Below, in pieces: positions 1 to 64,000 of a stretch of DNA of 64,000 nucleotides. The notes below the pieces were generated by a model. The model was given only the letters and a program-made list of their open reading frames with translations. It ran no database searches and was not told the origin of the DNA. The DNA comes from Streptomyces sp. NBC_00224 (GTDB lineage: Bacteria > Actinomycetota > Actinomycetes > Streptomycetales > Streptomycetaceae): positions 2,852,001 to 2,916,000 of the forward strand of contig NZ_CP108106.1 of NCBI RefSeq assembly GCF_041435195.1, read 5' to 3'. Within the stretch, counting starts at the first letter, position 1. Each line of letters opens with the position of its first letter. The translations under genes were made by a program, and so were the position numbers.

Positions 1-1712
1 ACGGGCGGCCGGTGCGGCTGCTCTCGGGGGCGCTGCACTACTTCCGGGTGCACGAGTCCCAGTGGGGCCACCGCCTCGCGATGCTGCGGGCGATGGGGCT
101 GAACTGCGTCGAGACGTATGTGCCGTGGAACCTGCACGAGCCGACCCCGGGCCGCTACCGGGACCCGGACGCGCTGGGCCGGTTCCTGGACGCGGCCCGC
201 GCCGCCGGGCTGTGGGCGATCGTGCGCCCCGGCCCGTACATCTGCGCCGAGTGGGAGAACGGCGGCCTGCCGCACTGGCTGACGGGCGCGCTCGGGCGGC
301 GGGTGCGCACCCGGGACCCGGAGTATCTGCGGCACGTGGAGCGCTGGTTCGAGGCGCTGCTGCCGCAGGTGGTGGCCCGCCAGGCCGACCGGGGCGGCCC
401 GGTGGTCATGGTGCAGGTGGAGAACGAGTACGGCAGCTACGGCTCGGACCGGGTGTATCTGCGGGCGCTCGCGGACCTCCTCGCCGAACTGGGCGTGACC
501 GTCCCGCTGTTCACCTCCGACGGCCCCGAGGACCACATGCTGACCGGCGGCTGTCTGCCGGGTGTGCTCGCCACCGCGAACTTCGGCTCGGGCGCCCTCG
601 AAGCCTTCGAGGTGCTGCGCCGCCACCGCCCCAAGGGGCCGCTGATGTGCATGGAGTTCTGGTGCGGCTGGTTCGAGCACTGGGGCGCGGAGCCGGTGGT
701 GCGGGACGCGCGCGAGGCGGCCGGGGCGCTGCGCGAGATCCTGGAGTGCGGCGCCTCCGTCAACCTCTACATGGCGCACGGCGGCACCAGCTTCGCCGGG
801 TGGGCGGGCGCCAACCGGGACGGCGAGGCCCATCTGGGCACGCTGCGGCCGGACGTCACGTCGTACGACTACGACGCGCCCATCGACGAGTACGGCCGCC
901 CGACGCCGAAGTTCTGGGCGTTCCGCGAGGTGCTCGCCGAGTACGCGCGGGACCCGCTTCCCGAACTTCCGCCCGCGCCCCCGGTGTTGGGCGCCCCGGT
1001 CACCGTGGCGCTGACGGAGTGGGTGGCGGCCGAGGACGTACTGGAGGCGCTGGGGTCGGCGGAGGGTGTGTACGGGACGCCGCCGACGTTCGAGGAGCTG
1101 GACGTGGACCGGGGCGTGGTGCGCTACCGGTTCGAGGTGCCCGGGCCCCGGCAGCCGTATCCGCTGCGGGTGCTCGGTCTGCGGGACCGGGCGGTCGTAT
1201 ACGTCGACGGGGTGCGGGCCGGGGTGCTCACCGAGGACGACGCGGTGCTGCCGGAGCCGGTGGCGGGGCCCGCCGTGGTCGAGCTGTGGGTGGAGTCGTT
1301 GGGGCGCGTCAACTACGGGCCGACGCTCGCCGAACCCAAGGGGATCACCGTCGGGGTGCTGCACGAACGGCAGTTCCTGCACGGTGTGAGGGTGCGGGGG
1401 CTGGGGCTGGACGCGTTCGAGGACGCCGAGCGGGTGCGGCGGTTGCCGTTCCGTTCAACTGCGGAGGCGGGCAGGGGGCTGTTTCGCGGCACCTTCGACG
1501 CCCCCATTCCGGGTGACGCGCGGCTCGAACTCCACGGCCTGGTCCGAGGTTTCGTGTGGGTTAACGGCTTCAACCTCGGGCGTTATTGGAATACCGGTCC
1601 GCAGCATTTTTTTCACGTCCCCGGAGCGGTGCTGCGGGATCAAGCCAACGAGGTATGGGTGTGGGAGCTCGAAGTTGAGGACGCAACGGGTCCGGAAGTG
1701 AGGCTCCACTAA
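1..1712 (+). CDS. GH35 beta-galactosidase, 5' partial
   Basis: Glycoside hydrolase family 35 enzyme that would release terminal beta-galactose. The reading frame is open to the first base of the window and the residues before the first possible GTG (12) already match the family N-terminus (GRPVRLLSGALHYFR), so the true start lies upstream. Counting from base 12, the acid/base Glu is residue 139 in QVENEYGSYG and the nucleophile Glu is residue 215 in MEFWCGWFEHWG. C-terminal beta-sandwich domains end near WVNGFNLGRYWNTGPQ, typical of GH35. No signal peptide can be judged because the start is missing. The last 150 bases use AT-richer codons than the rest. Confidence 0.93.
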   Translation, partial: GRPVRLLSGALHYFRVHESQWGHRLAMLRAMGLNCVETYVPWNLHEPTPGRYRDPDALGRFLDAARAAGLWAIVRPGPYICAEWENGGLPHWLTGALGRRVRTRDPEYLRHVERWFEALLPQVVARQADRGGPVVMVQVENEYGSYGSDRVYLRALADLLAELGVTVPLFTSDGPEDHMLTGGCLPGVLATANFGSGALEAFEVLRRHRPKGPLMCMEFWCGWFEHWGAEPVVRDAREAAGALREILECGASVNLYMAHGGTSFAGWAGANRDGEAHLGTLRPDVTSYDYDAPIDEYGRPTPKFWAFREVLAEYARDPLPELPPAPPVLGAPVTVALTEWVAAEDVLEALGSAEGVYGTPPTFEELDVDRGVVRYRFEVPGPRQPYPLRVLGLRDRAVVYVDGVRAGVLTEDDAVLPEPVAGPAVVELWVESLGRVNYGPTLAEPKGITVGVLHERQFLHGVRVRGLGLDAFEDAERVRRLPFRSTAEAGRGLFRGTFDAPIPGDARLELHGLVRGFVWVNGFNLGRYWNTGPQHFFHVPGAVLRDQANEVWVWELEVEDATGPEVRLH

Positions 1713-1771
1713 CCTCGAAGAGCGCCCAAGAAAGCGCATTCCACCTTTCCGACGCACACTTTGAGGTTGAC

Positions 1772-2194
1772 ATGAAGGATCTCATCACCCGGTCCCGCAT
1801 CGCCAAGTTGGCCGCCTCTGGAGCCGCCGTGGCAGCGACCGTGCTGCTCGCCACTCCCGCGTCCGCCGCGACCGCGATCTCGGTCACCCCGAGCAGCGGT
1901 CTCTCCGACGGCCAGACGGTTTCGATCTCCGGTTCCGGCTACACGCCCGGCGCCGCCGTGAACGTGGGCGAGTGCGCCTCCTCCACCCTCTGTTCCAACG
2001 ATGTCAAGAACCTCACGGCCGACGCCAACGGCGCCATATCGGTGACGCTCGACGTCAAGAAGGCCTTCGTCGCCAAGGACTGGTCCACGGGCCAGGACGT
2101 CAATGTGGACTGCTCCGCAGCGGGCACGCAGTGCAACATCACCGCCTGGGAGCAGACCACCGGCAACACGGTCCAGAACATCTCCTTCAGCTGA
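1772..2194 (+). CDS. secreted neocarzinostatin-family apoprotein-like protein
   Basis: 140-residue secreted protein of the enediyne chromoprotein (neocarzinostatin/macromomycin) family. A signal peptide runs to about residue 32 (cleavage after PASA). The mature part begins with SVTPSSGLSDGQTVSISGSG, the hallmark of the family beta-barrel. Four cysteines (68, 74, 114, 121) fit its two disulphides, and the TADANGAISVTLDVKKAF region also matches. GAGG at 1763-1766 precedes the ATG. In known producers the apoprotein sequesters an enediyne, but no enediyne synthesis gene is visible here, so ligand and role are open. A non-enediyne small-molecule carrier or a structural protein are alternatives. 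Confidence 0.85.
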   Translation: MKDLITRSRIAKLAASGAAVAATVLLATPASAATAISVTPSSGLSDGQTVSISGSGYTPGAAVNVGECASSTLCSNDVKNLTADANGAISVTLDVKKAFVAKDWSTGQDVNVDCSAAGTQCNITAWEQTTGNTVQNISFS

Positions 2195-2208
2195 GCACGT
2201 GAGTGAAT

Positions 2209-2245
2209 GACCGCCCGGCGGCCTCCCTCCGGCCGCCGGACGGTC
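2209..2245. terminator. bidirectional hairpin between convergent genes
   Basis: Two 15-base arms (2209-2223 and 2231-2245, one mismatch) around a 7-base loop, between the convergent stop codons of the neocarzinostatin-like gene and the GH101 gene. There is no T-tract, as is usual in Streptomyces. Confidence 0.7.
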
Positions 2246-2254
2246 CGCCTCTGC

Positions 2255-5200
2255 CTACAACTCCGTCACCTCGAAGGCGTCCAGCGTGAACTCCGCCGTG
2301 CCGTCGTCACCGGTCTTGCGCAGTCCGACCCACGCCTCGCCGGTCGCGGGGGCCGTGAACTCGTAGACCAAGGCGGTCGGTCCGGTAGCCGCCCCGAACA
2401 CCTCGCGGCTCAGTTCGCGCGTTTCGGCGCCCTCGTCGACGGCCGTGATCCACGCGTACTGGCCGGCCTTCTCGCTCTCGTAACGGAAGCCGACGCGGTA
2501 GCGCTTACTGGGGAGGAACCGGACAGTGAAGGGCACGGTCCGGTAGACCAGTCCGTCGTTCTCGCCGCGTGACTTCAGCGACTGGCCGCCGTCGATCACG
2601 TCGTCGATCGCCTTCCCGTTCCAGCCGCGCCGGGTGTACGGGGCGTGCCGCTGCGCGAGGTGGGTGCGGGGGTCGGTGGCGCCGCCCGCGTCGCCCTTGA
2701 CGAAGACGCCCCAGCCCTGCGGCACGTTCTCGAAGTCCTCGAAGGCCAGCGCGCCCTCCTTGGCGGTGGGCCGGGCCGCCACGACCCGTACGTTGTCGAA
2801 CCGCACCCGGGCCTCCCCCGCCTCCGCGCACAGGGCCAGTTCGACCGGGCCGCCGCCCTCGGGGACCGCGAAGTGGGTGAACATCCGCTGGAAGCGGGTG
2901 CCGTGCTTGCGGTCGGCGGCGACGTGGTTGCCCGCCGTGGAGGTCGCCGTCCAGTTGCGCGCGGCCACACCGTCGGCGGTGCGCACCTCCAGGGCCGCGA
3001 CGCGCCGCTCCCCCGCCCGCTCGCCCACCTCGACCTGCACGGACGCGGCGTACGTACCGGGCGCGAGGCGGGTCAGGCGCTGGCTCGCCGAGGCCGCCGC
3101 GCCCGCGCCGATCACCAGCTCGTAGTCACCGAGTGCGCTGCGGCGTACGGACGCGGGGCCGCTGACCGTCCAGCCCTTCAGGGAGCCGGAGTGGAAGCCG
3201 GGGTCGTAGAGGCCGGTGCCCTGGCCCCAGCGCGGGTCCCGGTTCCGGGCGCGCTCGCGCAGGACGACATAGGGCTGTCCGGCCGCCGCGCCCTCGATGG
3301 TGACCGTGCCGGAGCGCACGGGCAGCTCGCGCTCGTACGCCCGGCCCTGGTCGGTGAGCCGGTACAGGACCACCGTGCGGGCCCCGGACCAGCCGCGCGG
3401 CAGCCGCCAACTGGTCGTGCCACCGGCCGGGTTGTAGTGGTAGAGCTTGGCCGGGTCGGCCGCGCGACGGGGCTCCCAGGGCAGCAGATAGGCGCCGCCG
3501 TCGTACACCACGCGCGCGTCCGTGGTGATCCGGCGGGTGCCGTCGGCGTCGGAGACCGAGGTGGCTCCGGGCCCGAAGAAGGTGATCTCGTGCTCGCTCC
3601 AGCGCCGGATCGGATACGCCTGGAGGTACTTGGCGGGCAGCGACCGCGTCCAGATCAGCTCGTAGAACGCCGTCCAGTCGGTCTTGCCGACCCACCCCTC
3701 GAAGTTGCCCATGCGGGCATGGCCGAGCAGGGTCGGCCACTTGTCGGCGAAGACGTCCTTCTGGTGGTTCCGGACGAAGCGGATCAGCCGGGAGTTGATG
3801 CCGCGCGAGGTGTCGCCGCCGTAGTCGGTCTCGTTGGCCCAGTGCGACCAGAGCGAGGAGCGCTCCAGGCCGTGGCCCCACTCGGAGGTGACCAGCCAGC
3901 CCTGGGCGCGCAGTTCGCGCTGGAGGCGGTCGGAGGTCCAGCCGGACTCGCGGAACACGTCGATGTAGAGGGCGCCCAGCGCCGGGTCCGCGTCGCGGCG
4001 CAGCGCGGCGAAGCGCCGCGCGATGTCACCGGAGACCAGGTCGCGGCGCTGGTCGATGCGGTACGACTGGTCGAGCCAGTCCCACTGCTCGTTCGCCTTG
4101 TCGACCAGCGTCTCGGAGAAGGCGTGGGCGACGGGGTAGGACTCGGTGGCGTTGACGTGGACGGCGAAGTCGCTGTTCCACTTCTTCCCTTCGCGGACCA
4201 GGTGGTTGAGGTCCTCGATGCCGCCCGCGCGCTCGTTGTAGTTGCCCGCGTAGTCGGGGTGGGCCGAGTCGTGGCCCTCGGACTGGTAGCCCTTGAGCAG
4301 TGTGTACTGGCGCAGGCCGTCGGTGGCGAGCGAGATCCGCTTGACGTTGTCGAGGGTGGCCAGGAACGGGTTGGTCGCCTGCGAGGCGAAGTTGAACGGG
4401 ATGTGCGGGACGACCCGCAGATGCTGCTCGTCGGCGCCGAGCGGGCTGACCATGATGTCGCGGAACGCGATGGCCGCGTCCTGCCAGTCGACGGTGCCGT
4501 CGCCGTTTCGGTCACCGGTGACGATCACGGTGGCGTACGGCAGCGGCTCGGTGTCCGGCACGGCGGCGGTGGCGGCCCGGTGCGTCCACTGGCCGGGGAC
4601 GAGCCGCGCCTCCACGTACCCGTCGCGCTTGCGGGTCTGGCGCCACAGCCGCCCGTTCTCCCAGGTGGTCCCGGCCGCGCTGTCGGGCTTGTCGTAGACG
4701 GTGTTGGTCTCGACGGCCCCGCCGAGCCCGTCGTGCGCGAGCACCGCGTACGCGCAGCCGACCGGCGCCGCGTCCGGGGCGGTGTCCGCGGTGACCCGGA
4801 CGAGCGTGTCTCCGCTCTTCGCCTTGTCCAACTGGATCCGGGCGGCGAGCAGCGCCGCGCCCGGCTGGTCGCTGCGCACGGAGAGCAGGGCGAGGCCGGG
4901 GATCTGGAGGGTGCCCACGCGCAGGGCCGCGGTGTCGTCGATCCGGGTCACCCGCCAGTCGACGCGGTGCCCCTCGACGCGGATCTCCACGCCGATCTCG
5001 GTGCCGCCCTCGAAGGCGAGCGTGTACGCGGCCCGGTCCCGGCCCGTCCGCACGGTGACCCGGGGCGTGTGCGCGACCCCGTCGACCAGCACGCTCGTGA
5101 CCGGCTCCTCCTGCCCGTACAGCTTCGCGCCGGTCGCGCGGTCGGTGTACGAGACGATGCGCGGGAACGCGGTGCCGACCCGCACCTCCAGGTCGCGCGA

Positions 5201-5323
5201 GCGGATGGCGCTCTCCCCGGCGGCGAGCGCGACCCCGGGCGCCCCCAGCGCGACCCCGGCCCCGGCCAGCGCGGTGGCCGCCACCACCGTCCTCCGCTTC
5301 GGTCCGCTTGCTTCAGCGTTCAC
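2255..5323 (-). CDS. secreted GH101 endo-alpha-N-acetylgalactosaminidase
   Basis: 1022-residue secreted O-glycanase expected to release Gal-beta-1,3-GalNAc (core 1) from Ser/Thr of mucin-type glycoproteins. The N-terminus has a twin-arginine-like signal (KRRTVV followed by an Ala-rich stretch to about residue 35). The GH101 core includes PHIPFNFASQATNPFL, GYQSEGHDSAHPDY and HVNATESYPVAHAFSE. Candidate catalytic residues are Asp455 (LYIDVFRES) and Glu481 (TSEWGHG). An EF-hand-like loop (DRNGDGTVDWQD) suggests bound calcium. The C-terminal 400 residues look like beta-sandwich carbohydrate-binding modules. The start is GTG with a strong GAGGAGG 7 bases upstream. It is monocistronic. Confidence 0.88.
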   Translation of the reverse strand: MNAEASGPKRRTVVAATALAGAGVALGAPGVALAAGESAIRSRDLEVRVGTAFPRIVSYTDRATGAKLYGQEEPVTSVLVDGVAHTPRVTVRTGRDRAAYTLAFEGGTEIGVEIRVEGHRVDWRVTRIDDTAALRVGTLQIPGLALLSVRSDQPGAALLAARIQLDKAKSGDTLVRVTADTAPDAAPVGCAYAVLAHDGLGGAVETNTVYDKPDSAAGTTWENGRLWRQTRKRDGYVEARLVPGQWTHRAATAAVPDTEPLPYATVIVTGDRNGDGTVDWQDAAIAFRDIMVSPLGADEQHLRVVPHIPFNFASQATNPFLATLDNVKRISLATDGLRQYTLLKGYQSEGHDSAHPDYAGNYNERAGGIEDLNHLVREGKKWNSDFAVHVNATESYPVAHAFSETLVDKANEQWDWLDQSYRIDQRRDLVSGDIARRFAALRRDADPALGALYIDVFRESGWTSDRLQRELRAQGWLVTSEWGHGLERSSLWSHWANETDYGGDTSRGINSRLIRFVRNHQKDVFADKWPTLLGHARMGNFEGWVGKTDWTAFYELIWTRSLPAKYLQAYPIRRWSEHEITFFGPGATSVSDADGTRRITTDARVVYDGGAYLLPWEPRRAADPAKLYHYNPAGGTTSWRLPRGWSGARTVVLYRLTDQGRAYERELPVRSGTVTIEGAAAGQPYVVLRERARNRDPRWGQGTGLYDPGFHSGSLKGWTVSGPASVRRSALGDYELVIGAGAAASASQRLTRLAPGTYAASVQVEVGERAGERRVAALEVRTADGVAARNWTATSTAGNHVAADRKHGTRFQRMFTHFAVPEGGGPVELALCAEAGEARVRFDNVRVVAARPTAKEGALAFEDFENVPQGWGVFVKGDAGGATDPRTHLAQRHAPYTRRGWNGKAIDDVIDGGQSLKSRGENDGLVYRTVPFTVRFLPSKRYRVGFRYESEKAGQYAWITAVDEGAETRELSREVFGAATGPTALVYEFTAPATGEAWVGLRKTGDDGTAEFTLDAFEVTEL

Positions 5324-5419
5324 GCCGGCTTCCTCCTCGTGACGGGGTCTCGTGCCAGGTCACGATGGGCCGGGAGGGGGGTGCGCGCCCATGGACAAAG
5401 GGGGAGGGGGTGTTGGACT

Positions 5420-5427
5420 AAGCGCTT
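5420..5427. promoter_or_regulatory. AAGCGCTT palindrome upstream of GH101
   Basis: Perfect 8-base palindrome about 97 bases upstream of the GH101 start codon. It resembles the core of LacI-family sugar-repressor operators. The flanks are not symmetrical, so this is only a candidate. Confidence 0.25.
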
Positions 5428-5447
5428 CGGGTGCGGGTTGTGGTGGG

Positions 5448-5548
5448 CTGGTCGCGCAGTTCCCCGCGCCCCTAAAAATGCCGCTTCGCGGCAATCACCT
5501 GGGCGCCCCGCAGGGGCGCTTCAGGGGCGCGGGGAACTGCGCGACCAG
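5448..5548. repeat. dispersed inverted repeat, copy 1
   Basis: Left arm 5448-5473 and right arm 5523-5548 are 26-base perfect inverted copies (core GCGCAGTTCCCCGCGCCCC). The interior holds two smaller hairpins at 5480-5492 and 5503-5519. It lies 29 bases 3' of the histidine kinase stop codon and is probably a transcription terminator. It belongs to the family also seen at 9463, 21544, 53260 and 63182. Confidence 0.9.
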
Positions 5549-5577
5549 CCCCCGCCCACCCGCAGACGAACCCCGGG

Positions 5578-6717
5578 CTAAAGAAGCGGCAGGACTGCCA
5601 GCACCAGCCAGCCCCCCTCCGGCGCCGGGCCCGCCGTCAGTTCGCCGCCGAGGGCCGTCACCCGCTCGCCCAGGCCCGCGAGGCCGAACCCCCCACCCCG
5701 CGCGCTCGGCGGCAGCCTCGCCGCGCGGGAGCCGTCGTCCGCGACCCGGACCTCAAGGCCGTCCTCGACCAGCCGCAGCCCCACCCGCACCGCACTCGCG
5801 TCGGCCGCGTGCTTGCGCACATTGGTCAGGGCCTCGCGGACCACGCGGTAGGCGGCCGCCGCGACCTCGCCGGGGAGGCTTTCGTCCAGGCCCGCCTCCA
5901 CGTACAGCACGGCCGGCGGGCCCGCCAGGGAGAAGCGGTCGGTCAGCTCGCGCAGCTGCGCCAGGCCCGCGACCGGCTCGGTCTCCGGCTCGCCCTCGCG
6001 CAGCACCCGCACCAGCCGGCGCATGGCGCTCAGCGCCTCGCCGCCCGCCTCCTCGATCCGGCCGAAGGTATCGGCGGCCCGCTGCCCCTCGACCGAGGTG
6101 AAGCGGGCCGCGCGGGCCTGGACGACGATGCCGGTGACGTGGTGGGCGATCAGGTCGTGGAGCTCGCGGGCGAGTTCGATGCGCTCGGCCGTGCGGACGG
6201 CCTGGAGGTCGCGCACGCGCTGCCAGGACTGGGCGCGCAGCAGCAGCGAGTACGCACTGACGACCACCGTGAGCACCGCGAAGAGCAGGGTGAACCGGCC
6301 GGGCGAGGCGTCCCGGACCGGCACCGCCATACAGCCGAGCCCGAGCACAGGACCGAGGACGGCGGCGGTGCGGGACGGCGCCCGCAGCAGGACCGCCGCG
6401 AGCAGCACCAGGAGCGCCACCGCCTCGCCCATCCCCCAGACGACCTCCGGGCGGTCGAGGAACATCAGCCCGGTCGCGGCCCAGGTGACGACCGCGGCGG
6501 CCCAGGCCCGTACGACGAGGTCGAGTCGGGGCCACGGCAGTGCGCACAGACAGACCACCAGGCCCGAGGCCCAGACGACGGCGTGCGGCGAGGTGGGCCG
6601 GCGGGCCAGCGCCAGGCCTTCGAAGACGACGAGCCCGACCAGGACGGCGGCGAGCGCCGCGCGGGCGGCCTCGGCCCACCGGGGGTGGCGGCGCAGCCAG
6701 CGGCGGAGCGGGCTCAC
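5578..6717 (-). CDS. NarL-family sensor histidine kinase
   Basis: 379-residue membrane histidine kinase. Several hydrophobic segments in residues 15-150 form a membrane sensor module. The HisKA_3 dimerisation and phosphoacceptor helix carries His in ELARELHDLIAHHVTG. A C-terminal HATPase domain follows, with N-box EALTNVRKHA and G-box GGGFGLAGLGERV. The GTG start overlaps the upstream regulator stop by four bases (GTGA), so the pair is translationally coupled and the kinase is expected to phosphorylate that regulator. The signal is unknown, since no recognisable extracellular domain is present. Confidence 0.92.
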   Translation of the reverse strand: MSPLRRWLRRHPRWAEAARAALAAVLVGLVVFEGLALARRPTSPHAVVWASGLVVCLCALPWPRLDLVVRAWAAAVVTWAATGLMFLDRPEVVWGMGEAVALLVLLAAVLLRAPSRTAAVLGPVLGLGCMAVPVRDASPGRFTLLFAVLTVVVSAYSLLLRAQSWQRVRDLQAVRTAERIELARELHDLIAHHVTGIVVQARAARFTSVEGQRAADTFGRIEEAGGEALSAMRRLVRVLREGEPETEPVAGLAQLRELTDRFSLAGPPAVLYVEAGLDESLPGEVAAAAYRVVREALTNVRKHAADASAVRVGLRLVEDGLEVRVADDGSRAARLPPSARGGGFGLAGLGERVTALGGELTAGPAPEGGWLVLAVLPLL

Positions 6718-7367
6718 GCCGCGCCCGTGGCCAGTCCGCTCTCCCAGGCCCAGGCGGCGATCTCCACCCGGTTACGGGCGCCGAGCTTGCCCTGCACATT
6801 GGCCAGATGGGTCTTCACGGTGGAGAGGGAGACGTACAGTTCGGCGGCGATCTCGGCGTTGGTGGCGCCGCGCGCCAGACAGCGCACGACGTCGCGTTCG
6901 CGCTCGGTGAGGGGTTCGGCGGGCTGCCGCAGGGACGTGGCGGGGCGGGCGGCGGCGAGCTCGCGCAGCAGCCGGACCGTGATCGCCGGGGAGACCAGGG
7001 AGTCCCCGGCGGCCGCCGCCCGTACCGCCTCGACCAGCATCTCGGGGCTGGCGTCCTTGAGGAGGAAGCCGGAGGCGCCGCCGTGCAGGGCGGCGTGGAC
7101 GTACTCGTCCAGGTCGAAGGTGGTGACGATGACGATGTGCGGGCGGTCGCGGCCGGAGAGGCGCCGGGTGACTTCGAGCCCGTCGAGGCCGGGCATGCGG
7201 ATGTCGAGGAGCAGGACGTCCGGGTCGTGCCGGTCCACCGCCTCCAGGGCGGACGGGCCGTCGAAGACGTCGTCGAGGACGTCGATGTCGGGCCTGCTCT
7301 CCAGGATCATGCGGAACCCGGTCCTGACCATCTCCTGGTCGTCCGCGATGACCACTGTGATCGGCAT
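6714..7367 (-). CDS. NarL/LuxR-family response regulator
   Basis: 217-residue response regulator. The receiver domain (MPITVVIADDQEMVR) has acidic residues at 9-10, the phosphoacceptor Asp55 in DVLLLDIRMPG and Lys in GFLLKDA. The C-terminal LuxR helix-turn-helix begins LTERERDVVRCLARG. An in-frame ATG lies 12 codons upstream, but 7367 gives the conserved N-terminus. It forms a two-component pair with the kinase immediately downstream. The targets are not visible; the adjacent trypsin gene ends 83 bases before the histidine kinase operon begins and is not obviously part of it. Confidence 0.92.
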   Translation of the reverse strand: MPITVVIADDQEMVRTGFRMILESRPDIDVLDDVFDGPSALEAVDRHDPDVLLLDIRMPGLDGLEVTRRLSGRDRPHIVIVTTFDLDEYVHAALHGGASGFLLKDASPEMLVEAVRAAAAGDSLVSPAITVRLLRELAAARPATSLRQPAEPLTERERDVVRCLARGATNAEIAAELYVSLSTVKTHLANVQGKLGARNRVEIAAWAWESGLATGAA

Positions 7368-7449
7368 GTCCACATATGACCAGATTGGGCCGGACGCCCG
7401 CAAATTCGGGGCGCCCGGCCGGGAGGAGCCGTGCGGTGCGAGCGGCGCG

Positions 7450-8382
<933 letters not shown>

Positions 8383-8500
8383 TTATCGGAGCTCCCCGGG
8401 CGCCCAACAAGGGCGACTTTCCGGCCATGTGTACGAAGGCGGGGTGCCGCGGGTCCCTCGTACAGTGGAGGCTGGTTCACCGTCGTACGGGGGTGACAGC

Positions 8501-9409
8501 GTGGCCCATACGAACGCGGCCGGGTCCGGGGCGAGTCACGGCTCCAGTCCTGTCGTCCACGGGTATCCGCACATCGAGACCGTGCGGGCGGCGATCACCG
8601 CGCTGTACCGGCGGCTGTCGTCCGACGGGATCCAGGGGTACGCCACGAGCATCCTCCCCGCCGACGTGGCCTTCGCCGACCACGACGACCTCCATCTGGG
8701 GGCCCAGCGGGTGGCCCGGGCGCTGGTCCAGCACCTGCATCTGCCGGACGCCCGGATGATCGTCGGATTCCGCGAGATGCAGCACGCGGCGTCGGTCGAA
8801 CTGGCCGCGGGGCCCGAGTACTTCATCGAACTCAACGACCGCTTCCGGCGCCACCGGCGGGACATCGGGGCGGCCCTCGCGCACGAGATCACGCATGTGC
8901 TGCTGCACCGGCTCGGGCTGGAGTTCCCGGGGACGCGGGACAACGAGATCCTCACGGACACGGCGACCACGTACCTGGGGGCGGGGTGGCTGCTGCTCGA
9001 CGCGTTCCGGGAGGACGGGGTGTCCAGCCAGAAGCTGGGGTACCTGACGCCGGAGGAGTTCGGTTACGTACTGGCGAAGCGGGCGGCCGTGTTCGGCGAG
9101 GACCCGTCGCCGTGGTTCACCAGCCCGCAGGCGTACCCCGCGTACCAGGCCGGGCTCGCCCGGGCCCGGCGCGACGAGCAGCAGCCGCCGCTGGTGGCGG
9201 CCGGGTGGGCGGGGCGGCGGCGGTACGCCCGCGACCGGCGGGGTGCGCGGGGGTCGGTGGGGGCGCCGTACTCCTTCGAGGGGGAAGGTTCCTCGCTGCG
9301 GGTGTGCTTCTCGTGCCCGACGTGCGGGCAGCGGAATCGGGTGGGGGTTCGGGGGAGGGTGCGGGTGCGGTGCGGGGTGTGCCGGACGGTACTGACCTGC
9401 GATACGTAA
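8501..9409 (+). CDS. HEXXH metallopeptidase-like protein with C-terminal zinc ribbon
   Basis: 302-residue cytoplasmic-looking protein with no signal peptide. Residues 125-135 hold an HEITH zinc-binding motif (His128, His132) in a typical peptidase helix (ALAHEITHVLLH). The following DNEILTDTATTYLG supplies a Glu/Asp third ligand and resembles minigluzincin-type enzymes. The C-terminus carries CPTCGQ and CGVC pairs, a four-Cys zinc ribbon. The GTG at 8501 has GGGGGTGA just upstream. Substrate and partner are unknown, and I do not recognise a named family. It might act on a cytoplasmic protein or be a DNA- or protein-binding regulator with a repurposed peptidase fold. Confidence 0.75.
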   Translation: MAHTNAAGSGASHGSSPVVHGYPHIETVRAAITALYRRLSSDGIQGYATSILPADVAFADHDDLHLGAQRVARALVQHLHLPDARMIVGFREMQHAASVELAAGPEYFIELNDRFRRHRRDIGAALAHEITHVLLHRLGLEFPGTRDNEILTDTATTYLGAGWLLLDAFREDGVSSQKLGYLTPEEFGYVLAKRAAVFGEDPSPWFTSPQAYPAYQAGLARARRDEQQPPLVAAGWAGRRRYARDRRGARGSVGAPYSFEGEGSSLRVCFSCPTCGQRNRVGVRGRVRVRCGVCRTVLTCDT

Positions 9410-9462
9410 CCCCCCTCCGGGGCTGCGCCCGCGGACCCCGTTCGTCTGCGGGCCGCGTGTGG

Positions 9463-9558
9463 CTGGTCGCGCAGTTCCCCGCGCCCCTAACGGGGCCCGC
9501 ACCTCGAACGCCGGAGGAGCTGGAATTACCTAAGGGGCGCGGGGAACTGCGCGACCAG
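9463..9558. repeat. dispersed inverted repeat, copy 2
   Basis: 26-base arms 9463-9488 and 9533-9558, extended outward by complementary GTTCGTCTGCGGG sequence to about 9440 and 9582. It lies 53 bases 3' of the metallopeptidase-like gene and is a likely terminator. Confidence 0.9.
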
Positions 9559-9690
9559 CCCCCACCGGACCCGCAGACGAACCCGCAAATCAGCCACCAC
9601 CCCACCGGCCCGGCCGAAATTCGCCCCCTCCCGCCCTCCCCGACGCCCCGCGTTCACCGCCGCGTCACGCCCCACCCCCGTAATGAAGGA

Positions 9691-9719
9691 GTTGTCTGTA
9701 CAACAGTTGGCTGTACAAC
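9691..9719 (+). promoter_or_regulatory. tandem operator overlapping the ABC importer promoter
   Basis: Two 14-base near-palindromes, GTTGTCTGTACAAC (9691-9704) and GTTGGCTGTACAAC (9706-9719), differ at one base and repeat every 15 bases. They overlap a plausible promoter (TTGTCT at 9692-9697, 16-base spacer, TACAAC at 9714-9719). This suggests repression of the downstream importer, probably by the GntR/UTRA protein encoded at 14421. Confidence 0.65.
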
Positions 9720-9740
9720 CTCGCCCCTCATGGAGCCCTC

Positions 9741-10910
9741 GTGACGACCGCCCCCCGTATCCGCACCGCCGGTATCGCCCTCGCGCTCACCGCATCCGCG
9801 TTCGCTCTTGCCGCCTGTGGCGCGAAGAGTGACGCCAAGAACGTCGACTCGGGCGGGAAGGGCGGCGGGGTTTCCGCCGCGGCCGCCGGGTCCGCCGCCG
9901 AGGCCGGCGGGATGGATGCCCTCATCGCCGCCGCCAAGAAGGAAGGCACGCTCAACGCCATCGCCATCCCCCGCGACTGGGCCAACTACGGGGCCCTCAT
10001 CGACGGGTTCCAGAAGAAGTACGGGATCAAGGTCGCCGTCGAGAACCCGGACGGGACCAGTCAGGACGAGATCAACGCGGTCAAGACCCGCAAGGGCCAG
10101 GACCGCGCCCCGGACGTGCTCGACCTCGGTGCCTCGTTCGCGCAGGCCGCGGCCCAGCAGGGGCTGACCGCCCCGTACAAGGTGACCGCGTACGACAAGA
10201 TCGCCGAGGGGCAGAAGGACGCGCAGGCCCGCTGGTTCAACGACTACGGCGGCTACGTCTCCATCGGCTGTGACGCCAAGCGTGTGAAGCAGTGCCCGCA
10301 GACCTTCGCCGATCTGCTGAAGCCGCAGTACAAGGGGCAGGTCGCGCTCAACGGCAACCCGACCAAGTCGGGTTCGGCCTTCGCCGGTGTGTATGCCGCC
10401 GCCCTCGCCTCCGGCGGGTCCTTCGACGACATCCAGCCCGGTCTCGACTTCTTCGGCAAGCTCAAGAAGAACGGGAACTACAACCCCGTCGAGTCCACCC
10501 CGGCCACCGTCGAGAAGGGTGAGACCCCGATCAGCATCGACTGGGACTACCTCAACGCCGGGTATGGGGAAGAGTTCAAGAGCAAGGGGCTGGACTGGAA
10601 GGTCGCCGTGCCCAGTGACGGCATCTATGCCCAGTACTACTCCCAGGCCATCAACAAGGACGCGCCGCACCCCGCCGCCGCCCGACTGTGGCAGGAGTAC
10701 CTGTACTCCGCCGAGGGGCAGAACCTGTGGCTGAAGGGGCACGCCCGTCCCGCGCTGATGACCGCCATGGAGCAGGACGGCTCGCTCGACAAGGCCGCCG
10801 CGGCCGCGCTGCCCAAGGTCGCGGGCACCCCGAAGTTCCCGGCCGAGGCGCAGACCGCCAAGGCCAAGCAGGTCCTCGCCGCGGGCTGGGCCAAGGCGAT
10901 CTCGGGCTGA
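9741..10910 (+). CDS. ABC importer substrate-binding lipoprotein
   Basis: 389-residue family 1 extracellular solute-binding protein. The lipoprotein signal ends in LAAC with lipidated Cys26. The fold is that of the PotD/Fe3+/2-aminoethylphosphonate-type binding proteins (AKKEGTLNAIAIPRDWANYG; NPTKSGSAFAGVYAAALASGG; ISIDWDYLNAGYG). The GTG start has GGAG 5 bases upstream. It is the first gene of an importer operon with two permeases and an ATPase spaced by 8 bases or overlapping. The substrate is inferred only: a small phosphorylated or charged organic compound, given the downstream HAD phosphatase. Confidence 0.85.
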   Translation: MTTAPRIRTAGIALALTASAFALAACGAKSDAKNVDSGGKGGGVSAAAAGSAAEAGGMDALIAAAKKEGTLNAIAIPRDWANYGALIDGFQKKYGIKVAVENPDGTSQDEINAVKTRKGQDRAPDVLDLGASFAQAAAQQGLTAPYKVTAYDKIAEGQKDAQARWFNDYGGYVSIGCDAKRVKQCPQTFADLLKPQYKGQVALNGNPTKSGSAFAGVYAAALASGGSFDDIQPGLDFFGKLKKNGNYNPVESTPATVEKGETPISIDWDYLNAGYGEEFKSKGLDWKVAVPSDGIYAQYYSQAINKDAPHPAAARLWQEYLYSAEGQNLWLKGHARPALMTAMEQDGSLDKAAAAALPKVAGTPKFPAEAQTAKAKQVLAAGWAKAISG

Positions 10911-10918
10911 TCTGATCC

Positions 10919-11821
10919 ATGACCTCGTCACTCATCACCTCCTCCTCGTCGGGGGCCGGCGCCGCGACCGACGTGCGCCGTCCCCGGCGGCGGGGCCTCA
11001 AGGCCCCCGGGCCCTGGCTCGCCGCCCTGCCCCTGCTCGCCTTCGTGGCCCTCGCCTTCGGGCTCCCCGCCGTCGCCATGTTCAACGGCGCGCTCACCGT
11101 CAACGGCTCGTACGGGCTCGGCAACCTCGACCAGTCCCTGCACGGCGCCTACCGCACCGCGCTCCTCGGCAGCCTCAAGCTGGCCGCCGTCACCGCGGGC
11201 ATCGGCTCGGTGCTCGGACTGCTGCTCGCCCAGGCCGTCGTCACCTCGCGCGGCCGGGCGCTGCGCGAGGCCGTGCTCACCGCGTCCGGCGTCCTCGCCA
11301 ACTTCGGCGGTGTGCCGCTGGCGTTCGCCTTCGTCGCGACCCTCGGCAACGCCGGTGTGCTCACCACCCGCCTCGGCCTCGACCGGCACGGGTGGAGTCT
11401 CTACAGCTTCTGGGGACTCACCCTTACCTATCTGTACTTCCTGGTGCCGCTGATGGTCCTCACCGTCGCTCCCGCGCTCGACGGGCTGCGGCCGCAGTGG
11501 CGCGAGGCCGCCCTCAACTCCGGTGCCAGTGCCTGGCAGTACTGGCGGCACGTGGGCATCCCGGTGCTGCTGCCGACGCTGCTCGGCGGGTTCGTGCTGC
11601 TCTTCGGCAGCGCCTTCGCCGCGTACGCCACGGCCGCCGCGATGGTCGGCAGCTCGGTGCCGCTGGTGACGCTCCAGATCGCGGACGCGCTCTCCGGCAA
11701 CGTCCTGATCGGCCAGGAGAACGTGGCGCTCGCCCTCAGCCTCGACATGATCCTGGTCGCGGCGCTCGTCATGGCCGTCCATCTGCCGCTGCAGCGAAGG
11801 AGCGCCCGATGGCTCGCCTGA
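10919..11821 (+). CDS. ABC importer permease 1
   Basis: 300-residue binding-protein-dependent permease with six hydrophobic segments and the EAA cytoplasmic loop (WREAALNSGASAWQYWRHVGIPVLLP). It starts 8 bases after the binding-protein gene and its end overlaps the next permease by 13 bases. It pairs with the second permease to form the membrane channel of the importer. Confidence 0.9.
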   Translation: MTSSLITSSSSGAGAATDVRRPRRRGLKAPGPWLAALPLLAFVALAFGLPAVAMFNGALTVNGSYGLGNLDQSLHGAYRTALLGSLKLAAVTAGIGSVLGLLLAQAVVTSRGRALREAVLTASGVLANFGGVPLAFAFVATLGNAGVLTTRLGLDRHGWSLYSFWGLTLTYLYFLVPLMVLTVAPALDGLRPQWREAALNSGASAWQYWRHVGIPVLLPTLLGGFVLLFGSAFAAYATAAAMVGSSVPLVTLQIADALSGNVLIGQENVALALSLDMILVAALVMAVHLPLQRRSARWLA

Positions 11822-12674
11822 TCCCGGCCGGGGTGCGCCCGTGGCGCGGCGTCGTCCTCGGCGCCGCCGGGCTCTACTTCCTGGTTCCGCTGATCGCGGC
11901 TCTCGTTTTCACGGTGGATGTGCCGGGTCAGGGGTTCACCCTTGATTCGTACACGCAGATCTTCTCCGCCGACGGCTTCACCACCGCACTGCTGCTCTCC
12001 CTCGGCCTCGGGCTCACCACGGTCGCCCTGGCGCTGCTCCTGACGCTCCCGGCCGCGCTCGCGGTGCGGCTCTCCGGCTCGGGGCGGCTGCGCTCGGTGC
12101 TCGAAGTGGTCTGCACACTTCCGCTGGTGGTGCCGCCGGTCGCGCTGGTCGCCGGGATCGGGACCGTGCTGAAGTGGGGGCCCGACCACCTCGCCACCAC
12201 TCCGCTGTACGAGACGTTCGTCGCGGTGCAGGACCCCGACTTCCCCGTAGTGCTGGTGCTCGCGTACGTGGTGATGGCGCTGCCGTTCGTCTACCGCTCG
12301 CTGGAGGCGGGGCTGCGGGCCGTCGACGTCCGTACGCTCGTCGAGGCCGCCCGTGACCTGGGCGCCTCCTGGCCCCGGGCGATCGTCTCGGTCGTCCTGC
12401 CCAATCTGCGCACCGCGCTGCTCAACGCCTCGTTCCTGGCGCTCGCGCTGGTGCTCGGCGAGTTCACCGTGGCGCAGCTGCTCGGATTCCAGCCGTTCGC
12501 GGTGTGGATCGTGCAGGCGTCCGGCTCCAACGCCCAGCTGTCCGTGGCCGTCTCGCTGCTCAGCCTGGTGCTGACCTGGGTGCTGCTGCTGGCTCTGACC
12601 GCCGTCTTCCGTACGCGTGCCGCCCGTTCGGCGCGCGCCCCCCGCAGTGACAAGACCAAGAAGGAGGCGGGCGC

Positions 12675-12678
<4 letters not shown>
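11809..12678 (+). CDS. ABC importer permease 2
   Basis: 289-residue second permease, with six transmembrane segments and an EAA loop (LVEAARDLGASWPRAIVSVVLPNL). The ATG at 11809 lies inside the end of permease 1 and has an AAGGAG site 6 bases upstream, so translation is coupled. An upstream in-frame extension is only antiphase sequence of permease 1. The Lys-rich C-terminus (DKTKKEAGA) faces the cytoplasm. Confidence 0.9.
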
Positions 12679-13729
<1,051 letters not shown>

Positions 13730-13733
<4 letters not shown>

Positions 13734-14380
13734 GCGGGCTGCGGGCGGTGCTCTTCGACATGGACGGCACCCTGGTCGACACCGAGCGGGCCTGGGTCGA
13801 GGTCGTCGAGCAGATCGCGGCCCGGCACGGGTACGCGCTGGTGGGCACCGGGCGCACAGCGGTGTACGGGCGGTCCGTCGAGGACACCGCCACGATGCTG
13901 TACGAGCCGCTCGGCGTTCAACAGGACGTTCTGGCAGCCGAGTTGGGCGACGGGTTCGCCGCGCGGCTCGCCGACGGGGCCGAGCCCCGGCCGGGCGCGC
14001 TGCGGCTGCTTTCGGTGCTGCGCCGCAACCACGTGCCGACCGCGCTGGTGTCGGCGTCGCCGCGCGCCGTCGTCGACCGGGTCGCGGCCTCCCTGGCCGG
14101 GCACCGCTTCGACGCGGTGTACGGGGCGGAGGACACCGTACGGACCAAGCCCGCGCCCGATCCCTATCTGGCGGCGGCAGCGGCGCTCGGCGCCGAGCCT
14201 TCACGGTGCGTGGCCGTCGAGGACACGGTGACGGGAGTGACGTCGGCCGAGGCGGCGGGGTGCGCGGTGCTCGCGGTGCCGTCGATGGAACCCATCGCGC
14301 CCGCGGCGGGCCGGACCGTGCTGGCTAGTCTGGAGGAAGCCGATCTGGCGTTGCTGCGCTCGCTGATCAGCGTGCACTAG
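13730..14380 (+). CDS. HAD-superfamily phosphatase of the importer operon
   Basis: 216-residue HAD-IA (beta-phosphoglucomutase-like) hydrolase. Motif I is LFDMDGTLVDTE with nucleophile Asp10 and acid/base Asp12. Motif II is the Ser in TALVSASPR, and motifs III-IV are Lys in RTKPAPDPY and Asp in VAVEDTVTG. An alpha-helical cap lies between motif I and II. Phosphonatase (PhnX) has Ala where this protein has Asp12, so C-P bond cleavage is unlikely and phosphomonoester hydrolysis is the better guess. It is coupled to the ATPase gene by a GTGA overlap, implying that the imported compound or its product carries phosphate. Confidence 0.85.
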
Positions 14381-14420
14381 CGGGCAGTTGACGGGGACAG
14401 GAACGGGGACGGGGAACGAC

Positions 14421-15179
14421 ATGGCAGGCAAGGCGGCGCCGCTGTACCGGAAGGTGGCCGGCGATCTGCGGGCGGCCATCACCGCCGGGGAGTACGGGTC
14501 GGGGGCGCGGCTGCCCGCCGAGGACGAACTCGCCCGTACCTACGGCGTGTCCAGGGGCACGGTCCGCCAGGCGCTCGCCGCGCTGCGGGCCGACGGTCTG
14601 GTCACCTCGCGGCGCGGGGCGCGGCGGGTGGTGCTCGGCGGGGGCGGGACGCGGCTCCAGAGCTTCGAGGAGCTGCGGTCGTTCGCGCGCTGGGCGCGCT
14701 CGCAGGGCGAGGAGCCGGGCGGCCGGACGGTCGCGGTGGATCCGGGCGGGGCGACCGAGGAGGAGGCGTACCACCTGCGACTCCCGGTCGGGGAGCGGAT
14801 CTTCCGCGTCCTTCGGGTCCGTACGCTCTCCGGGACCCCGGTGATGGTGGAGCGCACGACCTACCCGGAGCGGGTGGGCGAGCTGGTGGCGGCGATGGAC
14901 CCGGGCCTCGCCTCCCACGCCGACGAGCTGGAGGCGCACGGGGTGCTGTTCAGCGACGCCCTGCACACGATCGACGTGGTCCCGGCGGACGCCGCCGACG
15001 CGGAGCTGCTCGGCTGCCGGGCCGGTGACGGCCTGCTGCGCGAGCGCCGCCGCTCCACCGACCCGGCCGGCCTGCCGCTGGAGTGGTCCCAGGACCGCTA
15101 TCTGCCGGGCACGGTGGCGTTCACCGTCCGGAACTCGTCGGGGTCGAGGGCGATGGGCAGGAGCCTCAACGGCTCGTGA
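14421..15179 (+). CDS. GntR-family regulator with UTRA domain
   Basis: 252-residue HutC/PhnF-type repressor. The N-terminal winged helix-turn-helix (LYRKVAGDLRAAITAG; GVSRGTVRQALAALRADG) is followed by a UTRA effector-binding domain (ERIFRVLRVRTLSGTPVMVERTTYP; LEWSQDRYLPG). I chose ATG 14421, which gives the conserved N-terminus and has GGGGA upstream; an in-frame start 33 bases earlier encodes a Thr-Gly repeat. It lies 40 bases after the HAD gene in the same direction. The probable target is the tandem operator at 9691-9719, with a phosphorylated ligand as inducer by analogy to PhnF-type proteins. Confidence 0.88.
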   Translation: MAGKAAPLYRKVAGDLRAAITAGEYGSGARLPAEDELARTYGVSRGTVRQALAALRADGLVTSRRGARRVVLGGGGTRLQSFEELRSFARWARSQGEEPGGRTVAVDPGGATEEEAYHLRLPVGERIFRVLRVRTLSGTPVMVERTTYPERVGELVAAMDPGLASHADELEAHGVLFSDALHTIDVVPADAADAELLGCRAGDGLLRERRRSTDPAGLPLEWSQDRYLPGTVAFTVRNSSGSRAMGRSLNGS

Positions 15180-15190
15180 GGCTCCTGCCC
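15155..15190. terminator. hairpin overlapping the gntR stop codon
   Basis: 14-base perfect arms (15155-15168 and 15177-15190) with an 8-base loop. The gntR TGA stop is part of the descending arm. It sits between convergent gntR and the RNase gene, so it can serve both. Confidence 0.75.
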
Positions 15191-15222
15191 GCCCGGGTCC
15201 GCCCGGGTCCGCCCACTGTCGC

Positions 15223-15630
15223 TCAGCAGCCGTGGTCGACCAGGTCGAACGTCGCGTAGTGGTCCGAGGTGTAGTAGTCCTGGTCGGTCTGCTGTCCGGT
15301 GACGATGCGGCGGGCGCCGCGCGTCGGGGAGCCGGGCGTCTTCACGGTGTACTCGTGGTAGTAGCCGCTCGACTCCGACGGCAGCACGTGCTCGCGGTTG
15401 GAGAAGACGACGCCGTCCTGGGAGTACGGGAACGGGCCGCCCTTGTCGATGAGCCGCAGCGTGTCGTACGCCTGCGAGGGCAGGTCGGAGTAGCAGATGC
15501 TGCCGACGCTCTGTACGGACACCGTCGACGAGGCGGCCGCGGTGGCCGGAAGTGCGGCCGGGCCGAGGAGGAGGGTGGCGGCGAGAGTGGCTATTCCGCC
15601 GAGCGTGGTGATGCGTGGGGGGATTCTCAT
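15223..15630 (-). CDS. secreted guanyl-specific ribonuclease (RNase Sa type)
   Basis: 135-residue precursor of a microbial guanyl RNase that cleaves single-stranded RNA 3' of G. The signal peptide runs to about residue 32. Spacing of the catalytic residues matches RNase Sa exactly: Glu93, Arg104, Arg108 and His124 (RNase Sa Glu54, Arg65, Arg69, His85). The single disulphide pair Cys46-Cys135 also matches (Cys7-Cys96). The stretch GPFPYSQDGVVFSNRE is strongly conserved. No barstar-like inhibitor gene is adjacent. No good ribosome-binding site precedes the ATG. Confidence 0.95.
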   Translation of the reverse strand: MRIPPRITTLGGIATLAATLLLGPAALPATAAASSTVSVQSVGSICYSDLPSQAYDTLRLIDKGGPFPYSQDGVVFSNREHVLPSESSGYYHEYTVKTPGSPTRGARRIVTGQQTDQDYYTSDHYATFDLVDHGC

Positions 15631-15771
15631 GCGGTCATGATGACGCGCGTAGAGCAGCGGCCGTCAACATCAACTCCGTTGAATTTCCCACGAGTTAACC
15701 TGCGGCACCCGCCCGTAACGGAAGCGTCTGCCGCTCTTTGCTCTCATAGGAAGAATTTGGCCATTCTTTCG

Positions 15772-15799
15772 TTTACGCGAACTAAAGACTTGCTACTCT
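15772..15799 (+). promoter_or_regulatory. promoter giving a possibly leaderless marR transcript
   Basis: TTTACG (15772-15777), 16-base spacer, TACTCT (15794-15799). Transcription would start at about 15806-15808, at the ATG of the MarR gene, which has no Shine-Dalgarno sequence. Confidence 0.5.
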
Positions 15800-15807
15800 C
15801 TCCCGCC

Positions 15808-16278
15808 ATGGACCACAGCCTCGCTGCCGACCGTGCCAAGGCGGTCGAAGATCTTCTCTCCGTGACGCGCGCACACAGCGGTGTCACGGTGATGTTCCAC
15901 ACCGCGGTCGCCGAAAGGCAAGGCCTGGGCGCCTCCGAAACCAAGACGCTCGACCTGCTGGAACGGTTCGGTCCGCTCACCGCGAAGGAACTCTCCCAGC
16001 ACACCGGCCTCGCCCCCGCCTCCGTCACCGGCCTCGTCGACCGCCTGGAGGCCAAGGGGTTCGTACGACGTGCCAAGCACCCCACGGACAAGCGGCGCGT
16101 CCTCATCGAGATCCGCTGGGAGAACATCGATGGCCTGAAGCGGTTCTTCGTGGACTGGTCCCATCAAGTGGCCGAATTCTGCGAGGAGTTCACCACGGAG
16201 GAGCTGGGGACCGTGATCCGCTTCCTCGCCGGCAACAGCACGCTCCAGCGCGAGGCGGCGGCGCGGCTGGGGCGGTAG
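15808..16278 (+). CDS. MarR-family transcriptional regulator
   Basis: 156-residue winged-helix regulator. Residues 40-110 form the MarR DNA-binding domain (LGASETKTLDLLERFGPLTAKELSQHTG; APASVTGLVDRLEAKGFVRR; wing HPTDKRRVLIEI). Helices at both ends would form the dimer interface. The ATG at 15808 has no ribosome-binding site and sits about 8 bases after a good -10 element. The gene stands alone, convergent with the steroid-locus SDR genes and divergent from the RNase gene, so its target may be itself or the RNase. Confidence 0.88.
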   Translation: MDHSLAADRAKAVEDLLSVTRAHSGVTVMFHTAVAERQGLGASETKTLDLLERFGPLTAKELSQHTGLAPASVTGLVDRLEAKGFVRRAKHPTDKRRVLIEIRWENIDGLKRFFVDWSHQVAEFCEEFTTEELGTVIRFLAGNSTLQREAAARLGR

Positions 16279-16304
16279 CGCGGGACGCGCCGCCGCCCCG
16301 CCCC

Positions 16305-17186
16305 TCACCCCGCCCCGTACACCGCCCCCGGCACCTCCGCCTCCCCCAGCAGCCGTCGGGCCGCCTCGCCCGCCTCCGCCGGGGTCCAGCGGGCCCCCTT
16401 GTCCGCCGTCGGACCTGCGCGCCAGCCCTCCATGACCGTGATGCGGCCCCCCTCCGCCTCGAAGACCCGGCCCGTCACGCCCTCGCTCGCCGCCGAGCCG
16501 AGCCACACCACCAGCGGCGACACGTCCTCCGGCGCGGCCGCGAGGCCGGTGAAGACCCGCTCGGTCATCCGGGTGCGCGCCGCCGGGGCGATCGCGTTGA
16601 CCTGGACGCCGTACCGCGCGAGCTCCGCCGAGGCCACCAGGGTGAGGCCGACGATCCCGGCCTTGGCCGCCGCGTAGTTCCCCTGGCCCACACTGCCGAG
16701 CAGACCCGCGCCCGAGGTCGTGTGGACGACCCGGGCGACCGGACGGCGGCCCGCCTTGGACTCGGCGCGCCAGTGCGCCGCCGCCTCCCGCAGCGGCAGG
16801 AAGTGACCCTTGAGGTGGACCCGGAGGACCGCGTCCCAGTCGTCCTCGTCGAGGTTGACCAGCATCCGGTCGCGCAGGAAGCCCGCGTTGCTCACCAGCG
16901 TGTCCAGGCGGCCGAAGTGGTCGAGGGCCGCTTCGACGAGGGAGGCCGCTCCCTTCGCCGTCGCGATGTCCCCGCCGTGCGCGACCGCCTCGCCGCCCGC
17001 CGTACGGATCTCGGCGGCGACCCGCTCGGCCGGGCTGCCGGGGGCCGGGGCGCCGTCGAGGCCGACGCCGAGGTCGTTGACGACGACCTTCGCCCCCTCG
17101 GCCGCGAACGCCAGGGCGTGCGCACGGCCGAGCCCCCGCCCCGCCCCGGTCACCACGACGACCCGTCCCGCACTGCTGTCCGTCAT
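16305..17186 (-). CDS. SDR-family hydroxyacyl-CoA dehydrogenase of the steroid locus
   Basis: 293-residue short-chain dehydrogenase with the Rossmann motif VVVTGAGRGLGRAHA, NAG motif (VSNAGFLRD) and catalytic Ser/Tyr/Lys (HTTSGAG; GNYAAAKAG). The length and the NDLGVGLDG insertion fit the family of multifunctional-enzyme-2-like 3-hydroxyacyl-CoA dehydrogenases. It is second in a minus-strand pair, 1 base after the other SDR, and corresponds in position to Rv3548c of M. tuberculosis (recalled synteny). It probably oxidises a hydroxyacyl-CoA intermediate of steroid C/D-ring breakdown, substrate unproven. Confidence 0.85.
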   Translation of the reverse strand: MTDSSAGRVVVVTGAGRGLGRAHALAFAAEGAKVVVNDLGVGLDGAPAPGSPAERVAAEIRTAGGEAVAHGGDIATAKGAASLVEAALDHFGRLDTLVSNAGFLRDRMLVNLDEDDWDAVLRVHLKGHFLPLREAAAHWRAESKAGRRPVARVVHTTSGAGLLGSVGQGNYAAAKAGIVGLTLVASAELARYGVQVNAIAPAARTRMTERVFTGLAAAPEDVSPLVVWLGSAASEGVTGRVFEAEGGRITVMEGWRAGPTADKGARWTPAEAGEAARRLLGEAEVPGAVYGAG

Positions 17187-17187
17187 C

Positions 17188-17967
17188 TCAACTCCCTTGC
17201 CGCTCGGGCGATTTGTTGACCGTGGCCGCGTCCAGGAACGCCGGGCGCTCGCCGCCGCCGTGGACCAGGAGGGACGCGCCGGTGATGTACGCGGCCCGGC
17301 CGGAGGCGAGGAAGACGGCCGCCTCCCCCACCTCGTCCGGCTCGGCGAGGCGACCGAGGGGCACGGTCCGGGCGACGGCCGCGACGCCTTCCTCGTCCCC
17401 GTAGTGCAGCTGCGCGAGCTCGGTGCGGACCATGCCCAGGACGAGCGTGTTGACCCGCACCCCGGGCGCCCACTCCACCGCCATCGAGCGGGCCAGGTTC
17501 TCCAGGCCCGCCTTGGCGGCGCCGTACGCGGCGGTGCCGGGCGAGGCGCGCGTACCGCTGACGCTGCCGATCATCACCACCGAGCCGCCGGACGCCCGCA
17601 GATGCGGGTACGCGGCGAGCGAGGCGGTGAGCGGCGCGGTGAGGTTGAGCTCCACCACGCGCGCGTGACGCTCGGCGGACGACTCCCCGAGGAGGCGGTA
17701 GGGCGTGCCGCCCGCGTTGTTGACCAGCACGTCGAGGTGCCCGTACGCCGCCGCGACCGCGTCGAAGAACTCCCGTACGGCGGAGGGTTCGCGCAGGTCG
17801 AGCGGGCGGAACTCGGCCTCCCTGCCCCCCGCTTCGACCGGCCGCTCCGGTGGCCTGCGGGCGCAGACCACCACCTCGGCGCCCGCCGCGAGGAACGCCC
17901 GCGCGATGCCCGCGCCGACGCCCCGGGTGCCGCCCGTGACGACCGCCGCCTTCCCGGCCAGCTCCAT
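17188..17967 (-). CDS. SDR-family oxidoreductase of the steroid locus
   Basis: 259-residue classical SDR: nucleotide-binding TGGTRGVGAGIA, NNAG motif (LVNNAGGTPY), catalytic Ser (IGSVSG) and Tyr-x-x-x-Lys (AAYGAAKAG). It is the first gene of a two-gene minus-strand unit transcribed away from echA20, with which it shares a 56-base promoter region holding a KstR2-like palindrome. Gene position equals Rv3549c of M. tuberculosis. A role in NAD(P)-dependent oxidation of an HIP-CoA-derived intermediate is inferred from context. Confidence 0.85.
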   Translation of the reverse strand: MELAGKAAVVTGGTRGVGAGIARAFLAAGAEVVVCARRPPERPVEAGGREAEFRPLDLREPSAVREFFDAVAAAYGHLDVLVNNAGGTPYRLLGESSAERHARVVELNLTAPLTASLAAYPHLRASGGSVVMIGSVSGTRASPGTAAYGAAKAGLENLARSMAVEWAPGVRVNTLVLGMVRTELAQLHYGDEEGVAAVARTVPLGRLAEPDEVGEAAVFLASGRAAYITGASLLVHGGGERPAFLDAATVNKSPERQGS

Positions 17968-17988
17968 CCGCTGCTACCTTCCCTACCT

Positions 17989-18002
17989 AACAAATGTTTG
18001 GT
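17989..18002. promoter_or_regulatory. KstR2-like operator in the SDR/echA20 divergent promoter
   Basis: On the minus strand the site reads ACCAAACATTTGTT, with perfect CAAA/TTTG arms. It differs at one base from the site at 26428-26441 and resembles the mycobacterial KstR2 motif AnCAAGnnCTTGnT. It lies between divergent catabolic genes, where a repressor could control both. Confidence 0.75.
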
Positions 18003-18023
18003 GGAAAGGTAGCTGATCCGCTC

Positions 18024-18788
18024 ATGGGTGTCTCCACCACCGGCCCCGAGAAGGGGATTTCCCTCGTCACCGTCGACTTCCCGCCCGTCAACGCGCTTCC
18101 CGTGCACGGCTGGTACGAGCTGGCCGACGCCGTGCGCACGGCCGGGCGCGACCCCCGGATCCGCTGTGTCGTCCTGGCCGCCGAGGGGCGCGGCTTCAAC
18201 GCCGGGGTCGACATCAAGGAGATGCAGCGCGACCCCGGCCACAGCGCGCTCATCGGCGCCAACCGGGGCTGTTACGAGGCCTTCGCGGCGGTGTACGAGT
18301 GCGAGGTGCCGGTGGTCGCGGCGGTGCAGGGGCACTGCCTGGGCGGCGGGATCGGCCTGGTCGGCAACGCCGATGTGGTGGTCGCGAGCGAGGACGCCAC
18401 CTTCGGGCTGCCCGAGCTGGACCGGGGCGCGCTCGGCGCCGCCACCCATCTGGCCCGGCTCGTCCCCCAGCACCTGATGCGCGCGCTCTACTACACCTCG
18501 CGGACGGCCACGGCCCGGGAACTGCTGGCCCACGGATCGGTGTGGAAGGTCGTCCGGCGGTCCGAACTCCTCGACTCCGCCCTGGAGTTGGCGCGTGAGA
18601 TCGCCCGCAAGGACGGCTCGCTGATCCGGCTGGCCAAGGCCGCCATCAACGGCATCGACCCCGTCGACGTCCGCCGCAGCTACCGCTTCGAGCAGGGCTT
18701 CACGTTCGAGGCCAACCTCAGCGGCGTGGCCGACCGGGTCCGCGACACCTTCGGCGAGCAACCGGGGAAGGGGAGGGAGCGGGCATGA
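18024..18788 (+). CDS. echA20: enoyl-CoA hydratase/isomerase family ring-D hydrolase (EchA20-like)
   Basis: 254-residue crotonase-fold protein. It shows the oxyanion-hole segments (GFNAGVDIKEMQ; QGHCLGGGIGLVGNADVVVA) and the C-terminal helical region. By position between the SDR pair and ipdAB it matches EchA20 (Rv3550), a crotonase that hydrolytically opens steroid ring D of HIEC-CoA. The ATG at 18024 gives the conserved start; an upstream in-frame ATG lies inside the operator palindrome. Its stop overlaps the ipdA start (ATGA), so the four genes echA20-ipdA-ipdB-ipdC are translationally coupled. Confidence 0.85.
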   Translation: MGVSTTGPEKGISLVTVDFPPVNALPVHGWYELADAVRTAGRDPRIRCVVLAAEGRGFNAGVDIKEMQRDPGHSALIGANRGCYEAFAAVYECEVPVVAAVQGHCLGGGIGLVGNADVVVASEDATFGLPELDRGALGAATHLARLVPQHLMRALYYTSRTATARELLAHGSVWKVVRRSELLDSALELAREIARKDGSLIRLAKAAINGIDPVDVRRSYRFEQGFTFEANLSGVADRVRDTFGEQPGKGRERA

Positions 18789-19633
18789 CGGACAAGACCA
18801 TGACGCCCGAGGAGGTCGTCGCGCGGCTGCACAGCGGCATGACCCTCGGCATCGGCGGCTGGGGCTCGCGCCGCAAGCCGATGGCGCTGGTCAGGGCGCT
18901 GCTCAGAGCGCCGGTGACGGATCTGACGGTGATCTCGTACGGCGGCCCGGACGTCGGCCTGCTCGCGGCCGCCGGAAGGATCCGCAGACTGGTCGCCCCC
19001 TTCGCCACCCTCGACTCCATCCCGCTGGAGCCGCACTTCCGCGCGGCGCGCGAGGCGGGGGCGTTCACGCTGACGGAGATCGACGAGGCGATGTTCATGT
19101 GGGGGCTGCACGCGGCCGCCAACCGGCTGCCCTTCCTGCCGGTACGGGCCGGACTCGGCTCGGACGTCATGCGGGTCAACCCCGGTCTGCGGACGGTGAC
19201 TTCGCCGTACGAGGACGGGGAGACGTTCGTGGCCGTGCCCGCGCTCCACATGGACGCGGCCCTGGTCCACCTCAACCGCGCCGACCGGCTCGGCAACGCC
19301 CAGTACCTGGGCCCCGACCCCTACTTCGACGACCTGTTCTGCGAGGCCGCCGACAGCGCGTACGTCTCCTGCGAACGTCTCGTCGAACCGGGCGGCTTCG
19401 CGGACGCCGTCCCGCAGACCCTCCTCGTCGGACGCCACTCGGTCACGGGCGTCGTCGAGGCGCCGAACGGGGCGCACTTCACGTCGTGCGTACCGGACTA
19501 CGGGCGGGACGAGCCGTTCCAGAAGCTGTACGCGACGACGCCGTGGGACGAGTTCGCCACGCGGTTCCTGGCGGGGCCGGACGAGAAGAGCTACCAGTCG
19601 GCCGTCCAGGCCTGGCACGAGGAGGTCCGATGA
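18785..19633 (+). CDS. ipdA: COCHEA-CoA hydrolase alpha subunit (IpdA)
   Basis: 282-residue class I CoA-transferase-like alpha subunit. IpdAB opens the last steroid ring (ring C) by hydrolysing COCHEA-CoA, using a CoA-transferase fold. Sequence support: the N-terminal GMTLGIGGWGSRRKPMALVRALL segment typical of the family, the GLGSDVMRVNPGLRTVTSPYEDGE region and ALVHLNRADRLGNAQYLGPD. Overlaps at both ends (ATGA with echA20 and ATGA with ipdB) indicate stoichiometric synthesis with the beta subunit. A generic 3-oxoacid CoA-transferase is the alternative, but gene context argues for IpdA. Confidence 0.88.
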   Translation: MTDKTMTPEEVVARLHSGMTLGIGGWGSRRKPMALVRALLRAPVTDLTVISYGGPDVGLLAAAGRIRRLVAPFATLDSIPLEPHFRAAREAGAFTLTEIDEAMFMWGLHAAANRLPFLPVRAGLGSDVMRVNPGLRTVTSPYEDGETFVAVPALHMDAALVHLNRADRLGNAQYLGPDPYFDDLFCEAADSAYVSCERLVEPGGFADAVPQTLLVGRHSVTGVVEAPNGAHFTSCVPDYGRDEPFQKLYATTPWDEFATRFLAGPDEKSYQSAVQAWHEEVR

Positions 19634-20367
19634 CGGACTCGACCGTGGTGATCAGCCGCGCCGAGTACTGCGTGATCGCCTGCGCCGAGGCGTGGCGCGG
19701 CGACGGGGAGGTGCTGGCCAGTCCGATGGGCCTGATCCCGTCGCTCGGCGCGCGGCTGGCCCGGCGCACCTTCGCCCCGGACCTGCTGCTCACCGACGGC
19801 GAGGCGACGCTGGTCGGGGCGGACGGGGCGGCCGAGGGCTGGCTGCCGTACCGCCGCCATCTGACCATGGTCACCGGGGGCAGACGGCACGTGATGATGG
19901 GCGCGAGCCAGATCGACCGGTTCGGCAACCAGAACATCTCCTGCATCGGCGACTGGGCGGCGCCCACCCGCCAGTTGCTCGGGGTGCGCGGCGCCCCCGT
20001 CAACACCCTCAACAACCCGGTGAGTTACTGGATCCCGCGCCACTCCCCCCGGGTGTTCGTACCCGAGGTCGACATGGTGTGCGGCGTCGGCTACGACCGG
20101 GCGGCCGCCGCCGGGGCGCGTTACCACCGCATCCCCCGGGTCGTCAGCGACCTCGGCGTCCTCGACTTCGCCACACCCGGCCGCACGATGCGGCTGGCGT
20201 CGCTGCACCCCGGGGTGACGGTGGAACGGGTACGCGCGGCGACGGGCTTCGAGCTGACGGTGGAGGACAAAGTCCCGTACACGCGAGATCCGACTACTGA
20301 AGAACTGCACCTGATACGAGAGGTGCTGGACCCGGAGGGGCGGCGCGACGGGGAGGTCCGTCGCTGA
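19630..20367 (+). CDS. ipdB: COCHEA-CoA hydrolase beta subunit (IpdB)
   Basis: 245-residue beta subunit of the CoA-transferase-like heteromer. The segment VMMGASQIDRFGNQNIS is characteristic of IpdB and related beta subunits, and EVDMVCGVGYDR and the C-terminal VEDKVPYTRDPTTEEL region also fit. It starts inside the ipdA stop codon and its own stop overlaps the ipdC start. Together with IpdA it should hydrolyse the ring-C diketone CoA thioester. Catalytic residue assignment would need alignment. Confidence 0.88.
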   Translation: MTDSTVVISRAEYCVIACAEAWRGDGEVLASPMGLIPSLGARLARRTFAPDLLLTDGEATLVGADGAAEGWLPYRRHLTMVTGGRRHVMMGASQIDRFGNQNISCIGDWAAPTRQLLGVRGAPVNTLNNPVSYWIPRHSPRVFVPEVDMVCGVGYDRAAAAGARYHRIPRVVSDLGVLDFATPGRTMRLASLHPGVTVERVRAATGFELTVEDKVPYTRDPTTEELHLIREVLDPEGRRDGEVRR

Positions 20368-21434
20368 TGGAGACGGCACTGACCCGCCTGGTGGGGGTGC
20401 GGCACCCGATCGTACAGACGGGGATGGGGTGGGTGGCCGGTCCCCGTCTGGTGTCGGCCACGGCCGAAGCCGGGGCGCTGGGCATCCTCGCCTCGGCGAC
20501 GATGACCACGCGGGAGCTGCGCGCGGCGGTACGGGAGGTCAAGTCGCGTACGGACGCGCCGTTCGGGGTGAATCTGCGGGCGGACGCGGGGGACGCACGG
20601 GAGCGGGTGCGGATCATCGTGGAGGAGGGGGTACGGGTGGCGTCCTTCGCGCTCGCCCCCTCGCGGGAGCTGATCGCCTCGCTCAAGGACGCCGGGGTGG
20701 TGGTCGTGCCGTCCGTCGGGGCGCGGCGGCACGCCGAGAAGGTGGCGGCGTGGGGCGCGGACGCGGTGATCGTGCAGGGCGGGGAGGGCGGCGGGCACAC
20801 CGGCGAGGTGGCGACGACGGTCCTGCTGCCGCAGGTCGTGGACGCGGTGGACATCCCGGTGGTGGCGGCCGGGGGCTTCCACGACGGGCGCGGGCTCGTG
20901 GCGGCGTTGGCGTACGGGGCGGCGGGGGTCGCGATGGGCACGCGGTTCCTGCTCACGTCGGACTCTCCGGTGCCGGATGCGGTGAAGGCGCGGTATCTGG
21001 CGGCGGGGGTGTCCGATGTGATCGTGACGCGGGCGGTGGACGGGTTGCCGCACCGCATGCTCCGCACGGAGCTGGTGGCGTCGCTCGAACGGGCCGGGCG
21101 GGTGCGTTCGCTGGTCTCGGCCGTGCGGCACGCGGCGGCGTTCCGCTCGCTGTCGGGCTCGTCGTGGGCCCGCCTCGTCGCGGACGGCCGCGCGCTGCGC
21201 CACGGCAAGGACCTGACGTGGAGTCAGGTGCTGCTCGCGGCGAATACGCCGATGCTGCTGCGGGCGTCGATGGTGGAGGGGCGGGTGGAGGCGGGGGTGA
21301 TGGCGTCGGGGCAGGTGGCGGGGGTGATCGAGGATCTGCCGAGTGTGGGGGAGCTGGTGGGGCGGGTGATGCGGGAGGCGACGGCGACGCTGTCGACCCT
21401 CCGGGACCTGGGCCCCACCCCGCCCCTTCCCTAA
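20367..21434 (+). CDS. ipdC: IpdC-like FMN oxidoreductase (nitronate monooxygenase family)
   Basis: 355-residue TIM-barrel flavoprotein of the nitronate monooxygenase/enoyl reductase family: HPIVQTGMGWVAGPRLVSATAEAG at the N-terminus, GGEGGGHTGE and VVAAGGFHDGRGLVAALAYGA as FMN phosphate-binding segments. In the mycobacterial locus IpdC acts on a hydroxylated HIP-derived CoA ester. It ends the plus-strand operon. Its last residues (GPTPPLP and stop) are written by a copy of the 38-bp repeat seen at 46211, 49162 and 63264, so the native C-terminus may have been replaced. Confidence 0.85.
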   Translation: METALTRLVGVRHPIVQTGMGWVAGPRLVSATAEAGALGILASATMTTRELRAAVREVKSRTDAPFGVNLRADAGDARERVRIIVEEGVRVASFALAPSRELIASLKDAGVVVVPSVGARRHAEKVAAWGADAVIVQGGEGGGHTGEVATTVLLPQVVDAVDIPVVAAGGFHDGRGLVAALAYGAAGVAMGTRFLLTSDSPVPDAVKARYLAAGVSDVIVTRAVDGLPHRMLRTELVASLERAGRVRSLVSAVRHAAAFRSLSGSSWARLVADGRALRHGKDLTWSQVLLAANTPMLLRASMVEGRVEAGVMASGQVAGVIEDLPSVGELVGRVMREATATLSTLRDLGPTPPLP

Positions 21435-21450
21435 ACCCTCCGGGGGTGGG
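21412..21450 (-). repeat. GC-rich 38-bp repeat, inverted copy at the ipdC 3' end
   Basis: The minus strand reads as the unit CCACCCCCGGAGGGTTT then AGGGAAGGGGCGGGGTGG. It matches copies at 46211-46252, 49162-49200 and 63264-63303. The ipdC stop codon (21432-21434) is inside it. Confidence 0.75.
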
Positions 21451-21543
21451 AGGGGGGTGGAGGTGGGCTTTCCCGGGGGCTACGCCCCCGGACCCCCGGG
21501 CGGGGCTGCGCCCGGCCGCCGTTCGCCTGCGGGCCGTCCGTGG

Positions 21544-21643
21544 CTGGTCGCGCAGTTCCCCGCGCCCCTCAAATGCCGCTGCGCGCCATCCCCTGGGCGC
21601 CCCGGAGGGGCGCTTCCAGGGGCGCGGGGAACTGCGCGACCAG
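21544..21643. repeat. dispersed inverted repeat, copy 3
   Basis: Perfect 26-base arms 21544-21569 and 21618-21643 with a small internal GCGCCCCGGAGGGGCGC hairpin. It lies between the convergent ipdC and helicase genes, 109 and 85 bases past their stops. The rest of 21435-21728 holds only GGGGCGAAGCCCC-type short palindromes. Confidence 0.9.
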
Positions 21644-21728
21644 CCCCCACCGGGCCCGCAGACAAACACGGGGCCCGGGGCGAAGCCCCGCAACGGGGTG
21701 TGGGGGCTGAAACCGGTGGAAGATCCGG

Positions 21729-23321
21729 CTACGCCGGCGTGCTGCGGCGGCCGCCCGACTGGGGGCGGCCACGGCGCGCGCCGCCGGCCTGGGCGCGGGC
21801 GCCCTGGGACTGGGCACCCCGGGCCGCGCCCTGGGACTGCCCACCCCGGCCACCCTGGGCGGAGCCCTGCGTGCGGCCACCCTGGGTGGAGCCCTGCGTA
21901 CGGGCGCCCTGGGACTGGCCCGTGCGGCCCGACGACGTGCGGGAGCCCGAGCGGGCGCCCCGGCTCCGGGTGCGGGTACCCGACGGCGGCGTCGGGGCGG
22001 GGACCTCGACCACGACCGGCACGCCGGACGGCTCGCGCGCGCCCGTGACCCGTACCAGCTCCTCGTCGCTCGACTTCACCGCCGCCGTCCGGGGACGGAT
22101 CCCCGCGAACGTCATCAGACGGCTCATCTCGCGCTTCTGCTCGGGCAGGACCAGCGTCACGACGCTGCCCGACTCGCCCGCGCGGGCGGTGCGGCCGCCC
22201 CGGTGGAGGTAGTCCTTGTGGTCCGTGGGCGGGTCGACGTTGACGACCAGGTCGAGGTCGTCGACGTGGATGCCGCGCGCCGCCACGTTCGTCGCGACGA
22301 GCGCGGTGACCTGGCCGTTCTTGAACTGCTCAAGGGTGCGGTTGCGCTGCGGCTGGGAGCGGCCGCCGTGCAGGCCCCCCGCCCGTACGCCGCTCGCGAG
22401 CAGCCGCTTGACCAGCCGGTCGACCGAACGCTTGGTGTCCAGGAACATGATCACCCGGCCGTCGCGCGCCGCGATCCGCGCGGTGACGGCCTTCTTGTCG
22501 GTCTCGTCCTGGATGTAGAGGACGTGGTGTTCCATCGTCGTGACCGCGCCCGCCGACGGGTCCACCGAGTGGACGACCGGGTCGGTCAGGAACATGCGGA
22601 CCAGGCGGTCGATGTTCTTGTCCAGGGTCGCCGAGAACAGCATCCGCTGACCACCCGGCTCCACCTGCTTCAGCAGCGCCACGACCTGCGGCATGAAGCC
22701 CATGTCGGCCATCTGGTCGGCCTCGTCGAGCACGGTGATCCGCACCTGGCCGAGCACGCAGTCGCCGCGCTCTATGAGGTCCTTGAGACGGCCGGGCGTC
22801 GCCACGAGCACCTCGGCGCCGCGCCGCAGCGCGTTCGCCTGCTTGGTGAGCGAGAGCCCGCCCACGACCGTGGTCAGGCGCAGGTTGACGGCCGTGGCGT
22901 ACGGCGTCAGCGCGTCGGTGACCTGCTGGGCCAGCTCACGCGTCGGCACGAGTACGAGGGCGAGCGGCGCCTTCGGCTCGGCGCGGTGGCCGGCCGTACG
23001 GGCGAGGAGCGCGAGGCCGAAGGCGAGGGTCTTGCCCGAGCCCGTGCGGCCCCGGCCGAGGATGTCGCGGCCCGCGAGGGAGTTCGGCAGGGTCGCGGCC
23101 TGGATCGGGAACGGCTCGGTGACGCCCTGCGCGGCCAGCGTCTTGAGGAGCGCCGCGGGCATGTCGAGGTCGTCGAAACCGGCCACCGAGGGCAGCGCGG
23201 GCGTGACCGTTTCCGGCAACGTGAATTCGCCCTGCGGCTGCACGGTCCGGCCGCGCGCGGCGTTCGCGGCGGGCTTGGCGGAGCTGGAGGTGGAGCGCTT
23301 GCGGGGGGTCATACGCGTCAT
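21729..23321 (-). CDS. DEAD-box RNA helicase with disordered Q/G/R-rich tail
   Basis: 530-residue ATP-dependent RNA helicase. Core motifs in order: Q-motif (PFPIQAATLP), Walker A GRTGSGKT, PTRELAQQV, TPGRL, DEAD in VLDEADQM, SAT, VATNVAARGIHVDDL, and HRGGRTARAG. The last 120 residues are a low-complexity tail of repeated QSQGAR, TQGG and QGSAQGG units with RGG-like pieces, likely RNA-binding and disordered. The ATG at 23321 has AGGAAGG about 10 bases upstream. It follows a cold-shock protein gene in the same direction, fitting a role in unwinding structured RNA in the cold. It interrupts the steroid locus and has no catabolic role that I can see. Confidence 0.93.
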   Translation of the reverse strand: MTRMTPRKRSTSSSAKPAANAARGRTVQPQGEFTLPETVTPALPSVAGFDDLDMPAALLKTLAAQGVTEPFPIQAATLPNSLAGRDILGRGRTGSGKTLAFGLALLARTAGHRAEPKAPLALVLVPTRELAQQVTDALTPYATAVNLRLTTVVGGLSLTKQANALRRGAEVLVATPGRLKDLIERGDCVLGQVRITVLDEADQMADMGFMPQVVALLKQVEPGGQRMLFSATLDKNIDRLVRMFLTDPVVHSVDPSAGAVTTMEHHVLYIQDETDKKAVTARIAARDGRVIMFLDTKRSVDRLVKRLLASGVRAGGLHGGRSQPQRNRTLEQFKNGQVTALVATNVAARGIHVDDLDLVVNVDPPTDHKDYLHRGGRTARAGESGSVVTLVLPEQKREMSRLMTFAGIRPRTAAVKSSDEELVRVTGAREPSGVPVVVEVPAPTPPSGTRTRSRGARSGSRTSSGRTGQSQGARTQGSTQGGRTQGSAQGGRGGQSQGAARGAQSQGARAQAGGARRGRPQSGGRRSTPA

Positions 23322-23364
23322 ACGGAAATTGCCTTCCTGGGCCCGGTGGACGGACAGCACGCAA

Positions 23365-23399
23365 GCCGGGACCCGCACCTGCGCGGTGCGGGCCCCGGC
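23365..23399 (-). terminator. hairpin between csp and helicase genes
   Basis: 14-base arms 23365-23378 and 23386-23399; the single mismatch is a G-U pair in the minus-strand transcript. It lies 17 bases after the csp stop and probably limits readthrough or stabilises the csp mRNA. Confidence 0.65.
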
Positions 23400-23415
23400 T
23401 CGGAATTCGCCGTGA

Positions 23416-23619
23416 TCAGGCGGGGAGGATGTTCTCCGCCTGCAGGCCCTTCTGACCCTGGGTGACCTCGAAGGAGACCTTCTGGCCCTCAAGGAGCTCA
23501 CGGAAGCCGGAGGAGGCGATGTTCGAGTAGTGGGCGAAGACGTCCGGGCCGCCACCGTCCTGCTCGATGAAGCCGAAGCCCTTTTCCGAGTTGAACCACT
23601 TCACGGTGCCAGTAGCCAT
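23416..23619 (-). CDS. cold-shock protein (CspA family)
   Basis: 67-residue single OB-fold nucleic-acid-binding protein. RNP1 is KGFGFIEQ and RNP2 is [18 protein letters not shown] at the start is the family signature. The ATG at 23619 has AGGAG about 7 bases upstream; an in-frame start 10 codons earlier gives a non-conserved extension. It probably acts as an RNA chaperone or antiterminator. A 9-bp hairpin lies in its leader and a strong hairpin follows its stop. The helicase downstream may be co-transcribed at reduced level. Confidence 0.95.
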
Positions 23620-23674
23620 GTCATTCTCCTGAATAGGTAGGGGCCCCATCCGGAGAAAGCCGGAAAAACAATAA

Positions 23675-23704
23675 TGCGCCTGAGGAACATTCCCGTCAGG
23701 CGCA
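23675..23704 (-). promoter_or_regulatory. hairpin in the csp 5' leader
   Basis: Perfect 9-base arms TGCGCCTGA and TCAGGCGCA around 12 bases, ending 55 bases upstream of the csp ATG in an AT-rich stretch. It could be a temperature-responsive leader element. A terminator for the fadA6 side is unlikely because fadA6 is transcribed away from its own stop at 23808 towards this site, so it could also end that transcript. Confidence 0.4.
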
Positions 23705-23807
23705 CATAAAGTCTATGGGTACCAAAACTGCAACGGAGAAACTGTACCACGTCACCCCCTCAGGGGCAGGTGCGGCCGTGTGGGCCGCACCACTCCCCCG
23801 GGCCCGG

Positions 23808-24965
23808 TCAGAGGCGCTCGATCACCGTCACGTTCGCCTGGCCACCGCCCTCGCACATCGTCTGGAGGCCGAGGCGGCCGCCCGTGCGCTCCAGCTCGTG
23901 CAGCAGCGTCGTCATCAGCCGTACACCGGTGGCCCCCAAAGGGTGACCGAGCGCGATGGCGCCCCCGTTGACGTTGACCTTCGCCGGGTCCGCGCCGGTC
24001 TCCTTCAGCCAGGCGAGCACCACCGGCGCGAAGGCCTCGTTGATCTCGACCAGGTCGATCGCGTCGATCGTCAGGCCCGTCTTCTTCAGCGCGTACGCCG
24101 TCGCCGGGATCGGCGCCGAGAGCATTCGGATGGGGTCCTCGCCACGTACCGAGAGGTGGTGGATCCGGGCGCGCGGGGTGAGCCCGTGCTCCCGTACGGC
24201 CCGCTCGCTCGCCAGGAGCATCGCCGCCGCGCCGTCCGAGACCTGGGAGGAGCACGCGGCGGTGATCGTGCCGCCCTCGACGACCGGCTTCAGGGCGGCC
24301 ATCTTCTCCGGGGTCGTGTCGCGGCGCGGCCCCTCGTCGACGCGCACGTCGCCGTACGGCACGGTCTCGCGTACGAAACGGCCCTCGTCGACCGCCCGGA
24401 TCGCGCGCCGGTGCGAGCGGAGCGCGAACTCCTCCTGGTCCTGGCGGCTGATCCCCCACTTGTGCGCGATGAGCTCGGCGCCGTGGAACTGGTTGACCGG
24501 CTGGTCGCCGTACCGCGCCCGCCAGCCGGCCGAGCCGGCGAACGGGCCCTCGGTCAGGCCGAGCGGCTCGGCCGCCTGCCGGGAGGCGAAGGCGATCGGG
24601 ATCATCGACATGTTCTGGGTGCCGCCCGCGACCACCAGGTCCTGGGTGCCGGAGAGCACGGCCTGCGCGGCGAAGTGCACGGCCTGCTGGGACGAGCCGC
24701 ACTGGCGGTCGACGGTGACGCCCGGCACCTCCTGCGGCAGCCCGGCCGCCAGCCACGCCGTCCGCGCGATGTCCCCGGCCTGCGGCCCGACCGCGTCGAG
24801 GCAGCCGAAGACGACGTCCTCGACGGCGGCCGGGTCGATCCCGCAGCGCTCGACGAGCGCGCCGAGCACATGCGCCCCCAGATCCGCCGGATGGACGCCC
24901 GCGAGCCCGCCCCCGCGCCGCCCCACCGGGGTGCGCACCGCTTCGACTATGTATGCCTCGGCCAT
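23808..24965 (-). CDS. fadA6: thiolase, FadA6-like acetyl-CoA acyltransferase
   Basis: 385-residue thiolase that would cleave a 3-ketoacyl-CoA produced after steroid ring opening. The nucleophile is Cys89 (DRQCGSSQQA), with NEAFAP, His in GGAIALGHPLGATG and the second catalytic Cys in QTMCEGGGQANVT. It is third in the minus-strand unit SDR-tetR-thiolase, 27 bases after tetR. The homologous position in M. tuberculosis is fadA6 (Rv3556c) next to kstR2 (Rv3557c), which supports the name. Confidence 0.87.
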   Translation of the reverse strand: MAEAYIVEAVRTPVGRRGGGLAGVHPADLGAHVLGALVERCGIDPAAVEDVVFGCLDAVGPQAGDIARTAWLAAGLPQEVPGVTVDRQCGSSQQAVHFAAQAVLSGTQDLVVAGGTQNMSMIPIAFASRQAAEPLGLTEGPFAGSAGWRARYGDQPVNQFHGAELIAHKWGISRQDQEEFALRSHRRAIRAVDEGRFVRETVPYGDVRVDEGPRRDTTPEKMAALKPVVEGGTITAACSSQVSDGAAAMLLASERAVREHGLTPRARIHHLSVRGEDPIRMLSAPIPATAYALKKTGLTIDAIDLVEINEAFAPVVLAWLKETGADPAKVNVNGGAIALGHPLGATGVRLMTTLLHELERTGGRLGLQTMCEGGGQANVTVIERL

Positions 24966-24992
24966 TCCCGACTCCCTTGACCTGCCAGCGGA

Positions 24993-25607
24993 TTACTCTC
25001 GTACGGCGATTCCGTCCAGCACCATCGACAGGTACTGGCGGGCGATCTCCTCCGGGCTGTGCTGTCCGCCGGGCCGGTACCAGGACGCGGCCACCCACAC
25101 CGTGTCGCGGACGAACCGGTAGGTGAGCCGGACGTCCAGGTCCGCGCGGAACGCGTTCGCCGCGACCCCGCGCTCCAGGGTCCCCAGCCACGCCTGTTCG
25201 AACTTCCGCTGCGAGTCGGCGAGGTAGCCGAAGCGCGGCAGCGCGGTGAGGTGCCTGGACTCCTTCTGGTAGATCGCGACGGCGGCCCGGTGCCGGTCGA
25301 TCTCCCGGAAGGACTCGGTGACCAGGGCCTCGATGGTCTCGCGCGGGCCGAGCCCGGCCGCGAGGACGGCGTCGTACCCCTCCCACAGCTCGGTCAGGAA
25401 GGTGGAGAGGATCTCGTCGAGCATCGATTCCTTGGAATCGAAGTGGTAGTAGAGGCTGCCCGCGAGCATGCCCGCCTCGTCGGCGATCCTGCGGACGGTG
25501 GTGGCGTTGTAGCCCTGGGCGGCGAACACCTCGGCCGCGGTGGCGAGGAGTTCTCCGCGCCGCTCGGGCACGGCGGTCACCTGGGGCTTCTTCTTGTTCG
25601 CTGGCAC
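24993..25607 (-). CDS. kstR2: TetR-family repressor, KstR2-like
   Basis: 204-residue TetR regulator. The N-terminal helix-turn-helix (RRGELLATAAEVFAAQGYNATTVRRIADEAGMLAGSLYYHF in pieces) is typical, followed by an all-helical ligand domain. Gene context (between an IpdF-like SDR and a FadA6-like thiolase) is that of KstR2, which represses HIP-catabolic genes and is released by HIP-CoA. The two near-identical palindromes at 17989 and 26428 are its probable operators, making it autoregulatory through the second. Spacing to both neighbours is under 30 bases. Confidence 0.82.
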   Translation of the reverse strand: MPANKKKPQVTAVPERRGELLATAAEVFAAQGYNATTVRRIADEAGMLAGSLYYHFDSKESMLDEILSTFLTELWEGYDAVLAAGLGPRETIEALVTESFREIDRHRAAVAIYQKESRHLTALPRFGYLADSQRKFEQAWLGTLERGVAANAFRADLDVRLTYRFVRDTVWVAASWYRPGGQHSPEEIARQYLSMVLDGIAVRE

Positions 25608-25622
25608 GCGCCCATTCTGGCC

Positions 25623-26411
25623 CTACGCGTGCTGGCTGCTGACGGCGACGACTTCGCCGGTCATGTACGAGGAGTAGTCGCTGGCCAGGAAGACGACGAC
25701 GTTGGCCACCTCCCACGGCTCGGCGTACCGCCCGAAGGCCTCCCGCGCGGCGAGTTCGTCGAGGAGCTCGGCGGAGGTGACCTTGGCGAGGTGGGGGTGC
25801 ATGGCGAGGGAGGGCGAGACCGCGTTGACCCGCACTCCGTGGGCGGCCGCCTCGATCGCCGCGCAGCGGGTGAGCGCCATGACGCCCGCCTTGGCGGCGG
25901 CGTAGTGGGCCTGCCCGGCCTGGGCGCGCCAGCCGACGACGGACGCGTTGTTGACGATCACGCCGCCCCGGCCGGCGGCTCGATAGGCGCGCAGGGCCGC
26001 CCTGGTGCACCGGAAGGTGCCGTTGAGGGTGACGTCGAGGACCCGGTCCCACTGCTCGTCGCTCATGTCGGCCAGCTCGGCCGTGCCGCCCAGGCCCGCG
26101 TTGTTGACGACGACGTCGAGGCGGCCGTGGAGCCGTACCGCCTCGGCGAAGAGCGCGCGCACCTGTGCGTCGTCGGTGACGTCGCAGGGCAGCGCGGCCA
26201 CGGCGCCGGCGCCGAACTCGGCCGCCAGGGCCTCCTCGGTCTCCTTGAGCCTGCGCGCGTGCGCGTCGCTCACCAGCACCCGCGCGCCCTCCTCAAGGAA
26301 CCTGCGGGCGGTCGCGCCGCCGATCCCGGCCCCGGCGGCGGCGGTGACGACGGCGGTGCGGCCGTCGAGGAGACCGTGCCCGGGCACGTACGGAACCTTG
26401 TTGTCGGTCAC
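25623..26411 (-). CDS. ipdF: SDR-family oxidoreductase, IpdF-like
   Basis: 262-residue SDR. The cofactor loop is AAAGAGIGGATARRF, with NNAG (VVNNAGLGG) and the catalytic Ser (NASVVGW) and Tyr-x-x-x-Lys (HYAAAKAG). The N-terminus VPYVPGHGLLDGRTAVVT is distinctive. It is the first gene of the minus-strand unit ending in fadA6 and shares a divergent promoter region with the acyl-CoA dehydrogenase genes. Rv3559c (IpdF) occupies the same place near kstR2 in M. tuberculosis and acts as a hydroxyacyl-CoA dehydrogenase; that function is inferred here from position. Confidence 0.8.
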   Translation of the reverse strand: MTDNKVPYVPGHGLLDGRTAVVTAAAGAGIGGATARRFLEEGARVLVSDAHARRLKETEEALAAEFGAGAVAALPCDVTDDAQVRALFAEAVRLHGRLDVVVNNAGLGGTAELADMSDEQWDRVLDVTLNGTFRCTRAALRAYRAAGRGGVIVNNASVVGWRAQAGQAHYAAAKAGVMALTRCAAIEAAAHGVRVNAVSPSLAMHPHLAKVTSAELLDELAAREAFGRYAEPWEVANVVVFLASDYSSYMTGEVVAVSSQHA

Positions 26412-26427
26412 GTCCGCAGGCTAACCT

Positions 26428-26441
26428 ACCAAACACTTGTT
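26428..26441. promoter_or_regulatory. KstR2-like operator in the ipdF/fadE30 divergent promoter
   Basis: ACCAAACACTTGTT matches the motif AnCAAGnnCTTGnT at all but one specified base and differs from the 17989 site at one base. A further palindrome, GAACGCTTGTTC, follows at 26445-26456, giving a repeated CTTGTT half-site. Confidence 0.78.
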
Positions 26442-26487
26442 AGGGAACGCTTGTTCAGGGAACGGTCGCGAAGGGGCGGGCCCCGCA

Positions 26488-27636
26488 ATGGACTTGGACC
26501 ACACGGCCGAGGAGGACGCCTTCCGCGCCGAGGCGCGGGCGTGGCTCGCCGCCCATGTGCCGGCCGCGCCGCTCCCCTCCCTGGAGACGGCGGAGGGCTT
26601 CGCCGCGCACCGGGAGTGGGAGGCCGGGCTGTACGCCGGGCGCTGGTCGGCCGTCTCCTGGCCCGAGCGGTTCGGGGGCCGGGGCGCCGACATCTTCCGG
26701 TGGCTGGCCTTCGAGGAGGAGTACTGGGCGGCGGGCGCGCCCGGCCGGGTCTCCCAGAACGGCATCAGCCTGCTCGCACCGACGCTCTTCGACCACGGTA
26801 CGGAGGAACAGCGCGCCCGGGTGCTGCCGGACATGGCGAGCGGGGCGGTGGTGTGGGCGCAGGCCTGGTCGGAGCCGGAGGCCGGGTCCGACCTGGCGTC
26901 GCTGCGGTCCCGGGCCGTGCGCACGGACGGGGGCTGGCTGCTTTCGGGCCAGAAGACGTGGTCGTCGCGGGCCGCGTTCGCCGACCGCGCCTTCGGCATC
27001 TTCCGTACGGACCCGGCGGCGCCCCGGCCCCACCAGGGCCTGACCTACGTGATGTTCGACCTGCGGGCCCCCGGAGTCACCGTCCGCCCGATCGGCCGCC
27101 TCGACGGCAGGCCGGCGTTCGCGGAGCTGTTCCTGGACGAGGTGTTCGTCCCCGACGAGGACGTCATCGGGGAGCCGGGGCAGGGCTGGCGCATCGCGAT
27201 GTCCACGACCGGCAACGAGCGCGGGCTGACCCTGCGCTCCCCCGGCCGCTTCCTGGCCGCCGCCGACCGGCTCGTACGGCTGTGGCGCGAGCGCGGCGAG
27301 GACCGCGGGGCGCGCGACCGGGTGGCGGACGCAGTGATCGGGGCGCGGGCCTATCAGCTGTTCACGTACGCGGGCGCGTCCCGCTTCGCGGCGGGCGGGG
27401 AGATGGGCGCGGAGTCGAGCCTGAACAAGCTGTTCTGGTCGGAGTACGACATCGCGCTGCACGAGACGGCGCTGGAACTGCTGGGCGCGGAGGGCGAGTT
27501 GGCCCAGTCGCCCGACGGCTGGGGAGAGGGATACGTCTTCGCGCTCGCCGGACCCGTCTACGCCGGTACGAACGAGATCCAGCGCGACATCGTCGCCGAG
27601 CGCCTGCTCGGCCTCCCGAAGGGCCGCCCCCGATGA
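26488..27636 (+). CDS. fadE30: acyl-CoA dehydrogenase, FadE30-like
   Basis: 382-residue FAD-dependent acyl-CoA dehydrogenase: N-terminal helical domain, FAD-contacting WAQAWSEPEAGSDLASL and WLLSGQKTWSS, C-terminal helical domain ending YAGTNEIQRDIVAERLLGLPKG. The position of the medium-chain enzyme catalytic Glu is Ala here, so the base must come from elsewhere, as in other steroid FadE enzymes. The gene begins a plus-strand pair divergent from ipdF. By synteny with Rv3560c it would dehydrogenate the propionate side chain of HIP-CoA. ATG 26488 gives the conserved start with AAGGGG upstream. Confidence 0.82.
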   Translation: MDLDHTAEEDAFRAEARAWLAAHVPAAPLPSLETAEGFAAHREWEAGLYAGRWSAVSWPERFGGRGADIFRWLAFEEEYWAAGAPGRVSQNGISLLAPTLFDHGTEEQRARVLPDMASGAVVWAQAWSEPEAGSDLASLRSRAVRTDGGWLLSGQKTWSSRAAFADRAFGIFRTDPAAPRPHQGLTYVMFDLRAPGVTVRPIGRLDGRPAFAELFLDEVFVPDEDVIGEPGQGWRIAMSTTGNERGLTLRSPGRFLAAADRLVRLWRERGEDRGARDRVADAVIGARAYQLFTYAGASRFAAGGEMGAESSLNKLFWSEYDIALHETALELLGAEGELAQSPDGWGEGYVFALAGPVYAGTNEIQRDIVAERLLGLPKGRPR

Positions 27637-28688
27637 GGTTTCTGCCGACCGCCGAGCAGCGCGACTTCACCCGCTCCCTGGACGCGCTCCTGACCGCCTC
27701 GGACACCCCGTCGGCCGTCCGGTCCTGGTCGGCCGGGGACCACGGGCCCGGCCGGGCACTGTGGGCGCGGCTCGCCGGGGCGGGAGTGTTCGCGCTCGCG
27801 GCGCCGGAGGCGTACGACGGGATGGGCCGCCGCCCGGTCGAACTCGCCATGGCTTATCGGGAGTTGGGCCGTCACGCGGTGCCGGGACCGCTGGTGGAGA
27901 CGGCGGCGACGACGGCCCTGCTGTGCCACCTGGCGGACGGCGGCGACCCCGCCCCGGCCAAGCGCCTGCTGCCGGGCCTGCTCACGGGCGAGCGCGTCGT
28001 CACGCTGGCGGTGCCGGACGGGGAGGGCGGGGGGTACGTGCTGGATCCGGACGGGGCGAATGTGGTGCTGGTGGCGACGGGGGCGGGCGGGGCGGAAGAG
28101 GCCAGGGCGTTGCACCCCGGCCGCCGCCTCGCGTCCACCCCCGCCCCCGAGCTCCGGCTCGCCCCCGGCCACGGCCCCCTCCTCGCCTCCCTCGACCCGG
28201 CGCGGCGGCTCGCGCGCCCGGACCCCGGAGGGGAACTCCTCTCCACCGGTCCCCTGTTGGCGGAGGCGATCGGGTGCGCGGTGCGCTGGGCCCGGCTCGC
28301 GGCGGCCGCCCAGGCGGTCGGGGTGGCCGAGGAACTGCTGCGGCGGACCGTCGCGTACGTCAAGCAGCGCACCCAGTTCGGGGTGCCGATCGGCTCGTTC
28401 CAGGCGGTCAAGCACCGGCTCGCGGACACGCTGCTCGCGGTGGAGTTCGCGCGGCCGCTGGTGTACGGGGCGGCACTCACCCTCGCCCCGGGCGACCTCG
28501 CGGCGGCAAAGGCGACGGCGGGCGAGGCCGCGTACACGGCGGCCCGGACCGCGCTCCAGCTCCACGGCGCGATCGGCTACACCGAGGAACTGGACCTCTC
28601 CCTCTGGCTCCGCAAGGCGCGCCCACTACGCGACACCTGGGGCACACCGGCCGCCTGCCGGGCGGAGGTACTGGCGGCGTACTCCTAG
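27633..28688 (+). CDS. acyl-CoA dehydrogenase, partner subunit
   Basis: 351-residue acyl-CoA dehydrogenase-fold protein, shorter than usual. N-terminal segment FLPTAEQRDFTRSLDALL; C-terminal RTQFGVPIGSFQAVKHRLAD and ALQLHGAIGYTEELDLSLWLRKA are typical, but the central beta domain is reduced (only about 90 loosely conserved residues). Its ATG overlaps the previous stop (ATGA). Paired ACAD genes of unequal length commonly encode alpha2beta2 steroid dehydrogenases, so a heteromer with the upstream enzyme is likely. Its stop codon overlaps that of the convergent vWA gene at the palindrome CTAG. Confidence 0.82.
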   Translation: MRFLPTAEQRDFTRSLDALLTASDTPSAVRSWSAGDHGPGRALWARLAGAGVFALAAPEAYDGMGRRPVELAMAYRELGRHAVPGPLVETAATTALLCHLADGGDPAPAKRLLPGLLTGERVVTLAVPDGEGGGYVLDPDGANVVLVATGAGGAEEARALHPGRRLASTPAPELRLAPGHGPLLASLDPARRLARPDPGGELLSTGPLLAEAIGCAVRWARLAAAAQAVGVAEELLRRTVAYVKQRTQFGVPIGSFQAVKHRLADTLLAVEFARPLVYGAALTLAPGDLAAAKATAGEAAYTAARTALQLHGAIGYTEELDLSLWLRKARPLRDTWGTPAACRAEVLAAYS

Positions 28689-29413
28689 GCGTCTTCTCGC
28701 ACGATCCCTCGCGCCCGCGCCGCCCGCAGCCAGTGCGGGAACTCCCCGAGGAGACGGTCGTAGAGCTCCGCGTCCGTCACCCGGCGCGGGTCGGCGCCCG
28801 CGTGGAAAAACCCCGCGTTGTCGACGGGCCGAAGCGCCGGGACCGCCAGCTCGTCGAGCTTGCGCAGAAAGTCGAACTGCCGACTGCCGGGGTCGCCGAA
28901 GCCGATGAACTGCCAGAACATCGGCAGCCCGGCGGCCTTGCAGACGTATCGCTCGGCGGCGAACTTGCTGCTCGGGCCGCCGTCGGTCTGGAAGACGACG
29001 AGCGCGGGGGCGGTGGCGCCGCTCTCCAGGTAGTGGTCGATCACCGCGTCCATGGCCAGGTGGTAGTTGGTCCTCCCCATGTGGCCCAGGTTCGCGACGA
29101 TGCGTTCGATCCGACCGTGGTGGTTCTCGATGCCGATCTCGGTCTGCGCGTCGATGTCCGTGGAGAAGAAGACCACCGGGACCCGGCCGTCGTCGTCGAG
29201 GTGCGCGGACAGGCCAAGGACCCGGTCGGCGAGCGCCTGCACGCTGCCGTTCTTGTAGTACGGGCGCATCGAGCCCGAGTAGTCGACGACCAGGTAGACC
29301 GCGGCCTCCTCGTCGGCCAGGCCGTGGTGTTCCAGGGAGACGGCGGCGGCCTTGTAGAGGGAGACGAGCGCGGGCGCGGCCTGCTCGACCTTCCGCAGGG
29401 AAATCGCTGCCAT
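28685..29413 (-). CDS. vWA-domain protein (TerF/TerY-like)
   Basis: 242-residue protein consisting largely of a von Willebrand factor A domain. The MIDAS metal-binding motif is DYSGSM (residues about 44-49) with the later Thr (MGRTNYH) and Asp (QTDGGPS). The protein has no signal peptide or membrane segment. Close relatives are annotated as vWA/TerF-like proteins in tellurium-resistance-type stress clusters, but no TerD-family gene is adjacent. It ends a minus-strand trio with a helical-repeat protein and a 72-residue protein. It probably binds a partner protein through the metal site; function unknown. Confidence 0.8.
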   Translation of the reverse strand: MAAISLRKVEQAAPALVSLYKAAAVSLEHHGLADEEAAVYLVVDYSGSMRPYYKNGSVQALADRVLGLSAHLDDDGRVPVVFFSTDIDAQTEIGIENHHGRIERIVANLGHMGRTNYHLAMDAVIDHYLESGATAPALVVFQTDGGPSSKFAAERYVCKAAGLPMFWQFIGFGDPGSRQFDFLRKLDELAVPALRPVDNAGFFHAGADPRRVTDAELYDRLLGEFPHWLRAARARGIVREDA

Positions 29414-29494
29414 GCTGCTCGTCTCCGTTCACGGAACCCCTGGGCGTACGGCGGAACGCAGAGCGTACGCCACAGGACACGGCAGCGGTTCCGG

Positions 29495-30604
29495 CTAACC
29501 AGGTGTCTGGTCCTGGAACGACGGCAGGGTGAAGATCCGCTCCTTCGACGGATCGTCCATCAACTCGACCAGTGGCAGCACCAGTTCCCACAGGTCGCGT
29601 TTGTCGACCTCGCGGGCGAGCGCGTCCAGGTCGTCGTCGGTGAGGGCTGCCGCGGAGGCCGCGATCGTCTCGCGGGAGTCGTCGGGGAGGAGTTCGGCCA
29701 GGGGGAGGAACTCCGCCCACAGGCCCGTGGCCACCACCGCCGGGACGATTCCGGTCAGGATCCCGGGGTCGCGCAGGGACGGGAGGAGGGCGACCGTGCG
29801 GCGGTCGTCGTCGGAGAGGAGGGCCACCAGGGGGAGCAGGGACTCCCACAGGTCCTGGGCGGCCACTGTTCGTACGAGCGAGTCGAGGGCTTTGGGTGGC
29901 TGGCGCGCCGCGAGCGTGGCGATACGGGCGCGCCGGTCGCCCGTCACCAGGCCCGCGACGGCCAGCGCCTCGGGCCACAGGCCGTCCGCCGCCGACGCCA
30001 CGATCCGCGCCAGGCGCTCCTCCCCCATCAAGTCGACTATGCGGCCCAGATGGTGGGGCAGGTCGATCACGCTGCCCGTCCTCAGCACCACCGCGTCCTC
30101 GACCTGCGGCAGTATGCGTTCGAGGGCCGAGTCGCGCAGGTGGCCCACGAAGCGGCCCATGGTGAGGTGGTCGCCGCGTTCGGCCAGGGCGACGGAGACG
30201 CGTACGAGGAGGTTCTCGTCGAGGCGGTCCACGATGCCGGGGATGCGGCGCGGGTCGAGGTGCGCGCACGACTCGGCGGTGAAGGCGACCGGCAGTTTCT
30301 CGATGATGTCGGCGGCCCGGGCGGGTTCGAGTTTGCCCGCCACGGCGGCCGCCAGACGCGGCCCCAGCGCCTTCTGGGAGATCGCGGCCGCGACCCCGGC
30401 GGGCACCAGCTTGGTGGCGCGGGCGATCCGGTCGAGCATCTCCGGTGTGCCGTCGAAGAGCGCGGCCACGGTCTGCTCGCGCAGCCGCCGCAGGTCGTCG
30501 GCGGGGAGAGTGGACAGGAACGCGAGTTCGTCCGGGTCGCGGCCGAGCAGGCGGGCGATCTTCTCCGTCTCGGCGCGGCCGAGGAGCTTGTCCATGTCGG
30601 TCAC
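29495..30604 (-). CDS. helical-repeat protein of unknown function
   Basis: 369-residue soluble protein, almost entirely alpha-helical, with repeated units of about 40-45 residues containing DLWESLLPLVALLSDDDR, GLWAEFLPLAELLPDDSR and DLWELVLPLVELMDDPSK; the motif (D/G)LW-x-x-(L/F)LPL is repeated at least three times and a weaker GLWPEAL adds a fourth. The fold recalls MgtE-N-like or HEAT-type solenoids. No enzyme motif is seen. The GTG start is 5 bases after the stop of the 72-residue gene. It probably serves as a scaffold for the vWA protein; the role is unknown. Confidence 0.65.
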   Translation of the reverse strand: MTDMDKLLGRAETEKIARLLGRDPDELAFLSTLPADDLRRLREQTVAALFDGTPEMLDRIARATKLVPAGVAAAISQKALGPRLAAAVAGKLEPARAADIIEKLPVAFTAESCAHLDPRRIPGIVDRLDENLLVRVSVALAERGDHLTMGRFVGHLRDSALERILPQVEDAVVLRTGSVIDLPHHLGRIVDLMGEERLARIVASAADGLWPEALAVAGLVTGDRRARIATLAARQPPKALDSLVRTVAAQDLWESLLPLVALLSDDDRRTVALLPSLRDPGILTGIVPAVVATGLWAEFLPLAELLPDDSRETIAASAAALTDDDLDALAREVDKRDLWELVLPLVELMDDPSKERIFTLPSFQDQTPG

Positions 30605-30608
30605 CGGC

Positions 30609-30827
30609 TCACTTGAAGAGGATGCGGCGGACGGGGCCCCGGGCGAGCGCGGGGACGAGCTTCAGCGCCTCCTCGGCGGCCTCGCCGAGACCGGCGGCCC
30701 GGGAGGCCCGCTCACCGGCCAATGCCGTGGCGAGCAGTGTCAGCTGATCAGACGTCAGGCCCGCCAGGCTTTCCGGCGGCGGTGCGCCCAGCTCCGTACC
30801 CAGTCGTGACAGCGCTTCGGTGCTCAT
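30609..30827 (-). CDS. 72-residue helical protein of unknown function
   Basis: Small acidic helical protein, first of the trio, with a strong GGGAGG ribosome-binding site and a promoter-like sequence upstream. The stretch SLAGLTSDQLTLLATALAGERASRAAG predicts two helices. No family recognised. Tight spacing (4 bases) to the helical-repeat gene suggests a shared complex. Confidence 0.7.
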   Translation of the reverse strand: MSTEALSRLGTELGAPPPESLAGLTSDQLTLLATALAGERASRAAGLGEAAEEALKLVPALARGPVRRILFK

Positions 30828-30868
30828 GGAAACCTCCCGGCGACATCGGCGGCATCGGCCCGGTCCCG

Positions 30869-30897
30869 AGAGTGGAGCGGATTTGACTTTTAGTCAA
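30869..30897 (-). promoter_or_regulatory. promoter of the trio, with palindrome
   Basis: TTGACT (30897-30892), 17-base spacer, CACTCT (30874-30869) on the minus strand. The -35 is half of a perfect palindrome TTGACTTTTAGTCAA (30883-30897) that runs into the stop codon of the GH113-like gene. Confidence 0.5.
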
Positions 30898-31954
30898 TAG
30901 CGTCGCCACTCCCCGCCCACCGCGACCTCAGCACCTCCTCCGCCGGCTTGCCGTGCGGCGTGTACGCGAGCTTCGCCGGGGTCTCCCCGCTGTCCGGCCA
31001 GTCGTCCCACATCCACCAGCACACCCCGGCCCACCAGTCCCGGCCCGTGAAGGTGTCCAGCAACGCCCGGTATCCGGCGGCCTGTTCGTCGGTGTCCTGG
31101 CGCTTGCTGACCGTCCAGGAGTACGGCGCCGTGGTCGAGCCGCGCTGGCTCGTGTACCCGGCCTCGGTGAACAGGATCTTGCGGTGCTGCCGTCCGGAGA
31201 AGGCCGCCAGTTCGTCCGCGACCGGCCGCCAGGCCCGGCCCAGCTTCCCCGCGTCGGCCGTGGGGGCCGACCCCAGCGGCCAGTAGGCGTCGATGCCGAT
31301 GACGTCGAGCTCCGGCCAGAAGGGGACCTTGGCGTACTCGTCGTAGTTGGCCGCGTACGTCAGCGGCTCCCGGTAGCGGGCGCGGACCGCCGCGATCACC
31401 CGCCGCCATGGCTCCAAGTCGCCCGACACTCCAGCGAGTTCGGTGCCGACCACGAACCGCTCGGCCCCCGTGTCGTTCCCGATCGCCGCGTAGTGGGTGA
31501 TGAACTTCTCGTACGAGGCGAACCAGGCCGCCCGGTCGGCGGGGCGGATCTCGGCCCGGTCGGTCCCGTCCACCAGGTCCACGTGCGGCTTCAGCATGAC
31601 CTTGAGCCCGGCCCGGTGCGCCAGGGCGGTGATCCGCCGCAGGCTCGCGTCGCTCGCGGTCTCCCCGGTGGGGTGCTGCTCCACGTCCTTGGTGGTCCGC
31701 TGGTACCAGGTGGGCGTGAAGACGACCCAGCGCGCCCCGGTGTGCGCGATGTCCCGCAGATACGTCTCGGCGCGCGGGCTGTCGTAGTCGTCCGCCGACC
31801 AGGACGGCAGCGTCATCCCCCGCACCTGACGGTCATCAGCGGCCCCGGTCCGGCTCGGGCCGGAGTCGTCCCCCGGCTCCCCGGAGCAGCCCGCGAGCAC
31901 GAGCGCGGCGGCCGCGGCAAGAGCCGCGACCGCCTTCTTTCGAGTGGTGCTCAC
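30890..31954 (-). CDS. GH113-like glycoside hydrolase lipoprotein
   Basis: 354-residue lipoprotein (lipobox LAGC, Cys23) with a TIM-barrel glycosidase domain. Candidate acid/base Glu lies in FVVGTELAG and candidate nucleophile Glu in ILFTEAGYTS, as in GH113 (endo-beta-mannanase) and related GH-A clan enzymes. VIGIDAYWPLG and WWMWDDW are also typical. It overlaps the DUF2334 gene start-to-stop by 4 bases, so the two are co-expressed. In this locus it may trim the polysaccharide made by the divergent GT2 synthase. The natural substrate is not known, and mannan is only one option. Confidence 0.78.
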   Translation of the reverse strand: MSTTRKKAVAALAAAAALVLAGCSGEPGDDSGPSRTGAADDRQVRGMTLPSWSADDYDSPRAETYLRDIAHTGARWVVFTPTWYQRTTKDVEQHPTGETASDASLRRITALAHRAGLKVMLKPHVDLVDGTDRAEIRPADRAAWFASYEKFITHYAAIGNDTGAERFVVGTELAGVSGDLEPWRRVIAAVRARYREPLTYAANYDEYAKVPFWPELDVIGIDAYWPLGSAPTADAGKLGRAWRPVADELAAFSGRQHRKILFTEAGYTSQRGSTTAPYSWTVSKRQDTDEQAAGYRALLDTFTGRDWWAGVCWWMWDDWPDSGETPAKLAYTPHGKPAEEVLRSRWAGSGDAID

Positions 31955-33777
31955 AGCGCCGCGGGGCTGACGAAGGTGTAGCCGAGGGCCTTGATGCCGT
32001 CGATCGTGTCCTTCAGCGGCTGGACCGGATAGTAGGGGTGGTAGAAGAAGCTCGCGAAGCCGTCCCGGACCGCCAGGTTGGCCTTGGCCGAAGCGATCAG
32101 GTCCGCGGGCAGCCGCGGGGGATGGTTGTTGTACGCCACGGGCTCATAGTTCCCGATGTTCTCCGGCAGCACCTTCGTCCCGTACACATCGTTGACGACG
32201 TACGGGAAGAACTGGCCGATGAACCGGTTCGGCTCCGCCGTACCACCGCTCAGCGTCCCGGCGAAGTACAGCGAACGTTCCAGCCGGGCCGAGTAGTTCT
32301 GCGCGAAGAGGCGGTAGTCCGTGGCGGAGGCGGCGTAGTGCGGAGTGGTCCACAGCAGGGGCCTGGGCAGCCCGGCCGCGGTGAACGCCGCGCGGCCCGC
32401 GGTGATCCGGGACTGCGCCCAGGACGTGGAGTCCTCGGCCACCGGCCCGTCGTAGACGACGCTGTCCGCCGCGTCCACGTGCGCCCGGTAGAACTCGAAG
32501 TCGTCGCCGGTCACCCCGGTGTACGGGTTGTCGATGTTCCCGTACTGGTGCGTGTAGCCGTGCTCCATCAGCACGGCGCCGCGCGCCAGCATGTACTTCA
32601 GCGCCGAGACGACCTGCGGCCGCTGCGCGAGCGACACGGTCTGCGGCGTCCCCCCGCTGTAGACGCCCCGCGGATCCTTGTAGACCGGGATGACATTGAT
32701 GCCGTACGGAATCCGCTGGGAGTACAGGTAGTCCGCCATCGCCCGCAGCTGTGCCGGGTCGGCGTCGGGGCTGATGTCCTCCAGGCGGACCATCGCCCGG
32801 TGACGGGCGGCGGTGCCGGGGGCCAGCGAGTCGTGGAGCATGTCCTCGAAGGCGATCACGCGGTCGCTCTCGGAGACATAGGTGAACGGGATCTCCCCGA
32901 CATAGGTGAGGTTGGCCGACCGCACCGCCCACGGGAACGTCCTGCCGCTCGCGGAGTCCAGCGCCTCGGCCACCCTGGTGACCGCCGGATAGCCGCTACC
33001 GGTCAGGATGTTGGGGCGCAGCACGCCGCCGTCCTGCCCGGCCGGGATCTTCCGGGTGAGGTTCTGGCCTCCGTAGGCGACCTGGCTGACGTTGCCGACG
33101 GAGCCGCCGTCCTCGAAGTACGAGGTGGTCGGGTCCCAGCCGTACTTCTGGGTGAACTGCGCGACCCCCACCGCGTTGCCCATGTTCCAGATGTTGTCGC
33201 CGACCCAGGTCACCGGGGTCGTCGAGGCCTGGACGTCCTGGTAGAAGGCGGCCGGCACGGCGTCCGGCAGGGAGCCGCCGTAGTAGGTGGAACCGACGTA
33301 GACGGCCGCCGTGTACTGGCCGAGCATCCCGGCGGTGTACTGGGAGACCGGCTTGGCGGTGACGGTGCCGAAGTGACCGCCGAGGTTGGCCGTGGCCATG
33401 GCGTACAGCTCACCGAGGTACCCGTAGGGGCCCGTGGTGTCGTACAGGACCAGCGTCGAGGTCGTCTCGGGCGCGGCCGCCGCGAGGAGCTCTCGCACGG
33501 TGGACGTCACCGTCGACAGGAGCTCCTTGACGGGTGACCGCGGCGCCGCCCGGCGCCGGGTGTCCGCCGCGAGGTGGGCCTTCGCCCAGTCGGCCAGGCC
33601 CACCCGGTTGACGTTCGCGGTCGGTGCGATCGACTCCGGCCGCGGCGGGCGGCCGTCCGGTGACGCGGCCGAGGCCGCGAACGCGGTGCCCACCAGCACC
33701 GCCATCAACAGGAACACGACGGAGATCCGGCGCCGGCCCCGCCGCCTGCGCACGGTCGCTCTTCTCAAGGATTTCAT
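31951..33777 (-). CDS. secreted DUF2334 polysaccharide deacetylase-like protein
   Basis: 608-residue protein with an N-terminal basic region and membrane/signal segment (RRISVVFLLMAVLVGTAFAASA). The middle is a flavodoxin/GATase-like module (TLVLYDTTGPYGYLGELYAMA). The C-terminal DUF2334 NodB-like deacetylase has the metal/catalytic Asp in MVRLEDISPDADPAQL, H-x3-H in MEHGYTHQYGN and PLLWTTPHYAASATDY. The extracellular substrate is probably an N-acetylated polysaccharide. The ATG at 33777 has GAGGGGGG upstream; an in-frame start 40 codons earlier is not supported. It is divergent from the GT2 operon, sharing a 263-base control region. Confidence 0.85.
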   Translation of the reverse strand: MKSLRRATVRRRRGRRRISVVFLLMAVLVGTAFAASAASPDGRPPRPESIAPTANVNRVGLADWAKAHLAADTRRRAAPRSPVKELLSTVTSTVRELLAAAAPETTSTLVLYDTTGPYGYLGELYAMATANLGGHFGTVTAKPVSQYTAGMLGQYTAAVYVGSTYYGGSLPDAVPAAFYQDVQASTTPVTWVGDNIWNMGNAVGVAQFTQKYGWDPTTSYFEDGGSVGNVSQVAYGGQNLTRKIPAGQDGGVLRPNILTGSGYPAVTRVAEALDSASGRTFPWAVRSANLTYVGEIPFTYVSESDRVIAFEDMLHDSLAPGTAARHRAMVRLEDISPDADPAQLRAMADYLYSQRIPYGINVIPVYKDPRGVYSGGTPQTVSLAQRPQVVSALKYMLARGAVLMEHGYTHQYGNIDNPYTGVTGDDFEFYRAHVDAADSVVYDGPVAEDSTSWAQSRITAGRAAFTAAGLPRPLLWTTPHYAASATDYRLFAQNYSARLERSLYFAGTLSGGTAEPNRFIGQFFPYVVNDVYGTKVLPENIGNYEPVAYNNHPPRLPADLIASAKANLAVRDGFASFFYHPYYPVQPLKDTIDGIKALGYTFVSPAAL

Positions 33778-33867
33778 GAGTGATTGCCCCCCTCTTTGCC
33801 ATGGAATGGCAGACCAGGGAACCTTGCCGGTTTTCCCGGCCGGGACCCTGGTCGAATGAGGGCCACG

Positions 33868-33897
33868 ATTCTTCTGGCCGACCGCAAAGTGTGTCAA
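33868..33897 (-). promoter_or_regulatory. promoter of the deacetylase-hydrolase operon
   Basis: Perfect -35 TTGACA (33897-33892), 18-base spacer, AAGAAT (33873-33868) on the minus strand, giving a leader of about 85 bases. The rest of 33778-34040 holds a weaker TACGTT (33990-33995) that could serve the plus-strand operon. Confidence 0.5.
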
Positions 33898-34040
33898 TAG
33901 CGCACGGCCCCCACTCCGAATGCACCCCGCGCCCCCTGATTCGATCCATGAACTTTTAACTTCGCGCTCGCGGCACTCTCCGAACCTGCTACGTTCGCCA
34001 TCTCACGCGGAAACGTGTGGGTAAAAATGGGGGGGAACCC

Positions 34041-34277
34041 ATGTACGGAAAACCTGCCTTGGGCACAGTGCTGCCGCTGGCGGGGATGGCGGCGGCACCC
34101 GAGGCCGTGCCGGGCCTACCTTTGGCCAAGGCTCTGCAGGCCACAGCGGGTGCGGGCTTCGTTCTCTACTGCCTGGTCGCCTGCATCCTCATATCGATCA
34201 GAATTCGGCTCCGCTGGCACACCGGTTCGAATATTCAGCCCGACGGGGCACACCCCGACGACCTGGGGCAGAAATGA
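34041..34277 (+). CDS. small membrane protein of the polysaccharide locus
   Basis: 78-residue protein with one hydrophobic segment (about residues 40-60: GFVLYCLVACILISI) followed by a basic RIRLRW and a polar tail. The N-terminal part has Pro/Ala-rich segments. ATG 34041 has GGGGGAA upstream; an in-frame start 8 codons earlier is possible. It ends with an ATGA overlap into the GT2 gene, so it is probably an accessory subunit of the synthase. No family recognised. Confidence 0.65.
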   Translation: MYGKPALGTVLPLAGMAAAPEAVPGLPLAKALQATAGAGFVLYCLVACILISIRIRLRWHTGSNIQPDGAHPDDLGQK

Positions 34278-35518
34278 TCGTCGAACTGCTGCTGTGGTCC
34301 AGCATTTCCATCATTCTCATGGCGGGCTGCTACAACACCGGTCTCTTTCTGCTCTCCAGGCGCCGGGCGCCCCGCAGAAAAGGACCGCGCAAAGAAAGGC
34401 TCTATGTATTTCTTCTCGCCTGCCTCAATGAAGAGCAGGTGCTGGCCGAGAGCCTGGCACGGATCACCGCACTTCCCGCCGGGAATTTCCTGGCTCTGGT
34501 CATCGACGACGCCTCGGACGACCGTACGTCCGAGATCGCCCTGGCGGCGGGCCCCGAGCGGGTCCTGCTCCACCGGCGCGAACTGCCGGACGCCCGGCGC
34601 GGCAAGGGGGCCGCGCTCAACGACGGCGTACGGTTCCTGGCCGAATCCGGGGTGCTCGACGGGCACGATCCGGACGACGTCATCCTCTGCGTGGTCGACG
34701 CGGACGGGCGCCTCGACGCCCATGTCGTCCAGTCCGTCGACCCGTTCTTCGACGACCCCCGCACCGGAGCCACCCAGATCTGCGTGCGGATGTACAACCG
34801 GGGCACCAAACTGCTCGCCCGCCTCCAGGACATGGAGTTCGTGGTCTACGGCGATGTCTTCCAGAGCGCGCGCCGCTTCATCGGCAGCGTCGGCATGGGC
34901 GGCAACGGCCAGTTCATGCGGCTGTCGGCGCTCCACACCCTGGGGCCCGGCGGCCCCTGGAGCGACAGCCTCACCGAGGACCTGGACCTCGGCGTACGGC
35001 TGATCGCCAAGGGCTGGGTCACCCAGCACTGCACCTCGGCCTCGGTCTCCCAGCAGGCCGTCCTCACCCTGCGGCGCCTGGTACGGCAGCGATCCCGCTG
35101 GTTCCAGGGCCACCTCCAGTCGGCCGGACTCGTCCCGCTCATCCTGCGGGAGGTCCCGACCCGCCCGGCGCTCGACCTGCTGTACCACCTCTCCAGCCCG
35201 GTGCTGATCCTGCTCACCTCGCTGCTGCCGCTGTCCTTCCTGGTCGCCCTCGGCGGCACGGTCCTCGCCTCCGTCGAGGCGGGCAGGGCGCTGGTGTCAC
35301 CGATGTGGCTGCTCGGCCCGTACGTGCTCTCCTTCACCGCCGCGTACGCGTACGGCTTCGTGTACGCCAAGCGCGAGCGGGAGTTGGGGCTCGTGCGGTC
35401 GGTGCTTGTCGCCCACGTCTTCGTGTTCTACGGCTACATCTGGTTCGCCGCCGGATGGATGGGGCTGTGGCGGATGGCGACCGGCAAGACCACCTGGCTC
35501 AAGACCGCCCGCACCTGA
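34274..35518 (+). CDS. membrane GT2-family polysaccharide synthase
   Basis: 414-residue processive glycosyltransferase of the PgaC/cellulose-synthase-like type. There is one N-terminal transmembrane helix, the GT2 domain (residues about 40-270) with FLLACLNEEQVLAESL, DDASDDRT, DADGRLD (DxD), the acid SLTEDLDLG (TED), and the processivity motif QRSRWFQGH (QxxRW family). Three or four transmembrane helices end the protein. It would polymerise a nucleotide sugar and export the chain. The adjacent UDP-GlcNAc 2-epimerase suggests UDP-ManNAc or UDP-GlcNAc as donor. Starts by ATGA overlap. Confidence 0.86.
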   Translation: MIVELLLWSSISIILMAGCYNTGLFLLSRRRAPRRKGPRKERLYVFLLACLNEEQVLAESLARITALPAGNFLALVIDDASDDRTSEIALAAGPERVLLHRRELPDARRGKGAALNDGVRFLAESGVLDGHDPDDVILCVVDADGRLDAHVVQSVDPFFDDPRTGATQICVRMYNRGTKLLARLQDMEFVVYGDVFQSARRFIGSVGMGGNGQFMRLSALHTLGPGGPWSDSLTEDLDLGVRLIAKGWVTQHCTSASVSQQAVLTLRRLVRQRSRWFQGHLQSAGLVPLILREVPTRPALDLLYHLSSPVLILLTSLLPLSFLVALGGTVLASVEAGRALVSPMWLLGPYVLSFTAAYAYGFVYAKRERELGLVRSVLVAHVFVFYGYIWFAAGWMGLWRMATGKTTWLKTART

Positions 35519-35596
35519 GCGGCGACCCCGCGCCGGGGCTCATAGGCGCATCTCTCACTTCTCTCATCGTGCTCGTCCTTGTCATAGGGGGGACCT

Positions 35597-36796
35597 ATGT
35601 CTGCCATGTCCGCGTTTCCTTCCGCCGCGCCCGTACGGGCCATGCTGGTGCTCGGGACCCGGCCCGAGGCGATCAAACTGGCGCCGCTCGCCCGGGCGCT
35701 GGCCGGCGGTACGGAGTTCGAGCCGGTCGTCGTGACCACCGGCCAGCACCGCGAGATGCTCCACCAGATGCTGGGGCTCCTGGGGGTCGACGTCCGCCAC
35801 GCCCTCGACGTGATGCGCAACCGCCAGCAGCTCTCCGATCTGACGTCCCGTCTGGTGGAGGGGCTCGGCCAGCTCCTGCGCAGGGAGCGGCCCGACCTGG
35901 TGGTGGTCCAGGGCGACACGACGACCGCGCTGGCCGGGGCGCTCGCCGCGTTCTACGAGCGCATCCCCGTCGCGCACGTGGAGGCGGGGCTGCGCACCGG
36001 GGTCCTGGACAACCCGTTCCCCGAGGAGCTCAACCGCTGCCTCATCGGGCGGATCGCGCGCTGGCACTTCGCCCCCACCGAGCGCGCCGCCCGGCATCTG
36101 CGGGCCGAGGGCATCCCCGAGGGCCAGATCTTCACCACCGGCAACACCGTCATCGACAACCTCCACTGGGCGCTCGCCGAGGGGCTCGGGCAGTGCGCGT
36201 TCCGCACCGCGCGGCGGCGGATCCTGGTCACCCTGCACCGCCGGGAGAACCAGGGCGCCCGGATGCGTGCGATGGGCCGGGCGCTGGGCCGGCTCGCCGA
36301 GCGGGGCGACGTGGAGATCGTGATCCCGCTGCACAAGAGCCCGGCGGTGCGCGAGGCACTGCTGCCGCTTACCGGCCAACCCGGCATCACCCTGGTCGAG
36401 CCGCTGGACTACCCGGACTTCACGGCCACGCTCGCGGGCTGCGACCTCGTGCTGACCGACTCCGGCGGCATCCAGGAGGAGGCGCCCAGCCTCGGCAAGC
36501 CCGCACTGGTGCTGCGGACCACCACCGAGCGGCCGGAGGCGGTGGAGGTCGGGGCGGCCCGGCTCATCGGCACGGATCCGGAGGCGATCGTGAGCGCGGC
36601 GGCCGCGCTCCTCGACGACCCCGGCGCGTACCGGCGGATGGCGACGGCGGGCAATCCGTACGGGGACGGCGGCGCGACCGCCCGGATCGTCACCCAGCTC
36701 ACCGAGGACTTCGCGGCCGAAGTCCCGTCCGCCCCCGTGCCCTTGCTGCCTGCGCGCCCCACGAGCGGCGGACCGGGTCCATACTCGACGGCATGA
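35597..36796 (+). CDS. wecB: UDP-N-acetylglucosamine 2-epimerase (non-hydrolysing)
   Basis: 399-residue GT-B-fold epimerase interconverting UDP-GlcNAc and UDP-ManNAc. Signatures: LGTRPEAIKLAPLARAL, Glu/His segments AHVEAGLRTG and FPEELNR, HRRENQG and DSGGIQEEAPSLGKPALVLR with the catalytic acidic residues. GGGGGG precedes the ATG. It lies 78 bases after the GT2 gene and overlaps the next gene by 4 bases (ATGA). It would supply ManNAc precursor to the locus. Confidence 0.93.
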   Translation: MSAMSAFPSAAPVRAMLVLGTRPEAIKLAPLARALAGGTEFEPVVVTTGQHREMLHQMLGLLGVDVRHALDVMRNRQQLSDLTSRLVEGLGQLLRRERPDLVVVQGDTTTALAGALAAFYERIPVAHVEAGLRTGVLDNPFPEELNRCLIGRIARWHFAPTERAARHLRAEGIPEGQIFTTGNTVIDNLHWALAEGLGQCAFRTARRRILVTLHRRENQGARMRAMGRALGRLAERGDVEIVIPLHKSPAVREALLPLTGQPGITLVEPLDYPDFTATLAGCDLVLTDSGGIQEEAPSLGKPALVLRTTTERPEAVEVGAARLIGTDPEAIVSAAAALLDDPGAYRRMATAGNPYGDGGATARIVTQLTEDFAAEVPSAPVPLLPARPTSGGPGPYSTA

Positions 36797-37509
36797 CGAC
36801 AGCCCCGCGTCTGCGGCGTCCGGACCCGCCGGCCGGGCCCGGTGGCCGCAGACGCAGAGCCACCGCCCTGGTCCTGGCCGCCGCCCTGCTGGCGGCCGGG
36901 GCCTTCGGGCTGAGCAGGTGCGTGGCCGACGGGGGCCCGGCGCCGCGCGAACCCTGGGCCGACGGCACGGCACACGGCCGCTGGCAGTCGGTGTTCAACG
37001 GCCACGGCGTCAACACGGGGGACGACGACGCCCTGGACCTTGCCCCGCGGCGGGCCACCGACCCCGGCACCACCCACGCGGGCCTCGTGGTGAGCCGGGC
37101 CGTGTACGGCGACGTCCGCTACGAGGCCCGGATGCGTACGGTCGAGCAGCTGCGCACCCCGGCGCCGAACACCTGGGAGGTGGCCTGGCTGGTGTGGGCG
37201 TACACCGACCCGGAGCACTTCTACTACATGACCCTCAAGCCCAACGGCTGGGAACTGGGCAAGCGCGATCCCGCCTACCCCGGCGGCCAGCGCTTCCTGG
37301 CGACAGGCGAGCGGGGCTTCCCGGTCGGCAAGGGGTACACGGTCCGGGTCCAGCAGGAGGGCGGCCACCTCCGGGTGGCCGTGGACACGGCGGGCCTCGC
37401 CAACTTCACGGACACCGAGCGCCCCTACCTCCAGGGCGCCCTGGGGGCGTACACGGAGGACGCGCGGGTGGAGTTCCGGGAGCTGCGGGCCGAGGGCCGC
37501 AAGGGGTGA
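36793..37509 (+). CDS. secreted concanavalin-like (LamG/DUF1080-type) protein
   Basis: 238-residue exported protein: basic N-terminus, hydrophobic segment (ALVLAAALLAAGAFGLSRC, residues about 24-43, possibly a lipoprotein or an anchor), then a jelly-roll domain with segments GDVRYEARMRTVEQLRT, WLVWAYTDPEHFYYMTLKPNGWELGKRD and GKGYTVRVQQEGGHLRVAVD. DUF1080-type domains bind or hydrolyse glycans; no catalytic residue can be named. It is last in the synthase operon and could bind the product at the cell surface. Confidence 0.75.
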   Translation: MTTAPRLRRPDPPAGPGGRRRRATALVLAAALLAAGAFGLSRCVADGGPAPREPWADGTAHGRWQSVFNGHGVNTGDDDALDLAPRRATDPGTTHAGLVVSRAVYGDVRYEARMRTVEQLRTPAPNTWEVAWLVWAYTDPEHFYYMTLKPNGWELGKRDPAYPGGQRFLATGERGFPVGKGYTVRVQQEGGHLRVAVDTAGLANFTDTERPYLQGALGAYTEDARVEFRELRAEGRKG

Positions 37510-37602
37510 CGCGCCGCGGCGCCCGCCCAGTCGTCCGGTCGGGGACAGTGGGGCAGGCGCCGCGCTGCGGGGGTCCGGGGTATCCCCCCGATCCGGCGCA
37601 GC

Positions 37603-37620
37603 CCGTACACCGTTGTACGG
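37603..37620. terminator. small hairpin between wecB operon and gltD
   Basis: 7-base perfect arms CCGTACA/TGTACGG with a 4-base loop, 20 bases past the gltD stop and 94 past the secreted-protein gene; convergent ends. Confidence 0.45.
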
Positions 37621-37640
37621 AACGATTTGGGTGGAGCGGA

Positions 37641-39093
37641 CTAGACCGTCAGCGCCCGGTCCGTCGGACGGATCGGGGCGGGCAGTGCGCTCCTCCCCGT
37701 AAGGTACCGGTCCACACCACGTGCTGCCGAACGGCCCTCCGCGATCGCCCAGACGATCAAGGACTGGCCGCGGCCCGCGTCACCGGCCACGTACACTCCG
37801 TCGACATTGGTCGCGAAGTCCGCGTCGCGTGCGACGTTGCCGCGCTCGTCGAGCTTCAGGCCGAACTGCTGGACCAGGCCGTTGGCCTGGTCGGTGCCGG
37901 TGAAGCCCATGGCGAGGGTGACCAGCTGCGCGGGGATCTTCCGCTCGGTGCCCGGCTTCTGGGTCAGCTTGCCGTCGACGAACTCGACCTCGACCAGGTG
38001 CAGGAACTGGACGTTGCCGTCCTCGTCGCCCTCGAAGTGGGTGGTGGAGACCGAGTAGACCCGCTCGCCGCCCTCCTCGTGGGCCGAGGTGACCTTGTAG
38101 AGCATCGGGAAGGTCGGCCAGGGCTGGCCGGTCGGCCGGTCCTCGCTCGGCTGCGGCATGATCTCCAGCTGGGTGACCGAGGCCGCGCCCTGGCGGTGGG
38201 CGGTGCCCACGCAGTCCGCGCCCGTGTCACCGCCGCCGATCACGACGACGTGCTTGCCCTCGGCGGTGAGCGGCGGCGCCACGAAGTCGCCCTCCTGCAC
38301 CTTGTTCGCCAGCGGCAGGTACTCCATGGCGAAGTGGATGCCGCCCAGCTCGCGGCCGGGGACCGGCAGGTCGCGGGAGACCGTGGCGCCGGCCGCGATG
38401 ACCACCGCGTCGTAGCGCCTGCGCAGCTTCGCCGCGTCGATGTCGCGGCCGATCTCGACCTCGGTGCGGAACTTGGTGCCCTCCGCGCGCATCTGCTCGA
38501 TGCGGCGGTTGATGTGCACCTTCTCCATCTTGAACTCGGGGATGCCGTAGCGCAGGAGGCCGCCGATGCGGTCGGCGCGCTCGTACACCGCCACCGTGTG
38601 ACCGGCCCGGGTCAGCTGCTGGGCGGCGGCCAGGCCCGCCGGGCCCGAGCCGATGACCGCGACGGTCTTGCCGGAGAGCCGCTCCGGCGGCTGCGGGGTG
38701 ACGTCGCCGCTGTCCCACGCCTTGTCGATGATGGAGACTTCGACGTTCTTGATGGTGACGGCGGGCTGGTTGATGCCGAGCACGCACGCCGACTCGCAGG
38801 GAGCCGGGCACAGCCGCCCGGTGAACTCCGGGAAGTTGTTGGTGGCGTGCAGCCGCTCGGAGGCCGCCGACCAGTCCTCGCGGTAGGCGTAGTCGTTCCA
38901 CTCGGGGATCAGGTTCCCCAGCGGACAGCCGTTGTGGCAGAACGGGATGCCGCAGTCCATGCAGCGCCCGGCCTGCTTGCTGATGATCGGCAGCAGCGAG
39001 CCGGGAACGTAGACCTCGTTCCAGTCCTTGACGCGCTCGGCCACGGGGCGGGTCTGGGCGACCTCGCGACCGGTGGTGAGAAAGCCCTTGGGG

Positions 39094-39101
<8 letters not shown>
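37641..39101 (-). CDS. gltD: glutamate synthase small subunit
   Basis: 486-residue NADPH-dependent subunit that passes electrons to GltB. Four N-terminal Cys in [19 protein letters not shown] and a later ESACVLG segment bind [4Fe-4S] clusters. The FAD/NADPH motifs are [13 protein letters not shown] and [14 protein letters not shown]. The [20 protein letters not shown]-terminus is diagnostic. It overlaps the gltB stop by 8 bases, so GltBD is made together. Confidence 0.97.
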
Positions 39102-43665
<4,564 letters not shown>

Positions 43666-43727
43666 CGGCTCTCCCGTCGTCGTCGTGGCATATGAATAGC
43701 CGAGGGACGACGTTGGCCCTCTGCGAA

Positions 43728-43743
43728 ATTTCGTGCAGGTTAC
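43728..43743 (-). promoter_or_regulatory. GlnR-like box 1 upstream of gltB
   Basis: On the minus strand GTAAC, 6 bases, GAAAT: fits the GlnR half-boxes gTnAC-n6-GaAAc except the last base. It is 63-78 bases upstream of the gltB start codon. Confidence 0.5.
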
Positions 43744-43883
43744 ATGATGGGACGGATCTCGGGAACCGGATAGTCCGTTCCAGCATGCGGACACTCGGGC
43801 GGCGATCGCCATGCCTTCCGGGGCAGGCTTCATTGCCTGCGTCGGCGGAGTGTGTACGGCCTATGCCCGGTGTTCAAAGATGC

Positions 43884-43899
43884 GAAACCGCCGAGTAAC
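43884..43899 (+). promoter_or_regulatory. GlnR-like box 2 upstream of gltB
   Basis: GAAAC, 6 bases, GTAAC: both half-sites perfect, in the order b-site then a-site. It lies about 220 bases upstream of gltB in the 423-base gap 43666-44088, which otherwise holds only the VIT terminator. Confidence 0.5.
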
Positions 43900-44007
43900 G
43901 ACTAGTTATGTGGGGTCCTGCATACTCCCGCATTCTACGGGCGCCGGGACGATCCCGCGCAGGACGTAGGTCACATGGTGACCCCGGACTCGCGCGCCCG
44001 CACGGCG

Positions 44008-44045
44008 AAGGCCCGCCCGGACGGGGGTACGTCCTGGCGGGCCTT
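44008..44045 (-). terminator. VIT-gene terminator
   Basis: Perfect 10-base arms AAGGCCCGCC (44008-44017) and GGCGGGCCTT (44036-44045) around 18 bases, 44 bases past the VIT stop on the minus strand. Confidence 0.65.
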
Positions 44046-44088
44046 GCGGGAGGAGAGGGGCCGGGGGGCCCAGGGGGCCGGGTCCCGG

Positions 44089-44820
44089 TCAGCCCACCGC
44101 CGTGCCGAAGAGCGAGCCAAGGCCGAAGGTGAGGGCCGCGGCCGCGCCGCCCAGGGCCAGCTGGCGCATTCCGCTGAACAACCACGAGCGCGCGGTGACC
44201 TTGGCGACCACGGCGCCGCAGGCGAAGAGACCGACCAGCGCGAGCAGCACGGCGGGCCACAGGGCACTCGCGCCGAGCAGATACGGCAGTACGGGCAGGA
44301 TCGCGCCCAGCGCGAACGAGCCGAAGGACGAGACGGCCGCGACGGTCGGCGACGGCAGGTCGTCCGGGTCTATGCCGAGCTCCTCGCGGGCGTGGATCTC
44401 CAGCGCCTGCTCGGGGTCGCGGGAGAGCTGCATGGCGACCTCGCGGGCGAGCGCGGGCTCGACGCCGCGCGACACGTACAGCTCGGCCAGCTCCTCCATC
44501 TCGTCCACCGGGTGCTTGCGCAACTGCTGGCGCTCGACGTCGAGTTCGGCCTCGACGAGCTCGCGCTGCGAGGCGACGGAGGTGTACTCGCCGGCGGCCA
44601 TGGAGAAGGCTCCGGCGGCCAGGCCCGCGAGGCCGGTGACGATGATGGTGTGCTGCGAGACGGCGCCGCCCGCGACACCCGTCATCAACGCCAGATTGGA
44701 GACGAGCCCGTCCATGGCGCCGAAGACGGCGGGGCGCAGCCAGCCGCCGTTGACGTCCCGGTGCGTGTGGTTGTCCCGGTGCGCCTCGTGCAGCGCGGCT
44801 TCGGTGTTGATGACGGACAC
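44089..44820 (-). CDS. VIT1/CCC1-family metal transporter
   Basis: 243-residue membrane protein of the vacuolar iron transporter family (Fe2+/Mn2+). N-terminal DVNGGWLRPAVFGAMDGLVSNLALMTGVAGG is the signature first helix. A charged cytoplasmic segment (ASQRELVEAELDVERQQLRKHPVDEMEELAELYVSRG in parts) carries the acidic metal-binding helix, and three transmembrane helices follow. The GTG start (44820) has AAGGGGAG 5 bases upstream; longer reading frames lack conservation. Proximity to gltB is a conserved Streptomyces order (recalled). Confidence 0.9.
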   Translation of the reverse strand: MSVINTEAALHEAHRDNHTHRDVNGGWLRPAVFGAMDGLVSNLALMTGVAGGAVSQHTIIVTGLAGLAAGAFSMAAGEYTSVASQRELVEAELDVERQQLRKHPVDEMEELAELYVSRGVEPALAREVAMQLSRDPEQALEIHAREELGIDPDDLPSPTVAAVSSFGSFALGAILPVLPYLLGASALWPAVLLALVGLFACGAVVAKVTARSWLFSGMRQLALGGAAAALTFGLGSLFGTAVG

Positions 44821-45062
44821 AGCTCTCCCCTTGCGTTCAGCAGCGGGCTCTCGCGTCCCGCTCCCCCTCGTCTTCGTCGAAATTACGCTCGATGTAAGCC
44901 CCGCGCTAGCAAGGCAGGCCGTACTTACCCAGGTCAGAGGGGTGTCGTGCTCATCCGTGTCCGCTCTTGCACACATGTGGCGGGAGGGTGACAGATGGAC
45001 TCCTGGCTCGTTCGGCGTGGCAGAGATCAAGCGAAGGATCAGGCGACGTCGAAAGGCCTCCC

Positions 45063-46064
45063 ATGGAGTTGATCGCCAGCGGCCCGGGAACAGCCGAGGC
45101 CATCCGCGAGCGAGCCAGAGGCGCGCTGCTGGGCCTGGCGGTGGGGGACGCGCTCGGAGCCCCCGCCGAGAACCTCAAACCCTCGGAGATCCGGCGCCGC
45201 TGGGGCCGGATCGAGGGCTTCGTCTCCGACGACCCGGCGGGTACGGACGACACGGAGTACGCCATCTTCTCGGGCCTGCTGCTCGCCCGGCACGGCTCGG
45301 CGCTCACCGTCACGCACGTCGAACACGCTTGGCACCACTGGATCGCGGACCGCGACGAAGGACCGTTCCGGGGCGCGGGCTTCAGCGAGCGCGGCACCCT
45401 GGAGAACCTCCGCCGGGGTCTCGCCGCCCCCATCTCCGCCCAGCACCGCCACGCCTGGAGCGACGGCCTGGCCATGCGCGCGGCCCCCTTCGGCGTCTTC
45501 GCCGCGGGGGCGCCGAAGGAGGCGGCGCGGCTGGTGGCGATCGACGGCTGCGTCAGCCACGAGGGCGAGGGCATCTACGGCGGCCAGGCGGTGGCGGCGG
45601 GCGTCGCGGTGGCGATGACGGGCGCGGGCCTCACGTCCGTGATCGCGGCGGCCCTGTCGGTGATCCCGATGGACTCCTGGACCGCACGCTCGCTGCGCCG
45701 CGCGGTGGCGGTGGCCGACCAGGGCGAACGGGCCGTCCGCTCGGCGGTCGTGATCGGCGGCTACCCCTGGACGGACCTGGCCCCCGAAGCGGTCGCCCTG
45801 GCCTTCGGCGCCTTCGCCACGGCCCGGGGCGACTTCACGGCATCGGTCCTGACGGCCGTGAACATGGGCCGCGACGCGGACACGACGGCGGCGGTGGCGG
45901 GCGCCCTGGCAGGCGCGCACGGCGGCGCCGCGTCGATCCCCCCCGACTGGTCGTCCGCGATCGGCCCGGTCCGCGGCAGCTGCCTCCCCGAGATGCGCGG
46001 CTACCACGTCCTGGACATCGCGGACTTGCTGACGCCGGATCCGGAAGAAGAGGAGAGCGCGTGA
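45063..46064 (+). CDS. ADP-ribosylglycohydrolase family protein 1
   Basis: 333-residue DraG/ARH-fold enzyme. All metal-binding motifs are present: GDALGAP, GTDDTEYAI, and GRDADTTAAVAGALAGAHGG. It would cleave N- or O-glycosidic ADP-ribose links, or a related ribosyl bond. ATG 45063 has GAAAGG 8 bases upstream. It is the first of four paralogues in a translationally coupled operon (next ATG overlaps its stop as TGATG). Confidence 0.85.
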   Translation: MELIASGPGTAEAIRERARGALLGLAVGDALGAPAENLKPSEIRRRWGRIEGFVSDDPAGTDDTEYAIFSGLLLARHGSALTVTHVEHAWHHWIADRDEGPFRGAGFSERGTLENLRRGLAAPISAQHRHAWSDGLAMRAAPFGVFAAGAPKEAARLVAIDGCVSHEGEGIYGGQAVAAGVAVAMTGAGLTSVIAAALSVIPMDSWTARSLRRAVAVADQGERAVRSAVVIGGYPWTDLAPEAVALAFGAFATARGDFTASVLTAVNMGRDADTTAAVAGALAGAHGGAASIPPDWSSAIGPVRGSCLPEMRGYHVLDIADLLTPDPEEEESA

Positions 46065-47416
46065 TGGGTGACGAGGTTTCAGCTGGGGGTACGGGGACGC
46101 AGCTTCCGGGCGGGAGTCCGGGGACGCAGCCCCCGAGCGGGGTGCAGGGGCCGCAGGCCCCGCTGGGGGCCGGGGGGCAAAGCCCCCGGGAAAACCCACT
46201 CACGTCAACCCACCCACACCCCCGGAGGGTTTCGGGAAGGGGCGGGGTGGGGGAATCCCGGCGCGAAGCGCACCCCGCACCATCGCCGCACCAAGCCGAC
46301 CGCATCGAAGGCCTCCTCCTCGGCCTGGCCGCAGGCGACGCCGCCGGGTGGCCCGCCGCGAGGCACCGCGCCGCCCGCATGCCCGAGTGGACCCGAAGAC
46401 TCACCCGCGAACTCGACACCTTCGCCGAGCAGAACGCCACCACCACCCTCCCCGTCCCCATCGCCCTCAACCAGCCCCCCGAACCCCTGCGCCTGGGCCC
46501 GTCGGACGACGCCGAGTGGGCCGCGTTCGCCGCCGAGACCGTGCTCACCGCCGCCGAGCCCCTGCTCGCCCACCTCACCCCGGCCCGACGCGTCCGCGCC
46601 GCCGTCGACCGCGCCTGGAACCTCCTCGCCGCCGAGGTCGCCGCGGCCGCCGAGCGCGCCCCCGAGGTCGAGTCCGCGGTGCTCCCGCTGCGTGCCCGCA
46701 TCTCCGTACGCGCGGGCCTCGGCAACCTCGCCACCGGCCTGCGCCCGCCCGCCACCGGCCACGACAACCCGCACTACTTCGACGACGCCGCCTGCGTACG
46801 CGCCGCGGTCCTCGCCGTCGTCCACCCCGGCGCGCCCCGGGAAGCCGCCGAACTGGCCGAGTTCGACGCCCGCTACACCCAGGACGGCGACGGGGTGCAC
46901 GGCGCCCGCGCCATCGCCGCGGCGGTCGCGGCCGCGCTCGGCGGGGCCGGCGTCGAGGACGCCGTTGCGGCCGCCCTCGACGAACTCCCGCCCGACACCG
47001 AGATCGGCCGCAACGCCCAGCACGCCGTCAAGCTCGCGCACGACTTCGCCGACGACACGGCGGGCGCGTTCGCCCTGGTGCCGCTCCTGGAGCACCAGAT
47101 CGTGGACCACGTCTACAGCTACGGGATCGCCGCGGCCGAGACCGTCCCCGTCGCCCTCGCCCTCGCCACCGCCTCGCGCGGCACGGTCGCCGAGGCGGTC
47201 CCGGCCGCGGCCTGTCTGTCCCGGGTCGCGGACTCGGCGCCCGCCCTCGCCGGGGCGCTCACCGGCGCGCTCGGCGGCGGCGCCTCGATCCCCGCCCCCT
47301 GGCTCGACGCCTGCCGCACCCTGTCCGGCTGCGCCCTGCCACGCCTGGCCGGTACCGACCTCGTGGAGCTCGCCGGGCTCCTCGCCGACACGCTGCGCCA
47401 CCCCCCGGGCGGCTGA
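46064..47416 (+). CDS. ADP-ribosylglycohydrolase paralogue 2 (degenerate active site)
   Basis: 450-residue member of the same fold. About 80 N-terminal residues are low-complexity PPG-rich sequence (encoded by short GC-palindrome repeats), then the domain begins at ADRIEGLLLGLAAGDAAGWP. Motif 2 is weakened to GPSDDAEWAAF. Motif 3 has lost the first Asp of GRDADT (here SRVADSAPA), so catalysis is doubtful. It may be a pseudo-enzyme or act on a different substrate. It starts at the TGATG overlap with paralogue 1 and ends 62 bases before paralogue 3. Confidence 0.75.
   Translation: MGDEVSAGGTGTQLPGGSPGTQPPSGVQGPQAPLGAGGQSPRENPLTSTHPHPRRVSGRGGVGESRREAHPAPSPHQADRIEGLLLGLAAGDAAGWPAARHRAARMPEWTRRLTRELDTFAEQNATTTLPVPIALNQPPEPLRLGPSDDAEWAAFAAETVLTAAEPLLAHLTPARRVRAAVDRAWNLLAAEVAAAAERAPEVESAVLPLRARISVRAGLGNLATGLRPPATGHDNPHYFDDAACVRAAVLAVVHPGAPREAAELAEFDARYTQDGDGVHGARAIAAAVAAALGGAGVEDAVAAALDELPPDTEIGRNAQHAVKLAHDFADDTAGAFALVPLLEHQIVDHVYSYGIAAAETVPVALALATASRGTVAEAVPAAACLSRVADSAPALAGALTGALGGGASIPAPWLDACRTLSGCALPRLAGTDLVELAGLLADTLRHPPGG
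46085..46260 (+). repeat. GC-palindrome repeat cluster inside paralogue 2
   Basis: Many short GGGGCGCAGCCCCC and GGGGGCAAAGCCCCC hairpins, ending in a copy of the 38-bp unit (46211-46252) shared with 49162-49200, 63264-63303 and, inverted, 21412-21450. The reading frame stays open through it. Confidence 0.8.
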
Positions 47417-47418
47417 GC

Positions 47419-47430
47419 TTTTCGCGAAAA
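47419..47430. promoter_or_regulatory. TTTTCGCGAAAA palindrome
   Basis: Perfect 12-base AT-flanked palindrome in the only gap of the ADP-ribosylglycohydrolase operon with room for regulation (47417-47477). Candidate operator; binding protein unknown. Confidence 0.4.
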
Positions 47431-47477
47431 TACCGCGAACCACCCCGAACTGACCGCCCAGGGTGGACAATTCCGGC

Positions 47478-48641
47478 ATGACGCTCACGACGTCGTACGC
47501 GACGCTCACTCTTGAGGACCGCATCACCGGCGCCCTGGTAGGCGCGGCCGTCGGGGACGCCCTCGGCGGCCCGGTCGAGGGCTACACCCCGGAGCAGATC
47601 GTGGAGCGGCACGGCGGCCGCGTCCACGGCATCGTCGGGCCCTGGCACGGGGACGAGTGGCGTACGGCGCGGCCGATCGCCCCGTACCACAAGGGCGACG
47701 GACACATCACCGACGACACCTTGATGACGCACACGCTGATCCGCGTGTACGAGCGGGTCCGCGACCACCTGGACGCGTACGCGATCGCCGACCACCTCGT
47801 CCCCGACCTGATCTCCCGCCCGCTCTGGATCCCCGAACTCGAAGCCGAGACGATCCCCCTCCACCGCGTCTTCCTCGCCGAGAAGTGGATCGTGGCCCGG
47901 CTGCACTACGGCCACGTCGACCCCCGCGAGGCGGGCACCGGCAACATCGTCAACTGCGGCGCCGCGATGTACATGGCACCGGTCGGCCTGGTCAACGCGG
48001 CCAACCCGGCGGCGGCGTACACGGAGGCCCTGGAGGTGGCGGCCCCGCACCAGTCCTCGTACGGGCGGGAGGCTGCGGGCGTCTTCGCGGCGGCGGTGGC
48101 GGCGGCGTGCGCCCCGGCCGCGACGGCGGCGGGTGTCGTGGAAACCTGCCTGTCCCTGGCAAAGGACGGAACGCGTGCGGCGATCGAGGCGGTGGCCGAA
48201 GCGGCGTCCGGGCACACGGACTTCGAGTCGGCCCTCGCCCCCCTCCGGGCGGCGGTCACCCCCTTCGACACGGTCGGCCCGGACTACCGCGCCCCGTCCC
48301 TGGGCGCCCGCCGCCCGTCCCGCCTGCACGCCATCGAGGAGCTCCCGATCGCCCTGGGAATGCTGCTCGTCGCCGACGGCGACTTCCGCACGGCGGTACT
48401 CGGCGCGGTGAACTACGGCCGGGACTGCGACTCCATCGCGACGATGGCGGGCGCACTGGCGGGCGCGCTCCGGGGCGAGGCCCCCATCCCCGCCGCCTGG
48501 GCCAAACCGGTCGCCGAGGCCAGCCGCCTGGACCTGCACGCCCCCGCGCGGGCCCTCACCGAGGTGACGCGCGAGGTGTACGCGAAGGACCGCGCCCGCC
48601 AAGACGCCCACCGCACGGCCTTCGAGGCGCTGACCCGATGA
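47478..48641 (+). CDS. ADP-ribosylglycohydrolase family protein 3
   Basis: 387-residue enzyme-like paralogue. It keeps all three motifs: GAAVGDALGGPVEG, GHITDDTLMT and NYGRDCDSIATMAGALAGALRG. ATG 47478 is chosen; a GTG 5 codons earlier is possible. Its stop overlaps the start of paralogue 4 (ATGA). Confidence 0.85.
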   Translation: MTLTTSYATLTLEDRITGALVGAAVGDALGGPVEGYTPEQIVERHGGRVHGIVGPWHGDEWRTARPIAPYHKGDGHITDDTLMTHTLIRVYERVRDHLDAYAIADHLVPDLISRPLWIPELEAETIPLHRVFLAEKWIVARLHYGHVDPREAGTGNIVNCGAAMYMAPVGLVNAANPAAAYTEALEVAAPHQSSYGREAAGVFAAAVAAACAPAATAAGVVETCLSLAKDGTRAAIEAVAEAASGHTDFESALAPLRAAVTPFDTVGPDYRAPSLGARRPSRLHAIEELPIALGMLLVADGDFRTAVLGAVNYGRDCDSIATMAGALAGALRGEAPIPAAWAKPVAEASRLDLHAPARALTEVTREVYAKDRARQDAHRTAFEALTR

Positions 48642-50338
48642 CCCCCCTACGCCTGACCTGGGTCCAGCCGGAGGACCTCATCGCCCACGAGCTCCGCCAG
48701 GCGAAGGAGGACGGCCGCGACGCGAGAGGGATCGAAGCACGCTGGGCAACGGCGGGCGGCACAGCGCCCGGCCCTTCGGGCGCGTCCTCGACCCCGGCAC
48801 CTCCGGCGTTGCGCGCCCTGGCGATCCAGCTGTTGGACGAACTGGCAGAGGTTCCTTCCCCGTTGGCGGACAGGGAACCGACGGACTTCGAGGCGATCAG
48901 ATCCACGACATCAACCTGGCCCGACGGCTCCAGCAACCCACCCACCCCGGGGCGGAAGCCCGAAGGGGGTGCAGGGGGCGAAGCCCCCGCCAGGGTTCCG
49001 GGGCGCAGCCGCGCCCGGGGGCCCGGGGACGAAGCCCCCAGCCACCCACCCACCCCTCCCGTCCGGGGTCCGGGGCGCAGCCCCGCAAGCGGGGTGCAGG
49101 GGGCGCAGCCCCCGCTCGGGGGTCTGGGGGCGAAGCCCCCAGGAACACCTCCCCCTACCCCCACCCACCCCCGGAGGGTTGCGGGAAGGGGCGGGGAGGG
49201 GCAAACTCACGCCCTCCACGCCGCCTGGCTGGGCCGAGCCGTCGGCTGCCTGCTCGGCAAACCCGTGGAGAAGCTGCCGCTGACCGGCATCCGCGCAATC
49301 GCCCGCGCCACCGGCAACTGGCCCCTCCACACCTGGTTCACCGCCCACCGCCTCCCCGCCGAGCTGGCCGCCGCGTACCCCTGGAACCGCCGCTCCGCCC
49401 CCACCTCCCTCGCCGAGAACATCGACGGCATGCCCGAGGACGACGACCTCAACTACCCGCTCCTCGGCCTGCTCCTCCTCCAGCGCCACGGCCCCGCCTT
49501 CACCACCGCCGACGTGGCCCGGCTGTGGCTGGACGAGCTCCCGGCGGGGCGTACGTTCACCGCCGAGCGCATCGCGTACCGCAATCTCCTGGACGGGATC
49601 GAGCCGCCGCACACCGCCACCCACCGCAACCCGTTCCGCGAGTGGATCGGCGCCACCATCCGCGCCGACGTCCACGGCTGGACCAACCCGGGCGACCCCG
49701 CGGCCGCCGCCGAGCAGGCGCACCGCGACGCCGCCCTCACCCACACCGCCAACGGCGTGTACGGCGCCATGTTCACGGCCGCGGCGATCTCCATGGCCAC
49801 CACCGGCGCGTACGACGTGCACGCCTGTCTCGACGGCGGTCTCGCCGTGATCCCCCCGCGCTCCCGCCTGGCCGGGGCCGTCCGCCTCGGGATCCGCCTC
49901 GCCCGCGAGGAGGGCGACTTCGACACCGTCGTCGACCGGCTGCACACGGCCCTCGGCGCCTACCACTGGGTGCACTCCGTCCCCAACGCCGCCCTGCTCG
50001 CCGCCGCCCTCACCCACGCCGACGGCGACTTCTCCGGCTCCATCTGCCGCGCGGTGTCCGGCGGCTGGGACACCGACTCCAACGGGGCCACCGCCGGATC
50101 GCTCGCGGGACTCCTCGCCGGGCACCCGGACGCGCTGCCCGCCCGCTGGACCGCACCGCTCAAGAACCGCCTCGCCACCACCGTCGCCGGCTTCGACGGC
50201 ACCGGATTCGACACCCTCGCAGAACTGACGGCGGAACTGGCGGCGGAACCGACCGCACCAGCGACCGCGCAAGTGACCGCACACGCACCCGCTCAACAGA
50301 CCGCACAACTCGTCCCCCAGGAGGTACGGAGCGCATGA
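48638..50338 (+). CDS. ADP-ribosylglycohydrolase paralogue 4 with N-terminal extension
   Basis: 566-residue protein. Residues 1-100 are a non-conserved helical segment (EDLIAHELRQAKEDGRDARG). A repeat-encoded Gly/Pro linker (about residues 103-190) follows, then the ADP-ribosylglycohydrolase domain from LHAAWLGRAVGCLLGKPVEK. The first Asp motif reads GCLLGK, the second MPEDDDLNY, and the third is intact (GGWDTDSNGATAGSLAGLLAG). The C-terminus is a Thr/Ala/Gln-rich tail. Start and stop both overlap neighbours (ATGA). Confidence 0.8.
   Translation: MTPLRLTWVQPEDLIAHELRQAKEDGRDARGIEARWATAGGTAPGPSGASSTPAPPALRALAIQLLDELAEVPSPLADREPTDFEAIRSTTSTWPDGSSNPPTPGRKPEGGAGGEAPARVPGRSRARGPGDEAPSHPPTPPVRGPGRSPASGVQGAQPPLGGLGAKPPGTPPPTPTHPRRVAGRGGEGQTHALHAAWLGRAVGCLLGKPVEKLPLTGIRAIARATGNWPLHTWFTAHRLPAELAAAYPWNRRSAPTSLAENIDGMPEDDDLNYPLLGLLLLQRHGPAFTTADVARLWLDELPAGRTFTAERIAYRNLLDGIEPPHTATHRNPFREWIGATIRADVHGWTNPGDPAAAAEQAHRDAALTHTANGVYGAMFTAAAISMATTGAYDVHACLDGGLAVIPPRSRLAGAVRLGIRLAREEGDFDTVVDRLHTALGAYHWVHSVPNAALLAAALTHADGDFSGSICRAVSGGWDTDSNGATAGSLAGLLAGHPDALPARWTAPLKNRLATTVAGFDGTGFDTLAELTAELAAEPTAPATAQVTAHAPAQQTAQLVPQEVRSA
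48958..49205 (+). repeat. GC-palindrome repeat cluster inside paralogue 4
   Basis: At least six short palindromes of the GGGGGCGAAGCCCCC type followed by the 38-bp unit (49162-49200), in frame. It encodes the Pro/Gly/Ala linker of the protein and is unlike flanking codon use. Confidence 0.8.
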
Positions 50339-51240
50339 CGCGCATCGCGGTGCTCGGCAGCACCAACATGGACCTGGTCGCCTACGTGACGGCCGCCCCG
50401 CGCCGCGGCGAGACCGTCACCGGTCACGACTTCCGTACGATCCCCGGCGGCAAGGGCGCCAACCAGGCCGTCGCCGCGGCCCGTGCGGGCGGCGACGTCG
50501 CGATGATCGGGGCGGTCGGCACGGACGAGTTCGGCGGACGGCTGCGGGCCGCGCTCGACGGCTCCGGCGTCGACACCGACCTCGTGCGCACCACCGAGGG
50601 GCCGTCCGGTACGGCCCACATCGTGGTCGACGCGACCGGCGGCAACGCGATCGTCGTCATCCCCGGCGCCAACGCCTCCGTCACCCACCTCGGCCCCGGC
50701 GACGAGGCGCTGATCGCGGGCGCCGAGTCGCTGCTGCTCCAGTTGGAGCTGCCGTTGGACACGGTCGTCGAGGGCGCCAAGGCGGCCCGGCGCCACGGGG
50801 TGCGGACGGTCCTCACCCCCTCCCCCGTCCAGCCCCTGCCGCCCGAACTCCTCGCCGCCACCGACCTGTTGGTGGCCAACGAGCACGAGGCCGCCGCACT
50901 CACCGGCATCGACGACCCGAAGGCGGCCGCCCGCGCGCTCCTTGAGCTGGTCCCCGAGGTGGTGGTCACGCTCGGCGCCCGCGGCAGTCTGTACGCGGCG
51001 CGCGACCAGGACCCGGTCGCGGTCCCGGCCCCCGAGGTGACCGCGGTCGACACGACGGGCGCGGGCGACACGTTCGTCGGCGCGCTCGCCGTCGCCCTGG
51101 GCGAGGGCCGGGCGATGCCCGAGGCGCTCGGCTGGGCGTCGGACGCCGCCGCGCTCTCGGTCCAGCGGCCCGGCGCGGTGGCCGCCATGCCGTACCGCGC
51201 GGAGATCGACGCGGCGGCGGCAAAGGGAACCACCCGGTGA
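50335..51240 (+). CDS. PfkB-family ribokinase
   Basis: 301-residue sugar kinase. Substrate-binding GGKGANQAVAAARAGG, ATP/anion-hole DTTGAGDTFVGALAVAL with catalytic Asp, and GSTNMDLVAYV N-terminus mark a ribokinase (RbsK-type). It would phosphorylate free ribose, as released after ADP-ribose or nucleoside breakdown. It is coupled to paralogue 4 by an ATGA overlap and to the CoA-transferase by a GTGA overlap, so ribose salvage is a plausible operon theme. Confidence 0.88.
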   Translation: MTRIAVLGSTNMDLVAYVTAAPRRGETVTGHDFRTIPGGKGANQAVAAARAGGDVAMIGAVGTDEFGGRLRAALDGSGVDTDLVRTTEGPSGTAHIVVDATGGNAIVVIPGANASVTHLGPGDEALIAGAESLLLQLELPLDTVVEGAKAARRHGVRTVLTPSPVQPLPPELLAATDLLVANEHEAAALTGIDDPKAAARALLELVPEVVVTLGARGSLYAARDQDPVAVPAPEVTAVDTTGAGDTFVGALAVALGEGRAMPEALGWASDAAALSVQRPGAVAAMPYRAEIDAAAAKGTTR

Positions 51241-52424
51241 CAACTCCGCTGCAACAACTGCGGGTCCTGGACCTCGCCACCCTGTTCGCCGGACCGCTCG
51301 CGGCGACGATGCTCGGCGACTTCGGTGCCGAGGTCATCAAGGTCGAGCATCCCCGCCGCCCCGACCCCTCGCGCGGCCACGGCCCCGCCAAGGACGGCGT
51401 CGGGCTCTGGTGGAAGCTGCTCGGCCGCAACAAACGGACGATCACCCTCGACCTGTCCACGCCGGGCGGCCGCGAGACCCTGCTCCGGCTCGCCGCCTCC
51501 ACCGATGTGATCATCGAGAACTTCCGCCCGGGCACCCTGGAGCGCTGGGGCCTGGGCTGGCCCGAACTGGCCGCCGCCAACGACCAGTTGGTACTGGCCC
51601 GGGTCACCGGGTTCGGCCAGTGCGGCCCGTACGCCCACCGCCCCGGCTTCGGCACTCTCGCCGAGGCGATGAGTGGCTTCGCCGCCGTCACCGGCGAGCC
51701 GGACGGCCCGCCGACGCTGCCCCCGTTCGGCCTCGCGGACTCGATCGCCGCGCTGGCCACCGCGTACGCCGTACTGACCGCGATCACCGCGCGCACCACC
51801 ACCGGGCGCGGGCAGGTGATCGACATGGCGATCATCGAGCCGATCCTGACCGTCCTCGGCCCCCAGCCCATCTGGTACGACCAGCTCGGCTACGTCCAGC
51901 CGCGCACCGGCAACCGCTCCCGCAACAACGCCCCGCGCAACACCTACCGTACGGCGGACGGCAGTTGGCTCGCCATCTCCACCTCGGCCCAGTCGGTCGC
52001 CGAGCGGGTGATGCGGCTCGTGGGGCGCCCGGAGCTGATCACCGAGCCGTGGTTCGCCACCGGCTCGGGGCGGGCCGAGCACGCGGACGAGCTGGACGAG
52101 GCGGTGGGCGGCTGGATCGGGCGGCGCACCCGTGAGGAGGCGATGGCGGCGTTCGAGAAGGCGGAGGCGGCGATCGCGCCGATCTACGACATCCGCGAGG
52201 TGATGACGGACCCCCAGTACCGCGCGCTCGACACGCTCACCACGGTCGACGACCCGGAGCTGGGCCCGGTCCGGATGCAGAACGTCCTCTTCCGGCTCTC
52301 CGAGACCCCGGGCGCGATCCGCTGGGCGGGCCGCCCGCACGGCGCGGACACGGACGCGGTCCTGACCGAACTCGGCCTGTCCGCCCAGGAGATCACCGCG
52401 CTGCGCGGGACGGGCGCCCTGTGA
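51237..52424 (+). CDS. class III CoA-transferase (CaiB/BaiF family)
   Basis: 395-residue CoA-transferase. Catalytic Asp in FGLADSIAALATAY, N-terminal RVLDLATLFAGPLAATMLGDFGAEVIKVE and NKRTITLDL are typical; FRPGTLERWGLG and GRGQVIDMAI complete the fold. Donor and acceptor acids are unknown. It is followed by a CitE-like lyase, which suggests activation of a hydroxy dicarboxylate such as malate or citramalate. GTG start overlaps the ribokinase stop. Confidence 0.88.
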   Translation: MTTPLQQLRVLDLATLFAGPLAATMLGDFGAEVIKVEHPRRPDPSRGHGPAKDGVGLWWKLLGRNKRTITLDLSTPGGRETLLRLAASTDVIIENFRPGTLERWGLGWPELAAANDQLVLARVTGFGQCGPYAHRPGFGTLAEAMSGFAAVTGEPDGPPTLPPFGLADSIAALATAYAVLTAITARTTTGRGQVIDMAIIEPILTVLGPQPIWYDQLGYVQPRTGNRSRNNAPRNTYRTADGSWLAISTSAQSVAERVMRLVGRPELITEPWFATGSGRAEHADELDEAVGGWIGRRTREEAMAAFEKAEAAIAPIYDIREVMTDPQYRALDTLTTVDDPELGPVRMQNVLFRLSETPGAIRWAGRPHGADTDAVLTELGLSAQEITALRGTGAL

Positions 52425-53224
52425 CGAGGATCCCGCTGACCTGGCTGTACGCCCCCGGCGACCGGCCGCAAGTGGTCGAGAAGGCGCTGTCGGCGGGCGC
52501 GGACGTGGTGATCGTGGACCTGGAGGACGCGGTGGCGCCGGGCCGCAAGGAGTACGCCCGGGCGGCGACGGCGGAGCTGCTCGCCACCTCGCTGTCCACA
52601 CCGGTCCACGTCAGGGTCGCCACGGAGGAGGACGTACGGACCCTGGCCGGGCTCCCGGGCCTGTCGGGCCTGCGCCTGCCCAAGGTCACCCATGCCTTCC
52701 AGGTCCAGCGCATCGCGGCCCTGGCCCCCGGCGTCCCCCTCCACCCGCTCCTGGAGAGCGCCCTGGGAGTGGAGCACGCGTACACGATCGCCGCCGCCCA
52801 TCCGGCGGTGCGGGGCATCGCGCTCGGCGAGGCGGACCTCTGCGCCGATCTGGGCGTACGCAACGAGTCGGGCCTGGACTGGCCGCGCAGCCGCGTCGTG
52901 GTGGCCGCGAGGGCGGCGGGCCTGGCCCCGCCCGCCCAGTCGGTGTACCGGCACATCAGCGACCTGACGGGCCTGGCCGCGTCCTGCGCCCACGGCCGCT
53001 CGCTGGGCTTCCTGGGCCGCGCGGCGATCCACCCGGCACAGCTGCCGGTGATCGAACGCGCCTATCTGCCACCGCCGTCGGAGGTCGCGGCAGCGGAGGA
53101 GATCCTCACGGCGTCCCCCACGGACGGGGGCGCCCTGGCACTGCCGGACGGGCGTTTCGTGGACGCGGCGGTGGTGGAGGCGGCGAGGAGGACGCTGTCC
53201 CTGGCCCACCGCCCGTACCCCTGA
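52421..53224 (+). CDS. CitE-like CoA-ester lyase (HpcH/HpaI family)
   Basis: 267-residue TIM-barrel lyase. Metal-binding and substrate motifs include YAPGDRP, VIVDLEDAVAPGRK, PLLESALGVEHAYTIA and GEADLCADLG. It would split a malyl- or citramalyl-CoA-like ester to acetyl-CoA plus a 2-oxoacid. It is the last gene of the operon, with a terminator-type repeat 35 bases after its stop. Confidence 0.85.
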   Translation: MTRIPLTWLYAPGDRPQVVEKALSAGADVVIVDLEDAVAPGRKEYARAATAELLATSLSTPVHVRVATEEDVRTLAGLPGLSGLRLPKVTHAFQVQRIAALAPGVPLHPLLESALGVEHAYTIAAAHPAVRGIALGEADLCADLGVRNESGLDWPRSRVVVAARAAGLAPPAQSVYRHISDLTGLAASCAHGRSLGFLGRAAIHPAQLPVIERAYLPPPSEVAAAEEILTASPTDGGALALPDGRFVDAAVVEAARRTLSLAHRPYP

Positions 53225-53259
53225 GCGGGGGTGCGCTGTCGTCTGCGGCCCTGTGGGGG

Positions 53260-53338
53260 CTGGTCGCGCAGTTCCCCGCGCCCCTATAGGGGCGCCCCGG
53301 AGGGGCGCATTTAGGGGCGCGGGGAACTGCGCGACCAG
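53260..53338. repeat. dispersed inverted repeat, copy 4
   Basis: Arms 53260-53285 and 53313-53338 with an internal GGCGCCCCGGAGGGGCGC hairpin, between the convergent CitE and lgt genes (35 and 42 bases past the stops). Confidence 0.9.
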
Positions 53339-53380
53339 CCACATACAGCCTGCAGACAAACACCTGGCCCGGGCGAAGCT

Positions 53381-54298
53381 TCAGCTCTTGCTCGTCGACC
53401 CGTTCTCGGACGGCACCGACTTCTCGACCTCGTCGGACGGCGCATCCCCTGACTCCGGCTCGCCCTCCGCGTCAGCGGACTCCGCGGAGCTCGGCTCGAC
53501 GACCTCTTCCCGCCCCGGCCGCACCCGCGAAGAGATCACGATGTACGTCACGGCGAGCACGAAGACGGTGATCGCGGTCCAGTCGTTGAGACGCAGCCCC
53601 AGCACGTGGTGGGCCTCGTCGACCCGCATGTACTCGATCCAGCCGCGCCCCACGCAGTACGCCGCGACGTACAGCGCGAACGCCCGGCCGTGGCCCAGCT
53701 TGAAGCGGCGGTCCGCCCAGATGACGAGGAAGCCGACGCCGAGGCACCACAGCGACTCGTACAGGAAGGTCGGGTGGTAGGTGCCCGCGACCCGGTTGGT
53801 GCCCTCGGTGATCTTCAGCGCCCACGGCACGTCGGTGGGCTTGCCGTACAGCTCCTGGTTGAACCAGTTGCCCCAGCGGCCCGCGGCCTGGGCGAAGGCG
53901 ATGCCGGGGGCCAGCGCGTCGGCCCAGGCCGGCAGCGGGATGCCCCGGCGGCGGCAGCCGATCCACGCGCCCACCGCGCCGAACGCGATCGCGCCCCAGA
54001 TGCCGAGCCCGCCCTGCCAGATCTTGAAGGCGTCGACCCAGTCCTCACCGTCGCTGAAGTACAGCTGGTAGTCGGTGATGACGTGGTAGAGCCGGCCGCC
54101 GACGAGGCCGAAGGGCACCGCCCAGACGGCGATGTCGGCCACGGTGCCGGCTCTGCCGCCCCGGGCGATCCAGCGCTTGTTGCCGTACCAGACGGCGATG
54201 AAGACACCGATGATGATGCAGAAGGCGTAGCCGCGCAGCGGGATCGGTCCGAGATGGATCACGCCGGTCGACGGGCTGGGAATGAAGGCGAGGTTCAT
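53381..54298 (-). CDS. lgt: prolipoprotein diacylglyceryl transferase
   Basis: 305-residue membrane enzyme transferring diacylglyceryl to the lipobox cysteine of prolipoproteins. Signatures GRWGNWFNQELYG and HPTFLYES, with seven transmembrane helices, are diagnostic. C-terminal 50 residues are an acidic Ser/Glu-rich tail. ATG 54298 gives the conserved start; a GTG 14 codons upstream is the alternative. It is needed for the lipoproteins of this window. Confidence 0.95.
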   Translation of the reverse strand: MNLAFIPSPSTGVIHLGPIPLRGYAFCIIIGVFIAVWYGNKRWIARGGRAGTVADIAVWAVPFGLVGGRLYHVITDYQLYFSDGEDWVDAFKIWQGGLGIWGAIAFGAVGAWIGCRRRGIPLPAWADALAPGIAFAQAAGRWGNWFNQELYGKPTDVPWALKITEGTNRVAGTYHPTFLYESLWCLGVGFLVIWADRRFKLGHGRAFALYVAAYCVGRGWIEYMRVDEAHHVLGLRLNDWTAITVFVLAVTYIVISSRVRPGREEVVEPSSAESADAEGEPESGDAPSDEVEKSVPSENGSTSKS

Positions 54299-54381
54299 GG
54301 CAGGGTCGACGCTACCTTGCCGGGCGGGCGGTCGGACCACCCACCCGGCAACTTATGAGTAACGAGCGGTACGGCAGGGGC

Positions 54382-55422
54382 CTAAGGGGCCGCGGGAGCC
54401 GGAGCCGCCCCCGCTCCCGTCCCCGCCCCGGACCCGGTCGCGCTTCCCGCACCCGCTCCCGCGTGGGCCGCCGGGGCCCCCGGATGCGCCGGGCCCGGGG
54501 CCGGGGCCTTCTTCGGGGCCGCCCCCGGCGTGTGCGCGGACTTCGGCTTCGGCGCCCCGGACGCGGCGGGCGCGCCCGCCGGCGGCGAACTCTGAGCCGA
54601 CGCCCCCGGCTGCGACGGCGAAACCGTCCCCGGCTGCTTGCCCTTGTTCGCCTCGACGACCCACTTCTTCAGGTTCGCCGGGCTGATCTGCTCGCTGCCC
54701 TTCTGCGGGAAGACCGACTCCCCGTTCAGCTGGACCGTCGGCGTGCCGCTGAAGCCGCCGTTCTGGAAGGCGTCGTTGGACTTGCCGACCCAGCTGTCGT
54801 GCTTGCCCTCCTCCACACAGGAGCGGAAGCCGACCGTGTCGAGGCCGGGGACCTTCTGGGCCAGCTCGATCAGCTTGCTGTTCTTCGCGAACGCGTCGTC
54901 CGTCTCCTTGGGCTGGTTGCTGTAGAGCACGTCGTGGTACGCCGAGAACTTCCCGGCGTCCTGTGCGCAGCCCGCCGCGTTCGCCGCGTGCAGCGAGCCG
55001 TTGCCGCCGAGGTTGCGGTCGATCAGGGTGGCGAGGTGGTACTGGACGCGGATCTGTCCGCTGCCCTCCAGCTCGTGGATCGTGGCCCGGAAGCTGTTCT
55101 CGAACGCGGCGCAGGCCGGGCAGCGGAAGTCCTCCCAGACCGTGAGCGTGGACGGCGCGTCGGCGGCGCCCACCGGGATGGCCAGCTTGTCCTTGCCCTC
55201 GGCGCCTGCGGGCGCGAGCAGCGGGCCCGCCGTGCTCTTCTTGCCGTCGCTCTTGGTGTTGGCCGCGATCACGCCGATCACGGCGGCCAGCCCGAGGACG
55301 CACACCACCGCCCCGGCGACGATCATCGTGCGTCTGCGGCGGTCCTGGGACCGCTGCCGCTCGCGCTCCTGGGCCAGCCGCTCGCGGGCCGTTCTCTTGC
55401 CTTCTTGGTTCTTCTCGCTCAC
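54382..55422 (-). CDS. membrane-anchored DsbA-like thiol-disulphide oxidoreductase
   Basis: 346-residue type II membrane protein. A basic cytoplasmic N-terminus, a transmembrane segment (about residues 33-55) and an extracellular thioredoxin-4/DsbA domain with CPAC (Cys101-Cys104), cis-Pro region SGTPTVQLNG and the helical insert. The last 80 residues are Ala/Pro/Gly-rich and low complexity. GTG 55422 is the better start. It lies between trpA and lgt and may make or isomerise disulphides in exported proteins. Confidence 0.9.
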   Translation of the reverse strand: MSEKNQEGKRTARERLAQERERQRSQDRRRRTMIVAGAVVCVLGLAAVIGVIAANTKSDGKKSTAGPLLAPAGAEGKDKLAIPVGAADAPSTLTVWEDFRCPACAAFENSFRATIHELEGSGQIRVQYHLATLIDRNLGGNGSLHAANAAGCAQDAGKFSAYHDVLYSNQPKETDDAFAKNSKLIELAQKVPGLDTVGFRSCVEEGKHDSWVGKSNDAFQNGGFSGTPTVQLNGESVFPQKGSEQISPANLKKWVVEANKGKQPGTVSPSQPGASAQSSPPAGAPAASGAPKPKSAHTPGAAPKKAPAPGPAHPGAPAAHAGAGAGSATGSGAGTGAGAAPAPAAP

Positions 55423-55436
55423 ACCCGCAGCAACGA

Positions 55437-55466
55437 ACCGGGGAGGCACCCACGTGCCTCCCCGGT
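55437..55466 (-). terminator. trp operon terminator
   Basis: Perfect 13-base arms 55437-55449 and 55454-55466 with a 4-base loop, about 85 bases past the trpA stop and 15 bases before the DsbA-like start. Confidence 0.75.
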
Positions 55467-55551
55467 CCCATATCCACCCGTACGAGCTAACGCGGTCCGG
55501 GTCCGCCCTACTCGGGCGGGGTTACGGAGCGTTGCGGCTCGGCCTACACCC

Positions 55552-56363
55552 TTACGGCGTACGGCGTACGCCCTGCGCGAGTTCACCCGCGAGGGCGCGC
55601 ACGGCGGCGAGCCCGCTCGCGTGGTCCGGCGCGTCCAGCATCCGCTGGACGAACGCCGAGCCGACGATCACTCCGTCGGAGAAGGCCGCGACCTCCTGGG
55701 CCTGCTCCGCGTTGGACACGCCGAGGCCGACGCAGACGGGCAGGCCGGTGGTGGCCCGGGTGCGCCGCACCAGGTCCTCGGCCTGCGCGCCGACCGACGC
55801 GCGCGTGCCGGTGACGCCCATCAGGGACGCCGCGTACACGAAGCCGGAGCCCACCGCGGTGATCTGCGCGAGCCGCTCGTCCCTGCTGCTGGGCGCGACC
55901 ACGAAGACCGTGCCGAGGCCGTGCTTGTCGGCGTGCTCGCGCCACAGCGCGGACTCCTGGACCGGCAGGTCGGGCAGGATGCAGCCGGCGCCGCCCGCCT
56001 CGGCCAGCTCGGCGGTGAAGCGCTCCACGCCGTACCGGTCGATGGGGTTCCAGTACGTCATCACCAGCACCGGCTTGCCGGTGGCCGCGTGGGCCTCGCG
56101 GACCGTGCGCAGCACGTCGGCGATCTTCACCCCGCCCTTGAGGGCGATGTCGTCGGCGGTCTGGATGACCGGCCCGTCAAGGACCGGGTCGCTGTGCGGA
56201 AGGCCGACCTCGACCACGTCCGCGCCGCCCTCGAAGACGGCCTTGACCGCGTCGATGCCGCCGTCGACGGTCGGGAACCCGGCCGGCAGATAGGCGATGA
56301 GCGCGGCCCGGTCCTCGGCCTTCGCCTTGGCGAGGGTGTCGCTCAGCAGAGTCACGTTCCCGC

Positions 56364-56367
<4 letters not shown>
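55552..56367 (-). CDS. trpA: tryptophan synthase alpha subunit
   Basis: 271-residue TIM barrel cleaving indole-3-glycerol phosphate. Catalytic Glu53 and Asp64 lie in [26 protein letters not shown] and [11 protein letters not shown] bind substrate phosphate. GTG 56367 overlaps the trpB stop (GTGA), so subunits are made together. Confidence 0.97.
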
Positions 56368-57611
<1,244 letters not shown>

Positions 57612-57724
57612 GGGGATACCTCCCCGGGGCGCCTTGGCCCCGGTCCTGGGTTGGCGTGTGGTCACGAGTGCGCCCAGGCGCCGCTGCGGTGAGGTGAGTG
57701 CGCGACTACAGGCCGTCGTGGGCC

Positions 57725-57759
57725 GGTCGCGCAGTTCCCCGCGCCCCTATGGGGCGCGG
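57725..57759. repeat. half-element of the dispersed inverted repeat
   Basis: The left-arm sequence GGTCGCGCAGTTCCCCGCGC... continues to 57748 and is followed by a short inverted GGGGCGCGG (57751-57759). The full right arm is missing. It ends immediately 3' of the trpM stop. Confidence 0.75.
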
Positions 57760-57760
57760 C

Positions 57761-57916
57761 TCAAGCGGCGCTCAGGGCACCGCGCCATCGCATCCCGTTG
57801 ACCTGGCCCGGCTCGTCGCCGATCACGTATCGCACCCGCCGCCCGTGCACCCGGCGCGCCGGAGCGCGGCAGCCGCGCGGGCGGCAGCCGGGGGCGAGAC
57901 GGGCGGCAATGGGCAT
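57761..57916 (-). CDS. trpM: TrpM, small tryptophan-associated protein
   Basis: 51-residue basic protein (MPIAARLAPGCRPRGCRAP start, VRYVIGDEPGQVNGMRW core). Gene size and place, exactly between trpC and trpB on the same strand, match trpM, which affects tryptophan supply and morphological development in Streptomyces coelicolor. ATG 57916 lies 4 bases after the trpC stop. Two Cys in CRPRGC are near the N-terminus. Its exact molecular role is unknown. Confidence 0.85.
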   Translation of the reverse strand: MPIAARLAPGCRPRGCRAPARRVHGRRVRYVIGDEPGQVNGMRWRGALSAA

Positions 57917-57920
57917 GGGG

Positions 57921-58730
57921 TCAGTTCCGTCCGTGGCGCAGGGCCGGGTGGGCGCCGGCGGCCACCAGGTCGGCGACGGCCGCCCGGGGGTCCTTGCCGG
58001 TGACCAGGGACTCGCCGACCAGGACGGCGTCCGCGCCGGCGTTGGCGTACGCGATCAGGTCGTGCGGGCCGCGCACACCCGACTCGGCGATCTTCACGAT
58101 GTGCGAGGGGATCTCCGGGGCGACGCGCTCGAAGACGGTGCGGTCCACCTTGAGGGTCTTCAGGTCGCGCGCGTTGACGCCGATGATCCGGGCGCCCGCG
58201 TCGACCGCCCGCTCGACCTCGTCCTCGTCGTGCACCTCGACCAGCGGGGTGAGCCCGATGGACTCGGCCCGCTCGATCAGCGAGACCAGGGCGGACTGCT
58301 CCAGGGCGGAGACGATCAGGAGCGCCAGGTCGGCCCCGTACGCCCGGGCCTCCCACAGCTGGTACGCGGTGACGATGAAGTCCTTGCGCAGCACCGGGAT
58401 GTCGACCTTGGCCCGGACGGCCTCCAGGTCGGCGAGCGAGCCGCCGAAGCGGCGCTCCTCGGTGAGCACGGAGATGACGGCGGCGCCGCCCGCCTCGTAG
58501 TCGGCGGCGAGGGCCGCCGGGTCCGCGATGGCCGCGAGCGCACCCTTGGACGGGCTGGAGCGCTTGACCTCGCAGATGACCTTGACGCCTTCGCCGCGCA
58601 GGGCCGCGACCCCGTCCCGAGCCTGGGGCGCCTTGGCGGCGCGCTCCTTGAGCTCGTCGAGGCCGACCCGCGCCTGCCGCTCCGCCAGATCGGCGCGGAC
58701 GCCCTCGATGATCTCGTCGAGCACACTCAC
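57921..58730 (-). CDS. trpC: indole-3-glycerol phosphate synthase
   Basis: 269-residue TIM barrel. Catalytic lysines and Glu lie in [21 protein letters not shown] and [22 protein letters not shown] and LVGESLV form the phosphate site. GTG 58730 has GGAAGGGG 9 bases upstream. First trp gene of this unit, 148 bases after the DUF2752 gene. Confidence 0.97.
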
Positions 58731-58878
58731 GCGAGCGGCCCCCTTCCAGGACGGTGACGTTGACGATCGGCCAGGATCAGCCATGACGATGGTATCCGCA
58801 CCGGAGCGAAGGGCCCGCATCCGGTTGACGCCCGTCCCACTCCTCGGACAGCCGGGACGTGGGGAGATATACGGAATG

Positions 58879-59316
58879 TCACGGCGCGAGCACGGCCCCG
58901 AACGGTAGATTCCGGACAACTGAGAAGGCCAGCAGCACCGCCCCGATGCCCCACCAGTGGGCGTCCTTGAGGTCGACACGGAAGGGCAGCCCGCGCGTGG
59001 CGCGGACGGCCCAGACCACCCAGAGGGCCGCGAAGAGCACATAACCGGCCACCGCGAGCGCGTTGGCCCCGATGGCCGCGCCGAAGTCGCCGGTGACGAA
59101 GTCGTGGGCGCTGCGCAGACCGCCGCAGCCGGGGCAGTAGATCCCGGTGAGCCGCAGCAGCGGGCAGACGGGGTAGTGGCCGGGCTCGTTCGGGTCGACC
59201 GCGCCCACGTACGCGAAGGCGGCGGCGACCCCGGCGAGGGTGCCCAGCGGCACGAGCAGCCGGCGCGCCGCGGGGAAGGCCGTCGGGGCGGGCGTCGGGG
59301 TCGGGGTGGCGTCCAC
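58879..59316 (-). CDS. DUF2752 membrane protein
   Basis: 145-residue membrane protein with three or four helices. The DUF2752 motif [18 protein letters not shown] follows the first helix and has a conserved Cys pair. GTG 59316 is chosen for its GGGGAC site; 7 codons earlier is another GTG. It sits in the conserved trp-cluster position; function unknown. Confidence 0.85.
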
Positions 59317-59389
59317 GCGGTGATTGTCCCCGTTCACGCGGAGAGGCGCAGCCCCAGGGGGCCGCGCCTCATCTGCGTACAGCGTTGTC

Positions 59390-59662
59390 TCAGCGGGCCT
59401 CGGCGAGGCGGGCGCGGGACTTGGCGCCGGCGTCCTCACGGGCCGCGGCCATCTCGGCCGACTCCTTGGGAGCGCCGAGGCCGGCCATCTTCATGACGCC
59501 GCCGACGACGCCACCGAGGAGAGTGAGCGCCGTACCGGCCCAGAAGCCGATCGGGTTGGCGGCGACGATGAAGACCGAGGCCGCGCAAAAGCCGATGAAG
59601 GAGATGATGACACCGGTCCAGGCGGCCGGGGTGTGTCCGTGGCCGCCGCTGCTGCCCGCCAT
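59390..59662 (-). CDS. HGxxPAAW-family small membrane protein
   Basis: 90-residue protein with HGHTPAAWTGVIISFIGF (the family signature) and two transmembrane segments separated by NPIGF. The C-terminal tail is charged (KESAEMAAAREDAGAKS). GAGGAGC precedes the ATG. Function unknown; always seen in the actinobacterial trp region. Confidence 0.85.
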   Translation of the reverse strand: MAGSSGGHGHTPAAWTGVIISFIGFCAASVFIVAANPIGFWAGTALTLLGGVVGGVMKMAGLGAPKESAEMAAAREDAGAKSRARLAEAR

Positions 59663-59793
59663 GAGTTGCTCCTCGTTGGTGAATCTCTGGGTCGCGGAGT
59701 CGGCCGCTCAGTCCGGGGACGCCGACCGCTCACCGACCATTGTCGCCCACCCGCGCACGTGCCCCGAGCCTGGGGTCGCCGCCGTGGGGCAGC

Positions 59794-60444
59794 TCACACT
59801 CCGGTCGGGTCCTCGCCCCGGTCCAGGGCCTTCCACAGCTCCTCGGGCCGGTCCGGGTCCTTGACCGGGCGGGGCTTGCGGGCCCGGGGGCTGCCGTCGC
59901 GCTCGTAGCGCCCGCCCATCGCGGGCCAGGCGGCGCCGAACCGCAGCGCGAGCAGCCCGGCGACCAGGAGCAGCAGGCCGCCCGCGAAGGTGACGTAGGG
60001 CCAGGCGGTGTGGGTGAGGCCGCCGATGGTCGCGGCGGCGTCGCCGCTGGTCCTGGCGGCCTTCTCGTCCAGCGCGGAGCTGTCGTCGGCGCCGAGGAAG
60101 GCGGCGAGCGCGGCTCCGGCGCCGCTCAGCGCGAGCAGCCCGGAGACCAGGAGCCGGCCGGCCCGGCGGACCGCGAAGACCGCCACGAGCGCGGCGAGCC
60201 CGACTATCGCGAGCGCGGCGGGCACGCCCGTCACGTTCTGCCCGGTGGCGCGCAGCGGCACGGAGCCGCCCCCGACCGCGGCATGGCCCTCGGCCCAGAT
60301 CTGCCCGGAGGCGAGCAGGACCACGGCGGCTCCGACGGCTGCGAAGAGCAGGGCGGCGGCGAGGGCGCGGCGACCGCCGCCACGGGCGGGCGACGCGGAT
60401 TCGGCACGCGACTGGGGTTCGGGAACGGCACTCACGTACTCCAC
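59794..60444 (-). CDS. Trp-operon-associated membrane protein (TIGR02234 family)
   Basis: 216-residue protein with four transmembrane segments and the SGQIWAEG and THTAWPY motifs, typical of the family found beside trp genes in actinobacteria. GTG 60444 is used; GTG 60435, with GGAG upstream, is an alternative. A function in tryptophan biosynthesis is inferred only from position. Confidence 0.87.
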   Translation of the reverse strand: MEYVSAVPEPQSRAESASPARGGGRRALAAALLFAAVGAAVVLLASGQIWAEGHAAVGGGSVPLRATGQNVTGVPAALAIVGLAALVAVFAVRRAGRLLVSGLLALSGAGAALAAFLGADDSSALDEKAARTSGDAAATIGGLTHTAWPYVTFAGGLLLLVAGLLALRFGAAWPAMGGRYERDGSPRARKPRPVKDPDRPEELWKALDRGEDPTGV

Positions 60445-60518
60445 TATCGCCTGCGCGGCGGTGATCTTGTCAGCCGGGGGCGTGTTATGGCGCGAAATCT
60501 ATCGGCGAGAAGTTCGGC

Positions 60519-60562
60519 TGCGGACCGGTGGGAACTGCGCGAGCGACCCAGCACGGTCCGCA
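60519..60562 (-). terminator. hairpin after trpE with degenerate repeat
   Basis: 9-base perfect arms TGCGGACCG (60519-60527) and CGGTCCGCA (60554-60562) flank GGGAACTGCGCGAG, a relic of the dispersed-repeat arm. It is 25 bases past the trpE stop. Confidence 0.55.
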
Positions 60563-60586
60563 GGGCGACGCACTTGCCGCGGAGCA

Positions 60587-62071
<1,485 letters not shown>

Positions 62072-62080
62072 GGCGAGACC

Positions 62081-62437
62081 CTACTGAGCGGGGGCGGGCA
62101 GCAGGACGTCGGCGTCGAAGCATGTCCGATCCCCGGTGTGGCAGGCGGCGCCGACCTGATCGACCTTGACGAGGAGGGTGTCCCCGTCACAGTCCAACGC
62201 GACGGACTTCACCTGCTGGAAATGCCCGGAAGTGTCGCCCTTGACCCAGTACTCGTTCCGGCTGCGCGACCAGTAGGTGCAACGGCCGGTGGTCAGGGTG
62301 CGGTGCAGGGCCTCGTCGTCCATCCAGCCGAGCATGAGCACCTCGCCGGTGTCGTACTGCTGGGCGATGGCCGGGACCAGTCCATCGGCGGTCCGCTTGA
62401 GGCGGGCGGCGACGGCGGGGTCGAGAGTGCTGGTCAT
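62081..62437 (-). CDS. hisI: phosphoribosyl-AMP cyclohydrolase
   Basis: 118-residue histidine-pathway enzyme. Metal/zinc residues lie in [26 protein letters not shown], and [17 protein letters not shown] and [18 protein letters not shown] form the active site. Its ATG is divergent from the TIGR03085 gene with an 82-base shared region. Confidence 0.97.
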
Positions 62438-62519
62438 GGCCCCATTGTGCCGTGGCGCGGGGGCGCTCCGGCGGTGCGTCCACTGGGCGGACGTGGGCGC
62501 GGGTCGTACGCTGGCCCCC

Positions 62520-63152
62520 ATGTCGACCCATGCCAAGCGTGAACGGCTCCTGCTCGCCGACCTGTTGGAGGCGGCGGGCCCGGAGGCCCCGACCCTCTGC
62601 GACAGCTGGACGGCGCGCGACCTCGCCGCCCACCTGGTGGTCCGCGAGCGCCGCCTCGACGCGGCCGGCGGGATAATCCTCGGCGCGCTGAAGTCCCGTC
62701 TCGACCGGGTGCAGGCGGAGTTCGCCGCGAAGCCGTACGAGGAGCTGGTCCAGCTCTTCCGTACGGGGCCGCCGAAGTACTCGCCGTACAACCTCAAGCA
62801 GGTCGACGAGGGGGCGAACGCGATCGAGTTCTACGTCCACGGCGAGGACGTCCGCCGCGCCCAGCCCGACTGGACGCCGCGCCCGGTCGACCCGGTCTTC
62901 GCGGACGTCCTCTGGTCCCGCCTGGAGAGGATGGCCCGCCTGATGGGCCGCCGCTCCCCCGTGGGCCTGGTCCTGCGCCGCCCCGACGGCCAGACGGCGG
63001 TGGCGCGGCGGGGCACCCCCGTGGTGACGGTCACGGGCGAACCGGGCGAACTGGCCCTGTTCGTGTCGGGGCGCCAGGGGGCGGCGGATGTGCAGGTGGA
63101 GGGGGAGAAGGACGCGGCGGCGCGGGCGCTGGAGGCGAAGCTGGGGGTTTGA
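62520..63152 (+). CDS. TIGR03085 family (DinB-like) metal-binding protein
   Basis: 210-residue protein with the mycothiol maleylpyruvate isomerase/DinB fold. [19 protein letters not shown] and [17 protein letters not shown] carry His residues for metal binding. Function unknown; perhaps a mycothiol-dependent transferase. No ribosome-binding site precedes the ATG. TACGCT at 62507-62512 implies a leaderless transcript. Confidence 0.85.
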
Positions 63153-63181
63153 TCCCCCGTTCGTCTGCGGGCCGGTGGGGG

Positions 63182-63241
63182 TTGCTCGCGCAGTTCCCCG
63201 CGCCCCTAGGGGGTTAGGGGCGCGGGGAACTGCGCGACCAG
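63182..63241. repeat. dispersed inverted repeat, copy 5
   Basis: Arms 63182-63207 and 63216-63241, one mismatch, between the convergent TIGR03085 and hisF genes (29 and 67 bases past their stops). It has an 8-base loop only, the shortest of the copies. Confidence 0.9.
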
Positions 63242-63263
63242 CCACAGACGGCCCGCAGACGAA

Positions 63264-63303
63264 CACCCACCGCCGGAGGCTTTCGGGAAGGGGCGGGGTG
63301 GGG
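63264..63303 (+). repeat. GC-rich 38-bp repeat, intergenic copy
   Basis: CACCCACCGCCGGAGGCTTT then CGGGAAGGGGCGGGGTGGGG, the same unit as 46211-46252 and 49162-49200. It ends 5 bases before the hisF stop. Confidence 0.75.
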
Positions 63304-63308
63304 AAAAA

Positions 63309-64000
63309 TCAGCGCACCGGGTGGCCCGCCTCGCGCAGCGCGGTCTTTACGTCCCCGATCCGCAGGTCCCCGAAGTGGAACACCGACGCTGCCAGGACCG
63401 CGTCCGCACCCGCCGCCACCGCCGGAGCGAAGTCGGCGAGACGGCCCGCCCCGCCCGAGGCGATCACCGGCACGGTGACGTGGCGGCGGACCGCCGAGAT
63501 CATCGGGACGTCGTACCCGTCCTTCGTCCCGTCCGCGTCCATGGAGTTCAGCAGGATCTCCCCCGCCCCCAGCTCCGCCGCCCGGTGCGCCCACTCCACC
63601 GCGTCGATGCCGGTGCCCCGGCGCCCGCCGTGCGTGGTCACCTCGAAGGAGCCGGATTCGGTACGGCGGGCGTCGACCGACAGGACGAGCACCTGGCGCC
63701 CGAACCGCTCCGCGATCTCGCGGATCAGCTCGGGGCGCTCGATCGCCGCCGTGTTGACGCCCACCTTGTCCGCCCCGGCCCGCAGCAGCTTGTCCACGTC
63801 GTCCGTCGAGCGGACCCCGCCGCCCACTGTCAGCGGGATGAAGACCTGCTCGGCGGTGCGCCGCACCACGTCGTACGTCGTCTCGCGGTTGCCCGAGGAC
63901 GCGGTGATGTCCAGGAACGTCAGCTCGTCCGCGCCCTCGGCGTCGTACAGCTTGGCCATCTCGACCGGGTCGCCCGCGTCGCGCAGGTTCTGGAAGTTGA
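63309..64000 (-). CDS. hisF: imidazole glycerol phosphate synthase subunit HisF, 5' partial
   Basis: The C-terminal 230 residues of the cyclase that forms IGP and AICAR with His[25 protein letters not shown] and GGAGRLADF are the two phosphate-binding loops, and FLDITASS carries the catalytic Asp region. Frame continues past base 64000 ([19 protein letters not shown]), so the N-terminus lies outside the window. Confidence 0.97.

Follow-up and report, generated by a model that had tools for sequence, protein, structure and literature searches.

HIP is a bicyclic acid comprising the C and D rings of steroids. Its catabolism is encoded by the KstR2 regulon of Mycobacterium tuberculosis H37Rv, M. 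smegmatis and Rhodococcus jostii RHA1, as described in the available parts of PMC3068626 and PMC5380842; the former also reports strong conservation of kstR2 and its regulon across the actinomycetes. We compared this regulon with positions 16305–28688 of the window, the whole 64,000-nucleotide Streptomyces stretch analysed. The two share Rv3548c, Rv3549c, EchA20, IpdABC, FadA6, KstR2, IpdF, FadE31 and FadE32, the window holding homologues of two SDRs, EchA20, IpdA, IpdB, IpdC, FadA6, KstR2 and IpdF together with two acyl-CoA dehydrogenases. They also have in common a divergent SDR/echA20 promoter that carries a KstR2-type operator. Unlike the mycobacterial and Rhodococcus regulon, the Streptomyces locus lacks FadD3, FadE30 and FadE33, and an unrelated DEAD-box helicase gene on the minus strand splits it between ipdC and fadA6; FadD3 is unlinked and has another operator, and searches for the ring A/B enzymes HsaC, KshA and KstD found no convincing copy. 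The first-pass annotation had read the locus as a mirror of the M. tuberculosis KstR2 regulon (Rv3548c–Rv3560c), a reading borne out by NCBIfam, structure and operator matches. We consider this locus likely to be the form that the regulon takes in Streptomyces and to encode HIP degradation, probably of the scavenging kind set out below.

All 11 genes named for the locus are open frames without interruption, in the order claimed (Table 1). A codon-GC gene caller recovered nine of the 11, missing ipdB and the second dehydrogenase gene, the frames of which are open far upstream; we judged this caller too coarse for sole use. Both SDRs, EchA20, FadA6 and IpdF exceed the curated NCBIfam cut-offs. 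The SDR at 16305..17186 is presumably the Rv3548c counterpart, a label assigned by position. For echA20, a start at 18024 is more likely than one at 17994, because the NF005925 match begins at residue 11 and the operator overlies the upstream ATG. Regarding the dehydrogenases, the 'later fadE genes' had been reported missing from the window, and this was incorrect, since a FadE31-like and a FadE32-like gene are both there. Identity comparison with the N. farcinica position genes revealed no FadE30 or FadE33 (IpdE1/IpdE2) within the ipd locus, and the second dehydrogenase scores only 135.9 bits with the IpdE2 model, whose cut-off is 450.

Table 1. Genes and predicted operators of the ipd locus (positions in the window; percentages are identities with Nocardia farcinica genes)
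Feature	Position	Strand	Support
SDR oxidoreductase, Rv3548c-like	16305..17186	-	NF005861 435.6 bits (cut-off 373); 63% to same-place gene
SDR oxidoreductase, Rv3549c-like	17188..17967	-	NF005893 368.9 bits (cut-off 255); 56%
KstR2-type operator (predicted), ACCAAACATTTGTTAGG on minus strand	17986..18002	-	divergent SDR/echA20 promoter; exact
echA20, enoyl-CoA hydratase family	18024..18788 (ORF reaches 17994)	+	NF005925 412.9 bits (cut-off 260); 69%
ipdA, COCHEA-CoA hydrolase alpha subunit homologue	18785..19633	+	6co6_A 317.3 bits
ipdB, beta subunit homologue	19630..20367	+	6co6_B 279.5 bits
ipdC homologue, nitronate monooxygenase-type flavoprotein	20367..21434	+	PF03060 288.8 bits; 66% to same-place gene
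fadA6 thiolase	23808..24965	-	NF005865 693.9 bits (cut-off 591); 67%
kstR2, TetR-family repressor	24993..25607	-	KstR2 structures 4w97, 4w1u 189.4 bits, 2ibd 221 bits; 57%
ipdF SDR	25623..26411	-	NF005880 447.2 bits (cut-off 336); 69%
KstR2-type operator (predicted), ACCAAACACTTGTTAGG	26428..26444	+	divergent ipdF/fadE31 promoter; exact
fadE31-like acyl-CoA dehydrogenase, not fadE30	26488..27636	+	FadE31-position gene 64.6%, FadE30-position gene 38.6%
fadE32-like acyl-CoA dehydrogenase	27633..28688	+	FadE32-position gene 45.3% vs FadE33-position gene 35.4%

IpdA and IpdB were compared with CoA-transferases by a B-subunit tree and by residue comparison. IpdA scores 317.3 bits against 6co6_A and 93.5 bits against glutaconate CoA-transferase, and the corresponding values for IpdB are 279.5 (6co6_B) and 56.6 bits. 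Glu101 of IpdA aligns with the glutamate that is replaced by alanine in 6coj; it is common to the other IpdAs compared (the Nocardia IpdA carries MDEGM) and is missing in three transferase-like A subunits. A transferase-like pair encoded in the same genome (C1:7.304 Mb) clusters with the Haladaptatus and Sinorhizobium pairs and also lacks this glutamate. The bit scores, the B-subunit tree and the active-site glutamate thus rule out an ordinary 3-oxoacid CoA-transferase, and the closer affinity to such enzymes that would have spoken against the first-pass annotation was not observed, IpdAB standing apart from the transferases.

The KstR2 of the window is paired with predicted palindromic operators at both divergent promoters, and these resemble the published KstR2 motif AnCAAGnnCTTGnT, as given in the available text of PMC3068626. 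Over 20 bases, the context of the ipdF/fadE31 operator, GCTAACCTACCAAACACTTG, shows a single difference from the Rv3560c/Rv3561 probe of M. tuberculosis, which the same source describes as bound by KstR2. A genome-wide scan allowing up to three mismatches found two sites in total, both exact and both in the ipd locus. The reversed control pattern gave three genomic matches at this threshold compared with two for the operator, so it is the exact match and the location of the sites, and not how many there are, that carry weight. In fetched stretches from other genomes of the genus, every testable echA20 promoter (23 of 23) and every testable ipdF promoter (17 of 17) has the operator when up to three mismatches are allowed. 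A looser motif scan of the window returned 25 matches at up to two mismatches, where 5.54 were expected, and was judged too coarse for sole use.

The first-pass annotation had predicted that fadD3 lies elsewhere in the genome, and a FadD3-family gene is located at C1:4324198-4325889, 1.45 Mb from the ipd locus. Its product belongs to the FadD3 family by sequence match (NF005801, 797.9 bits, cut-off 657; 52% identity to N. farcinica FadD3). The adjoining gene encodes Ltp2 (6ok1, 319.5 bits; NF005892, 544.1 bits, cut-off 469), and downstream of it lies a zf-ChsH2/OB_ChsH2_C (DUF35) protein of 147 residues. This protein has no further Pfam match and therefore no MaoC hydratase part. Further members of the island are a luciferase-like gene and two encoded flavin proteins, one an FMO-like flavoprotein and the other a flavin reductase with 51% identity to HsaB of N. 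farcinica across 154 residues. FadE30 and FadE33 candidates near FadD3 are only 37–42% identical, and the FadE30 candidate is almost equally close to FadE31. Since no KstR2 site occurs beyond the ipd locus at up to three mismatches genome-wide, none stands at FadD3, and KstR2 control of this gene is ruled out at that threshold. All 11 sequences compared (this genome and ten chosen others) carry a different palindrome, CTGACTnnCCGTCAGATTAGC, in the fadD3/ltp2 promoter; it has one exact and one three-mismatch site in the genome, against none for the control. A similar site precedes the nearby gene for a TetR_C_38 protein, from which we guess that this protein recognises the palindrome. The S. 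coelicolor SCO4383-SCO4386 cluster, described in the available text of PMC12093943 as a CoA ligase, an enoyl-CoA hydratase, a TetR protein and an unknown gene, is a different gene set; it was set apart from the island by description only.

Regarding rings A and B, the best match to HsaC in this genome reaches 30.9 bits, with none at E ≤ 1e-20, and the best match to KshA reaches 55.5 bits over query residues 58–183. No recognisable KstD was found among the best six of 39 PF00890 matches scanned. These six are SdhA, NadB, two SdhA/fumarate-reductase types, an NF009472 'FAD-binding dehydrogenase' and a protein similar to ThiO that falls short of its cut-off; the NF009472 protein scores just 32.7 bits against the solved KstD (4c3x), and the remaining 33 matches score at most 32.3 bits. 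A lack of other steroid genes in the genome would have spoken against the first-pass annotation, and on this point the outcome is split. FadD3 and the Ltp2-DUF35 pair are there, but no convincing HsaC or KshA and no recognisable KstD was found, so that an ability to grow on intact steroids does not follow. A possible Mce4-type uptake system is also encoded in the genome by one unlinked mce operon at C1:7.333 Mb, whose YrbE genes share 52% and 48% identity with those of N. farcinica mce4.

In a sample of 295 Streptomyces genomes, IpdB is present in 212 and missing from 83. FadD3 at E ≤ 1e-200 (200 genomes) and Ltp2 at E ≤ 1e-150 (202 genomes) occur exclusively in IpdB-positive genomes, 12 of which lack strict FadD3 and ten Ltp2; at the looser cut of E ≤ 1e-130, two IpdB-negative genomes also have a FadD3-family match. 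These co-occurrences are raw counts, uncorrected for shared ancestry. HsaC-like matches of at least 330 bits are found in 26 of the 295 genomes, all IpdB-positive. Consequently 186 of the 212 lack an HsaC-family match of at least 330 bits; weaker matches occur in 41, and 145 have none at E ≤ 1e-20. C/D-ring genes without a recognisable HsaC are thus a common pattern among the Streptomyces sampled. With the same references, HsaA, HsaB, HsaC, KshA and HsaF were all found in nine of nine HsaC-like-positive genomes examined, and in five of these the A/B cluster lies within the same fetched 20–40 kb as ipdABC. The steroid cluster of such genomes can contain a second FadD3-family gene, so the island FadD3 may serve another acid.

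At the sequence level, the favoured reading is supported by the gene identities, the operators, the unlinked island, the lack of a convincing HsaC, KshA or KstD and the co-occurrence across the genus. FadD3 would make HIP-CoA, which may free the two operators of KstR2 and so open the two divergent promoters. IpdF would then reduce the 5-oxo group, and desaturation would fall to an acyl-CoA dehydrogenase pair taking the place of IpdE1–IpdE2. One ring would be opened by EchA20, IpdC would carry out a reductase step, the other ring would be opened hydrolytically by IpdAB, and β-oxidation would be completed by FadA6, FadE31/FadE32 and the SDRs. Since the ring A/B genes are apparently missing, the strain probably feeds on HIP or similar acids that other organisms make, and not on intact steroids. 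HIP degradation by the strain is plausible; a streptomycete grown on HIP accumulates MOODA (Hashimoto and Hayakawa 1977, as cited by Crowe et al. 2017 in the available text of PMC5380842). A broader and tentative proposal, which we regard as possible but not yet probable, is that the C/D pathway is the common, older part in Streptomyces and ring A/B an accessory. The KstR2-type ipd locus and the TetR_C_38-linked FadD3-Ltp2-DUF35 island would then be co-inherited and together form a single pathway to scavenge bicyclic 'des-A,B' steroid acids that retain a side chain on ring D; the Ltp2-DUF35 aldolase would remove this chain before HIP-CoA enters the ipd pathway.

The locus and the island could instead act on something other than steroids, for example a hydrindane terpenoid or a different bicyclic acid. 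A strong HsaC-like match is absent from 186 of the 212 IpdB-positive genomes, and the constant partner, Ltp2-DUF35 with its own operator, is outside the described HIP pathway. However, the genome retains the HIP signature enzymes other than IpdE1–E2, together with KstR2-type operators and the active-site glutamate of IpdA, and growth of a streptomycete on HIP is on record (PMC5380842, in the part available), which makes this alternative unlikely. Degradation of intact steroids by ring A/B enzymes too diverged or unrelated for the HsaC, KshA and KstD searches appears quite improbable, although the island (Ltp2-DUF35, luciferase-like gene, FMO-like flavoprotein, HsaB-like reductase) and the mce4-like YrbE genes would suit it, and Streptomyces is listed among steroid degraders in older isolations (PMC6678751, available text). 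The same references reveal A/B clusters in nine of nine HsaC-like-positive genomes, so within-genus divergence does not hide these genes, and this genome reaches only 30.9 bits for HsaC and 55.5 bits for KshA. Lastly, decay of an ancestral pathway for whole steroids would explain the absence of FadE30, FadD3 and FadE33 from the cluster and the key A/B genes not being found, but it is very improbable given the intact frames, the operators at every testable promoter and a gene order maintained across 23 ipd stretches with identities mostly of 55–91%.

A survey of steroid degraders that required KshA and HsaC/TesB and scored ring A/B enzymes alone classified 55 of 57 Streptomyces genomes as non-degraders (PMC4810484, in the part available). 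Scored by the C/D enzyme IpdB, 212 of 295 are positive, 145 to 186 of them without an HsaC-like gene, depending on the cut. If HIP or related acids are consumed, common soil bacteria would be downstream scavengers in steroid turnover, and for HIP itself the 1977 report would gain a genetic basis; non-pathogenic Streptomyces with the locus, of which S. lavendulae CCM 3239 is one carrier, would open HIP catabolism to study separately from ring A/B. We found no report of C/D-only genomes in Streptomyces in the available parts of the open PMC literature, and novelty is tempered because actinomycete-wide conservation of the kstR2 regulon has already been stated (PMC3068626).

Three further systems can be compared. 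The nine HsaC-like-positive Streptomyces examined also encode HsaA, HsaB, HsaC, KshA and HsaF, whereas the window genome has no convincing HsaC or KshA. The island Ltp2 is similar to the Ltp2 of the steroid side-chain aldolase Ltp2-ChsH2(DUF35) (PDB 6ok1), with a DUF35 protein adjoining, but the island DUF35 protein differs in missing the MaoC hydratase part. We take 6ok1 to be the Thermomonospora curvata protein, in agreement with the citation in the available text of PMC8708139. Saccharopolyspora hirsuta VKM Ac-666T differs in degrading cholesterol and in having genes for rings A/B and for the side chain, among them ltp2, chsH1 and chsH2; similar to the Streptomyces genome, it carries fadD3 outside its ipd cluster (PMC8708139, in the part available).

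The locus under study lies in a genome of 9.18 Mb on three contigs and holds eleven genes, whose frames are all uninterrupted in the ORF listing. NCBIfam, Pfam and PDB comparison gives two SDRs, EchA20, IpdA, IpdB, IpdC, FadA6, KstR2, IpdF and two acyl-CoA dehydrogenases. The IpdB shares 93% identity with one of Streptomyces sp. NPDC058301 and 92% with that of S. melanogenes. A helicase gene also lies in this stretch (see the table); of the 23 ipd stretches fetched, 13 gave a match to it and the remaining ten, some of which end early, did not. The first-pass annotation had named a closer relation of IpdA and IpdB to ordinary 3-oxoacid CoA-transferases as grounds for refuting it, and two lines of evidence speak against such a relation. 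First, IpdA scores 317.3 bits against 6co6 IpdAB, which we take to be the M. tuberculosis or Rhodococcus enzyme, versus 93.5 bits against glutaconate CoA-transferase; the values for IpdB are 279.5 and 56.6 bits. Second, Glu101 of IpdA aligns with a glutamate whose place is taken by alanine in 6coj, a chain that matches otherwise. This glutamate is conserved in the IpdAs of Streptomyces BHT-5-2, Tsukamurella, Novosphingobium, Vibrio and N. farcinica, and residue comparison found it absent from three transferase-like A subunits, those of Haladaptatus, Sinorhizobium and a paralogue in the same genome. The gene after this paralogue resembles, by eye, a protocatechuate dioxygenase subunit, so the paralogue is perhaps a 3-oxoadipate CoA-transferase.

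Coordinates of features in the Streptomyces sp. NBC_00224 genome (L, fetched DNA stretch)
Feature	Position	Strand	Remark
Window	C1:2852001-2916000		
Transport genes	window 9741-15179	+	Solute-binding protein, two permeases, ATPase, HAD hydrolase, GntR/UTRA regulator (PhnF-type match, below cut-off); perhaps a phosphonate-type uptake operon
Small protein	window 15223-15627	-	Microbial ribonuclease domain, PF00545
ipd locus	window 16305-28688		
DEAD-box RNA helicase	window 21729-23555	-	Between ipdC and fadA6
FadD3	C1:4324222-4325769		
HsaB-like flavin reductase	L137:2528-3142 (C1, about 4348527)		51% identity over 154 residues to N. farcinica HsaB
Transferase-like IpdA paralogue	L010:14461-15264 (C1, about 7304460)		

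Stretches L004, L006 and L007, which cover the steroid region of N. farcinica, served as reference for naming the dehydrogenases, with position names based in part on an excerpt of the published gene table (PMC5380842). In that region FadE30 adjoins IpdF, and FadD3 and an EchA13-like gene are followed by FadE31, FadE32 and FadE33. The names agree with the IpdE2 model, which gives the last gene (FadE33 position) 296 bits, below the cut-off of 450; FadE30 is IpdE1 and FadE33 is IpdE2 in the available text of PMC8708139. The first window dehydrogenase is FadE31-like, with 64.6% identity to FadE31 versus 38.6% to FadE30. The second, which shares 45.3% with FadE32 versus 35.4% with FadE33, is FadE32-like. 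Thus, the genes absent from the window are fadE30, fadD3 and fadE33, and the later fadE genes are retained; the earlier statement that fadD3 and the later fadE genes are absent is correct for fadD3, which is encoded elsewhere, and has to be withdrawn for the later fadE genes. Unlike the window, Streptomyces sp. BHT-5-2 (L003) carries FadE30-, FadE33- and EchA13-like genes within its ipd cluster; a FadD3 match was not found in the 30.7 kb fetched.

The unlinked FadD3 scores 797.9 bits with NF005801 (cut-off 657) and 521.8 bits against N. farcinica FadD3 (52% identity), the next best match in the genome reaching 283.2 bits. In a small ligase tree, four other ligases of the strain form one group (support 0.995), outside which lie this FadD3, that of N. 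farcinica and the steroid-cluster FadD3s of two genomes with an HsaC-family match of at least 330 bits (HsaC-like-positive). Among solved structures, the strain's FadD3 comes closest to a feruloyl-CoA synthetase (257.5 bits), so structure does not fix the substrate. In two HsaC-like-positive genomes (G100 and G285; stretches L083 and L086), the steroid cluster contains a second FadD3-family gene, which shares 54-56% identity with the FadD3 of this strain. Divergent from fadD3 is an Ltp2-like gene (NF005892, 544.1 bits, cut-off 469; PDB 6ok1, 319.5 bits), followed by a zf-ChsH2/OB_ChsH2_C protein gene. Among ten chosen FadD3-positive genomes, compared over 20 kb stretches of which some end early, this trio is conserved in all, with Ltp2 at 91-93% identity; a TetR_C_38 gene lies near FadD3 in all ten, an Amidohydro_2 gene in eight and an IpdE2-like dehydrogenase in six. 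The fadD3/ltp2 promoter carries CTGACTnnCCGTCAGATTAGC in 11/11 sequences, the strain's own included. The neighbourhood of this FadD3 island in the strain further includes a luciferase-type gene and genes for an F420H2-dependent reductase, an FMO-like flavoprotein and an HsaB-like flavin reductase, as well as dehydrogenases that share 37-42% identity with FadE30 or FadE33. A site resembling the island-type operator lies directly upstream of the flavin reductase; the genome itself shows no convincing HsaC.

The available text of Kendall et al. (2010; PMC3068626) gives the KstR2 motif as AnCAAGnnCTTGnT, reports binding to three intergenic regions, Rv3549c/Rv3550 and Rv3560c/Rv3561 among them, and already terms the regulon highly conserved among actinomycetes. 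Predicted operators in the window, ACCAAACA(T/C)TTGTTAGG, lie one in the SDR/echA20 promoter and one in the ipdF/fadE31 promoter. A genome-wide pattern search allowing up to three mismatches returned two sites in all, both exact and both in the ipd locus. The reversed control pattern gave three matches at up to three mismatches (individual counts not shown), so the number of sites proves nothing alone. In fetched stretches from other genomes of the genus, a KstR2-type operator with at most three mismatches is present at 23/23 testable echA20 promoters and 17/17 testable ipdF promoters.

The first-pass annotation had proposed a genome search for fadD3 and ring A/B genes; FadD3 was recovered, and HsaC and a recognisable KstD were not found. 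The single HsaC match was partial, at 30.9 bits, and the family search yielded no HsaC hit in this genome at E <= 1e-20; KshA gave partial matches alone (55.5 and 23.5 bits). No KstD was among the best six of 39 PF00890 matches, which were scanned; the nearest in kind, an NF009472 protein, scores 32.7 bits to solved KstD.

We surveyed 295 genomes drawn evenly across the genus, this strain included. IpdB (E <= 1e-40) occurs in 212. The island FadD3 is found in 208 at E <= 1e-130, of which 206 are IpdB-positive. At the stricter E <= 1e-200 the number is 200, every one of them IpdB-positive, which leaves 12 IpdB-positive genomes without a strict match. Ltp2 (E <= 1e-150) occurs in 202, all IpdB-positive, and is missing from ten IpdB-positive genomes; all three proteins coincide in 199/295. 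The Fisher p-values for co-occurrence (below 1e-60) take no account of shared ancestry and are not used as support. No genome exceeds the curated HsaC cut-off of 450 bits. HsaC-family matches at E <= 1e-20 occur in 75 genomes (67 IpdB-positive, eight IpdB-negative), and matches of at least 330 bits, a line we set at a score gap (330.6 to 290 bits), in 26, all IpdB-positive. Thus, 186 of the 212 IpdB-positive genomes are without a strong HsaC-like gene and 145 without any HsaC-family match at E <= 1e-20. Nine genomes above the line were examined closely: HsaA, HsaB, HsaC, KshA and HsaF match in the fetched stretches of all nine (HsaA at 39% in G152) and HsaG in eight, the ninth stretch stopping short of its position. 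In five of the nine, the ring A/B cluster and ipdABC fall together within the 20-40 kb fetched. The cluster has at least two settings, either close to ipdABC or with no ipd gene in the 20 kb fetched (L085-L088 versus L079, L081-L084 and L099), which hints at separate acquisition.

Since FadD3 and the ipd genes are present and ring A/B genes, sought as HsaC, KshA and KstD, are not visible, the simplest reading of the gene content is that the strain would use HIP or HIP-like acids produced by other organisms. The order of HIP steps follows the published pathway as given in parts of PMC5380842, PMC8708139 and PMC9782250. The streptomycete described in the available text of Crowe et al. (PMC5380842), which grows on HIP with accumulation of MOODA, fits this reading. 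In the sections available, Bergstrand et al. (2016; PMC4810484) scored eight enzymes (KstD, KshA and HsaA, C, D, E, F and G), set the threshold at six or more, with KshA and HsaC/TesB obligatory, and recorded 55 of 57 Streptomyces genomes as without pathways; because ring A/B enzymes were scored, a genome with C/D genes alone would be invisible to that design. A report of such a Streptomyces was not found in the open-access literature searched. Saccharopolyspora hirsuta, in which fadD3 is likewise unlinked according to the available text of PMC8708139, offers a precedent. In summary, this kind of system is already known, and the two-locus variant without recognisable ring A/B genes, common across a large genus, appears to be new.
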